Source: Congeria kusceri
Lineage: Eukaryota; Mollusca; Bivalvia; Myida; Dreissenidae
DNA: 64,000 bases
NCBI GenBank assembly: GCA_027627225.1
Contig: CM051025.1
Coordinates: forward strand, 76,409,974-76,473,973
Direction of reading: 5' to 3'
A model generated the notes under the pieces. It searched no databases and was not told the DNA's origin. It saw nothing but the letters and a program-made list of their open reading frames with translations. Shown one piece after another: positions 1 through 64,000 of the stretch (positions within the stretch are counted from its first letter, which is position 1; every line of letters begins with the position of its first letter). A program made the position numbers and the translations under genes.

Positions 1-581
1 TGAAACGGTAAAATCTAGTTAACCAAGCAATGGCACTTTTAAATGATTATAAGGTCAAAGTGAGGTTGGGTGATATGGGTGGATTAGGGATGGTCATAAG
101 CAACAACTGTGTAAGTATCCAAGTGTTGTAGCAAGCCGTGTTGGTGCTAGACGAAATGTTAAAATCTAGTTAACCAAGAAACAGCCCATTTGAACTATTC
201 AAAGTGCAAATTAGGTCAAGGTCAAAGTGAGATTGGGTGATATGGGTGGATTGGGAACAGTCATAAGTAACAACTGTGTAAATATCCAAGTGTGGTAGTA
301 AGCGGTGTTGGTGCTGGACGAAACGGTAAAATCTAGTTAACAAACAAATGGCACTTTTGAATTATTATAAGTCCAAATTAGGTCAAGGTCAAGGTGAGGT
401 TGGGTGATATGGGTGGATAGGGAATGGTCATAAGCAACAACTGTGTAAGTATACAAGTGTTGTAGTAAGCGGTGTGGTGCTAGATGAAACGGTAAAATTT
501 ACTTAACCTTGTCACGGACGGAAGGACAAGGAATGACAGGACGATCACTATATGCCTCCTTCATCAAGATGCCGGGGGCAT
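1..581 (+). repeat. pearl-like tandem array, family A (~167-bp monomer) with tail
   Basis: About three diverged monomers; the landmark GTTGGGTGATATGGG recurs at about 65, 233 and 399, a period of 166-168 bp. The array ends in a GGAC-rich stretch (about 510-545) and a TATGCC...GGGGGCAT hairpin tail that is interrupted at 581 by the LINE and resumes at 8541. A second copy of the family lies at 24757-25353. The arrangement of tandem core, ACGG/GGAC-rich stretch and terminal hairpin resembles bivalve pearl elements, which are regarded as non-autonomous Helentron relatives (established knowledge; assignment inferred). No coding content. Confidence 0.75.
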
Positions 582-941
582 GCGTGAAAGTGGGAAGTCG
601 TGGTTTTTACAGCTTATTAAAATATACAAAATTTAGTGGTTTATAGGATACATAAATAGTGAAAATTGGATTATACTGGATAATAAATATACCGGTAACA
701 CTTTACTCACTTTATACAAGAAACAAATATCGCAATGACATTATATTTAGCGTAAACGATACAATGGTCAGAAAACGTAGATTGTATGCGGGTCGCCATT
801 AGTAAATATTGTAAACAGCATTTCGCAGTGAAAATCCGCAGTGCACGAGTTATTCATGCTCTAGTTCTTCGTGACACTCAATCCACGCACAAGTTTTTTT
901 CAGGTATACTGAGCAAAAATAAAATGTAGACACATGTAGAG

Positions 942-1880
942 ATGTCCGATATCTCCAAAAGAAAGCATAGTGATTCAAGTGGTAGCGAATTAGACACCAG
1001 TATACAGCAACATAAAGAAAAACAAACAATTAAACAAAAGAAAAAGAAAGGTAAAACACAAGAAATCATTACAGAAGAAACTGAAATGATCATGGCTGAA
1101 ACAGACATAAGAAAGGAACTAGCAGCAATAAATGAAAAGCTTACAAGTCTTTGTTCAGGAGAGAACTTATCCCTCAAACAAGTCATTGTGGACACAATAA
1201 CCAATATGAAAGACGAAATTCTTAAATCTGTAGAGCACAAAATAAATGTTCTTGAAAGCAAAATCTTCGAAAAGGAGAAAGAGAATGACACCCTGAAAAG
1301 TAAAATAACCCTGCTAGAAAAGCAAATAGTGACAAACCAAGAAAATGAAGCCCAAAACATCACAAACTTGAAAGAGAGCATCCGTGTACAATCTGGTCAA
1401 ATAAACGATCTTGAACAATACGGGAGTAGAAACAACATACGCATTTCTGGTATCTCTGAAAGTTTAGAGAATGGAGCGAAAAACTCCAATGAATCGGCTG
1501 AAACAACCACCAATAAGATTGTACGTATATTGAATGAAAAAATTCCAAAATTGAACCTGCAAGAATCAGATATTGATATAGCACACAGATTAGGAAGATT
1601 TAGAGATGGCCATACACGTCCTATTATAGTAAAATTCGTGTCGAGGCTGAAAAGGAATAATGTCATGTCAAACAGACGGCAATTTAAAGGGACCGGCATC
1701 TTCTTAACTGAGGATTTGACACATATCAATCAGAAAGTACTCATGACAATAAAGAGGACCACATCTGATCAAGAATCTGTCTGGTCGTGGGACGGAAAAA
1801 CACACCACAAAAATGCAAGAGGGTACATACGAGTGATACAGTTTGATGAATATAAAAACCTAATTGGTATGAACCTGTAA
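942..1880 (+). CDS. LINE ORF1 protein (coiled coil plus RRM-like, nucleic-acid binding)
   Basis: An intact 312-residue ORF. Residues about 20-37 are Lys-rich. Residues about 60-158 are rich in Leu/Ile heptads with Lys and Glu and look like a long coiled coil for trimerisation. An RRM-like part begins near residue 163 (RNNIRISGI), followed by a basic C-terminal segment containing DIAHRLGR and RPIIVKF, hallmarks of L1-type ORF1 proteins. Such proteins bind the element's RNA in the transposition particle. The start is the first ATG of the frame and gives the complete N-terminus. It has no lesion while ORF2 of the same element has four; either chance or a younger ORF1. It could act in trans on other copies (inference). 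Confidence 0.85.
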   Translation: MSDISKRKHSDSSGSELDTSIQQHKEKQTIKQKKKKGKTQEIITEETEMIMAETDIRKELAAINEKLTSLCSGENLSLKQVIVDTITNMKDEILKSVEHKINVLESKIFEKEKENDTLKSKITLLEKQIVTNQENEAQNITNLKESIRVQSGQINDLEQYGSRNNIRISGISESLENGAKNSNESAETTTNKIVRILNEKIPKLNLQESDIDIAHRLGRFRDGHTRPIIVKFVSRLKRNNVMSNRRQFKGTGIFLTEDLTHINQKVLMTIKRTTSDQESVWSWDGKTHHKNARGYIRVIQFDEYKNLIGMNL

Positions 1881-4324
1881 ACTGGACCAAATCTTTGTGG
1901 TGAAATATACATATGAACTGAAATCAACAGTGCAGAACGTTGAACAGACACACGAGTCAAGCGTGAAGAAGTATCGCTGTACTATGGGTGGAAAACATTC
2001 AGCATAGTACATACAAATCTTGTATACACCTTTTTTAAAGAAAACGTCCTATTATGAACATACCAGAATCATGTACATACATTAACGAAAAAGTGCGCAT
2101 ATAGGATTGCAGCAACATTTTCAATTATATAATATATCCTATAAAATTATATTAATATTGTTTACAAAAAACATGATAAAATTGTAATAATTAATTAAAC
2201 TGGTAACAAATATTTAACTCGACTTAAAGGCATGTGTGTATAAACGTGTACGTGTGTTCATGTATATATAAATGTGTAGTTGTTAATAGGTTGGTTTGGT
2301 CATATACAAATGTTTATATACTCGATCTATATAATAAAAATGATTTCGATTTATATTGTTTAAAAAAATAATGATAATTTATGTTTGTTCATTTATAGAT
2401 ATATGTGAAGTTGTTAAAAGGTGCGTATGGTCATATACAAATGTTTATTTACTCAATCTATATAATAAAAATGAAAATTTGATTAATATTGTTTACATAA
2501 ATCATGATAATTTTAAAAAAATATTAAAATTGTAACATTTATTAAATCTAACTCAACTTAAAGGTATGAGTGTATAAACGTGTATATGTGTTAATGTATA
2601 TAGAAATGTGTAGCTGTTAATAGGTGGGTATGGTCAAATACAAATGTTTATTTACTCCATTTATATAAACACAAATTATGTCATAAAAATATCTTAAACT
2701 GTGCTTTAAACTATCACGCAGAAAGTAAATCATTAGAAATATTATCAATGTTTTACCATCAGGTTGTAAGTTGTTCTTTTAACCAAATAGAAATAAGCTG
2801 TTTACAACTTGATTTTAATTTGATCACAATTTAATATGCCTGCATGTTTGTATTACACGAATAGACATGGTGTTGTTGTTGTAGATACATCAATCTAGAA
2901 ACATTATCACAAAAATATATTTTTGAAATGTTAAATATGTCTGAATTAAAATCAAATACCCGTTCATTGTAGCACTAACGCAACAGCTTTCATACCTCTA
3001 GTACATGTTCTTAAAAAGAATATATCAAAATTTCATAATACGGTTTACAAAAATTGAACTCAAACAAAATAGTATTTTGGTGTTTCCTTTTTGATGCTGC
3101 ATATATTTTTGCATTTTAGCTTACAACGTGCATGCGATATTCACCTAACATGGTTAATGAATCTATTGTTATCTTCCGAACTTCGCAAGAGGATACACAT
3201 ATAGTTTTTAAACAAAATAATAGTAATTGGTATTACACATGAGGTACAGCTGTTGTAGTTTAAACCTTTTACAGTTTACAATATTGTCAACATATTGTTG
3301 TATCTACTGAACCTTATTGTGCTATAACATAATACTGTTATATAATGTGATACTTTACATGAGGTGTAACCTTCATGTAATATATATTGTTAGCAACTTG
3401 TTGTATTTAATGAATCATCTAATGTGCTATAAAATTGGTTACAAATATAACATTATGATGATAAAGTTTATCTAGAACAAAATATTCACATATCAGACAA
3501 TGAAAAAACAACAACATGATGCTGTATGTTGATAATATGTCTGTAACTGTAAACACTCAGAATAATTATATATGAAATGAAAACACAAATTAAATACTTT
3601 CATAAATTTTAAGTAAATTAATTGTTTACAGATACGAATAACCGATTAAACACCTTTCCCTTATATTTATATTAATGCAACTATATGATATAATTTAACC
3701 CATAGCATAAAGTGTAATGTGCACTATCAAATATAATAGCTATATATCTAAATTATATGTCAGCTTATACCTTTTATTACCTAGACATTCCTTTCTTGGA
3801 TAAATTTATAGCACAAATATAAAAAAACAAACTTTTAACAAGAAATGAGTGTAAAATAGGTATAGATAGGCATGTTAATTTTTAGCATAACACATTATAT
3901 TTCTTTGTCCGCTTTTGTTTTCGTATTCTGTCAAGGACAAAGGGATACTTAAATGTGTTCCAATGCTCATTTTTGTTGTTGTAGTTTTTTTCTCTTATTT
4001 TTGTCTAATTAGTATGTTGTTGTTGTTGTTTTTTCTCTCTTTTATTGTTTTCTGTTAACTACAAGAATCTCTATCTCTATCTCATATAAAAAATTTAACT
4101 TCCTTAAATAATCTGCAAAAAAGTCCACGTGTATTTTTCGAACAATTGTAAAACAATAAATTTTTGCGCCAGTAAATATTGCATTTTACCAAATCAGACG
4201 ATCTACGTTTTTTAAGACCACAATCCAAAATGATTTTTTTCTTTCTCAATAACAAAACGCATTATGCGTTAATACAACAATTGTTTTGCCATAAATACTA
4301 TGAACACCATATAAACATTCATCT
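1881..4324. other. Long AT-rich spacer between LINE ORF1 and ORF2
   Basis: 2.4 kb with no ORF and no recognised coding islands. At about 2200-2680 a segment of roughly 150-180 bp is repeated three times imperfectly (landmarks: GTATAAACGTGTA, GTCATATACAAATGTTTAT, TATATAATAAAAATGA). Pyrimidine- and GTT-rich tracts lie at about 3955-4070. L1-type spacers are usually far shorter, so an old non-coding insertion is possible, but I see no clear target duplication. Confidence 0.6.
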
Positions 4325-5302
4325 ATGGAAACCTTAATATCAACAGTAAATGTTCGCGGTTTAAGCAATAAACATAAAAGATTACAAATTTTTGAATGGC
4401 TCAAAGGGTTAAATCACTCAATATACATGCTACAAGAGACACATCTATCAAAAGATAATTTGGAAAAATGGAAACATGATTGGCCTGGAAAATTCGTTTA
4501 TAGTGGAAATAAAACAAATAGCGAAGGGGTTGGCATTTTTATTCATCCTAAAAGTAATATAGAAATTATTCAAAACAGAGAAATTATAGTAGGTCGGTTA
4601 CTTTCTGCCGATATAAAAATTCAAAATAAACTCATCACAATTATAAATGTTTACGGATCAAACTCTGACGACATAACAGTTTTTGATGCACTACAAAATT
4701 ATCTCCTATTGAACAATGATAAATCATATATCGTAGGAGGAGACTTCAATACTGTCTTGAACACAAATATAGATAAAAAGAATGGAAGTAATAAAACACA
4801 TCCAAAGTGCAGAAAAATTCTTTTAAATACTTTATTATCATGTGAACTTACAGATATTTGGAGAACTAAACACCCAGAAAAATTACAATATACCTGGCAT
4901 TCAAATTCAAAACCACCAATACATTGTAGACTAGATTATTTCCTGATATCAGATAACTTGTGTAATTTAATTAATATATGTAACATTAAACCTGGATATA
5001 AAACTGACCACTCTCTAGTATATATATCAATTAACGAATCTCTATTAGGAAAAGGGCCAGGCTATTTCAAATTAAATAACTCTATTTTATTAGATACTGA
5101 ATATCAAGAAAAGATTAAATTAAGCATACATGATGTGGTAAACTTTAACTCAGACTCAAATCCTAATACACTTTGGGAAATAATAATAGGTACCGTACGA
5201 AATGAAACCATTAAATACACATCTTACAAAAAGAAACAAAAAAAAATAGAAGAAAATAAACTAGAAAATGAAATTCGCCTGCTCGAAAAACAACAAATTT
5301 GC

Positions 5303-5337
<35 letters not shown>

Positions 5338-5379
5338 TAATAATAATAATAATAATAACACTAGTAGTAGTAGTAGTAG

Positions 5380-5411
<32 letters not shown>

Positions 5412-8203
5412 ATAATAATAATAATAATAATAACGATGAGCTTTCAGAATGAATTAAACAAAAAAAGCTGAACCTAGAACAAATTTATGAAACAAAAATA
5501 AATGGTTCAATACTTAGATCTAAAGCTATCAAAATAGAAAACAATGAACATAATACAGCTTATTTTGCAAACTTGGAGAAGAAAAATGCTGAAAAAAAGG
5601 CAATTAATAAACTCATCGAAAATGGTAAAACACTTGAAACAAGAGATGAAATTTTGGAGGCAGAAGTTAGGTACTATAAAAACCTCTTTAAAAGTGATTT
5701 GTCAGAAGAAATAAACGATGACAACATTTTTTTCAGCACTCCAATTAAAATATTAACTAACGAAAGCAAACAATCGTGTGAAGGAAAACTTAACGAATAT
5801 GAATGCGGTATTGCACTGTTAGAAATGAGTAACAATAAAAGTCGGACGTCCAGGTTCAGATGGCTTAACCGTCGAGTTTTATAAAATCTTTTGGAATACA
5901 CTAAAACCCTATTATATAAACTCAATTAATTATTCATTTGATAAAGGCGAGCTCACTGAGTTGCAAAAACAAAGCATAATTACACTGCTACCAAAACAAG
6001 GAAAAGATCTAGATTATCTCGCAAACTGGAGACCTATAAGTTTATTAAATATAGACTATAAAATTGCTACAAAAGCCATCGCAAACCGAATTAAAAAATG
6101 CTTACCTCCAATTATATCCTTTGACCAAACAGGATTTATGAAAAATCGATACATTGGAGAAAATGTCCGATTGATATTTGATGTAATAGAATATTTAAAT
6201 GCAACACAAAAACCCGGACTGTTATTCTTTGCAGATTTTGAAAAAGCTTTGACAGCTTAAACCATAAATTTATAATAAAATGTCTTCAAAAATTAAATTT
6301 TGGGTCAAACCTTATCCAGTGGGTCAAAGTATTTTACACTAACATAAAAAGCTTAATCATAAACAATGGGCATCTTACAGATAGTTTTGAAATAAAAAAA
6401 GGAATCAGACAAGGCTGTCCGTTATCATCAACATTATTTATAATATGTTTGCAACTATTGTCAAACTATATTGAACAAAATAGCAAAATTCAGGGCATAA
6501 AAGTATCGGAAAACGAAATAAAACAAACTTTCTTCGCCGATGACGCAACTTTTTTTATTAATGGATGCGAGCATTCATTCAAAACATTAGTAGAGACCCT
6601 GGCTGAATTCAAAAAGGTATCAGGCCTTAATCTTAATACCGCGAAATCAACGATATTACGAATTGGATCCTTGAATAAAACAAACATTAAATTCTGCAAT
6701 GAAATACCTTTTATTTGGACATCTCAAGAAGCAAAAACTTTAGGAATAAGTTTTTGCAACCAAAGTGAATTGAATGTACAAAATAATTTAATCCCAAAAC
6801 TAAATGAGTTTAACACATGTTTAAAACAATGGCAACACAGGAAACTAACCTTAATGGGCAAAATCACTGTAATTAAAACGTTTGCGTTGCCAAAATTAAT
6901 CTACCCCTTTTCAGTTCTACCGAATCCTTCTAGCGTAATACTGAATAATATAACAAACAGTATATTTAACTTTATATGGGACAACAAGCCGGACAAAATT
7001 AAAAGAAAAATACTATATCAAAAGTATGAAAATGGCAGTTTAAACCTTACAAACATTAATAATTTCTTAACTTCAATACAAAGTAGCTGGATAAAAAGAT
7101 ACTTAGACTCAGAAAACTGTGGTAAATGGAAACTTTTATGGGACTTAAAATTACACAAATATGGAAACAATCTAATTTTTGACAGTGAACTCAGTGAAAA
7201 CATTATAACAGAAATAAGCAGGGGAAACACGTTTCTCCATGATGTTATATCATCGTGGTCTTCTACAAATGAAATATACAAATCACAACATTCACAAAAA
7301 CACGTCAAAAAGGAAATAATATGGAATAACAAGTCAATACCCGCCAACGGCAAAACATTATTTTACCGCGAATGGTATGACAAAGGTGTAAAATACATAT
7401 ATCAACTTTATGACTTCAGAAATAAAACGATGTATAACTTTGAAAGCATTAAATACCTATACGACATCAATACCAACGATGTTATGAAATTCAACACCTT
7501 AATAACGTCTATTCCAACACAATATAAAACCGAAGAAACCATTCAAGAGCTGAATATCAATCAACCAGAAGAAACTTTGTCAAAAGCAGTATCTAAAACA
7601 AAATACGTGAATAAATTTATATACAATATTCAATTGCAAAACGAGTAAAATAAAAATATTGAAAACAAATGGAACAAACATCTTACTGATATAGACGTGA
7701 CCACTTGGAAAAAAATCTATATTGTGCCCCAACTTTCAACCATCGACATGTCTTTACGAAGCTTTCAATACAAATTTATTATGCGGATTGTCCCCACAAA
7801 TACATATCTTTTTAAATGCAAACTTAACAACAGTACCTTATGTGATTTCTGTCAATCGCATATTGAAACAATAGACCACTTGTTTTGGGAGTGCCAACAT
7901 GTTCAAATAATATGGAAAAAGATGGAAACATTTCTTGTTAGTAAAAACATATCAATTAAAATAAATAAAACCAATGCTTTCTTTGGATGCACTGAAAATA
8001 AATTACACTCAGATGTATTTAACTTCATTATTATCCTATTAAAATCATTTATATTTAAAACGAAATACAAAAAATGCATACCAACCTTTGCATACTTTAT
8101 TGAATACCTAAATAATAGAATAAAAATTGAATCTGAGATTGCTCTCATAAAAAATAAATATGAACAACACCAAAAAAAAGGGATAAATTCAGGTGATTCA
8201 TAA
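4325..8203 (+). pseudogene. LINE ORF2: endonuclease-reverse transcriptase, four lesions
   Basis: The endonuclease part is intact: N9, E38 (LQETH), D140/N142 (GGDFN), D204 (RLDYF), D228/H229 (TDH). A poly-Asn/Ser run follows at residues about 327-370, then an in-frame TGA at 5450-5452. The same frame resumes to about 5842, where an apparent 7-nt insertion (CGGACGT, 5843-5849) shifts it just before the RT motif PGSDG. Motif A (FADFEKA) has lost one base at about 6250, giving a stop at 6258-6260. The third frame carries RQGCPLSS (motif B) and FADD (motif C, about 6533-6546) to a TAA at 7646-7648, then reads in the same frame to 8203 through a zinc knuckle, CDFC-x7-H-x4-C (about 7840-7890). Total is about 1,290 codons, near family length once the Asn run is discounted. 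Confidence 0.88.
5303..5434 (+). repeat. AAT/AAC/AGT trinucleotide microsatellite inside LINE ORF2
   Basis: Runs of AAT with interspersed AAC, then an AGT block, then AAT again. The period of 3 keeps the frame and encodes Asn and Ser. It lies between the endonuclease and RT parts of ORF2, in what is normally a short linker. Confidence 0.95.
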
Positions 8204-8540
8204 TTTTACGAACCATCATTTATACTATACAGACACATTTATGGCAAAACAATTAAATGAAAAATCTTTCTCAAACGAAAATAAAATACTTGTTTTTGAT
8301 TAAAAGTACACATAGTTAAAAAAGTATTTTTTTTCATTTAACCTTTTCTTAAGATATATAACTCAATAATTTGAAAATGTTTTCACGCATACGCTAAACA
8401 TTTGCCATGTGTTAAAGGTACACACAAGTGCATACTCTCAGATACATTTTCATGTACCATTTACCAATAGATGTCGATGTATATTATATTATAAAAATAT
8501 GTGAGAAGTAAATGAGAAAAAAAAAAGATGCCGGGGGCAT

Positions 8541-8909
8541 AAAAAAACTCTGCTAACTTGAATCATACTTCGTATTTACCAACGGTAAGTTTAGCTTCTT
8601 TTTTTATCTAGAACAGGGGTGTGAGTTTGGAAACACCTCAGGGGAGGAAAATACCCTACCCCCCTTACTGGGTTCACCTAAACTCTTAACTTTGAAACAG
8701 ATCCAATAAAGTTCAGAACTCTTCGTAAAACAATATATTGGCATTCAAAAGGAGGAAATTAGCTGAAAGGAGGAGAAATCGCACCCCTGCTAGAATGATT
8801 TGTTAATGGCATAGGTGACATTGGTATCCAACATATTGGTGAACACACGCGTAAATAGTTTTGAGACATTCTACTCTAAGTCTCTAGTGTATTCTTAAGT
8901 CTAAGAATG
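8541..8909. other. Gene-free stretch after the LINE
   Basis: The first ~20 bases are the resumed tail of the family A repeat. The rest includes AGCTGAAAGGAGGAGAAATC (about 8763), which recurs diverged at about 14517 (AGCTGAAAGGAGGGAGAATC), so it is probably a dispersed repeat. No coding signal seen. Confidence 0.5.
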
Positions 8910-9192
8910 GGTTGGTGAATACAGACCCAGATTGCGTTAAGGTTGGTGAATACAGACCCAGATTGCGTTAAGGTTGGTGAATACAGACCCAGATTGCGTT
9001 AAGGTTGGTGAATACAGACCCAGATTGCGTTAAGGTTGGTGAATACAGACCCAGATTGCGTTAAGGTTGGTGAATACAGACCCAGATTGCGTTAAGGTTG
9101 GTGAATACAGACCCAGATTGCGTTAAGGTTGGTGAATACAGACCCAGATTGCGTTAAGGTTGGTGAATACAGACCCAGATTGCGTTAAGGTT
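8910..9192 (+). repeat. Perfect 31-bp minisatellite, nine copies
   Basis: Units start at 8910, 8941, 8972, 9003, 9034, 9065, 9096, 9127 and 9158, followed by 4 bp of a tenth. Each begins GGTTGGTGAATACAGACCCA. I see no differences between copies, which implies recent expansion or ongoing homogenisation. The small ORF starting at 9160 is partly repeat sequence. Confidence 0.97.
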
Positions 9193-10419
9193 CATCAATG
9201 TATGAGGCTCAATGATCGTCATATAATGAACAATACTGGCATTGATCACATTATGAATGTTTGTCTAAAATTACGCAATTGCATTCATGTTGTTTTTCTT
9301 TCAAAGGCAACAATAAAATACAAGTTTCACAACTTTTGTGAGTTATGGTTGTTTTACTTGATATAGGTATTTCGCACTCTGAATTAATGTTAATCATATT
9401 GGGAAACATAATTTCAAGTAGTGCGGGGGCAGCGGCTACTCAATTCAATCACTCAGTACTCAATAAATTGACAAATTGTGTGGTAATACTCCATGGTGAA
9501 ATCTTTATCTGTTGCTCTGAAATATTACAACATCATCTAAAAGCAAGGCCATTAAAAGGGTATTAACATTTGTCAAATTAGCCAATGGCTACAAATGTCA
9601 ACATTTGGCTAAATAATTTTTCTATTTGGCTACAACTGTTTCTTCATAATATCATACAAAATTCCTCACTCAAATTTCAATGCAGCATAGTACATTTAGC
9701 TAAAGAAAATTTTATCCCAAGGGGCGCCCTGCATTAAAAGAAATGTTTCAAAAAAACATGTCTGTTACAATAGGTATCAATCTTATTGAAATGTGTTTAG
9801 GCAAACATTAACCAGCTTCCTCCAGCCCATAGATAAGAAGAATGCAGACAAAGCCTGTTCTGTGTTAATTATCATGATCACAATACTATCGTTACAGTTT
9901 TACCGTATTCTTTTCCTCTAGGAACTATTCATAAACAAATTATAACAAATTATTAATATTTCGTTTTTTCTATTTTGATAGCGTGTTATATATAACGCAA
10001 TACTGTGCCTGACAGCTCATTCTAAGGTTATGCACAGTCTGACAAAGGGTTGGTTTATGCCCATTTTTAGTCTTTAAAATAACCCACTTGGCTAACCTCT
10101 AGATCAAACATTGTTTTCTTCATTTCAGACAAGTTCAAAGTACATGTAGATTCCATCAAGCTGAAATGTTATGGTTTGTGAGCAAATGTGCAGGTCTTAT
10201 GTTAGTGTTACTAGTAGCCAAAATACAGAATGGCCACTAATTTTGGGGGGGAATATTTAAAATTGAGGTATATGTTAAAATTTTCTGGGAAACATACACC
10301 AAAACAACAGCTATTTTTGCCAATAGAAATTCTGAAAATTTGGCAAATAATAATTATAATAATAATAATAAAGCACCATTCTAGTGCAAATCCTTCCCAA
10401 AATATTGTTAAGACTGTTC
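9193..10419. other. Intergenic region 3' of the SUMO-ligase gene
   Basis: No supported gene. The word TTGGCTA recurs around 9580-9640. This should include the 3' UTR of the minus-strand gene ending at 10420, but I could not place a convincing AATAAA on that strand. An AAT microsatellite lies at about 10349-10372, just downstream of the stop. Confidence 0.45.
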
Positions 10420-10592
10420 TTACATGGTTTTATTTCCAGTACTGCTCTTGCTCAACATCTCACTAGGCAGAGCTTTGTTCAGGAGGGATGTGTTGTCTGC
10501 GAGAGGTTTCTTCTTGACTGGGGTCGCCTCTGTGTCCGTCTCTGTCAAGTCTATGATGCTGATGTCGGCCACCGACTGGTTCAGGGTATCAT
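10420..10592 (-). CDS. SUMO-ligase terminal exon: SUMO-interacting motif and stop
   Basis: Acceptor TGGTCAG before 10592; two bases complete a split codon, then 56 codons to TAA at 10422-10420. It encodes DDTLNQSVADISIIDLTETD followed by an acidic, Lys-containing tail. SIIDLT plus acidic residues is the canonical SUMO-interacting motif found downstream of the SP-RING in PIAS proteins. Phase matches the donor at 11682. Confidence 0.85.
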
Positions 10593-13500
10593 CTGACCAT
10601 GAGAACAGTGTACTAGATAAGAGGATTATTTATAGAAATACTGTTATAAAGTTGGCAAATACAGTTAACAAAATACCAGTTGAGGCACACTGTACCGGTC
10701 TCATTTATTTTTTAAAATTACATTTGTACATTTGTTTTTGACTGGTTCAGAGTATCAACTGACAACAAGAACAGTGTACTACATAAGAGGAGTATTTGCA
10801 TAAAATCTGGAAAATACTGTTTAAGCTAGATCTGTCTCAAACACAAATGCCCCCACAACACATGTTTCGACACAAAGGACATGTCGCCATCACTAATTTT
10901 TGCCTCCACAAATTAATTCTCCTATACATTATATTCAATAGTGGAACAAATGATAAAGGGCCATAATTCTGCCAAATTGGTTGCAGCCAAATTCCTTCCT
11001 TTACAATCAACTACATGTTAAGGTTTTTCAGCTGTGAAAGTTTGAGCAAAATCCACCAAGCAGTTAGGAGTTGAGTCCACAAGATTTCGGGAAATACATG
11101 TATATATTATATAGTGAACAAATGACAAAAGGCCATAATTCTGCCCAAATTGGTTGCAGCCAAAATTCCTTCCTTTATGATCACCTACACGTTAAGGTTC
11201 TTCAGCTGTGAGCGAAATCCTCCAAGTAGATAAAGAGTCGAGTCCACGCAAAATTTCAGGATGGACGGATGGACAGGTGCAATGCTTTATGCCTCCCATT
11301 TTGTGGAGGCATAAAAATATCAGTTGAGGTACCTGTCAGCAATGGTTTTTTTTAATCAAAATTGTTTTTGACTGGTCCAGATAATCATCTTTAATTGTTT
11401 TTGACTGGTCCTTATTTTCTTCTGACAACAAAAACAGTGTTCGAGTAACAGGAGTATTTGTATAAATGCTCCTTTAACATTTGGAAAATGCTCTTCAAAA
11501 ATACCAGTTGAGGTACAGTCAGCATTGATTAAAAAAAAATCACATTTGGTTTTGAAATAGTACGTGTCGTTTTTTATTTAATTAAAGCATACATTTTACA
11601 CAAGAATTAGTCCTGCAAATATTAATGCTATTCAAAATAAAGTGATCAGTGTGTAACACCTAAGACCCAAGAAACACATACCAATGGTGATACAGTTCTC
11701 CTTTTCTTTCAAGCATGACCAGGAGCCATCCTTGGAAAACGTGACCTCGTCCACCGAGTCCGCCACAGACTCGAGTATCTCCTTAAATAACCTGGAATAG
11801 AAATGGCAGATGGAATGATACGGTAGGGAAAGATCTAGGATCAGAAAACTTACAGGGTGCTGCTCAAAATGTAGGAGGAAGCGGGTCTAGTTCTGTTCTT
11901 TGACATATTCTAATAATTTGGTAATTCTTATAAAAGTAGTTATAATTAAGTTAACCACAAGTTGTTTTTTTATTATTTATTGCATACAATTTATTATTTT
12001 AAGACTTCAAATTATGGATTTTGAATATGGTCTCTGAATTTGTCATTGGATAATTGCAAAATATGTTCAGAATTGCCCTTTGACCAGAGGGGCAGTAGTG
12101 GGGTGTCAAAAAAATCAGGGGGAAACGCACAGTTTTATCGCTTTGAATCTTAGTTATATTTAAGCGTGGAGTGTATATCCAAACCATAGAGTTCTGTTTC
12201 CGTCATAAAATATTTGATCTGTTTTTTTTACAACTTTATTGTGTGATAATGGTACAGTATACATCCAATTAAGCTCTTCTCACTAACTATGCAGGGCATG
12301 TCTTGCTGCCAAAAATAAGCTGCTTCCCCAAGTAAAGCCAGGGTCAATTTTCCCCCTTAGATATCAAAATTACCCCAGATTACTTATTGACATTAAAACC
12401 AACAAAAGTTTAACTATGTAAGCTCTTCAATTTAACCCCATATGTAGAAAAGTTGAGCTATTATTCAATATTCCACTTTTAAATCCACACTGAAGTCTCA
12501 ATTCAATATGAACAAATAAACCCTCACCCATCTATGTAAAGTCCATCAATATCAGCTGGTCTGTCGCACACGGGACATTTCAGCTTCGGTCGCATCTTCA
12601 TCATGCCCAGGATCGTTGTGGCATCCACACACTGGGTGTGGCTGCATTCCTGACCACGACAAGGGGACGTAAGCCGCATCTTCCCAATCTGGTTTGTGAA
12701 GCATAATCAATTACAAGTTGTTCTTTTTTCATGTCCAAAATCAATAAAAACATCCAAAATGTCTGCATAACCATGACAAAATTGATGCCAAGAAACTTAA
12801 TAGCCAATTTTGCAAAAACACCAGTCATTTTGAAATATTCTCGCCAGAAAATGTTAAACTATATCTTATTTTCAAATACTTCACAAAATGTTAGTAGCAA
12901 CTGGCTATTTGTAACGCTAACATAGCCTTATTTTTTATACAATTACTGAATTTTTTAATATAACAGGAATGCATTCTGATCAACATTTTATACTTTTTTT
13001 CTATAATACTATTAACGAATCAAACATACAATTTCCTTTTATTTATTTTGCACAAAAATACCATTTTTGAAGAATTAAGCCCTGAAAATGTGATTCTGAA
13101 ATGATTTCAGAAGAGTTATTAAATTGGAAGTCATTGGCTATTTCAGCTATTGACAATTCAAAATTGCTTGCTTGTGAGTAGGTTAAGGCCACATAATGAT
13201 TCACAACATTTCAATTAAAGCATACTTTCATGTTAGATGTAAAACAAGAGGGCCGTAAGGCCCTGGGTTGCTCACCTGAGGAGCAAGTTTCATGTTGATT
13301 AGGCAAAAACTGTGGCCTCAAGAGTGTTTACAAGCTTTATCTTTAATTTGCCCTGGTGACCTAGTCTTTGACCCCACATGACCCAGGTTCAACCTTGACC
13401 AAGATAACATAAGAACAAATGTTGACAACGAACGACGCAAGATGGACAAAAGGCGATCACAAAAGCTCACCATGTGTGGTCAAGTGAGCTAAAAAAATCT

Positions 13501-16500
13501 AGTAAATCCAATACAATAATTACATTATGAGATAAAGGATCTTAGAATTTTAAGTTTGTAGACATACTGGGCAATATAGGCTAGCCCTGAGACTGGTGGT
13601 GCAGATGTCGGTGTCAGAGTTCGACCCCAGGTGCTTCTTTACTGTAGAAAATCCAAACAGACATACAAATTAAGTGAAGGTGGCATAGAAGTATTTTAAA
13701 TACATGTATATTATATTAGGTTTCACTTTCATAATATATAACTGTTTTCTAAATCGATCAAAGCATGTGTTGACATGTACAAAGCAACATTCTTGTTCTC
13801 TGAATCACCAAAAGTGGATTTTTTTCTGATCACATTTAAGACATTTTTACATACGTGGCGCATCGTGGACGGCACATTCTGCCTACAGTGGATTTATGTT
13901 TAGAAGAAACTTCCTTGAAACAAAAAATACCATAACAGCGGAAAGTGCCGTCCCAGATTAGCCTGTGCGGACTGCACAGGCTAATCCGGAACGACACTTT
14001 ATGCACATGGATTAAGACCTGTTTTCCCACGACGCGCCTCATACATGTTTATCATTGCCATAACAATTCTACTAGCGTGCGATGAAGGATACAAATTCTA
14101 AACAACAGTGTAATGGAAAAAAAATAAGGAGCAACATTTCTGGACATTGTTGTATTTAACTATTTTGAAAGCATTAATTTCCGAATTTTTAACTCGCCCA
14201 AATAGATCTTACTTGTCCCCGGCTTTAGGCAAGTGAGTTATTTAGAAGACTGGGACCGTATTTACGAAGATCCTTAGAGAAAACTTAAGTAAATTTCTTA
14301 AATTCATAAATTTCTTTAAAGCTGTGGCTGTTTCATGTACAGGTCTTTTTGCAGTAAAATGTTTTTAACTGCTAAATATAGCTTAGATGTGTAGTATTTT
14401 GTACTTTTGTAAGCAAAACTCATTGGTTTTCGCATTAAAAAATTGATCTGAAATTTTTCACTAAAGTACAACATGAGTTAAGATTACCCTTAGGAGCTTT
14501 GTGAATACAGACCCTGAGCTGAAAGGAGGGAGAATCCCACCTCTGAGTGTCCCAACCCTGCTGATGCAACTCACCCAAATCCCTGGTGTGTTCTGGGTGA
14601 TGTACATTTAGCTCTTTAACCATGGCTTCTGTCGTCTTCGGTCGTACCGCAACTAGCGAAATCAGGCTATTCTAAAAAAGACATTTGACAACTGTAAACC
14701 AATGAAACAATATTTTAAGTAACCGTATTGCAAAGTTACCTTTTATCATTACTTTTATATGTATTTTACTATAATAATGACATGATTATAAACATGTATA
14801 GTTTATATTCCTTTTTTTCTGAAATACTTGTATTGGTCTTGATGACTCAGCACTTATCGTAAAAGGCCCTAATTCCGAGTGGGTCCATATTCCGATGATC
14901 CATTGGTTTAAATAATCAGTGCACTTTAGGGTAGGATTATTTATTTATTTTGTTGGAATTGACTTTAAAAGTTGTAAGACAGAAGAAAAATATATATATA
15001 TTTACTTAGGAGTCATTTTTCTTGAAATATATAAAACACTACAGCCACATTTTCTGTTATTTTTTACATGGTGTCTGTCTACTATTGTGTAAAAGATTCT
15101 GAAAAAGAAACCTCTAGTTAATTTTGTCTTCAATGTTGACAATTAATGAATGGAAAACATAAAGGTGAAATTATTTTGAAAAAACAAAGCAAAACAAGAT
15201 TAATTCATGTTGTTACATTGTGTCATCAGAATTTGGAACAAATTCATGATGGCGGATTTATGGTTCTGGCAAATGCATTTTCCATTTGTTGGTCATGTTT
15301 ATGTGACAAAAGTGCAAATAATTTGTTGTAGTAGATATTTTGATTTTTGAAAGTTTGCTGAATATCTTTGAATTGATCATTTACTTGTGTCATCGGAATA
15401 TGGACACTCCAGGATATTATAATATGTAAGGCATTTTATTTGTGTTTGTAGTACTATGTTGTAATTATATGAGTTGCTGTATTATAATATGATTTAATCT
15501 CTTAACCAGTACAATCTTTTAGGTATTGTTCTTAATATTAATTATGCATTTCATGTTATTAATGTTGGGTAATCGCTACTCGTAGCTTATGTTCTTTGTT
15601 ATGTAAATACTCAAACATTAAATACAAATTGAATCTGAATCCCTGAAACAATAGACAGTTATTACCTAATTCTCTATGTAAATTAGGGATGGCAACAAAT
15701 ACCAAAACGCTATTCGAATATTTGAATTCAATATTCGAATATTCGTTAGTTTTTTAAAAATCCGAGTCTTTTCATTCTATACATAGAGTGTGACGTCACT
15801 GCTTTTAGTTGCGAGAACCAACACTGGGTGGACACATTGTGAGTCTTTGTTTATTTATCCAAGATGTATAATAGGTAAACAAATTAATGATGTGTCGTTA
15901 AAAACCGTTCTTATCGCTGTCGACTCTATGAATTTAATACGAATTTTTCCATCATCATCATCATCCGATTTTGTTGATTTCAAAATAAAACAACATAGAA
16001 AACAGTTCTTAGATTTTATTTCCAATCATTTACTTTGTCATACAATTGAATACACTGGATGAAAAGTATGAGGATTTGTAAATGCAATCTACAATTTACA
16101 CAATTTACATAGTGGATAAACGAACTGTACGCCGACCGGATATTGCGATTGGCCGTCAATAGGACAGTGTAAAATTCGAAACAAACATGATGAAAAAATG
16201 TAATATTTTGGATACAACTCAGTGACTGCAAATGGATTTTTATGTATCTTGTTTAAAACAAATTATCTGTTCGTTATAAATAATCCTGAATGACTCAAAT
16301 AAGCATTTGACAGTATAATTTTATGTAGTTTTGAAGTTACCAAACTTTTGAATATAAACTTTAAACAGAAAATCTAAGTGAAAAGGGGGCATAACTCTGT
16401 CAAAATACAAAATAGAGTTATGGGTAACCCTGGTACTAGAGTGTTAGTTCTACGTTTCAAGTGAATAACTTATGTAGTTTTGAAGTTACAAAACTTTTGA

Positions 16501-19500
16501 ATATAAACTTTAAACAGAAAATCTATGTGAAAATGGGACATAACTCTATCAAAAAACAAAATAGAGCTATGGGGAACGTTCAACCTGATACTGGAGTTGA
16601 TGACAAAGGTATATTCCAAGTTTCAAGTGAATAGCTCTTGTAGTATTAAAGTTACAAAACTGTTGAATATTAACTTTAACCAGAAAATCTACGTGGAAAA
16701 GGGACATAAATCTGTCAAAATACAAAACAGAGTTATGGGGAATGTTGCCCCTGACACTGGAGTTGATGACAAAGGTTAGTTCCAAGTTTCAAGTGAATAA
16801 CTTGTGTAGTTTTGAAGTAACAAAACTTTTGAATATAAACTTTAACCAGAAAATCTAAGTGAAAAAGGGGCATAACTCTGTCAAAATACAAAACAGTTAT
16901 GGGGAATGTTGCCCCTGACACTGGAGTTGATGACAAAGGTATATTCCAAGTTTTAAGTGAATAACTTATGTAGTTTTGAAGTTACAAGACTTTTGAATAA
17001 AAACTTGAACCAAATTCAGACGTGGACGCGGATGCTGATGCCCGGGGTAATAGGAAAGCTCACCTATTCTTCGAATAGTCGAGCTAAAAATATCATTTTT
17101 TGCCAAAAAAAGGGCAATTACTCAGCTGATGTCGGAAAAAAATGCACCAAAATACCCAGGTGCACAAGTTCACATGCTGATTAATATGTTTCATCACTTT
17201 AGCAGTAATACTTTTTGAGTTACGCGCGACACAAAAATCAAACGCACGGACGGACAGACGGGCAAATCTATATGCCCCCCCTCTAAAGTGGGGGCATAAA
17301 AACTTTTACCACAAAATTTATGTGAAAAGAGGCATAACTCTGTCAAAATACAAAACTGAGGTATGGGGAATGTTGCACTTGATGTTGGAGTTGATGAAAA
17401 TGATATATTCCAAGTTTCAAGTGAATAACTTTTCGTATATTTGAAGTTATAAGACTTTTAATTATAAACTTTCACAATAAAATCTACACGTATATGAAAA
17501 AGGGGCATAACTCTGTAAAAATACAAAACAGAGTTATGGGGAATGTTGAAATTGATGTTGGAGTTGATGACAAAAGTACATTGTAAGATGCAATTGAATA
17601 ACGTCTGTAGTTTTCAAGATATAAGACTTTTGAATATAAATTTTAACCATAAAATCTATGTAACAAAGTGGCATTACTCTGTCAAAATACAAAACTGAGG
17701 TATGGCAAATGTTGCACTCCATGCTGGAGTTGATGAAAAAGGTATATTTCAAGTTTCAAGTTAATAACTCATGTAGCATTGACAATGAAGTTACAATACT
17801 TTTGAATATAAACTATAACCAAGATCAGACACGGACGCGAATGCTGGCGACTAGGCGAGTAGGGAAGCTTACCTATTCTTCTTATAACAGAAAATCATGT
17901 TAGAAGTGAAGCTCTGGTGAATAAGTTTTTTTTTTTTTAGAATTTAATCACATGCTACAAGTTGTTTAAAGTTATTTACAGATCTAGGTAAGGTAATAAA
18001 ACCTTTAATCCATGGGCGTTTTAGGAACAGTTAAACAGTTGCCCCTCGGTATCGGCCTCAGATAACAGTTTCAAAATCATTCCTACCACCTCGGGACAAC
18101 AGTTTTAGCTGTTCAACAACCGCCTATGAAGTAACTACGGTGTATACTGTGCGCCATGACCTTCCATACCACATTAACGGCTTGGGAACTCATCATGATG
18201 CTGAGAAATATGTAGCAACTGTTGTGGCAAACTGCGGCAGTGATGTCCAAGGGGTCATGGTGCACTTTCTTATTCTCCAGGTCAAACTGACACTGTCAGA
18301 AAAATATGTGGCATTCAATCATCATAAGGAACAGTGTTTAAAATAATGAGATACAGGAATTATGACAGAGATGTTGATCGTAAATGTTACTCCCCGCCTT
18401 CACTAAAATCTGAACTGAACTATTGATCTCAATCCTAATTTGTAATAGAAATCTGTGTTAAAAGTTGTGAATGTACAATACAAATTTCCAAAATGCGAAA
18501 GCAATCTCATAGCAGAAAGTTAAAACAAGAGGGCCATGATAGCCCTAGCTCGCTCACTGAGTTTAAGGCATAAAGGCTGATAACAAGTGGGAAAATTGGC
18601 ACTAAACGCCTTACCTGAGTATAAAGATCTGGGCCTTGCAATTTCAGATATTTATTTTTTTATTCTATATAAACCATGTGACCCACAGGGCATGGCCACC
18701 TTGTACCCCAGGGGCATAATTTGAACAATATTTGTAGTGGACCACTTTTCAATGTTACATACCCAATATGATTCCACTGGGCCTTGCGGTTTCAGAGGAG
18801 CTTTTTCAAGTCATTTTGCTATTTAAATGTATATAAACCATGTGACCCCCAGGGGGTGGCCAATTTCTTACCCCAGGGACATCATTTGAACAATCTTTGT
18901 AGAGGACCACTCCGCATTGTTTCACGCAAAACATAAAACCTCTGGGCCTTACGGTTTCAACAAGGAAGATTGTTAAGGCCCACTTGCCATATAAGTCTAT
19001 ATAAATCATGTGACGCCCCGGGTCATGGCCATTTCTTACCACAGGGGCATAATTTGAACAATCTTTGTAGAAGACCACTATACAATGTTACATAATACGA
19101 AAAAACTGCGGTTTCAGGAGATTTTTAAGTCATTTGGCAATTTTAGTCTATATATCTATATAAACAATGTGACCCCCAGGGCAGGGCCAGCTTTGACCAA
19201 TGGGACATCATTTGAACAATCTTTGCAGAGGACCACTATAAAATGTCACATACCACATATGAAACCTCTCAGCCTTGCTATTTAATTCCATATCAACCAT
19301 ATGAACCCTGGGGTGTGGCCAGTTTTTACCCCAAGAGAATCATTTGAGCAGTCTTTGTAGAGGACCACTATACAATGTTACATACCAAATATGAAACCTC
19401 TGGGCCTTGCAGTTTCAGAGAAGATTTTTAAAGCCATTTTGTTATTCAAGTCTATAGAAACCTGGTGTCCCCTAGGGTGTGCTAAGTTTTGACCCAAGGG

Positions 19501-22500
19501 GCATCCTTTGAACAATTTTCATACAATGTTTTCAACCAAATTTGAAACCTTTGGGCCTTGTGGTTTCAGAGGAGAAGTTTTTTAAAGTCATTTTCCTATT
19601 TACATTTATATTAACCATGTGAGCCCTGGGGTGTTAATAGTTTTGACCCCAGGGGCATCAATTGAACAATCTTTGTAGAGGACCACTATACAATGTTATA
19701 TACCAAATATAAAACCTCTGGGCCTTGCGGTTTCAGAGGAGAAGATTTTTAACATCATTTTGCTATATAAGTCTATATAAACCATGTGACCCCTGGGGCG
19801 TGGCCAGTTTTGACCCCAGGGGTATCATTTGAACAATCTTAGTAGAGGACCACTAGAGGATGTCACATATCAAATATGAAAGCCCTGTCCAATATCTGGT
19901 ACTAAAAAGTTGTTCTTCCGAGAAAAGGTCCTTGGGTGGAGGCTGCCAACAAAGCATTTAGAACTTTGATGGAGAGACATGATCTGTGTGTAGTTTTTTG
20001 CGTGCTGCATACATTTAATTAAACTGTACAAATGAAAGGTTTCAAGTAGATGACTAGACTTTAGGCTCTATGCTACGTGTTACTGTACATGCTGGTGAAA
20101 CAGACTGCAGTGTCAGAGCCACAGACTCGATTGCTGCATTTTGTCTTACAAAAAATTGTGCAGTTCCACCTAAGTTAGACTACTTATAGATCTAATGCTA
20201 TCATTTCATATTTGGCATTTCATTATTTAATTAGAAATATACACTTTGCCTGTAAACAAATTCAATGTAGTAGATCTAAAGTGAAAATATATGATATAAG
20301 ACGGTCTTATATACTAAGACAGATTGACTACATTGCTTACACATTGCCTAAAAATTACATCCAGCTAATTTACTTACACAACAACATGATTGAACATGCT
20401 GGTGGGTAACATTTTCTATGCATTTCAATGGTCATCTCAACGATTCTCTAAAGCACCCTCACAACAATGTGTAACTGGCTATAGCTGGTTTGATAAGATC
20501 TAAAAAAAGCACACTGTATACACCTGGCTGGAATGTCGTCACTGTATTGATTTATGAGTGTTGGAGGCTTATTGAAATTATAGTGCTGAAGTATAAACAA
20601 TGTGACCCCCTGGGGTGTAGTCAGTTTTGACTCCAGGAGAATAATTTGAACAATCTTTGTAGAGGACCACTATACAATGTTACGTACCAAATATAAAACC
20701 TCTGGGCCTTGCAGATTCAGGGGAGATTTTAAGTCACTTTGCTATTTAAGTCTATATAAACCATGTCACCCCGGGGTGTGGCCAATTTTGACCCCAGGGG
20801 CATCATTTGAACAATCTTTGTAGAGGACCATTATACAATGTTACCAACCGAATCTGAAACCTCTCGGCCTTGCAGTTTCAGAGAAGATTTTTTAAGTCAT
20901 TTGGCTATTTAAGTCTGTATAAACCATGTGACCCCCGGATTGTGGCCAGTTTTGACCCCAGGGGCATCATTTCAACACTTTTTGTAGAGGACCACTATGT
21001 AATGCTACATACCAAATATGAAACCTCTGGGCTTTGCGCTTTCAGAGAAGATTTTTAAAGTCATTTTGCTATTTAAGTCTATATAAACCATGTGACCCCT
21101 GGGGTGTGGCCAGTTTCACCCCAGGGGCATCATTTGAACAATCTTTGTAGAGGACCACTATACAATGTTACATACCAAATATGAAACTTCTAGGCATTGC
21201 GGTTTCAGAGATTTTTAAAGTTTTTACTTTTAAAATCTATTTTTAGCTCTGGTGACCTATATATGCAGCGGACCGGAAAGATTTGAACAACTTTGAAAGA
21301 GGTCCACCCAAGGATCATTCCTGTGAAGCTTGGTGAAAATCTGCCAAGCAGTTTAGGAGGAGATGTTGTTTGAATGAAAAGTTGACGACGCACGCATGCA
21401 CACACGCATGACGGACAACGGGCGATCACAAAAGCTCACCATGAAGAAAACGGCTAAAGAAATCATAATACGAGACCAATTATCTTTTAGGACAGGTGTA
21501 ATATATATGAGGCATGTCGTGGGAAAGTCGGGCTTAATGCATGTGTGTAAAGTGTTGTCCCAGATCAGCCTGTGAAGTCCACACAGGCAAATCCGTGACG
21601 ACACTTTCCGCCTCCAATGGATTTATGTTTAGAAGATACTTTCTTGAAACAGAAAATACATGAAAGTGGAAAGTGCCGTCCTGGACTGCACAGGCTAATC
21701 CAGGACGACACTTTACTCGCATGTATTAAGACCGGTTTTCCCACGACAAGCCTCATATATCTTTCCTCAAACAAATCACCATAGGTTTGACATACACACT
21801 GGTGTACTGCTAGACCGCTTATCAGAGATGCAATCTGACTGGCTACATGGAATGTCAAACAATAACCTGTCGTAAAGTCAATTTAAGAGGTGTCAAAATC
21901 TCTAAACTAAATAACATTAGCTGGGTTGATGATGAAACACAATCCCTGTATATTAAGTAAAATTTTGAGTAGCAACTTACATTTTTTTTAAATCCAGTTA
22001 AAATTTACATATATTGAACGACTATATGTTTCAAGAAAAAGTATACTTTTACCATTATATTACAGATACAGCAAAAATAGTACCATGTATGATGAGATAA
22101 ACATCATGCCAATACTAAACCTCTTGGCTACACATTTGATGTCATTAAGATAGGCATGTCCATGAAATGCCGGTAAGTCACTTGACATGATTATGACCAG
22201 AAGGCAGCAGGGCTAACAAAACAAACAAAGAGAGAAACTGCATAAGCAGGATGTGTACCATGAGTTTCACCAGAACGCCGTTGACTTTGACAATCACTGC
22301 AGGAAAAGTATCCTGCTGCGGACCCCTTTCATTCTTGCACATCCTAAAACAGAGAGAATGCAACTTTATTAAAAGCGTATGAGGCGCGTCGTGGGAAAAC
22401 CGGATTTGATGCATGTGCGTAAAGTGTCGTCCCGGATTAACCTGTGCAGTCCGCACAGGCTAATCCGGAATGGCACTTTCCGCCTACAGTGTATTTATGT

Positions 22501-25500
22501 TTAGAAGAGACTTTCTTGAAACAGAAAATACCATAAAAGCGGAAAGTGCCATCCTGGATTAGCCTGTGCGGATTGCACAGGCTAATCCGGGACGACACTT
22601 CACGCACATGCATTAAGACCGGTTTTCTCACGACGTGCCATGTATTGTTTTGATTTCCAGTTTAGGTGATAAAGTAGACTATAACCTGCTAGATTTCTAA
22701 GGCGGTCGGGCGTTTACCTCAGATTCTAAATATCTGATGTGTATATGTATTTGAATTAGCAAAAAAAAGTATTTGATCAAAGATAGCCTAAACTCTACAC
22801 CAGGCATTTTCATCTAGAAGTACGCTGAGCTCCATCAGTAAGCCCACCATTGGGAACTAAACCACAATTATATCTACACTAGTACATGGTAATAGATTCA
22901 TTCTTCAGTGTACAATTCATGACTTTTAACTTGATTGTAAATACCTTTTAAATACCTAAGAACCTTTAAAATGCATGTGGATATAAATCTACATGTATGC
23001 ATGTCAAAGTCAATACATACAATATAAATAGGATCCGACAATTGTCAAATTAGCAGGGGACGGTACCACATTGTCCCATCTACACAACAAATCTACAAAT
23101 ATGCCTTTATCTTTTTCATATAAAACATTATTAAATTATCTTCATTTCTGGCAAACTAAAAAAAGTTGGAATAGTAGGAGATTCTTTACCAAAAAGAAGG
23201 AAATGACCGAGTATTGGCAATTATTTCCTTGATGCTGAAGTTCATGACAATGTTATATTCTAAGTTTCAATTTAATAACTTGTGTAGTTTTGAAGTAGCA
23301 AGACTTTTGAACAGAAACTTTAACCTGAAATTCTATGTGAAAAATGGTCATTACTCTGTTAAATACAAAACAGAGATATGATGAATGTTGCCCCTGATGC
23401 TGCAGTTGATGACGAACGTTTATTCCAAGTTTCAACTGAATAACTTCTGTGAAGTAATGATACTGTTGAATAAAAACTTTAACCTGAAATTCTATGTGAA
23501 AATGGGGCATAAGTCTGTCAAATACAAAACAGAGTAGTGGGGAATGTTGCTCCTGATGCTGGAGTTGATGACAAACGTGTATTCCAAGTTCCAATTGAAT
23601 AACTTCTGTAGCTGTGAAGTTATAATACTGTTAAATAAAATCTTTAACCTGAAATTCTATGTGAAAAGGGGCATAACTCTACCAAAATACAAAACTGAGT
23701 TATGGGGATTGCTGCACCTCATGCTGGAGTCGATGACAAAGGTATATTCCAAGATTCAAGTGAATAAATAAGTAGTTTTTAAGTTAAAAATCTTTTGAAT
23801 AAAAACTTCAACCAAATTCAGACGCGGACACAGACGCCACCACCGTGAAAACTAAACCGAAATCCGGCTTGTGGTTTCGAACAAGATCTTTAAAGTTTGC
23901 TAGTTTTTAGGCTTTTGGTTGCCATCCAGAGTTTTTAATATAATGCATTCAATTATAGGAATTTCGTAAGGGATGATTCCAGGAATATTTCTGCGAAGTT
24001 TGGTTAATATCCCTCAAGCGGTTTCAGAGAAGCTGTTAAGTAAAACTGTTGATGACTGTCACAATGACAGATGAACGACGGACCACAATAGCTCACCCTT
24101 AGGCACTTCGTGTTCAGGTGAGCTAAAAAATGTACTTTATAGACAAACATTTCTGCAGCAGTTATGTAAATTCATCCATTTTAATTCATCCATTTTAATT
24201 TTAATTGCTTTGTTTTCTTAAATAATAACAATCTAGGTGTCTTACTAATACAAAATATTTAATTTCAATTTAAAGTAAGTAAAGACTGCTTACCTGTTCA
24301 CAAAATGCTTAAAAGAAACTTACCTTAGTAACACTTGCATTTTTCCATTGCTTAAATCACTCCTGAAAAAAAATAAGATTCTTATCTTTGCAAAAATGTT
24401 AGTTCAAAAGCATAATTAGGATGACATCCAAACGGTTATAAAGGAGTCTTACAGAAACAATCTGAACACTGTGATAGGTGTAGAGATCTATGTGCACTGA
24501 ATTTTTTTTCTAAAATTTGGAACAAACAACCAACAACATAACAAGTAAAAACTCAAGACTTTCCATACATTTTTCAACTACATGTAACCATAAAGTATTA
24601 AGTTCTATCTTAAAAACCAAAAATCATACTGGATGAGTAAACCAAGTCTTAAGCCTATAGATTCAATTGTTTCCAACAAAAATGGACCTAAACAAAAAAA
24701 ACTTAACTCCATAAACAAGTACAACAATATTCTGTCTTTGATAAACACACATGCCCCCGGTTGGTGCTGGGTAGCCCATTTCTTAGTCCAAATTAGGTCA
24801 AGATCAAGGTCAAAGTTAGGTTGGGTAATATGGGTGGACTGGGAAAGGTCATAAGTAAAAACTGTGTAAATATCTAAGTGTTGTAGTAAGCAGTGTTGGT
24901 GCTAGACGAAACAGTAAAATCTAGTTTACCAAGAAATGGCACTTTTGAATTATTATAAGTCCAAACCAGGTCAAAGTCAAGGTCAAAGTGAGGTTGGGTG
25001 ATATGGGTGGATTGGGGATGGTCATAAGCAACAACTGTGTAAGTATCCAAGTGTTGTAGCAAGTGGTCTTGGTGCTAGACGAAATGGTTAAAATCTAGTT
25101 AACCAAGAAACAGCCCATTTGAATTATAAGTGCAAATTAGGTCAAGGTCAAAGTCAAAGTGAGGTTGGGTGATATGGATGGATTGGGAACGGTCATAAGT
25201 AACAAGTGTGTAGGCATCAAAGTGTTGTAGTAAGTGGCGTTGGCGCTAGACGAAATGGTAAAATCTACTTAAACTTGTCACGGACGGAAGGACGAACGGA
25301 AGAACGGACAGGACGATCATTATATGCCTCCTGCATCAAGATGCCAGGGGAATAAAAAGGGCCATAATTCAATCATATCCTAAAGACTCATCTCATTATG
25401 CAGTTTGAATGCTGTATGTCAAACAGTTTTCAAGAATAGTGGACCTTAACGAAAAACTCGAATCTAAAAATCTAAGTTGAAAAGGGGCACTAATTCAATC

Positions 25501-28500
25501 AAAATGCATGACAGAGTTGTGGTTCTTGTCCTAATGATGCATCTCATTATAAAAGCTGTAGGTCAATAGTTTTCAATAAAAGTGGACCTAAATGAAAAAC
25601 TTAACACAAAAATCTGAGGTGCAAAAAGGGCCATAATTCAATCAAAATGCATGTCAGAGTAATGTTTTTTGTGTTACAGTCTCATCTCATCAGGCTGAAT
25701 ATATAAACCAAGGTCAAATACTTTTCAATACAAGTGTAAACAAGAGCTGTAGGAGGACAGCGCACTCGACTTTACTTGTGCTTTTCAGAGTTAATGGCAT
25801 TTTTTCTAAAACAAGAACCATGGAAATTCCACGAAAACCAAATTTTCAAACAAAATGCATTAAAGTCAACACATCAATAAATTTTTTTGTAATGGTAAAC
25901 TTAACCTTGACCCCACCCACCCCATATGCAATCCCAAGCGAGGTCTCAATATAAGGTAACTATGTATTAAGTTTCATTAAAATATCTCAATGCGTTAAGT
26001 TATTTAGCGGAAATTTTTTTTCTATTTTTAGTAACAGTGACCTTGACCCCACCCACCCCATATGCAATTCCAAGCGAGGTCTCAATATAAGGTATCTATG
26101 TATAAAGTTTCATTAAAATATCTCAATGCGTTTTTGTTATTGAGCGAAAACCTTTTTTCCATTTTAGTAGCAGTGGCCTTGACCATGACCCTATACTCAA
26201 TCGCAAGTGAGGTCTCGATATAAGGTATTTATGTATTACGTTTCATTAAAATATCTCAATGCGTTCTCAAGTTATTGAGCAGAAACCGTTTGTCTATTTT
26301 TAGTAACAGTGACCTTGACCCCACCCACACCATATGCAATCCCAAGCGAGGTCTTGATATAAAGTATGTATGTATAAAGTTTCATTAAAATATCTCAATG
26401 CGTTCTCAAGTTATTGAGCGGAAACCTTTTTCCTATTTTTAGTAACAGTGACCTTGACCCCACCCGCCCCATATGCAATCCCGAGCGAGTCTCGATATAA
26501 GGTATATATGTATAAAGTTTTATTAAAATATCGCAATGCGTGTTCAAATTATTAAGCAGAAAATAATTTTCTATTTTGAGTAACAGTGACCTTGACCCCA
26601 CCCACCCCATATGCGATCCCATGCGAGGTCTCGCTATAAGGTATCTATGTTTGAAGTTTCATTACAATAGCTTAATCCATTCTCAAGTAAGAGAGCGGAA
26701 ACAAAAAGTTGAGAAACTAGCCTACCGAAAAACTTTAACCTGTCCATATAGCTTATTATATGTTAAATTTCTAAACGTAAAAAGGCCCATAATTTTGACA
26801 AATTTCAACTAGAGTTACCAAACTTGGCCTATAGCTTCATTTTAATGTGGGGAATAAATGTTTCAAGTTTGAATGAAATCCCTCACGCCATTCCTGAGAA
26901 ACAAGCTTACCAAAAAACTTGAACCTAGCTCGGACGACGACGGCCACTAGTAGAACAGCTTGCCTTTTCTCCAAAAAGTTGAGCTAAAAACGGGACAGGA
27001 AGGAACAAGGTGATTTCTATATATCCCCTACCCCTAAATAATACAAGTGGACGACGGAGTCTTCAGTGATCGAAATAGTTCATCTGGCACTATGTGCCAT
27101 GAACTGCATATCTGAACAAAGTGGACAACAAATTATTTTCAGATATATAGAGAATATATGGTTGGTGACTTTTGATATCATGTGATATCAGACGAGTCCG
27201 ATATGGCGTAGGAAAAGGCGAAGCTTGATATCAAAAGTCACCAACCATATAATCTATTTATTATGCCACTTTTTTGCAAATGTTGTTTTCATAATACAAA
27301 ATAAAATAAACAAATAATCGCAAACATTGAGTAATTTACAGTACAACACAATATGCAAATGAGACAGCCTGTTGACGTCTTCTTGCGTCGATGCATAGTT
27401 ACGCATGAAAAATAGTTCTATATAAAATCATCAACAATGACGTTTTTACACACATTTAATTAATAAACAAAAATTTGAAGCAAGAAATTGTTACTCCTTG
27501 TAACATTGACCACAATACAAATAGATTTACCTATTAACACACACAAGAAGTTAACTGCAGGTAACATGAACGACTTTTCAAACGTTTTTGTGTTATGTGA
27601 ACATTCAACAACGTACAAAACAAAAAACAACAGCAGCAGATTTAAAAGTGAAACAAATCAGTGGATTTATAAGCAAATGAGTCGTTAATCAACATTTCCA
27701 TCAGTGCATAATGCGTTCAAAATTGAGATATTGACGATTGCTCTGAAAAACTATCCCCCACGTTTGATGTCCAAGTGGGTGGGGAACGCAATTGCAAGGA
27801 TTTAAAGATGCAGCTTGCTGTGATTGTGATGTGGACTGACATGGTGTGTTGAGGCTGAGTTGCAAAATATTCGTGGGACAACGATGGGTACCATGAAGTT
27901 TTTGTACTTCCTGGTAGAGTCAGCAATTGGTGAGTGTCCTGGTAATACCGGCTTGAGACTGAGGGCACATTATCCTTTGAGTTGGACTTGGCCTTGCTTA
28001 TTCAATAAACATTAATTTTTAGAGCCATATATTTTAATATTTATAGAATTAATTAAATCATGTATACACATATGTTGTGTTGTTCATGTTATTGTGTTAT
28101 TTTCAAAAATTGACTGAATTTCTTTAATATTTTCAGGTTGACATCCAGTGAAAGCAAAGAATTGACATGTGAAAGTTGTTGCAACAGTACAATTATTGAT
28201 GTGACATGTTAGACTCTTTCTAGTGGACATGTGTAACTGTGTCAAAAGGCAGATTATCTTGTCTATGAGTTCCAAACTGCATTTAATTAGTTGTTTTTAC
28301 TGTAAATTGAAAAATATATATTTTTTCAATTCGATGTTCTTCTATTGGTTGTGCATCCTTTCCCTTAGTTTATTTTCCTCATTTATTCCCCTATTTCATG
28401 TTGGACTGAAGTTATTTAAAACACATTCACTTCTCTGCATTTTATTTCACTTAAACCTATTGTTTTTAACTTTTAATGCCACATGTTTTTCTTTAACTTT

Positions 28501-31500
28501 TACATTTCATTTAGAAGTAGATTGATATGTTGTGAATCAACCTATATGTATTTGAATTTCTGATGAAAAGTACGAATTTATTTTTGTTGAATTGACCAAA
28601 AATTCTTAAATCATGTTTTTTTTTACTTTTACCTTTGATAACAAAAATTATTGTTAGATTGTTACCTGGCTAGATTGTTTGATTTTGTATGATTAGAACA
28701 TTTAAATTCAGTTGTCCGTTTAAAATAACTGTTCATAATAGCATTTTTCTAAAACAGTGCATTTGCATCAAAGCAACACAAAAACATGATTTTAGTAGCT
28801 TGTTCCTTTATAAGACTTACACTTACACTGCACTGTAACTTACAATGGTTTCCCTGAACCTATGTAATTGTGTATAGGTAGTGATTAATCATTAGCTACT
28901 TTGCAGTCTCTTTCAATTGAAATTAAAATGTATGGTCTGAGTGATTTGGTTTCATATTCTTCGCTATTTTTTCTGTATAGATAAAATCAACAGGCACAAA
29001 ATGTCATCCAATTCTTTCATAAATTTAAACTTTTGTGATATCTGATTGTAATTTTCCAGCTTTTAAAAATATCAGCTTTTGAAGATTTTATCGACAGGTT
29101 TTCCATGCTGAAGACTTACTGTTTTTGCATAATGCTTATTTGTCGTAATAACTTAATTCTTGTAAATTGAATAATGTTTGAATCTTTTGTTCCAGTAAAT
29201 TATAATATTATTTTTGTGAAATAAAATGTTATCACTGTATAGATATATTCTGTGTGTACATTTTAACAACGTAAGCGACATTCCATTCCTACAAAAAGTA
29301 GTTCCGAGAAGTGGGCGGGACTAAAGAATCATTGCACGTGCCACAGTAGCATGATATGCGTTAATGTGGGCGGAGCTAAAAAGTGTTATCAGTCAGTGAC
29401 ATGATATTACAGTAAGTGGGAGGAGTTAATTTGTGTTATCGGTCAGTGGTATAATAACGCTTAAAAATATTGGGTCATCACCTTCAACGTAAATGTGCAC
29501 TAGTGGCATAATAAATGCACAGGATCAAATTCCTTGCTGATACAATGTATTGCAAAATTTACACTGAAGAAGAAAAAGTAACCCAAGAAACCTACATCAT
29601 CTGTCGTTTTACATCTTCATTCCAGCCCTTCAAGTCACTTGTTTTTATTGTCTGCATCAAATAAGAGCGTTCTGAAACAATTCAATAAATAAGCATGTTC
29701 ACACATATATGTAAGCAACTGTAACATTGAACCGTCAGTGATGATTAAGAAAGTTATGGCTCTAGATCTGCCCATTTTACATTGTCTACCCCACTTATCA
29801 TTATATAAGTTCACTTAAATGAGGTTTCTGTTGAAGACACATGCAGACACTGTTGAATTTTTAAGAAAAGCTATTTTTATCTCTGCTAATTAAAGAAATT
29901 CTTTCAACATATGTTCAGGTAACTTAAAAAAAAAACATACAGAAAAAAATGAGATAGCAAAAATGCAACTCCAGTGGTGGAAATTTGCACAAGCCCAAAA
30001 TCCCTTCACTGTAACTTCTGAGCTGGATTTGCACATGCCGGCTTGTAGCATGTTTTTGCCCACAAGTAATAATGTAGGCATTTTGGGATTTCTTGTTTGC
30101 CCACAAGTAATAATGTAGGCATTTGGGCTTTCTTGTTTGCCCACAAGTAATAATGTAGGCATTTGGGCTTTGTTGTTTGCCCACAAGTAATAACGTAGGC
30201 ATTTGGGCTTTCTTGTTTGCCCACAAGTAATAATGTAGGAATTTGGGCTTTCTTGTTTGCCCACAAGTAATAATGTGGGCATTTGGGCTTTCTTGTTTGC
30301 CCACAAACAATAATGTATGCATTTGGGCTTTCTTGCCCAAACTGCTAATTTTGAAGACTGCCATAGGGTTGACACAACTAAGCTAGTATTTTTTTTTTAC
30401 TAACATCCTACCTTTGCTCAGTTTGATCTCTGTTGGCTCCAAAATATGCATAATCTCTTCATAAAATGGTAGTTTTGTAAACTGCCTCTTGTCACATGAA
30501 TCTTGGGCTACTTCTTTGGACAGAGCACCATGACTCGCACAGCACTGGTACTTAGCAGATTCTATGAACAGAGAGACAGATATATGTCATCAAAGCCTCC
30601 AAACAATGGGCATGTACTGTTAAATATTTTTCTTAAAACCATGAAACTAGAATGGAGCACCAGGCAGCAACCTGCAAGTAATTCTTGATAGCCTGTAAAT
30701 AAAAAGAATATTTAAAAATGTTTTATTTTTAAATATAACAAGACATTCCAAAGGACAGCTATATCCCCCGCCATGATCCTTCATTAGATTTTAAAGGTGA
30801 CTTTGAAGTATCACACTGACCTTAATCAGTTTCATGAACATTCCTTAAAGGACATAGCAGATATGGAGCTGACACACACAAAAATGGAGGCTCCAACATT
30901 TGACCTTTAAGTGTGACCTTAACTTTGAGGTGGCAAGACTGCTCCATGCCTTTTGCACATTGCCTACATGTGATAAACATTTGAGCCAAGTTTTATGAAA
31001 ATCCTTCAAAGGGTATAGGAGATAAGGAGCAGAAACAACAAGAGCTGTCAGAGGACGTTACAAAACTGTTGAATATAAACTTTAAACAGAAAATTTATGT
31101 GAAAAAGGGACATAACTCTATCAAAATACAAAATAAAGTTATGGGGAATGTTCACCCTGATACTGGAGTTGATGACAAAGGTATATTCCAAGTTTCAAGT
31201 GAATAGCTTTTGTAGTATTGAAGTTACAAAACTTTTGAATATTAACTTCAACCAAAAAATCTATGTGAAAAAGGGGCATAACTCTGTCAAATACAAAATA
31301 GAGTTATGGGGAATGTTGCCCTTGATACTGGAGTTGATGACAAAGGTTAGTTCCAAGTTTAAAGTGAATAACTTATGTAGTTTTAAAGTTACAAAACTTT
31401 TGAATATAAACTTTAACCTGAAAATCTAAGTGAAAAAGGGGCATAACTCTGTCAAAATACAAAACAGAGTTATACGAAATGTTGCCCTTGATACTGGAGT

Positions 31501-34500
31501 GGATGACAAAGGTATATTCAACGGTTCAAGTGAATAACTTATGTAGTTTTGAAGTTACAATACTTTAAAAAAAAAAAACTTAAACCAAATTCTCACGCGG
31601 ACGCGGACGCCGGGGGTAGTAGGAAAGCTCACCTATTCTTTGAATAGTCGAGCTAAAAATGGAGGCTATAACATTTGACCTTCAAGTGTGACCTTGACCT
31701 TCAGGTTGCGTGACTGCCTCATGCCTTCTGCACATTGCCTCAATGTGATAAACAATGTGAGGCAAGTTTCATGAAAATCCTTTAAAGGGCACAAGAGATA
31801 TAGAACGGACATGAAAATACAGGCACAAACATTCAACCTTCAAGTCTGACCTCGACCTTGAGTTGGCATGACTGGGTTATGCCTTCTGCACATGGTCTCA
31901 ATGAGCAAAACATTTTAGCCAAGTTTCATGAAAATCCTTCCAAGGGTATATGGGATATGGAGTGGACACGAAAAACGGACAACAAATGCAGCTCAAAAAT
32001 TTAACCTTCAAGTGAGACCTTGACCTTGAGCTCGCTAGAAAGACCCATGCCTTCTGCACATTGTCTCAATGACATGAACATTTAATTCAAGTTTTATGAA
32101 AATCCTTCAAACGGCATAGGAGATATGGATCGGACACGAAATGGAGGCTCGAATAATTGACCTTTAACTGTGACCTTGACCTTGAGACGGCGTGACTGAC
32201 TCATGCCTTCTGCACATCGTCTCAATGACCTTAACATTTGAGCCAAGTTTCATGAAAATCCTTCAAAGGGTATAGAAGATATGGAGCGGACACAAAAATG
32301 TTACGGACGGACAGACGGACGGACGGACGAAGGGCATTCCTATAACCTCCCTCCAGCTTCGCGGCGGGGATTAATAACCAATACTTGTGTGTTATTACTA
32401 GTTTAAAATGCAAAATTTTCATTACATAAGATTGTGATTACCAACTTCCAAGTATACCATATACTGTCAGTGTCTGGGAAAGGATTTTTCCATAAGAAAT
32501 AATTTCTCATGTCCACAAAAATCTTTGGGTTTTCCAAAAATCTATGGGCTTTTCCAAAAATCTATGGGCTTTTTAAAAAATATATGGGATTTCCTCCAAT
32601 CTTTATGGGATTTCACAGCAATTACATTTTATGAACGTCTAACAGTTGCAATCGACAAAAATACACCACGCAAACGCTCTTGTTTACCCTTCAAGATGTA
32701 ATGAGCATCTGTTGATATTAATTTTTGGATAAATTCTCACCGCATAGCGACACAACTGCAAATCAGACCGAGCATTTTGTAATGCACAGCAGCGTTTTTC
32801 GATTCGTACTCAAATATGTCGGTGCGACGTTAAAACGCATTGGTGAACATTTGTTTGCGATATTTCTCAATTTTATGAGCAAATACAGCATTTCGCATGG
32901 GTTTCCCAGTAACTCACTGTGTACATTTACAAATACACTATTGATCACAATTTTTTTTTTTTCACAAAGAAGACCAGATTAGTGAGTCTTCACAAATTTG
33001 GGTACACAGGTGATGGATGCTATTGTTAAATTTACAGAAAATAACATTGTATTATTTGATGTCAAAGAAAGTACCTGTTAGCTGACGTCTAGAATTCACA
33101 ACAACAAAACATAGCAGCTACTGTGGACACTTATACACAAATATATGTTGTGTCATAGCGATGATGAATACATAAACAGAAAATCTGATTGATTCGTCAA
33201 GGCCAACAACAACAGTCCAAAAACAGTATCATGCCAATGAACACATGTTGGACAAATGTCATTGTCTAATGTATAGTAGGGTGGAGCTTATTTTTGAACT
33301 TTTGAAATATGATCTTCTTAACCGCTCATTTTGTTCCTATATATAAAAAAAATTAATTTGGCCAAATATGAGCACAATTGAACAATATTTAGGGGTAGCT
33401 CAATGATTATGAAGCAGGGCTCAGCCTAGGGACAAATTTTAGGGAGAAGTCACTTCTCCCTCAGTTCAATTTAGGGAGTAGTGAGGCCATTTCAAGGGGA
33501 AGTGTTTCCCAAAAAGCGCTTAACCATAATTGTGCCTGTTATTACCATCATCAGACCATGTCAATCATTATCATAGTACCAAGTCCATCATCATCATCAT
33601 TATCAAAATCTCCATAAATTAATAACAAGATATTTTCAAGTTGTATTACATTATTCTAGTTTCCAAGTTTTTTTCCCCTAAGTTTCCATTCTAGCAATAC
33701 ACACATCAATAAAGGTTTAAATTTAAATATTTTTTAAAGATATTTTCAAGTTGTATTACATTATTCTAGTTTCCAAGTTCCCCCTCCCCAAGATTCCATT
33801 CTAGCAATACACACATCAATAAAGGTTTTAATATAAATATTTTTTAATATTTTTTTATTCAACATTCACAATGCCTCATAAAACATTGTGTTTTTTGGAT
33901 TTCGAAAACGATTATTATGTATTAATCATATTTTTTCCGCTATTAATTCTTTTTTTTTTCAATAAAACACTTCGTTAAAATTACCTTGCAATTATTTATC
34001 CAATTTGAACAAACAATAAAATTCGTTAAAAACACCAGTCATTAAAATTAACACATGTTAAATCTAAGAAGAGTGACAGCGTGACGTCATCAATTAGATC
34101 GGGCTTTCAAATCTGCAAGCCGTTATTAACAGCTAACAGCAATGGTGTCGGTTTGACTTAAAAAAGTCCTTGATATGACTGCCGAGCTGGGGCCATTGTC
34201 TAGCAGTTTGTAGCACTAAGCGTGTAACACGATTAGCACGTGGTCAGTGAAAAAAGCATCAATCAATACTACTGTACCTAAACAAATGCAAGCACTGTTG
34301 ATAGAGCATTAATGAATTAGCGTTCTAGAGGAAATATCAAGAGTGTGAAAAAAATCAGACAGTTGTTTTGTTGCATTGAATCAAATGGATATTTAAATGG
34401 GGTGATGAAATACACATGTCTTGGAATCAAAATGAAAACTGTATTACAAGGGAAATTATTGGATATAAACATGAATATTTACATTCAGTATGGATTGATA

Positions 34501-37500
34501 TGTGTTTTGCGTATCAGGTAATTATGTGCGTTTTTTAAATTTACTTTGATTACGTTCTCTTTTTTATGGAAGTTGATACAATGCGACTTCAAAGCTTTTA
34601 TGAATGGTGTTTGATAGATAATTATTACTATGCGAAGTTTAAAAAGACGGCGAAGTCGACTTCTCCTTGATGAAATTTACGGGCGAAGTCAATAGCTCCA
34701 GGGCGAAGTTATCGCCCACGTCGCCTTCACGGTTATGCCCTGATGAAGTTTCTGATATTGGGCCCCAAAGCTGCAGCGGTACAGCCAACTTATTATTTTG
34801 CATACTACCTGTAGATTAATTCTCATAATAAATTAAGAACCCAAATTTAACTACTAAGTAAAGTGACATTTTCTCTAATCATCATATTCACAACACAACA
34901 TTTAATAATTGTTGTTAAAGACCAAGAACCAATTATCCAGATTTCATTGTTTTGCTGACAATGCAAAATGTCAACAAATTTATGTTCAGAAAAGTCATGT
35001 TCACACTTGTTTGGACTGACTATGCTGACCAGGCAACAGTGTGAAGGCAGTACTGCTTTGGTATTTTGGCCTGGCATCACACATACCACTACCGCTCTCT
35101 GTTCCAATTGCAATCACTGCAACCGCAGTGCTCTGTCAAACTCCAGTGCTCCACATATCGCACTGAATGCCCCGGAATATACATTTCAGTGTTTGTGTGC
35201 TGAAATTACTTTTAGTTTACCTACAAAGGACACACTTATCTAGTGCTTGTTGATCGTTACTTTAACTGGCCTATTGTGTGAAGACCATATCAAGGTGCTA
35301 CCGGGCTCATCTCCTGCCTAGACAGATCTTTGTTACATACGGAATACATGATGAGCTTGTTTCCGATTGCAGTCCTCAGTTCAATGCTCTTGTCCTGAAA
35401 GATGGGGGTGTTTATCATCAGTGGTTGTATGTGGCTTTCTCCCATATTAATTGTCGAGGCGAGGTTGGTGTGAAGACTGTAAATCGCCTTCTAATGGACA
35501 ATGGCAGTGACTCAAGTGAGTCACTGACAACGACATATTTTAACGTGCAATGCTGCAGTATCGCAACACACCTGATCTGGACACAAAACTCTCACCAGCT
35601 TTGTGTATATCTGGCAGACCTATCAGGGATTTTATACCCATTTGACCTGGCAAGTACAAACCTCATGAGACTTGGCATTCCACAGTAATGGCAAGATAAG
35701 AGGCTCTTCAGAACAGACACATGCAATGCCTGAAGAAACTGTCTCAGCATACAAAACGTTGTTACTGAGGTATGCCAATATGACCAATATGTTATTAGAG
35801 TTGATAGTTCCAGACGTGTAACCCGATATTTCTATGGAAAAACATCCCAGTGTATGTAGATTGTCCAGACTGACGGTTGATGCTGACTTCACAGGTCTGT
35901 GCCTACCCAACTAGAGGTTCCTACTCCAACTTGTAGGCCTACGAACACTGACACTGCGCTTAACCATCTGTTACGAGAACACCTAGGCAGCCTGAGCCTA
36001 TACAGACACCCGTCACTACACGTGGCACAAACCAGAACATCTGACATCAGTTGACCTATGACTCCCCAAATCAGTCGGGCTACCAGTCACCAGATGCCTG
36101 TGAGAACCCTACAGCTCTGCCGCCAACTGGGGGATGTCGTATCCCTGTTTCTGATGTACCTTCCACCCCGAGACAATCAATCAGAGTAAGGCATACTTCT
36201 ACATGGCAACACGACTACGAGATGGAATTGTCTGAATTTTTTCCATAATGCTATGCTGTGCTTGTTTATCCTGTGCTGTCTCTTTTCTCTGATATAGTTG
36301 CATTTAAAAATACGAGTTATTTTACCCAAACAGGAGTTATTTATATGCATAACATAGTAAATGACAATAATGTGAAATAATGAGACTACTGTGTATTCAC
36401 TTTACTTGCACATATTTACTTGTAATATTTATGACAGTGCTTGATAATTGTCAGAACACTATTACTGTGTTCAAAGTAAATACTATGTTGTTTAAAATTA
36501 ATTTAGAGAGATACTCGTAAAAATCGTGTAATTTGCCAAATTTTTATAACTTAGGTAATCTTTGAGGCACTTGAGCTACCCCTAAACATAGGAATTTATT
36601 GTTCACACTTTGCATACAGTGTTTTTATATCATAAGGAACAGATTTGAGGGGTAAGACTTTGAATTTTTTTTTATTTTTTTTTTTGATGTTTTAAGCTCC
36701 ACCCTAATGTATTGTTGCATTATTCTGCAATGCTTTGGTATCCCATCACAAAATATAAAGTTAATTGATGAATCATTACAACTACAATGACACGGTTTGA
36801 TCTGTGTCAAAAACCACTTCCAAAACAAGGCTTTTATTTAGCCAATTGTATAGCCGTTATTTAGTCATATTTCCAATGGCAAAAGTCAAGTATATCTTTT
36901 TCCCAAATCCAGTCCCAAAATTCCCAATGGATGGTTTGACTTTCAGATGTTTGGAAACAAGAGGTGTTCAGTGTAGAATTAAAGACAATTGAAGTTTTCG
37001 AAACTGTTTTACTTATTTGTTTTTTGTTCAGAACATTCTATTTATGTAGTTTATCTATAATTATTCAAATAATTGTATTAATCAAACAATTATACTTTAC
37101 CCCATTTTTATGTCAATTAACGCTAAAATTCCCAATTTCATGGGTATAGTTCATATTCCCAAAATCGTCAAAAAGCCCTGAAAAGTTTATGATTGTGAAT
37201 GTGACATACCAATTTTCTCTGACACAGTTGCTGGTGCTTGTCCCTGCTGACCACATGGTGAAGCTTTTGAACACAAACTGGTTGTCGATGAGAAGGACGA
37301 GACTGATACATTTGAAGACAAAATTGCACACGAAGATACCACTGAGCTGACTGTGCTGGCAGTCACTGCTGCCGGCAGTGTTACTGTATGCGATGCTACT
37401 GACGATACTCGTTGTGGCGAAGGAGTAACTATGACGACATTACCCGACGACACGTTACAAACTTGGAATGTGAACGTGGGAGTTGACACAGCAGTAATCG

Positions 37501-40500
37501 GTGAGATACTGCAGACAGGGGGGCTGCATGTCACATCATATTCTGATGAGGCAACGTTTGATACTGGGGCTGACTCTGGCGTTCCATTGGTTACTGACAC
37601 TTGACACTCTGATGCACATTTCCAAGTGCTGAGAGCATTATCTGAAGTGAACCACACTCAGAAATATATGTCATATTCTTCCATATAAATTAGAGAGTAC
37701 AGACAGTTACAATTTCATCAAGAAATTGCATGTTGTTTACGCCACAACAAATTGATCAGTTGTTCTACAGATTTTGTCCAAAATAAATTGGAGCGAGCCA
37801 GCGAAATAAAAATATAAATTTTCCATTTTCAATAAAATCGGAGGTGAGCGAAAAGCGCAAAATTAAAAAACCCTATCTTGCCCATTATAAGTGATTAAAA
37901 ATTACTGCCAAACGCCATTATAACTTGATATATTGTCAATAATTTCCTCTTCATCTGCTTTGGTCCATAAATTGTTGTCAAAATCTATATATATGTAATA
38001 AACTAAGCAACTAATTTCTCCATGTCCTGCAAAGGGTTTTGTGCAACAAGTCTTCAATAGTGATTTTGCTATTAAATTAACACCCGGCAGTAAATAATAA
38101 ATAGCCATATCTTAACTATAAGAAAGTAGACCTTATACAAGGTAATTGTCATTATCAAAATAGATGTTTGATACATCAAGTCATTCACTACCAACAGTTT
38201 AATAACATGAATATGAAATGTCATACAATAAACACAAAACAATTTAGGAGTGACTAGAATAAGTTCTGTATCTTAAAATGACAGGACAAAACAACTGGAT
38301 GCCAGCATTTTTTTTTTACCGTAAACCAAGACTCACACTGGCTTTTATTTTTCTTGAGCCAATTTTTTTATCGACTAGCAACATCGTTGCGTGTTTCCAT
38401 CTCAGGAAATGGTTATATCTTATTGTTTTAATTGTTATAAAATTAAGGCGCATCGTTGGAAAACTGGACTTAATGCATGTGCGTAAAGTGTCGTCCCGGA
38501 TTAGCCTGTGCAGTCCGCACAGGCTAATCAAGGAAGGTACTTTCCGATTTTATGGTATTTTCTGTTTCAAGGAAGTCTCTTCTAAACATAAATCCGCTGT
38601 AGGCGGAAAGTACCGTCCTGTGGATCTGCAGTCTGCACAGGCTAATCCGGGACGACACTTTACGCACATGCATTAAGTCCGGTTTTCCCTCGACGCGCCT
38701 CAATTATACTTCACTGTGCTGTAGCCTCTTTTCCTGTATATTCGGCCACTTAAGAGCTAAACTGCTTTAATGCCCTAAATGAATACAATTTCAACACCAG
38801 TGAGACTTTTATCCATAACTGTAAGGTCTTTCCTACTAAATAAAGGCCAGATTAGGTAGAGATTAGCCATTCACTTACTTACCAATTCTAGGAAGGCACC
38901 CTAGCAACCATGAATTTGTCAGATGTTTCCTATCAATTGGTTCAGTCTTCATTTTGATAAGAAAATGCAAAACAATTCTTACATTTTTGATATAATTCAT
39001 TAGAAGCATTGTATATAAGACTACCACACACCAGCATACTGTTTGAAAATGAATGTTTACAAAATTCTTGGCGTACGCAAGAAGTGTGAAGCAATTTTTA
39101 GGAATTACTTTTTAAAATCTTAATTTTCTGTGACAAAATCTAAAATTCGCAATTTGTTACACCAAAAACAATATTTATGTGATAAAATTGCTTCAATGCA
39201 GATAAATAACACAAGTTTTGTAAGAAATATTCATTAATTCCCCTTATCTGGGGATGGCTGAATATATAGGAATGGCTGAAACTATAGGAAAAAAGGATAT
39301 ATTAATTGCATTATGGCATTAACAAAAGCATTAGTATATTTAGATTTTTATATTAACATTTTTGTTAAATGTTCATTGCAGTAACCTTGCATAATTATTT
39401 TTTATTTAAACATACACTCTTAAAATATCTGCAAGATGTTAACAAAATATATCCATAAATAAATTGAAATTAATAACTAAAATAATGAATTTGCTTGTCC
39501 TGTTAAATGTACCTTAATATATAAAAGCTGAACAAAATGTACACCAAACAGATATGTTGAATTTATAAAATGAACATGTCAAAAACAACTTGTACATGTA
39601 TGTGTGGATATTAGAAGTAAGAAATCAAGGACAAACCGCTGGTCAAAACTGTCCGAAATGTAAACATATCCGATAATTAGTCCATTGACATATAAGACAT
39701 CCTATTTCACACATCCTTTATCCACAAGATAATCATTGAGTTAACTGTTGTATCTGCTGATATAATGAGAGCTTGCTAGCAGTCATCTTTAATTAGGCAA
39801 TGAATGCTGACAAACAGCTCGTTGTGTTTTACAAGTTTGATAAAACATGATAAGAAATTGCTGAGTCAAAATACACATGGCAGATGTGCCAGACTAGCTA
39901 AATATTGGAGAGTAAAGGTTTGGGTCATAAATTATGTGCTCTGTACATAAACCAGTCGCGGCAAAGTGCCTTATTCACGTCTATATCAGTAAAATTGCTT
40001 GGTATGATTTGAGGACACCACGAAACCGGCATTTAAACGTACAATGAGACTCGTTGATGAAAAATTCATTTTAAAAAATCGTATGCAGGGCAAAATTGTA
40101 GGTGCGGGCGCAAAAAATAAATAAATCGATTTACGATTTTACGATTTTAAGGTGAGGCAAATTCTACGTACATCTGATCAATTTGTTGTGGCCTTAAATA
40201 TAGGAAATCACCTATGGTGCAATGCTTTGCATTCAGTGATAATTAGTTCACTCCCACTCCCACAATTACATGTACAGTGAGTGTTCATGTGATCGCTCTA
40301 ACAGCAGACACTAATTTGAAGAAATACAAATGCACTATCCAGCCCTGACTTTCAACAGATTTTTCTTTTCAGTAATTGGAATCAGTCTGGTAAACCATCA
40401 GATTAGGATTTTACTCATTTACAAATCTTGATTGTTGGGGAAAAATATGATGATTAATTACTTATTTATCTAACCTTTTGTAAGTTTACAATGATATTGA

Positions 40501-42464
40501 TTCAACTCAGTATTTGTATATTTTACTATACATACACAAACAAGCCATGTCATGGTTGACAACCTTAATTGACATTTCAACATATTTGTGACATCTGTCA
40601 TTACAGAAGTGTTGGTGAGTTTTAAGAACACAATTTGGACCATTTCAACTTTTGTTTCTTTATCATTTGTGACCAATGATGGATACAAATTAAATAAATT
40701 AGTGTGAATGTAATTACAATTTATCTTTGGACACAGTTACTATGAGTAAACATTTAACTTCCAAAGTCTGATCCGAAGATATGAAGTTGAAGATTTTACC
40801 GGGTATGTTCTTATGCCAACTTATGCATCCCTATTGGTCAGAAATGAGATGGAATCTGCCCAAGATATAGAGGATATTTATTGATTTCGGTGTAAGATCG
40901 TTTTTTATTTCACTAGTGTTCATAGAAAATTTATTTTAGTGTTTTCTATGGTCACGAGTGAAATAAAATACAATCTTACACCGAAATCAACAAATTTTCT
41001 TTTTATTTTATGCTTTTGGGACATTAAATAAATGAAATTGCGCTATATAACCTTCAACGTCACAAGTTCGTGTATTCTGACATCATAAATGATTCCAAAA
41101 CTGTCTTTCATTAGTATGTTGGGAAAAAAGTGCCATATCTTGCGAGTCGTTGTAGATAAATAATAATTTTGTTAAATTTTATAATGTGTTTTATGTAAAC
41201 ACATGCATGTACATATTGTACAAGTATATAAAATTAGCCAAGGGTTGTAAACCACTTATTGTAGATCGATGCTATTTATGGAAAAATAGTGTGTTTTATG
41301 TTATATTTTCACTGCAGTGAAAATATATAATCTTATATTTTCACTGATAGCACAGTGAAAATATAAAATTGTATTCCACCAATAAAATTCAACATTGCAC
41401 TGAAAAGTATATAATAAATGCATATTATTATTTCTGATCAAAGTACAATGTACATCGAAAATTTACAGGAAAATATCAGAAAAAAACTACTACAATTTTA
41501 GGATTATTTCTTATTATCAGTGTCAAGATTGATATTTTGATAAAGAACAAAGAAAAGTAGAAATTAAATTTACCTTTTTTCAATTGGAAAAACTTCGACT
41601 GTGACATATCTAAAATGAGAAGGAAAACATGTATGTGTAATTATACAATAATAATAATACTAATAATGATAAGAGTGCAATTGTCGCAAAGATACGCCCA
41701 TCAAAGGAGCATTTTTAGGGGTAAAAATTCAACGAATAAAACAATAAAATCCATCCATGCTGGACAAAGTGTTAAGGATTGATTTCTTATATTGGACCTT
41801 TGACCTTGAATTGTGACCTTGATCTTGGACCTAGTGACCTGGTATGACACTACATTTCAGCATGTTTATCACTTCTGCCAAGTTATTTGAAAATCCATCC
41901 AAGTTGATCAGAGATATGCTCTGGACAAAGTGGTAAGGATTTATTTGTTATATTTGACTTTGACCTTGAATTGTGACCTTGAAAATGGACCTGATTCTTG
42001 CGTGAGACACTCTGTCTCACTATGCTTAAAAAGGATTGTTTGCATTTTCCATGCTCAGGTTATTCATAAATGTTGGAAAATGGTCCATTGGAAATAAGTC
42101 AGGGCCCTCTCGTTTACTCATGACAGGAATTGAGTCATGGTCAATTCAGAAGCTGTTACAAACTATGCAATACCTCTTATAAATCAGGCCTATTATCAGC
42201 TGTAGGACAACATTTGACTGCAACAACATTATTAGGTTATTTTACAGCGTATTGTTTAATATGGTGATATATTTTGACGAGTACACAGATGACATGTCAT
42301 ACTGGTATTAGGCAATAGACAAATATTGAGCTACTTTTTAAATACTTACCTTTAACACAAACCCTGTGGTACATTCTTGCACAGTTGCAACATTCAAGTG
42401 ACTGTTGACGCTGCCTAATTGTTGTTTGGCAGGAACTGCATTCATGTTCAGAACCACCAGACAT
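10420..42464 (-). CDS. PIAS/SIZ-like E3 SUMO-protein ligase with N-terminal PHD finger (whole spliced gene)
   Basis: Thirteen phase-compatible exons (listed separately) give about 559 residues. Predicted role: moves SUMO from the E2 (Ubc9) to nuclear substrates. Domains: PHD-like finger 9-63 (C9, C12, C25, C28, H33, C36, C59, C63); Ser/Thr/Val/Pro-rich linker 64-195; PINIT about 225-395, with LPFYEE at 225-230 and PLDIT at 325-329 where PIAS proteins have PINIT; SP-RING 396-480 with ligands C427, H429, C450, C453; SUMO-interacting motif I515-T519 in an acidic setting. Length is normal for PIAS. No SAP domain is visible; exon 1 is preceded by a splice acceptor, so an upstream exon exists (5' UTR or further N-terminus). 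GT/AG boundaries and phases agree throughout. PIAS1-4 or ZMIZ orthology is unresolved; KMRLTSPCR favours PIAS over ZMIZ. Seen: motifs and splice sites. Inferred: the joining of exons. Confidence 0.85.
10740..11520. repeat. Last-intron repeats: degenerate copies of the terminal exon's 5' edge and a pearl-like repeat
   Basis: GACTGGTTCAGGGTATCATCTGAC spans the acceptor of the terminal exon (about 10574-10597). Related sequence recurs at about 10740 and 11368, each followed by AACAGTGT...GAGTATTTGTATAAA-type sequence. Between them, two ~170-bp units (AAGGGCCATAATTCTGCC at about 10956, diverged copy at about 11129) end in a GGAC-rich stretch and a TATGCCTCC...GGAGGCATA hairpin (about 11290-11315). 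Confidence 0.65.
11682..11791 (-). CDS. SUMO-ligase exon: end of SP-RING region
   Basis: 110 nt: one base completes Gly466, 36 codons, then one base over. Acceptor CTATTCCAG, donor GTATGTG. Encodes LFKEILESVADSVDEVTFSK and GSWSCLKEKENCITI. This matches the PIAS pattern of IDGLFMEIL followed by DEIQF and DGSW after the SP-RING. Confidence 0.92.
11792..12527 (-). other. Intron
   Basis: No further coding islands or recognised repeats seen between the two SP-RING exons. Confidence 0.6.
12528..12688 (-). CDS. SUMO-ligase exon: SP-RING zinc finger
   Basis: 161 nt; acceptor ACAAACCAG, donor GTGAGG. Encodes IGKMRLTSPCRGQECSHTQC, then VDATTILGMMKMRPKLKCPV and CDRPADIDGLYID. The C-x-H ... C-x2-C zinc ligands and KMRL/CSH/CPVC signatures are diagnostic for the Siz/PIAS RING that binds Ubc9. 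This is the strongest single piece of evidence for the gene. Confidence 0.96.
12689..13567 (-). other. Intron with a short pearl-type head/tail element
   Basis: 13244-13496 starts ACAAGAGGGCC...GGCCCTGGG with CTCACCTGAG and ends AAAAGGCGATCACAAAAGCTCACC...GTGAGCTAAAA: the same head and tail as the family C element at 18526-21450 but without a tandem core. Confidence 0.6.
13568..13641 (-). CDS. SUMO-ligase exon: PINIT to SP-RING junction
   Basis: 74 nt; acceptor TTTTCTACAG, donor GTATGTC. Two bases complete Val388, then KKHLGSNSDTDICTTSLRAS and LYCP. Compare the PIAS signature (E/D)-I-A-T-T-S-L-R-V-S-L-x-C-P. Joins in phase to IGKMRL in the next exon. Confidence 0.92.
13856..14043 (+). mobile_element. 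Palindromic MITE-like element, copy 1 (5'-shortened)
   Basis: Ends GGTTTTCCCACGACGCGCCTCAT-like, with an inner AGCCTGTGCGGACTGCACAGGCT hairpin and a central TTTATGTTTAGAAGAAAC segment shared with four other copies. The left terminus is degenerate. Lies in a SUMO-ligase intron. Confidence 0.8.
14575..14671 (-). CDS. SUMO-ligase exon: C-terminal PINIT
   Basis: 97 nt; acceptor TCTTTTTTAG, donor GTGAGT. Encodes NSLISLVAVRPKTTEAMVKE and LNVHHPEHTRDL, with one base left over. Matches the end of the PIAS PINIT domain (Y-S-x-A-V-Y-L-V, then NP-D/E-H-S/T-R-x-L-I). Confidence 0.9.
14680..16311 (-). other. Intron, mostly featureless
   Basis: No coding island found. 15687-15760 holds GGGATGGCAACAAATACC and alternating ATTCGAATATT palindromes, probably the end of a degenerate DNA transposon. 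14490-14560 carries the dispersed repeat also seen at about 8763. Confidence 0.45.
16312..17908 (+). repeat. Pearl-like tandem array, family B (~166-bp monomer)
   Basis: ATAACTCTGTCAAAATAC recurs at about 16391, 16539, 16706 and 16872, then 17333, 17507 and 17672. Each monomer also has GTTGATGACAAAGGTATATT and AAGTTTCAAGTGAATAACTT. At 17021-17092 comes a terminus (GGAAAGCTCACCTATTC, TCGAGCTAAAAA). 17093-17300 is the tail of another element with ACGGACGGACAGACGGG and a TATGCCCCC/GGGGGCATA hairpin (17271-17298), after which B monomers resume. Further copies at 23215-24126 and 31034-31659. Confidence 0.8.
18161..18292 (-). CDS. SUMO-ligase exon: central PINIT
   Basis: 132 nt, 44 codons, phase 0 on both sides. 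Acceptor CTGACAG (an alternative AG six bases on would start at 18286, same phase); donor AAG|GTCATG is weak. Encodes CQFDLENKKVHHDPLDITAA and, at its end, QAVNVVWK. PLDIT occupies the position of the PINIT motif, and NVVW that of the following beta strand before the NSLISLVAV exon. The N-terminal boundary and donor are the least certain of the gene. Confidence 0.75.
18526..19890 (+). repeat. Pearl-like tandem array, family C (~163-bp monomer), first part
   Basis: Head ACAAGAGGGCCATGATAGCCC with GCTCACTGAG. Monomers carry CATTTGAACAATCTTTGTAG, AGGACCACTATACAATGTTA and CTCTGGGCCTTGCGGTTTCA. GACCACT recurs at about 18739, 18905, 19073, 19231, 19363, 19681 and 19848. No coding potential. Confidence 0.85.
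19891..20590. other. Non-repeat interval inside the family C array
   Basis: About 700 bp unlike the surrounding monomers, AT-rich, no coding island. It may be an insertion splitting one array or unique DNA between two. Confidence 0.45.
20591..21450 (+). repeat. Pearl-like tandem array, family C, second part with tail
   Basis: GACCA(C/T)T recurs at about 20665, 20826, 20990 and 21153 (161-164 bp). Ends with GACGACGCACGC..., ACGGACAACGGGCGATCACAAAAGCTCACC, the same tail as 13244-13496. Confidence 0.85.
21507..21756 (+). mobile_element. Palindromic MITE-like element, copy 2
   Basis: Begins ATGAGGCATGTCGTGGGAAA and ends TTTTCCCACGACAAGCCTCAT, an inverted pair. Central TTTATGTTTAGAAGATACTTTC. 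Intronic. Confidence 0.88.
22259..22343 (-). CDS. SUMO-ligase exon: PINIT core
   Basis: 85 nt; acceptor CTGTTTTAG, donor ATG|GTACAC. One base completes Arg283, then MCKNERGPQQDTFPAVIVKV and NGVLVKLM. Matches PIAS 'LRFC...QEDxFPPxLxVKVNG', the most conserved part of PINIT. Confidence 0.92.
22379..22641 (+). mobile_element. Palindromic MITE-like element, copy 3
   Basis: Most complete copy: starts ATGAGGCGCGTCGTGGGAAA, ends TTTTCTCACGACGTGCCAT, with two inner hairpins of the type GCCTGTGCAGTCCGCACAGGC. It sits 36 bp upstream of the acceptor side of the PINIT core exon, within the intron. Confidence 0.9.
22642..23214. other. Intron, nothing recognised
   Basis: AT-rich, no coding island or repeat recognised. 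Confidence 0.5.
23215..24126 (+). repeat. Family B tandem array with a pearl-type tail
   Basis: Four monomers to about 23815, then GACGCGGACACAGACGCC and a tail ending TAGCTCACCC...CAGGTGAGCTAAAAAA (about 24090-24126), whose AGCTCACC/GGTGAGCT ends are inverted. Confidence 0.78.
24324..24362 (-). CDS. SUMO-ligase 39-nt microexon
   Basis: Acceptor TTTTTTTTCAG, donor AAG|GTAAGT, both near-consensus. One base plus 12 codons plus two bases: SDLSNGKMQVLLR, the last Arg shared with the next exon. MQVLLRMC corresponds to PIAS 'VQVQLRFC'. Missed by any ORF length cut-off. Confidence 0.82.
24757..25353 (+). repeat. Family A tandem array, second copy (intact tail)
   Basis: Three ~167-bp monomers with GTTGGGTGATATGG and GTTGTAGTAAG, then GGACGGAAGGACGAACGG and TATATGCCTCCTGCATCAAGAT. 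This tail shows the target sequence in uninterrupted form for the LINE insertion at 581. Confidence 0.85.
25741..26996 (+). repeat. Family D tandem array (~137-bp monomer)
   Basis: Head ACAAGAGCTGTAGGAGGACA; six monomers with CCTTGACC(CCACCCAC) at about 25915, 26041, 26177, 26313, 26452 and 26590; end GGACGACGACGGCCACTAG and GTTGAGCTAAAAA. The head is shared with family B at 31034. Confidence 0.82.
27156..27250. repeat. Foldback with 25-bp perfect arms
   Basis: Arms 27156-27180 and 27226-27250 are exact inverted copies (ATATGGTTGGTGACTTTTGA..). The 45-bp loop includes GATATCAGACGAGTCCGATAT. Confidence 0.9.
27256..29516. mobile_element. Possible DNA element bounded by 15-bp inverted repeats
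   Basis: ATTTATTATGCCACT at 27256-27270 is exactly inverted at 29502-29516. The 2.2-kb interior is AT-rich with small ORFs only (one of 100 residues at 28223-28525, hydrophobic and low-complexity). No target duplication established. Part of a SUMO-ligase intron. Confidence 0.4.
29596..29671 (-). CDS. SUMO-ligase exon: N-terminal PINIT
   Basis: 76 nt; acceptor TTGTTTCAG, donor GAT|GTAGGT. Two bases, 24 codons, two bases: RSYLMQTIKTSDLKGWNEDV and KRQM. Phase fits both neighbours, and the position corresponds to the F-x-F-x-L-T-x-x-Q region of PIAS. Sequence similarity is weak, so phase and splice sites carry the call. Confidence 0.75.
30052..30338 (-). repeat. 40-bp minisatellite, about seven copies
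   Basis: Unit GTTTGCCCACAAGTAATAAT + GTAGGCATTTGGGCTTTCTT with few changes. Since 40 is not a multiple of 3 and the unit has no minus-strand stop in any phase, all three minus frames stay open through it (ORFs of 161, 146 and 86 residues). Lies in an intron, 70 bp from the exon ending at 30412. Confidence 0.95.
30412..30561 (-). CDS. SUMO-ligase exon: start of PINIT
   Basis: 150 nt; acceptor TGTTCATAG, donor AAAG|GTAGGA. 49 codons: SAKYQCCASHGALSKEVAQD, then SCDKRQFTKLPFYEEIMHIL and EPTEIKLSK. LPFY followed by a hydrophobic helix and (K/E)PT is the conserved opening of PINIT in PIAS proteins. Confidence 0.87.
30668..30688 (-). CDS. Possible 21-nt SUMO-ligase microexon
   Basis: TTTATTTACAG followed by GCTATCAAGAATTACTTGCA-G and GTTGCT. 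Would encode YQELLA in a phase that fits both flanking exons. The direct join 37210 to 30561 is equally compatible, so this may be chance. Confidence 0.2.
30735..32380 (+). repeat. Family E tandem array (~160-bp monomer) hosting a family B element
   Basis: GCCTTCTGCACAT recurs at about 31723, 31881, 32049 and 32205, with AAGTTTCATGAAAATCCTTC and GATATGGAGCGGACACGAAA. Ends in GGACGGACAGACGGACGGAC and CCTCC...GGCGGGG. Interrupted at 31034-31659 by a family B element. Confidence 0.8.
31034..31659 (+). repeat. Family B element nested in family E
   Basis: Head CAACAAGAGCTGTCAGAGGA, three monomers, then GCGGACGCGGACGCCGGGGG and GAATAGTCGAGCTAAAAA. E-type sequence runs on both sides. Confidence 0.78.
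32518..32625 (+). repeat. ~22-bp imperfect tandem repeat
   Basis: About five units of TTCCAAAAATCTATGGGCTT type; the distal units are degenerate. Confidence 0.75.
32626..33268. other. Intron, nothing recognised
   Basis: Small ORFs on both strands overlap (32725-32982 and 32763-32948) but neither shows motif or codon bias worth calling. Confidence 0.45.
33415..34742. mobile_element. Nested DNA element, CAGGGC ends, 6-bp duplication
   Basis: Starts CAGGGCTCAGCC, ends GGTTATGCCCTG (inverse CAGGGCATAACC), flanked by ATGAAG at 33409-33414 and 34743-34748. GGGAGAAGTCACTTCTCCC lies near the left end; GGCGAAGTCA/GGGCGAAGTT near the right. No ORF. Confidence 0.65.
33628..33847 (+). repeat. 110-bp tandem duplication
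   Basis: AGATATTTTCAAGTTGTATT starts at 33628 and 33738; both units run through ACACACATCAATAAAGGTTT and an A/T-rich end with few differences. Confidence 0.92.
34960..36248 (+). pseudogene. Degenerate Ty3/gypsy-type pol: integrase region
   Basis: Frame fragments give VFWPGITHTTTALCSNCNHC (integrase zinc-binding end), then ALNAPEYTFQCLC, and in the 35278-35688 ORF QIFVTYGIHDELVSDCSPQF, VAFSHINCRGEVGVKTVNRL and LLMDN, matching the integrase core and downstream region of metazoan gypsy elements. 36051-36248 (TPRQSIRVRHTSTW) resembles the Pol C-terminus. Several frameshifts and stops; no LTRs or RT found nearby, so a truncated relic. Confidence 0.75.
37210..37641 (-). CDS. SUMO-ligase exon: end of PHD-like finger and Ser/Thr-rich linker
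   Basis: 432 nt; acceptor GGTTCACTTCAG, donor ATTG|GTATGT. Two bases, 143 codons, one base. Starts NALSTWKCASECQVSVTNGT, completing the zinc finger begun in the two upstream exons (W57, C59, C63). The rest is Ser/Thr/Val/Pro-rich (e.g. VASHTVTLPAAVTASTVSSV) without a fold I recognise, ending QGQAPATVSEKI. The join to the 30561 exon is by phase and gene order only; transcript support would settle it. Confidence 0.77.
37690..38444 (-). other. Intron, nothing recognised
   Basis: AT-rich; no coding island or repeat recognised. Confidence 0.5.
38445..38702 (-). mobile_element. Palindromic MITE-like element, copy 4 (opposite orientation)
   Basis: Starts AAGGCGCATCGTTGGAAAAC, ends GTTTTCCCTCGACGCGCCTCA-like. 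The central segment is the reverse complement of that in copies 1-3 and 5 (GGAAGTCTCTTCTAAACATAA). A spurious 132-residue ORF runs through it. Confidence 0.88.
38703..40880 (-). other. Intron, mostly featureless
   Basis: No exon-like island found on the minus strand and no repeats beyond simple A/T tracts. Confidence 0.45.
40881..40990. repeat. Foldback, ~50-bp imperfect arms
   Basis: TTGATTTCGGTGTAAGATCG at 40881 is matched by the inverted CTTACACCGAAATCAA ending at 40990. The arms continue with ATTTCACT/AGTGAAAT and TAGAAAA/TTTTCTA. Confidence 0.88.
41302..41365. repeat. Two adjacent palindromes
   Basis: A 26-bp perfect palindrome centred on CTGCAG (41302-41327), then an inverted repeat with a 6-bp loop (41334-41365), both with TATATTTTCACTG arms. 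Confidence 0.9.
41574..41609 (-). CDS. SUMO-ligase 36-nt microexon: middle of PHD-like finger
   Basis: Acceptor CTCATTTTAG, donor AAAAAAG|GTAAAT. Two bases, 11 codons, one base: MSQSKFFQLKK, with Asp39 split to the left and Asp51 to the right. Fills the loop between C36 and W57 at normal PHD length. Confidence 0.78.
41757..42110. repeat. Short pearl-like repeat, ~170-bp units
   Basis: Two units with GACCTTGAATTGTGACCTTG and GGACAAAGTG(T/G)TAAGGATT (about 41762 and 41926). Ends in CAGGGCCCTCTCGTTTACTC, the inverted form of the ACAAGAGGGCC head seen elsewhere. Confidence 0.65.
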
Positions 42465-42466
42465 GT
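42350..42466 (-). CDS. SUMO-ligase first coding exon: start and first half of PHD-like finger
   Basis: 117 nt; acceptor TTATTTCTAG, donor AAAG|GTAAGT. ATG at 42464-42462, then MSGGSEHECSSCQTTIRQRQ and QSLECCNCARMYHRVCVK: C9-x2-C12, C25-x2-C28, H33-x2-C36. Because an acceptor precedes it, at least one upstream exon exists; I could not locate it. Start chosen as the only ATG before the finger in this exon. Confidence 0.8.
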
Positions 42467-42609
42467 CTAGAAATAAAACAACTGATATTAGTACATGTAC
42501 ATAATATTACATTATTATGAAAAGATACAGTACCGTAAACTCCACTTGTAACAATATCGCTTAGAGCGATAGATTGCAAATAACGATGCTGAGTCTAAGA
42601 TACCGAACA

Positions 42610-43037
42610 CAGGTGTTTACTTAAGCGGACGCCCGCTTGCCCGTCCCTGGTTAAAATCGCTGAGGGCAAGTGATTTTCAAAAGGAGGTAGCCCGCCGGGC
42701 TAGTCATTTATGGTAGTGACATCGTTTGCGATTATTTATTTTCTAAAGTTAATATCAATGTCTATCAGGTATACATAATACTGATTTAATATGGAAAAGA
42801 ATCACAAACGATTTCCCCAGATTTGATCATGGCATAATGAATTTTCAGTTACAGGATCCAACTTATAGAATATGAAGATTGTTTGTAGCTTGCATCTAAT
42901 AATGCACGTGTATGCTTTAAAAATTAACAAACATTGACCTAAAGATTGGGCAACCTTTTCTTCTATGGGGGCAAGTAGATGTTCAGAGTAACTTGTCCCC
43001 TGTGCAAGTAAAAGTCACATCCTTAAGTAAACACCTG
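42610..43037. repeat. 428-bp interval bounded by a 16-bp perfect inverted repeat
   Basis: CAGGTGTTTACTTAAG at 42610-42625 is exactly inverted at 43022-43037. Outside it, TTGTAACAATATCG and its diverged inverse extend the symmetry. No target duplication identified. Confidence 0.6.
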
Positions 43038-43329
43038 CTATAACATTGGTTGTGTCGATATTGCATGTAACAACGTTTCCATGTTGTTTTCACGACCAAG
43101 TTGCAAATATTCCCATTTTGTAATGATATTGGAGTTAAGCAGTTTGTATGAGGTGTGAAAAACATTGATCCAGGCAAACAGTTATACAGTCGACTTGATT
43201 GAATGATCACTGTTGTCAAGACCAATTACAAATGGCATTGGGTGTGACTGTCCCTATAATTTGCTCATTAAAACTATTTGGCGGTAACATTTGATATCTA
43301 TAGGCCTTTCCCAAAACTAGATAACTGGT

Positions 43330-44146
43330 CAGGCCTTTTTCTACTGCTATCACGGGTCCGTTACTCGGACCCAATCCCAATGCCAAATATGCATAATTTT
43401 TTCCAATTCTGACACAAAAATACCAATTATAAAAAATCGGTATTTTTTTTAAAAGAAAATTAAAGTGAAAATATGATTTTTGAAATACTTACAGCCGATT
43501 TTTTCACACTGGCTTTACATTAGAATATCCTCAAATTTTATCGTTGACATGGTTTACAAGGGGAGAACACTCTAATAGCTGTGTAATAAAATGGGTTACA
43601 CAAAGAAAAACTATTTGTTTGTCCTCTATCATGATGAAATTTAACATGAATTATGGGCAAATACTTTGTTATTTACACAAGTGGATGTGTCAGTTAAAGG
43701 AAGGATTTAAATATATGGAGGTAAAGATTTTTTTCAAGTTATCACACATTTTCGCGACCTACATATTGTAGGTACTACACAATGTTTATTAACACATCAT
43801 TAAAACTAAATCATGTAGATAGTAGATCCCACAATTTTATTTTGGTGAAGTTGGTCACATTTGGTGATGCTTTTTTAGAAATATACACATCCTTATACGA
43901 AATGAGACACACATATGATTACAAACTCTTGGTTGCATAACTTTACTGAGGTATTTATCACAATTTAGAGTTAAATTAAAATTATTAGTGATGTTGAATT
44001 CTTATTTATTTATTTAAAACTGTTAATTTCTTCATTATACTTACAATTTAGCAATACAAATGTTTCCAAATTTTGAAAAATTTATGTCGTGAATTTCCCA
44101 ATTTAACCAAGGTACTTTTTCCCAAAAAAGGTCACAAAAAGGCCTG
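43330..44146 (+). mobile_element. CAGGCC-ended DNA element, copy 1 (817 bp)
   Basis: 11-bp terminal inverted repeats CAGGCCTTTTT/AAAAAGGCCTG, flanked by CTGGT at 43325-43329 and 44147-44151. Internal ACGGGTCCGTTACTCGGACCC. No transposase. Inverted partner at 46195-47001. CAGG ends with a 5-bp duplication suggest a hAT subgroup with short duplications (inference). Confidence 0.85.
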
Positions 44147-44151
44147 CTGGT

Positions 44152-45785
44152 TACTTCCCTTGCGTAATCATGAGTGATGTCCCCTGTTCACTTCCGGCGA
44201 CTTTTATTGATTATAAGGCAGAATAAGCGTATTCATATTTACTGGAAAACAAAATATATTTGATTTTCAATCTTAAAATTGTGTTGACGTCGTAAAAATG
44301 AATTTACAACATACGTATATACTATACATCATGTACTTTATGTATCAGTTTAATTTAATTATAATTTTGATTTTTAACAATATTGTCTACTCTTTAAAGA
44401 TTGACAAACAAAATACACAGTACGTTTAACTGTTACTATGCAATAAAACACAAAAATAGCGATTGCAGTATCTAAACAACCTATGCCTTCATCCTATATT
44501 AAGTTTGTATTATAAAATACCATTAATAAATCAAGCCGTTTTAAGTAAAATGATTTTGCTAAGTAACTCGAAGCTAACATTCTTCTGGCGACTAAAATTA
44601 CGAAAATAAGGTACATGTATCATCACAGAAAGTTTTAGCGTAATTCGGATGTTTCTGACATTAACTTGTTATTTTAATGCCATACAGTCACATTTGTGTT
44701 TAACTTAAAGCTATTTTCGTTGCAGATATTCTTGTTGTGTGCTAAATATTATACAGGCTTGAACATGCTTCGTTATAATCTTGAAATATAATTTAACAAA
44801 CAACTATCTTTTTCATTAGTGTTAACACAATATTACAATAACTAAAAATGATGTTACTCCTCATTAAATGTTATAGTTGATCTTGTAATAAAGAGATTAT
44901 TTCTTAATTTCTGTCGGAATCATGGTAAACAAACGAAATTTTATTCTCCTAGCAGCAAATTCCCGTATGTTATAGAAAAAAAAACACACACATGATAAGC
45001 TCTTAAATCAAAATGTACATCACCTTACAATTCTTCATCATTTAAAATTAAATGCTGTGCTATATTATTTCACTCTTTAATTTAAACCAATTTATTAATT
45101 TGAACAAGTTTTAATACTTTTCATTCTGTTCTGTTTTGTTCAAAAAGGTGGTGAAATTTCACAGGGTGATGGGCAAAGAACAACAACGGAGACAACAACA
45201 TTTTAAAATGTGAGATAAACTTTCATTTGAGACGCAAACAATGGAAACAAAGTGTGACGTGTTAGCTGTCTCTGCATGTAAATCTTGATCATCAATGTAT
45301 TACGTAATTGCTTCGGATTAGCGGTATTGTTCTAAGGGCCATTTGATAAGATCCCCGCGGTTTGTGGCTTTGGTATTTTTATGACCCCCTCTTTAGACAG
45401 ATAACTAGGTATCCATTGAGAAATCATGTGTTCATCCGTGATATTTATGTATGGAAAACAACCGTTTAAGACGAGGCAAGGAGACTACATTTTTTTCCAG
45501 ATACCTGTCATACGGATATGTGGCCTAAGTAATGAATTTTAAAACGATACTACATTTAGTTCTAATAAGTCATTTTTGTAACATATATCCTCTATTAATT
45601 TTGTATAATATTTAATCAAAAACATATTGTCACAAATTGGTTGCATTTCTTGATGTTTTTCCCTTATACATAGTCCTTCATTAAAATTTATGAATGTTAA
45701 ATGATCGCTATTGCGTCTCTCTTCTTTACTCACATGTTCATGCTGTTGTTGGTCTACTTATGGATGCAAGGATTCTAATATAACA
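44152..45785. other. Gene-free stretch; possible promoter-like patch
   Basis: No firm gene. On the minus strand about 44160-44205 reads CGCCGGAAGTG..., an ETS-type site upstream of the SUMO-ligase gene; calling it a promoter would be speculation. A 64-codon minus ORF at 45539-45733 has no recognised motif. Confidence 0.35.
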
Positions 45786-45987
45786 ATGAGGCATGTCATG
45801 GGAAATCCGGGCTTAATGCATGTGCGTAAAGTGTTGTCCCAGATCAGCCTGTGCAGTTCTCAGTACAGTGGCTTTATAATGTTCAGAAGAGACTTCCTTG
45901 AAACAGAAAATACCATGCAAGCAGAAAGTGTCGTCCCGGATTAACCTGTGCAGTTGCATTAAGCCCAGTTTTTCCATGACAGGCCTC
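45786..45987 (+). mobile_element. Palindromic MITE-like element, copy 5 (internally deleted)
   Basis: ATGAGGCATGTCATGGGAAA ... TTTTTCCATGACAGGCCT. Shorter than copies 2-4: the right inner hairpin is cut down to CCTGTGCAGTTGCATTAAG. Confidence 0.85.
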
Positions 45988-46194
45988 CGATATAAATCCG
46001 GTGGTCTGCTCAACAAAATTTATAAATTTATTGGTTGATCGAAGGTTTGTTACAAATGACCTTACTTGTTTGTATTAATTGAAGTGTCGCATGCATTTAA
46101 TGATCAAACACCATATAGCAAAACAGGACACCTATGACTTAAAGGGACCTGTTCACAGATTGACGAATTGACAATTTTAAACTATTTGTCACTG

Positions 46195-47001
46195 CAGGCC
46201 TTTTTCTGACCTTTTTGTGAAAAAAGTACCTTGGTTAAATTGGGAAATTCACGACGTAAACTTTTCATGATTGGGAAAAATTCTTATCCCTAAATCATAA
46301 GTATAATGATGAAATTTACAGTTTTAAACCAATAAATAAGAATTTAACAGCACTAATAATTTAACTAAAAATTGTGATAAATACCTAACCAAGCTATGCA
46401 ACCTTGAGTAAGTAATCATATGCATGTCTCATTTCCTTCAAGTTTGTGTATCTTTCTACAAATTCATCACCAAATATAACCAACTTCACCAAAATAAAAT
46501 TGTGGGATCTACAGTCTACATAATTTAGTTTTAATGATGTGTTAATAAACATCGTGTAGTACTTACACTACGTAGGTCGCAAAAATATGTGATAACTTAA
46601 AAAGAAATCTTTACCTCCTTATATTTAAATCCTTCCTTTAACTGACACATCCACTTGTGTAAATACCAAAATATTTACCCATAATTCATGTTAAATTTCA
46701 TCATGTTAGTGGACAAACAAATCGTTTTTGTTTGTGTTACCCATTTTATTACAAGGCTATTAGAGTGTTCTCCCCTTGTAAACAATGTCAACGATAAAAT
46801 TAGATGATATCCAAATGTAAAGTCAGTGTGACAAAATCTGCTGTAAAGAATTGAAAAATCGTATTTTCACTTTCATTTTGGAAAAAATAAAGATTTTTTA
46901 AAGTTGGACATTTTTGGGTCAGAATTGGGGAAAATTAAACATATATGGCATTGGGAACGGGTCTGACTATCGGACCCGTGAGAGCAGTAGAAAAAGGCCT
47001 G
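46195..47001 (-). mobile_element. CAGGCC-ended DNA element, copy 2 (807 bp, inverted)
   Basis: Same 11-bp termini as copy 1, flanked by CACTG at 46190-46194 and 47002-47006. Interior is the reverse complement of copy 1 with scattered differences (e.g. ACGGGTCTGACTATCGGACCC). Inserted in a dispersed sequence beginning AAAGGGACCTGTTCACAG. Confidence 0.85.
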
Positions 47002-47239
47002 CACTGATTCCAAAAATAAAAGAACAGTGTATACAAGGCAATATAACACTACGGACCTAGAAATATACTGTAAAAACCATTTCGTTTATGAGTAATCATC
47101 ATTTGAAATTGATAAAATAATAAAGCATTTGTAACGCTAAACTATGGAATAATTTGGAGTGTTTTTGTTGTTTTGTTGAAACTGTTGGCATCACGTGGAA
47201 CTCTTACATAATATAAATAATGCAGGGTGAAATATAGAA

Positions 47240-47314
47240 GTCAGAATGGCCGAGTCAGGTTAAGGCGATAGCCTTTACATCCAGAGGTCCCGGGTTCGAA
47301 CCCTGGTGAGACCA
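47240..47314 (+). tRNA. tRNA-like sequence (Leu/Ser-type 5' half), probably a pseudogene
   Basis: A-box-like TGGCCGAGTCAGGTTAAGG and B-box GGTTCGAACC; the T stem-loop CCGGG-TTCGAAC-CCTGG pairs; a run of nine T at 47316-47324 could end Pol III transcription. The acceptor strands do not pair (GTCAGAA against TGAGACC) and no good anticodon stem forms, so a functional tRNA is unlikely; a tRNA-derived relic or SINE head fits better. Confidence 0.4.
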
Positions 47315-47329
47315 ATTTTTTTTTCTAAA

Positions 47330-49121
47330 TACTTTTCTTGTTATTATACTTGAGTCTCGGTTTGCAATGTGAGGGGTTGCGAATTAGAAAATCAGTCCTA
47401 AAACACTTGCTTGATTGTAACTTCGCGCACCTGCTACTTACAGAATTTTGCAGTTGTTTTATGCATGTATTCGGTCTGTAAAAAAATGAGGTCTTGTAAA
47501 TTTTTCTATTTTGTACCACCTACAGTCCTGTAAAAAGTTGCCCAGTTTGGATTTGACACCATGTATGATCATATTTAGTTTTGTTTAATTTGTTAAATGA
47601 GTTGGTAAGATAAATGAATAAATGTCTGCATTTTGTCCTCATCTTTCAATACAGTACCGTGTATATGAAAGAGTTTTTATTGGATGCTGGTCATAATTAT
47701 TAAAATAAGTGAATATGGCATGTCATTATTCCACTTTTAGTTTAAAGCAATTCACATTATTGCAAAATTGTGGTACCCGACCGCTGAAATATTCGGGGCG
47801 AAACCTCTCTGGTCCAAACCAATATTGATGTGAAACGTCCCAGGGCGAAACGTGCTTTGGGACAAATGGTCCCAGATTCCTACCTACCCATATCTAAAAT
47901 TCTGGGTAGGGTTTACGCCAAACGGTTGAAACCAACAATTTACTTTAAAGGGCTTTCCCTTGACCCGAGCTCCCGGGTTTTGACGCGTGGAAATTTCAAA
48001 ATACGCGTGTTTGACTCAATGGTAATTACTTCATGCATCACTTTTGACCCGGGGCAATTTCAGGACTTGCGTCAAAAAGTATAACTCGGCCGGCTGAATA
48101 TACTAATCAGTCGAACAGCAATGTCAAAGTTGATAAAACACTCTGCGATTATTGGTAGGAGGCGTAGTCAATCTTTAAATAGACGCTGTCCATGATCAGA
48201 GGTCAAGTTATTGCCTAGCTCCGCCCATGAGGCGGAGTTTTGTCGCTCAGAATAATATATACTGACCAATTAAAACGCATAGTTATATACGCTACCAATA
48301 ACGTGAGCACTTGATCCATCTGTGTAATTTACATGTATCCACACTGTAGTTAATATACATGAGTCTGTTAGAGTATGTTTATTCCGGACTATTTAACGTT
48401 TAAAACACAATTTACTCACTGCTTCCATTGTTGATAATATCCACATTCAGATTAGTTCCTTAATATAAAGGCATTGTTTTAAATTACTTTCTTTTATATT
48501 TCAGATAAAATTAATAATATATTTCCAAAATTTGAAATCCGATTCCAGCGAAAATTCTGACCGTTACGTAACATTTCATATATCCGAAATATCCACCATT
48601 CAATTTTAGTGTTCCAGTGTCATAAACACATTTTTTAATATGTGTGTATTTCATGTAAATCCTTAGTTTTTTAGAAAAGTGCGCGAAAATTATGCTGAAA
48701 CAAACGACGTCACGTTTCACACATGGAAACGCGCGTGTATTGACCATGTGCTTTACCAAATATATACATGTCAACTGGGAATGAAAACTGCGTAGTGCAA
48801 GAACTTTGAAGTCTTTTCTTTTTGTATAAAACTTTCGTAGTGCAACAACTTTGCGATCTTTAGAATTTGAACAAATATTTTATTGCAGTGTATTAATATA
48901 CTTTTTAACAGTAAAACAATATTTGCAGACCGTAACTACGCACATTTTTATTTGGGGGGGGGATAAAGCCTACGTTTTAGTGTTGTACATGATATGCGAT
49001 TTCTAAAAAAAAAAATCGGTGGTATTTTTAGTATGTAAAGAATATGCTAAAATTGTCTTAACAATTATAACAAAAATAATAATAAATAATAGATCTAATA
49101 ATAATATTAATAGATCTTATA
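47330..49121. other. Gene-free stretch
   Basis: No coding islands found. GGGCGAAAC recurs around 47797-47850, and GCTCCGCCCATGAGGCGGAG forms a hairpin at about 48219-48238. Confidence 0.45.
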
Positions 49122-51502
49122 ATACATACATGCCATACGTCCGGTCTCGCCGGGATTGTCCCGGCGTCCCACTCAGATGCATTTTGTCCCGGTCAACCAC
49201 AAAAATCGATGTTAGTGTGCTTTATTGGGTCAACAATTAACTTGTTAATCGTTAATCTCTTAATTGGTCCCTATGATAACAATGCCCGTCAGTCGCGTGT
49301 CAAAGAGGAGCAGTAATTATTGTCCAGTTTGGTCCGGATTTTCGCGCCAACAATGCTAGTCATTGCGAAAAAAAATTACCCAACAGGGATCTCGGAAACG
49401 CAAAATGAAGCGTATTTGGACGCATATTTTTTCAAAAGGACGCATGTCAAACCCATGCCAAGAGTCCTTGGAACGCATGCTTTTTGGCTTACTGTGTATA
49501 CCCTGTTACTTAACACATATACATGAGTGCCTGCAGTAAACTCGGCAGTAGTCGCGATAAAATCAATATCGGCCCCAGTACACACTGCAGCTGTCAAAGT
49601 CTAGTCCTTTAGCTCCGCCCACAGCAGTCCCTTAGCTCCGCCCACATCATTCCAGACAGTTACTGTGAATTTTCATTGGTAAATTACATTTGTCACTCAT
49701 TGCTGTGCTTTAATGCACAAGTCAATTAGAATGTGTGAAATCGCCGAAATGTGTCAAAAGGCGTCCTCAATAAAGAACAGTTTTGAACATATTTGACAAC
49801 TTGAAACAAACAACATTGTTAAAATGAGTGAAAAACAGCTTCAGCTGATTTCATTAATCTATATTGCAAATCCAATTTCATAAATAACAACTAAAACTCA
49901 GTAATACGGTGATAGAAGTTTTGTTCTGACAGAAATTTTCTACGAAAATCCAGGGCTGAATTTTGACAGGAATATAAAAGCATCAATCAATAATCATACA
50001 TAAAGAAACTTTCTAGTATAGATAACACCTATGACAAGACATAAATTAACAATACTAGCGGTAATTAAAGTACAACATTTTGCAACATCACATATTTTCG
50101 CGACCTCGCGAAAATTTTCGTCCAGAATTTTACAGGTCACAAACATTTGTAAAACACATACTTTGGTGCTTAATATCACCAATAATTGCTCCTCTTTGCA
50201 TTTTTGTGTTGTAAACATGTTTCACAATTACTCTACTTGACAGTTACTTATGCTTTACTGTAATCACCGCATCATAACATTTTACTAGGCCTACACATTA
50301 CAAATCAGTCAACAAGTTTAGACCATCAATTGCTAATTGTCCAGAATTTACCTGTTTTAAAATTAATTATTGGTACAAAAATATTGTTTTATAAGACATG
50401 ATTAAGTTTTATATATTATCATTATAATTACATAACCCAATAAAAATAACATAAAGAATAATAATAATTATTATTTATTATCATGATTATTATTTTATTT
50501 ATAACTGTCATATATTGTATAAATTGTAAAAATTCCATTCAGTTTCGCTCGTCACATACTTAAATTTTATTTCTTTTCTATTTGGGACTCCTACTTTTTG
50601 GGGGGAAGGAGTTCCAGGACTCCTATTTTAAAATCCTAGTGAGATCCTTGACCCAACTCGCGCAACATCAGAGTGTTACAGTTTGACGTCATTAGCTAAT
50701 ATCGTGCATGCTATCCATGGCAACGTCTTTTCTCGGCTGTCGCTCTGATTAGCAGCCAAATTACAGCAATGGGTCGTGAAAAACAGGCTACACGTGGAGG
50801 TCGTTTACACTAACTTTATGTCATAAATCAATACTAGCCTATCTGAACGACAATAAAATTATCGATGCTGCGTAACTGCTTGTTATTGTTAAGGAAATGT
50901 TTATGATGACAAAAGACCAAGTAACAATATGTACTGCCCATCATTCGAGATACCAATACCCAATTTAGTTGTTTCGCACTACGAAAGTTGTATACAAAAG
51001 TAAAGATTTCACAATTCTTTGCGCTACACAATTTTTATATTGCGGTCAGTACACCCACGCTTTCCATGCGGATGACGTGGCGTTGTACATATCGGCATAA
51101 TTTTCCCGCGCTTTTCTAGCAGAACACAGAGTTTACCTGCAATGCATGTGCATCTTAACTATGAATAGAACTTGTGTGTATGTCCTGTGAACAGTAAAAT
51201 TCAGATAGGCGTTTTGGATTACGATTTTATTAAATTTATAATTATATATATAATATATACATGTATTATATTTTATTACACGCATTTTCATACGTGATGT
51301 TATAATTACTATATAGTTGAAAATAATTGTTACACATTATAGACAACAATAAAAACCATCGTTGTGAGTAAATTACGTTATCTTTTGTTTGTCGTGAAAA
51401 TAGGCTAGTGTATACATAGGTGTCCCGCTCAAATGTCAAATGTCCCGGCGATTTTTTGTCAATGTCCCGTTTTGGCCAGAAAAATTTATGGCATGTATGT
51501 AT
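49122..51502. mobile_element. 2.4-kb DNA element with 16-bp perfect terminal inverted repeats
   Basis: ATACATACATGCCATA at 49122-49137 is exactly inverted at 51487-51502. Subterminal sequence is also inverted and GTCCCGG-rich (GCCGGGATTGTCCCGGCG at about 49149; TGTCCCGGCG at about 51439). Both flanks are AAT-rich, so a duplication cannot be read. No transposase ORF. Confidence 0.7.
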
Positions 51503-52182
51503 AATAATAATAATACAACAATAAGAAAAAAATAAAATAATTTACAAAAAAATAAGTTAATAAAAAAATAATAATTAATAAAAAACAATAATATTATCAA
51601 ATTATAAAATAAAAATAATAAATACAAATAAAAAAAAGGAAAACGAATGGAAACTACCCACAAAGCATTGACTCTTGAAGGTTTGTATCTGAATCTTGGC
51701 GAATTTGATTTTGACTCTTGAAAATGTGACCCCAACTGGGCCCAAGAGTCCTTGACTCTTGAAAGACTTGAAATTCAAAGTCTAAGGAAAGCCCTGCTTA
51801 TGTATACATTGTTTTCATTACAATATCCACCAATATGTTGTTACTACTAGAAGAAAATATATTAAGGGAGTAAGTATTGTTTTAATATGTGTCTATATTT
51901 CTGCGAAATACCGTCGTCTTTAAATGGTTACCTAAAAATAAATTCAGCAAAATCGCTGTTCACTTTTGTAATCAAATTTTAATGGCCCGACTTACCGTGC
52001 TGTTAAAATATAATAACCTATCGACTAATTCTGCAAAGAAGTAGTTTATATAAAAAAAATGAGCAGTGTGTACTAACATGCGGAATACCTGTTTTGTTTC
52101 TCGATAATTTATTAACGAGGCGAAGATGTTTTCAAACAGAGCGCCATGACATTTTACGGTTACACGCATCGGTTACACCCAA
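51503..52182. other. Gene-free stretch
   Basis: AAT/TAA-rich to about 51630, then TTGACTCTTGAA repeated three times around 51667-51765; otherwise nothing recognised. Confidence 0.5.
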
Positions 52183-52410
52183 CTATTAAGGGGAAACACT
52201 GATTTCCATAGATGAGACGGCAATAGTCGAGCTGTTTACTGTGGCCATAAATAGCGTCTGAATTGGCCATGGTTAGCGTCTGAATTCCGATCTCAAACCA
52301 CTAAATTACACAATGATCTGGAATAAGAATATTTTATATTAAATGTATGAATAAATTCAATTATAACAATAAGCAATAGGCGCATTAACATTATTTATTT
52401 ATTTATTAAC

Positions 52411-55013
52411 AGCCAGTGACCTATGTCCACAGTAAAAAGCGATTTTTATGTAAAATTGTGCACATCCAGTGACCAATGGCCGCAGACATTATCGATCTCT
52501 ATAAACAATAGACGCATTTCAAGTATATGAGAATATATGCATATCAAGTCACCTACAGCCACAGTAAAGGATGATTTCTATGAGGATAAAGTGGCCTATA
52601 GCCACAGCGAATGGCGATTTCTATTAGAATGTACGCATATGAAGTGACCTATGGCCACAGCAAATGGCGATTTCTATCAATATATACGTAAATAAAGTGG
52701 CCCATGACCAGAGCAAATGGCGATTTCTATGTGAATATACGCATCTCATGTCCACAGTACAGGACGATTTCTATTTGAATATAGGCACATACAGTGACCT
52801 ATGGCCTCAATAAAGGACGATTTCTATGTGAATATACGCATCTCAAGTCAGCTATGGCCTCAGTAAAGGACGATTTCTACGTGAATATACGCATATAAAG
52901 TAACATATGGCCACAGTAAATAGCAATTTTTATGACAATATACGCACATCCAGAGGCCTTCGGCCACAGTAAATAGCCATTTATATAATAATATACGCAC
53001 ATTCAGTGGCCTATGGCCACAGTAAATGACCATTTCTATGTGAATATACGCACATCCAGTGACCTATGGCCACAGTAAATGGCCATTTCTACAATAATAT
53101 ACATACAAGTATTAGATACACATCCAGTGACCTATCGCCACAGACAATGGCCATTTATATATACGTAAATAAAGTGGCCCATTACCAGAGCAAATGGCGA
53201 TTTCTATGTGAATATACGCATCTCAAGTCACAAACGGCCACAATTATAATGGATGATTTCTATGTGAATATACGCATATAAAGTGACCTATGGCCACAGT
53301 AAAGGACGATTTCTATGTGAATACACGCATCTCAAATCACATATGGCCACAGTAAAGGACGATTCTATGTGAATATACGCATATAAAGTGACCTATGGCC
53401 ACAGTAAATGGCCATTTTTATGATAAAATACGCACATACAGTGACCTATGGCTACAGTAAATGGCCATTTCTATGACAATATAGGCACATCCAGTGGCCT
53501 GTTGCCACAGAAAATGGCCATATATATGTGAATATACGCATATCCAGTGGCCTTTGGCCACAGTAAATAGCCATTTATATAATAATATACGCACATCCAG
53601 TGGCCTATGGCCACAGTAAATGGCCATTTCTATGATCATATACGGACATCCAGTGGCCTATGGCCACAGTAAATTGCCATTTCTATGACAATATACGCAC
53701 ATCCAGTGGCCCTATGGCCACAATAAATGGCCATTTCTATTTGAATATACGCACACCCAGTGACCTACGGCCACAAATGGCGATTTCTATTAGAATGTAC
53801 GCATATGAAGTGACCTATGGCTACAGCTAATGGCGATTTCTATCAGAATATACGTAAATAAAGTGGCCCATGACCAGAGCAAATGGCTCTGTGTTTTTTA
53901 TGTGAATATATTACGCATCTCAAATCACCTATGGCCACAGTAAAGGAAGATTTCTATGTGAATATACGCATATAAAGTGACGATTTGTATGTGAATATAC
54001 GCATCTCAAGTCACCTATGGCCTAAGCAAACGACGATTTCTATGTAAATATACGCATATAAAGTAACCTATGGCCACAGTAAATGGCCATTTTTATGATA
54101 ATATACGCACATACAGTGACCTATGATCACAGTAAATGGCCTTTTCTATGACAATATACGCACATCCAGTGGCCTATGGCCACAGTAAAAGGCCATTTCT
54201 GTAATAATATACGCAGATCCAGTGGCCTATGGCCACAGTAAATGGCAATTTCTATGACAATATACGCACATCCAGTGGCCTATGGCAACAGTAAATGGCC
54301 ATTTCTATGTGAATATACGCACATTCAGTGACCTATGGCCACAGTAAATGGCCATTTCTATAATAATATACATATAATACACACATCCAGTGACCTATGG
54401 CCACAGACAATGGCCATTTCTGTAACAATAGGCGCATTTCAAGTGACATATGCCCACAGGTAATCGGGATTTATATGAGAATATACGCATATCAAGTCAC
54501 CTACGGCCACAGTAAAGGACGATTTCTATGAGAATAAAGTGGGCTATGGCCACAGCAAATGGCGATTTCTATTAGAATGAACGCATATGAAGTACCTATG
54601 GCCACAGCAAATGGCGATTTCTATCAGAATATACGTAAATGAAGTGGCCCATGACCAGACTAAATGGCGATTTCTATGTGAATATACGCATCTCAAGTCA
54701 CATACGGCTACAGTAAAGGACGATTTCTATGTGAATATACGCATATAAAGTGACCTATGGCCACAGTAAAGGACGATTTCTATGTGAATACACGCATCTC
54801 AAGTCACCTATGGCCACAGTAAAGGACGATTTCTATGTGAATAGACGCATATAAAGTGACCTATGGCCACAGTAAATGGCCATTTTATGATAAAATACGC
54901 ACATACAGTGACCTATGGCCACAGTAAATGGCCATTTCTATGTGAATATACACACATCCAGTGGCCTATGGCACAGTAAATGGCCATTTCTATAATAATA
55001 TACGCACATCCAG
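52411..55013 (+). repeat. 53-bp satellite array, left arm (~49 monomers)
   Basis: Monomer TATGGCCACAGTAAATGGCC + ATTTCTATGATAATATACGC + ACATCCAGTGGCC; the spacing measured at 53601-53654 is 53. Variant monomers (GACGATTTCTATGTGAATAT, GCGATTTCTATCAGAATATA) recur in groups, suggesting higher-order units. Monomers hold the palindromes AAATGGCCATTT and GGCC(AT)AGGCC. Confidence 0.95.
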
Positions 55014-55110
55014 TGGCATATCCTATGAAGAGGCTAATGCTTCGTTGACATATACCGAAGGAATGAAAACCTTACTGAAAGCACTTGCCGATGGACTGAA
55101 CACATGTTAG
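55014..55110 (+). CDS. Terminal-exon-like coding piece, plus strand
   Basis: The last satellite monomer ends ...CACATCCAG, a usable acceptor; from 55014 one base and then codons give GISYEEANASLTYTEGMKTL and LKALADGLNTC before TAG at 55108-55110. AATAAA follows at 55213-55218. The peptide looks coding but I recognise no family. Upstream exons were not found; the array would be its intron. Confidence 0.4.
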
Positions 55111-57598
55111 TTCATGTTATGTACTTTATAAAATGTAACAATTAATTACTTGCCACTTTGCTACCATGCGATGTATATGTGATAACTGCTTTTTTTCACT
55201 CTATTTTCAGACAATAAACTTATCATATTCAATTATCCAAGAACAAAATGATAACAACTGTAAAAAGATGAAGACAAAGCATGAATTACAAGGTCAGAGT
55301 CTCCGAAACTTCTTACTTACAGTACTGGTAGACATGAATCAGTTGTGAATTAATGTGGCACTTATACATGAGCTTACTTTTTATACATTTCACTGTGGGA
55401 CAAAGCACAGTTTCCTAAGGTACATAGAGTTAAGAACCAACATTATAGTGTATATTTGTATACATTTGTTTTATGCTCACATGCTTCAATGGTGCGCTGT
55501 TCAACCTTTAAATGAGCAGCCACAAAAATCGTGAATTTGAGAAATAGTGTTGGATGTTTACTGTGAAATATTATATGTTCATACTCCTAACAGTTTAAAA
55601 ATACATGTATGACATTATTTTTGTATATGATCGTATTAGTTATTACAACTATTACTTATTTTTATTGTCTGCTTTATTTAGTTACATGCAACATCAACAT
55701 ATAGAAGTATATTTTCTATACATTTTAATAATTGATAATATGACAAGTTATTTATGTAACTGTATACGTTCTTAATTGCATTATTATTATTGTTGAAAAT
55801 GTCTATATATTTCTATATTATTATTACATAATACATACTGCACTGTCTGTTTATTCATAACAGATCAGTCGTTTTGTACAACAATATATTGCATTAATAC
55901 GCTCATGTTTTGGTGTTTGTATATAGGAAAAAAAATGACACTGCATAATAACCTATTGAATTAATTTGAAGTATATATAAGACAATGACAGACAGATGTT
56001 TGTGTGGTTTTTAGTAATTTATTTACCGTGCAACAATAGACTGGGGAACTAATAGAGTAAGTAAATTGCTATCAACCATGATAATGCATACAATATTTTG
56101 TTTTACATTATTGTATTCAAACGTGTTTTAAATTATGTTAGTTTTTTTTCCGGAGAGCCTAGCGGTTTGTTTGTTCTCATCTAAGTAACAGGAACAATAT
56201 ATTAACTACGTAACTTGTTTTATTACATTGGAAGCCTAAAATACTCTACACATATATGCAAACTATGCATAAAATAATAACTTAAGTAAGAGTTTTATAA
56301 ATTATTATGTTGACAGTTACATATATGTAAGATATGAACTATGTTTATGGTCTCTATGACTATCCCTTTGACCTACTAAAACAATTATCTATTTTTGTTT
56401 ATTATTCAAACCTTTTCAATAACATTTTTGTTGTTAATGAGGTAATTAAGCTCACCTGAGCCAAATTGCGTAAGGGTGAGATATAGTGGTCATCACTGTC
56501 GGGCGTTCATTGTTCGTCGTCCGTCGTCATTTAAATTATTTTAACAACTTGAACAATAATCGTCCAGGTTTTTATCCATGAATCTGAAAGCTGCTTCCCA
56601 TCCGCATGTCTGAACATTGAAAGGGTATGTTACAAATTGTCAGACATCATATAGGCATATTGGTCCGCTCATGCGAGTACAAGTATATGTACTCGTATGA
56701 GCGGATCAGACACGGTATATGTTTTTGTTTAAAACACTTTATATTTTCTTTGCTTTTGGTTTTCTTATATGTCTTGCCACAGTCTTGTTATGATCTCACT
56801 TAATGTCGATTACTGATTATAGTTAGAGAGAAAATGTTATTTTTTATGTAAGGGGAGACAACCAAATAGTAAGCGGAGATAACCAAATATTGGCTACAAA
56901 TAGTTAGTTGTTGGTGAACTTGATTTATACTTACGTCAGCGACCACGAACACTTTGACCATCTTGTTTAGATACATTAATCTGTATCAACTGGGTACGCT
57001 ATTATCACACAGTATGCAACACATTTTAACCAGAGAGACATACCTATTTTGATATTTTTTGCAGCAATAATGATATGTATGTTAATATTGATATGTATAT
57101 ATATTTCAAATATATCAATGATCAATGCTTTGGTACAAAAAATGCATACTAGTCAAAGGATGTTGAACTTAAATTAAAATCGGATGCAGTTCTATTGGAT
57201 TAAAACCTGAATAATCATTGCTTTCCTTCTTTTCGTTTTAGCCCAACATGTATGATAGAGTCTGCTAAGTGAACATTAACTTGTTTAAGAACCCCTGACT
57301 GTATAATCGTATTTCCTGTGCACAAAATATATCTAATCGACATGAACTTGTAAATAATTGAATATATTGGTATGTTGGCATTGAATCTGATCACAGTTTA
57401 CTCAATACCCACTGGAGTGTATTCCGATATTCACACATACAACACTATGTACTGTTGATATTGATAACTGGGTATGGAAGTAATAAGCAAACAGACGTCG
57501 AAGGGTGTTTTAAAAAATCACAGAACAAACAAGAACTTCTTGTGATATTTTAATGTGATAGCGCATTTTGTTTTCACGATAAAAGCAAAATCAAATGC
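55111..57598. other. Core of the giant element between the two coding pieces
   Basis: AT-rich. 56450-56640 is a pearl-type tail in reverse (AGCTCACCTGAGCC ... CGTCGTCCGTCGTC). 56664-56705 is a hairpin with 18-bp arms and one mismatch. No long ORF. Confidence 0.5.
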
Positions 57599-57837
57599 TT
57601 AGTTTGTGTCACTGTCAGCAGTGCATGACGTTGACGACGTCTCGCTTGACGTGCATGAACTTTCAAAGCAGTCGCCGTCAGCATCAATGAACCCATCGCT
57701 CGAAGACTGGTGACTGGTCACACTTATGTCAGTCCTTGTAGGATCTTTTGTTTAGCCGGTTGGCTCACCAATGGACAAAAAACCCGGCGGCCTTTCAGTT
57801 GCTCATAACATGACACAAGTACTCTGCGAAGTCTCTA
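57599..57837 (-). pseudogene. Terminal-exon-like coding piece, minus strand, one frameshift
   Basis: Acceptor GAGATTTCAG before 57837. One frame reads RLRRVLVSCYEQLKGRRVFC then PLVSQPAKQK to about 57733. A one-base shift near AAACAAAAGATCC leads into DPTRTDISVTSHQSSSDGFI and a Ser/Thr/Asp/Cys-rich end (CTADSDTN) at TAA 57601-57599. ATTAAA lies about 50 bp past the stop. Either two overlapping chance frames or one exon with a frameshift; composition favours the latter. Family unknown. Confidence 0.42.
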
Positions 57838-57879
57838 CTGAAATCTCAAAGTCTCAAATGCAAATGTATTTAATACAAA

Positions 57880-60800
57880 TAAAGGTCACTGAATATTCAT
57901 ACATTCCCATTGAACAGTTGTTGTAGCCATAGGTCACTGTATGTGTTTATATTCTCATAGAAATGGCCAATTGCTGTGGCCATGGGTCACTGCGTGTGGT
58001 TATATTCCTATAGAAATCGCTCTTTACTTTGGTCATAGGTCGCTTTGTTGAAGTATATTCTTATAGAAATGGCAATTTGCTGTGGCCATAGGTCACTGGC
58101 AGTACATATATTCGTATTTCAATTGCCTTTTACTACGGTCATAGGTCAGTAGATGTTTATATATTCACATTGAAATCGCCATTTGCTGTCGTCATAGGTC
58201 ACTTTATTTATGTATATTATCAACACATTCGACCTTTACTGTGCCCATAGGCCAATGGATGTGCTTATCTTCTAATAAACATCGTCCTTCACTGTCGCCA
58301 TAGGATATTGTTGAGCATATATACACATAGAAATCACCATTTGCTGTGGCCAAAGGTCAATCGATGTTCTTTTATTCAAATAGAAATGGCCATTTGCTGT
58401 GGCCGTTGGCGACTGGATGTGCGTATATTATCATATAAATGACCATTTACTGTGGCCATAAGCCACTGGATGTGCGTTTATTATCATAGAAATGGCCAGT
58501 TACTGGGTTCGTAGGCCACTGCATGGGCGTATATTATCATAGAAATGGTCATTTACTGTGGCCATATGTCAATTGATTTAGGTATATTATCATTGAAACG
58601 GTCCTTTATTGTGGCCATAGGTCACTGGATGTGCGTATATCATCATAGAAATGGCCATTTGCTGTGGCCATAGGCCACTGCATGTGCGTATATTGTCATA
58701 TAAATGACCATTTACTGTGGCCATAGATCACTGGATGTGCGTATATTATCATACAAAATGGCAATTTATTGTGGCCATAAGTCACTTTATTTACTTATAT
58801 TATCATACAAATAGTCCTTTACTTTGGCCACAGGCAACTGCATGTGTGTCTATTCACTTAGAAATGGCCATTTAATGTGGCCATAGGTCACTGTATGTGC
58901 GTATATTATCATAAAAATTGCCATTTACTGTGGCCATAAGTGACTTAATTTACGTATAGTATCATAGAAATGGTCCATTACTGTGGCCTATGGCCACTGG
59001 ATGAGCATATGTTCACATAGAAATCACCATTTACTGTGGCAAAAGGCCACTGGATGTGCGCATATTCACATAGATATGGCCATTTACTGTGGCCATGTGT
59101 CACTTAATTTACGTATATTCACATAGAAATGTTCCTGTACTGTCGCCAAAGTCACTGGATGTGCTTATATTATCATAGAAATGGCAATTTACTGTGGCCA
59201 TGTGTCACTTAATTTACGTGTATTCACATAGAAATGGTCCTTTGCTGTGACCATATGTCACTGGATGTGTGAAAATTCACATAGAAAAGGCCATTTACTG
59301 TGGCCATCGGCCACTGGATGAGTGCAAATTATCATAGAAATGGCCATTTTCCCGGGCCATAGGTCACTGGATATGCGTATATTATCATAGAAATTGCCAT
59401 TTACTGTGGCCATAGGCTACTGGATATGCGTATATTATTACAGAAATGGCCATTTACTGTGGCCATAGGCCGCTGGATGTGCGTATATTATTACAGAAAT
59501 GGCCATTTACTGTGGCCATAGGTCACTGGATGTGCGTATATTATCATAGAAATGGCAATTTTTCCGGGCCATAGGTCACTGGATGTGCGTATATTATCAC
59601 TGAAATGGGCATTTACTGTGGCCATAGCCACTGCATGTGCGTATATTATCACAGAAATGGGCATTTACTGTGGCAATAGGTCACTGGATGTGGGTATATT
59701 ATCACAGAAATGGCCATTTACTGGGGCCATAGGCAACTGGATGTGCGTATATTATTACAGAAATGGCCATTTACCGTGGCCATAGGCCACTGGATGTGCG
59801 TATATTATCATAGAAATGGCCATTTACTGTGGCCATAGGCCACTGGATGTGCGTATATTATTACAGAAATGGCCATTTACCGTGGCCATAGGCCAATGGA
59901 TGTGCGTATATTATCACAGAAATGGCCATTTACTGTGGCCACAGATCACTGGATCTGCGTATATTATCACAGAAATGGCCATTTACTGTGGCCATAGGTC
60001 ACTGGATGTGCGTTTATTATCACATAGAAATGGCCATTTACTGCGGCCAAAGCCACTGGATGTGCGTACATTCACATAGAAATGGCCATTTACTGTGGCC
60101 ATAGGCCACTGGATGTGTGTATATTGTCATAGAAATGGCCTTTTACTGTGGCCATAGGTCACTGGATGTGCGTATTTTATAATAAAAGTGGCCATTTACT
60201 GTGCCATAGGTCACTTTATGTGCGTATATTCACGTAGAAATCGTCCTTCAATGTGGCCATAGGTGACTTGAGATGCGTGTATTCAAATAGAAATCGTCCT
60301 TTACTGTGGCCATAGGTCACGTTATATGCGTATATTTACATAGAAATCGTCCTTTACTGTGGCCGTATGTAAATTGAGATGCATATATTGATTATATTCA
60401 CATAGAAATCGCCATTTGCTCAGGTCAAGGGCCACTTTATTTACGTACATTCTGATAGAAATCGCCATGTGCGTATATTATAACAGAAATTGCCATTTAC
60501 TGTGGCCATAGGCTACTGGATATGCGTATATTATTACAGAAATGACCATTTACTGTGGCCATAGGCCACTGGATGTGCGTATATTATCACATAAATGGCC
60601 ATTTACTGTGGTCATAGGTCACTGGATGTGCGTATATTATCATAGAAATGGCCATTTACTGTGGTCATAAGCCACTGGATGTGCATATATTATCATAAAA
60701 ATTGCCATTTACTGTGGCCACAGGCCACTGGATGTGCGTACATTCACATAGAAAGTGCCATTCACTGTGGCCATAGGCCACTGGATGTGCGTATATTTCC

Positions 60801-61970
60801 ATAGAAATGGCCATTTACTGAGGCCATAGATCACTGGATGTGCGCATATTCACATAGAAATGGCCATTTACTGTGGCCATAGGTCACTGGATGTGCGTAT
60901 ATTGTCATAGAAATGGCCATTTACTGTGGCCATAGGCCACTGGATGTGCGTATATTGTCATAGAAATGGCAATTTACTGTGGCCATAGGCCACTGGATGT
61001 TCGTATATTCACATGGAAATGGCCATTTACTGTGGCCATAGGCCACTGGATGTGCGTACATTATCACAGAAATGGCCATTTACTGTGGCCATAGGTCACT
61101 GGATGTGGGTATATTATCACAGAAATGGCCATTTAATGTGGCCATAGGCCACTGGATGTGCGTATATAATTACAGAAATGGACATTTACTGTGGCCGAAG
61201 GCCAATCGATGTGCGCATATTATCATAGAAATGGCCATTTACTGTGGCCATAAGCCACTGGATGTGCGTATATTTTCATAGAAATGGCCATTTACTGTGG
61301 CCATAGGTTACTGAATGTGCATATATTCACATAGAAATGGCCTTTTACTGTGGCCATAGGCCTCTGGATTTGCGTATATTCACAAAGAAATGGCCATTTA
61401 CTGTGGCCATATGCCACTGGATGTGCGTACATTCACATAGAAATGGCCATTTACTGTGGCCATAGGCCACTGAAAGTGTGACTATTATCATAGAATTGGC
61501 CATTTACTGTGGCCATAGGCCACTGGATGTGCGTATATTGTCATAGAAATTGCCATTTTCTGTGGCCATGTGGCCATAGACCACTGGATGTGTGTTTATT
61601 ATCATAGAAATAGCCATTTACTGTGGCCATAGGCCACTGGATGTGCTTATATTCAAACAGAAATGTCCTTTTATTGTAGCCATGTGTCACTTAATTTAAG
61701 TATATTATCGTAGAAATGGTCCTTTACTGTGGCCATAGACCACTGCATGTGCGTATATTGTTATTGAAATGACCATTGACTGCGGCCATAGGCCACTGGA
61801 TGTGCTTATATTCTTATAGAAATGGCCATTTACTGTGGCCATAGGTCACTTAATTTACATATATGATCATACAAATCGCACATTTCTGTAGCCATAGGTT
61901 ACTTGATATGCGTCTTTTCTAATACAAATCGCCAAAGGTCATCAGATATGCAAATATACCCATAAAACTA
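57880..61970 (-). repeat. 53-bp satellite array, right arm (~76 monomers, inverted)
   Basis: Same monomer as the left arm read in reverse: ATGGCCATTTACTGTGGCCA + TAGGCCACTGGATGTGCGTA + TATTATCATAGAA. The most regular stretch is about 59300-61500; the edges are diverged. The GATTTCTATGTGAATA-type variants of the left arm reappear inverted at about 60210-60470. Confidence 0.95.
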
Positions 61971-62237
61971 GCAATATATTCTAGTTATACATATTTGAAG
62001 CATTTATTCATTTAGGTGTTTATTTCAACATAAATAATGTTAATGTGTCAACTATTATTAGTGGATTGATATTAATTCGTAGATTTCATATAAATTATAG
62101 TCCTTATTCCAGATCCAAGTTATTTTATAATTTAGTAGTATAACGCCTAAAGTCATACATTTGAAGTATGGAATGAAAGTCACATATGGCCACAGTGACT
62201 ATCTCGACAATGGAAAATAGTCGTTCCCCTATTAAGG

Positions 62238-63338
62238 ACCTTGGCCATCTTGTACTCACTATATAAAGGTTACAATATACTAATTCCAATCCTTATGTTA
62301 TTTAATGTAAAAGCGATAACTTTGACCAAAAATAAATGCAACATTTTGCACATAGGGACCCTCATAACCATAATTTTTCTTAAAGAGCATTCGAAGCTGA
62401 ATTGATTTAAGCAATAAAAAGAGTATGTCATGTGTTATGTAAGAAAGAACTCGACGCTAAACAAAGTTGACTGTTTTATCGACATCTTTTTAGCGGCTAC
62501 TTTCTAGTTGAATGTGACCCGCTCAGCGCAAGTGTCATACTGTAGTCTCCAATCTTAAAACATATCAGTAATTTATTTTTGCATACCAATGATTACCCTA
62601 CCAACATCTCAAAAAAAGAATATCAAAGCAAGTGTCTAAACCTTAAAACATGTCTTCGAGTTAAACTTGTTGATTTATTTAGAGAGTACAGCCCTACATC
62701 TCTTATTTATTTAGTGTATTGTGACCTATAGGACAACTTAAAGTTTTGATATCGCGATAAAAACCCAATTCTACATGATTATTAATATATTTCTTATGTG
62801 TATGCACAATTTCAGACCGATCCACAAAGTAGAAATGCTTGAAACGCATTTGAGAATGATGTCTGATAAGCAATCTGGCTTAAGTTGTTTTCAGTGCTTT
62901 TATTATATGGGGTGCCTGAGTCAAATTGTGTACTTTATTCATAGACATCAGTCACAATACTAGCATATGTTTACATACTTCCATGCAAGAGAGATAAACA
63001 TTGTATAAAACGTGTTCAATTTTGGTTTTAGCATGATTTAGTGTGCTGCAAGATGCACAAGACGGGTTTCCTTACTGTTTTTCTTTTTTTTTAATTGAAA
63101 AAGCGGTTTTCGCGGTAAAAATCGTAAAAAATGCATATTGAAATCATGATATCTATCGCATGTTTTCCAAGAAACTTATTACAACCAATAACATGGTGAT
63201 TTTATATACACATTGCCCCTTTAGTGCCGCTCCCTCTTTTGTGTTTACTAAACAATTCAACGTCGTTCACAGGTTTGTCGTTTCGTTCACTCATATATAG
63301 TGTAACTACGGAATCCGGTTAGTGCCATATGAAATATT
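62238..63338. other. Gene-free stretch
   Basis: No supported gene. A 62-codon plus ORF (62775-62963) contains an acceptor-like TTTCAG followed by PIHKVEMLETHLRMMSDKQS, which could be a stray exon but has no further support. Confidence 0.4.
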
Positions 63339-64000
63339 GTGTCTCGACCCTTGAACGCGAGGCACGAGAATTGCGCGAAACATGAAGCGAGACAAGATAT
63401 TCCCGCGAGACATGAAGCGAGGCACGATATTGTAAAACGATATCTCGAACTGTCGCAGTATCCCATACCACGAAATCTCGCGGTAAAATATCGTGTCTCG
63501 CTTGGTGTTTCGCGCGATTCTCTTGCCTCGCGTTCAAAGGCCGAGACACGAGATATTATATCGTTCAAATATCGCGTGTCTCGCGGTAGATTTCAAACCA
63601 CGACACACGAAACACGAAGCGAGACGCAAGAATTGCACGAGACACGAAGCGAGGCACGATATGGTATCTTTCATGTATCGCACGATTATCTAGTATCGTG
63701 TCTCGCTTCGTGTCTCGCGGTAAAATATTGTGCCACGAGATGCGAAGCGAGACACGATATTCAGGCGTGAATCGATATTCGGGCGATATTTGAACGATAC
63801 AATATCATGCCTCGCTTCGTGTGTCGCCCGATTCTCTCGACTCGCTTCGTGTTTCGCGTATCGTGGTTTGGAAATCTACCGCGATACTCGAGATTCGGGC
63901 GATATTTGAACGATGCAATATCGTTCCTTGCTTCGTTTCTAGAGTGAATATTATTTATCGCTTCGTGTCTCGATTCGCATCTCGTGCCTCGATCTCTAAA
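63339..64000. repeat. CG-rich palindromic repeat, runs off the window
   Basis: Variants of GCGAGACACGAAGCGAGACACGATAT and its complement ATATCGTGTCTCGCTTCG alternate at irregular spacing, with GCGGTAAAATATCGTG and CGATATTTGAACGAT linkers. Both orientations are intermixed, so many hairpins are possible. ORFs through it are repeat translation. Confidence 0.85.

Follow-up and report, generated by a model that had tools for sequence, protein, structure and literature searches.

The window, the whole stretch of DNA analyzed, comprises 64,000 bp of the 1.549-Gb Congeria kusceri genome (C2:76409974-76473973). It contains a 10,038-bp transposon copy, at positions 52191 to 62228, whose ends both start with GGGAA and are inverted-homologous. 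Within this copy, arrays of one 53-bp satellite flank a unique core in opposite orientation. Its features are listed below by window position; other copies are referred to by locus (L) and contig (C).

52183-52190, plus strand: left target-site duplication, CTATTAAG; 9 bp, reaching 52191, counting the shared G
52191-52411, plus strand: left terminal domain, GGGAAACACT...; mean identity 94% over 20 compared copies
52235-52249, minus strand: satellite-like 15-bp motif TTTACTGTGGCCATA in the left terminus, oriented opposite to the adjoining array
52412-55015, plus strand: left satellite array of some 50 53-bp monomers, in which a multi-monomer block recurs
55016-57921, plus strand: unique core, 2.9 kb, AT-rich; pieces at 86-98% in other copies and at 80-89% in a copy bearing a MULE (Mutator-superfamily) domain
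55024-55110, plus strand: exon-like piece of 28 codons, ending ...KTLLKALADGLNTC-stop
57922-61940, minus strand: right satellite array, about 77 monomers
60086-60468, minus strand: left-type tract within the right array, 91% identical to left-arm positions 54611-54983 and 78-79% to the remaining right arm
61941-62228, minus strand: right terminal domain, inward GGGAACGACT...; mean identity 95% over 10 compared copies
62178-62196, plus strand: satellite-like 19-bp motif in the right terminus, oriented opposite to its array
62229-62236, plus strand: right target-site duplication, CTATTAAG

A first-pass annotation of this DNA had described two opposed arrays of one satellite around a unique core, with about 49 and 76 monomers; that architecture holds, at about 50 and 77. 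Monomers are on average 78-79% identical to one another. The satellite and the terminal domains have no further match in the window (BLAST, E <= 1e-3), and short fuzzy matches to the outer 20 bases (at most 3 mismatches) lie at 7221 and 26143. An exact 27-mer of the satellite found no match in collections of viral contigs and genome contigs, and no Rfam family matched the window at gathering scores.

The window also holds other repeats. A non-LTR retrotransposon at 930-8203 encodes an endonuclease, a reverse transcriptase, and a zf-RVT domain in several frames; the frame at 930-1880 has no match, and the endonuclease frame ends in a run of AAT repeats. A 31-bp unit repeated nine times at 8910-9192 with 100% identity is probably a very young tandem array. 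Arrays of 164-168 bp occupy 18664-21211, and a related-looking 165-166-bp repeat forms separate arrays at 16321-17768, 23230-23813, and 31057-31566.

Termini and target-site duplications

The nine identical bases reported at both extremes of the unit, CTATTAAGG, are confirmed at 52183 and 62229, and a search of the whole window on both strands found no third site. Given the symmetric ends (GGGAA.../...TTCCC), the duplication is 8 bp long, CTATTAAG, or 9 bp with the shared G included. Of random placements, 0.08% give a direct repeat of at least 8 bp when the boundaries are symmetric with a slack of ±3, and 0.2% do so when the slack is independent.

Read inward, the outermost sequence is GGGAAACACTGATTTCCAT on the left and GGGAACGACTATTTTCCAT on the right. 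Local alignment of the left terminus with the inverted right terminus scores 137, compared with maxima of 75 among 300 dinucleotide shuffles and 89 among 300 random window pairs; the termini are therefore inverted homologs, as the annotation had proposed. In the window copy, 43 of the 244 alignment columns are gapped, identity in the remaining columns is 78%, and 16 of the 20 outermost bases match. The left and right consensus sequences are 79% identical where their alignment is ungapped (52 of its 252 columns contain gaps), and their homology extends over about 220 bp. Both termini hold a short stretch resembling the satellite. The left one scores 30, above the maximum of 500 shuffles (22) and above every one of 472 other window segments (at most 26); the right one scores 28 and exceeds both of its controls (26 each) by a narrow margin. 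The array motif ACTGTGGCCATA is present about 33-46 bp inside each terminus.

Both junctions were read at 20 copies (the window copy, L009, L010, L012-L016, L018-L023, L025, L026, and L028-L031). Duplications are perfect at eight of them, representing seven independent insertions, have one mismatch at two (L009 and L010), are decayed at two (L012 and L022), and are missing at eight. The perfect ones are as follows.

Window copy: CTATTAAG(G)
L013 and its duplicate L016: CAAGAAATC
L015: ATCAGAAGT, judged by eye from the flanks
L019: CATTAAAAC
L020: ATCGCCCTC, with an extra base on the right side
L028: GCTTGTTTC
L031: CAAAAAATC

Outside the window, most copies with a duplication have one of 9 bp. 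That of L010 was also judged by eye, the script giving 6 bp only. L012 and L022 have their left flank in common with L010, and there the script returned 8 bp only after a boundary shift of 2-3 bases. No convincing duplication was found at L014, L018, L021 (6 bp, T-rich), L023, L025, L026, L029 (5 bp), or L030. The lack of a duplication fits end truncation, at L014, L018, and L023, or else recombination among copies, as in the chimeric Galileo copies reported to lack matching duplications (PMC3573991).

Mutator elements are described as generating 8- to 11-bp duplications and as commonly having terminal inverted repeats (TIRs) of hundreds of base pairs (PMC6446971). The Congeria element agrees with the superfamily in both respects: its perfect duplications are 9 bp (8-9 bp in the window), and its TIRs are long, about 220 bp being homologous, and start with GGGAA, so that G/C are the outermost bases.

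Copies across the genome

Left termini occur at 95 places in the genome (31-base pattern, at most 3 mismatches) and right termini at 93 (32-base pattern, at most 3 mismatches); the reversed-pattern control returned 0 for each. Similarity searches gave at least 41 left-end matches, with 40 of 168 candidates scored, and at least 40 right-end matches, with 40 of 179 scored. For 63 of the 95 left ends, an inward right end lies within 45 kb, at a median of 10,943 bp (range, 3,159-33,952). Among the longer pairs are those at C79:255944-279174 and C419:98981-120759. Pairing was by nearest end, with one right end used twice, so that mispairing is possible, and the pairs include segmental or haplotype duplicates, e.g., C12 and C186. 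C186 may be an alternative haplotype of the C12 region, since both have the same right flank (C12:33.005 Mb).

Arrays in both orientations are present at 18 of the 20 loci read over 10 kb; at L026 and L027, the inverted array was not seen within the stretch read. The full right end of the element falls within nine of these 20 loci, and at L011 the inverted array ends without a right end. L019 has no core match, and L023 keeps only the last 311 bases of the core. Some copies have been altered by nested or adjoining insertions. Namely, a Penelope-like element (GIY-YIG, with RVT_1 just under the cut-off) lies in the left satellite array of L010 (1020-3392), and a Ty3/gypsy-type retroelement with long open frames is nested in the core of L026 (525-5896). 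Left ends lie head to head, or a right end abuts roughly the first 20 bases of a left end, at L017 (~5000), L054 (~1500), and L018; one copy seems to have inserted into the terminus of another.

Copies are spread over many contigs, with boundaries at or near GGGAA and different flanks. Among 20 left flanks compared over ~195 bp (L017 left out), 16 are distinct, and the only ones alike are those of the C8 cluster (L010, L012, L022, and L025) and of the pair L013/L016. Termini that recur with differing flanks and matching duplications support the earlier proposal of a mobile element carrying a satellite. In 13 of 32 distinct left flanks a C precedes GGGAA, a possible weak target preference. Left ends are about 94% alike between copies versus 79% to right ends; therefore, the asymmetry of the two ends predates the spread of the element.

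The core and its association with MULE transposase

No coding role is supported for the core of the window copy as a whole: 10 ORFs of 47-69 amino acids gave nothing above the Pfam cut-off, only sub-threshold DUF matches, and across five cores no stop-to-stop frame exceeds 93 amino acids. The exon-like piece at its left end reads YEEANASLTYTEGxKTLLKALADGLNTC-stop and is open in 13 of 18 aligned rows, including that of the MULE-bearing copy, L067; three of the remaining rows are frame-shifted, and two are changed at the stop. It had no match in the PDB and is possibly the last exon of a transposase. A second coding exon at the right end of the core was considered and dropped because overlapping frames are open there on both strands. 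The core also contains a 48-bp near-palindrome (56661-56708) resembling a small hairpin.

A genome-wide profile search for the MULE domain (PF10551), in which 150 of 295 candidates were scored, gave at least 91 matches. Measured from the 95 left ends out to 30 kb, six of these domains lie inward in the same orientation, at 15-26 kb, one lies inward in the opposite orientation (the C111 match, seen from a second left end), and none lies outward; random shifts gave a mean of 0.25 and a maximum of 3 in 2000. One of the six, at C1:100197330, is beyond the nearest right end and thus outside its pair. Another, at C1:105856805 (L067), is inside a paired left-to-right element of 25,049 bp (C1:105839530-105864578). 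The other four follow a left end that has no paired right end at up to 3 mismatches.

In L067, the MULE exon (1128-1472; PF10551, E = 2.3e-10; PF21056, E = 7.6e-9) is followed by the core of the window copy (2587-4944, 80-89%) and then by inverted satellite (4950-5001). MULE-exon DNA is 90-95% identical among L063, L066, and L067, and L063 and L067 are 87% identical further upstream. The stretches read of L063 and L066 contain no core match, so L067 is the one place where the core stands beside a MULE exon. No intact transposase was found in the stretches read: L067 lacks the exon-like frames that come later in L066, and in L063 a stop interrupts the domain. Among the further exon-like frames of L066 (C111) is one with a CxC...CxH pattern, which we read as putatively zinc-finger-like, of a SWIM-like kind; Pfam gave no match for this frame. 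Element termini were not found at up to 8 mismatches in 26 in the stretches of L063 or of L064 and L065, which belong to other MULE groups. L064 carries a 975-amino-acid frame (3219-6143, minus strand) that matches OTU protease and, slightly below the cut-off, the MULE domain, and represents another Mutator-like lineage.

History of the satellite arrays

Array length varies widely among copies, from about 0.7 to 4.6 kb on the left and from 1.3 to more than 4.5 kb on the right; the duplicates L013 and L016 are nearly equal (2470/2469 left and 1328/1342 right). The first-pass annotation had attributed the unequal arms of the window copy to expansion after insertion. The right array of the window matches that of L015 over 2,576 bp at 90% and that of L014 over 3,436 bp at 86%, and its outer 1.77 kb matches L019 at 91%. 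Non-self matches inside this array themselves reach 79-90%, a level not exceeded by the remaining right arrays (82-87%) or by the left arrays, most of which give 76-83% (L011, L021, and part of L010, 87-89%). Since most identities lie within this range, array orthology is established for parts only. Collinearity as evidence that whole arrays predate insertion is likewise weakened, array-to-array identities of 76-90% falling mostly within the non-self range. Most left arrays are too diverged to be dated relative to insertion.

Two parts are informative. A 600-bp stretch of the right array (2700-3300 from its outer end, ~58640-59240) is 97% identical in L014 and L015. The left-type tract is complete in five other right arrays (L011, L014, L019, L020, and L028) at 92-94%, partial in L015 (246 bases, 94%), and present at 86% in L021; it is absent or weak in 10 of 17 right arrays. 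As the tract is common to several right arrays, it seems older than the insertions that bear it. Gene conversion between paired arms would be the simplest cause, the alternative being a shared ancestral order. The order of monomers is also collinear between arms (22.0, against a maximum of 15.5 in 300 shuffles); however, the reversed-order control is high as well (17.5), and we therefore rely on the base-level tract.

Because independent insertions share parts of the arrays in the same order, the satellite must travel with the element. With the 600-bp stretch at 97% in two insertions and the tract in at least five, much of the right array predates insertion. Together with the asymmetry of the ends, these shared parts mean that expansion after insertion is not needed to explain the whole size difference between the arms, although it may account for part of it.

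Origin of the unit and role of its arms

We consider the unit a non-autonomous, internally deleted cut-and-paste element of the Mutator superfamily with foldback arms, at a probability of about 0.83. Foldback elements had been named as the closest concept, and the arms agree: the arrays are opposed and contain ungapped inverted stretches, e.g., 410 nt at 85%. Inward MULE domains and a core beside a MULE exon narrow that assignment to the Mutator superfamily. Longer relatives would supply a transposase that binds to the GGGAA termini, cuts the unit out, and reinserts it with an 8- to 9-bp duplication. Termini, core, and duplications occur at many sites, and movement in trans is predicted. On the basis of the 25-kb relative L067, the window copy probably derives by internal deletion from a longer, transposase-bearing form, its core being a remnant from next to the lost transposase gene.

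The chief competing explanation is that another TIR superfamily, above all Merlin, moves the unit and that the nearby MULE genes are nested passengers. Merlin elements are described as having 5'-GG ends, 8- to 9-bp duplications, and TIRs that span 24-462 bp, some families also containing internal tandem repeats (PMC8101967), so that Merlin fits by its ends and duplications but not by the associated gene. Nested insertions do occur in these copies (the Ty3/gypsy-type and Penelope-like elements above), and only one of the 63 pairs contains a MULE match, with 150 of 295 candidates scored. Against it stand the biased placement of MULE domains, six inward in the same orientation against one opposite and none outward, and the order of MULE exon, core, and satellite in L067; we regard this explanation as improbable. 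A Helitron or Helentron origin has a precedent in bivalves, where elements such as HINE and pearl disperse satellite-like arrays (PMC7492417). Helitrons are described as lacking target duplications, however, whereas eight of 20 copies here have perfect ones, and a pair of long inverted termini, each with its inverted array, is unlike the HINE structure described there (PMC7492417). We therefore reject this origin as very improbable. An inversion or segmental duplication that split a satellite locus, with the direct repeat arising by chance, would agree with the segmental duplicates (L013/L016 and the C8 cluster) and with the eight copies without duplications; nevertheless, near-identical ends on many contigs, distinct flanks, and duplications that differ in sequence between copies lead us to reject it as the least credible explanation of all.

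For the MULE-derived element, the role of the arms is a separate question. The 53-bp satellite is part of the element and moves along with it; its arrays vary in length between copies, and the tract of one arm lying in the other suggests arm-to-arm copying. We give even odds to the arrays having no role in transposition and being passengers amplified by slippage or unequal exchange. Their widely varying lengths and monomers only about 78% alike favor this, while the array motif at a similar place in both termini and the retention of both arrays at 18 of 20 loci argue against it. If they do have a use, the likeliest single one, proposed tentatively, is as extra transposase-binding sites, since ACTGTGGCCATA also lies about 33-46 bp inside both termini. 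It is conceivable, on balance doubtful, that the family is a giant MULE (pairs up to ~25-34 kb) whose transposase-bearing form also has kilobase satellite arms, these being binding arrays amplified from a terminus motif and homogenized arm to arm while the element spreads the satellite.

Comparison with known elements

The closest known systems are Tetris and Galileo of Drosophila, Tetris being the nearest structural match. Tetris of Drosophila virilis is described as a non-autonomous foldback element with terminal, tandem-repeat, and non-coding middle domains and 8- to 10-bp duplications; its repeat has a short stretch in common with the terminal domain, and its arrays grow into satellite (PMC4079207). 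By description, it has ~220-bp repeats and TIRs up to 1.7 kb, in contrast to the 53-bp units and ~0.7- to 4.6-kb arms reported here. The asymmetric ends (79% left to right) also set the Congeria element apart. Three structurally complete Tetris copies are reported, and no autonomous partner is reported to have been found (PMC4079207), whereas here a relative bearing a transposase exon exists in the same genome. Galileo resembles the Congeria element in its long, internally repetitive TIRs with unequal repeat numbers and in its chimeric copies without matching duplications (PMC3688188, PMC3573991). Its repeats bind the THAP domain of its transposase (PMC3688188), and we count these binding sites as a further likeness, binding in the Congeria element being predicted (PMC3688188, PMC3573991). 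Galileo differs in its superfamily (P), its 7-bp duplications, and its two or three ~210-bp repeats in one subfamily (PMC3688188, PMC3573991).

Other elements share fewer features. Tm1 of Meloidogyne, a Mutator-related foldback element, has TIRs made mostly of tandem repeats and mostly 9-bp duplications; its repeats are ~14 bp, the element described is 1,080 bp, and its TIRs are on average 93% identical (PMC3169594). Rehavkus and the aphid Phantom are MULEs or MULE-like; they carry a minisatellite and have 8- to 10-bp duplications, but the minisatellite is described as one-sided, lying either ahead of the 3' TIR or behind the transposase ORF, and not as two inverted kilobase arms (PMC6446971). 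HINE and pearl likewise disperse satellite-like repeats; they differ as rolling-circle Helitrons described without target duplication and with a single array between two modules (PMC7492417, PMC5139131). MULEs have been reported from every mollusc genome analyzed in PMC10294476, and our search of open-access literature by titles and abstract openings found no mollusc MULE with satellite arms. Overall, we regard the element as a new family and variant but not as a class of its own; it has dozens of copies in the genome.

This element offers a clear case of a satellite that lives and moves within a DNA transposon; dozens of its insertions can be compared, and a relative bearing a transposase exon exists in the same genome. 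The birth, spread, and homogenization of satellites thereby become testable. The idea that repeat arms act as arrays for transposase binding, raised before for Tetris (PMC4079207) and Galileo, can be tested here as well.
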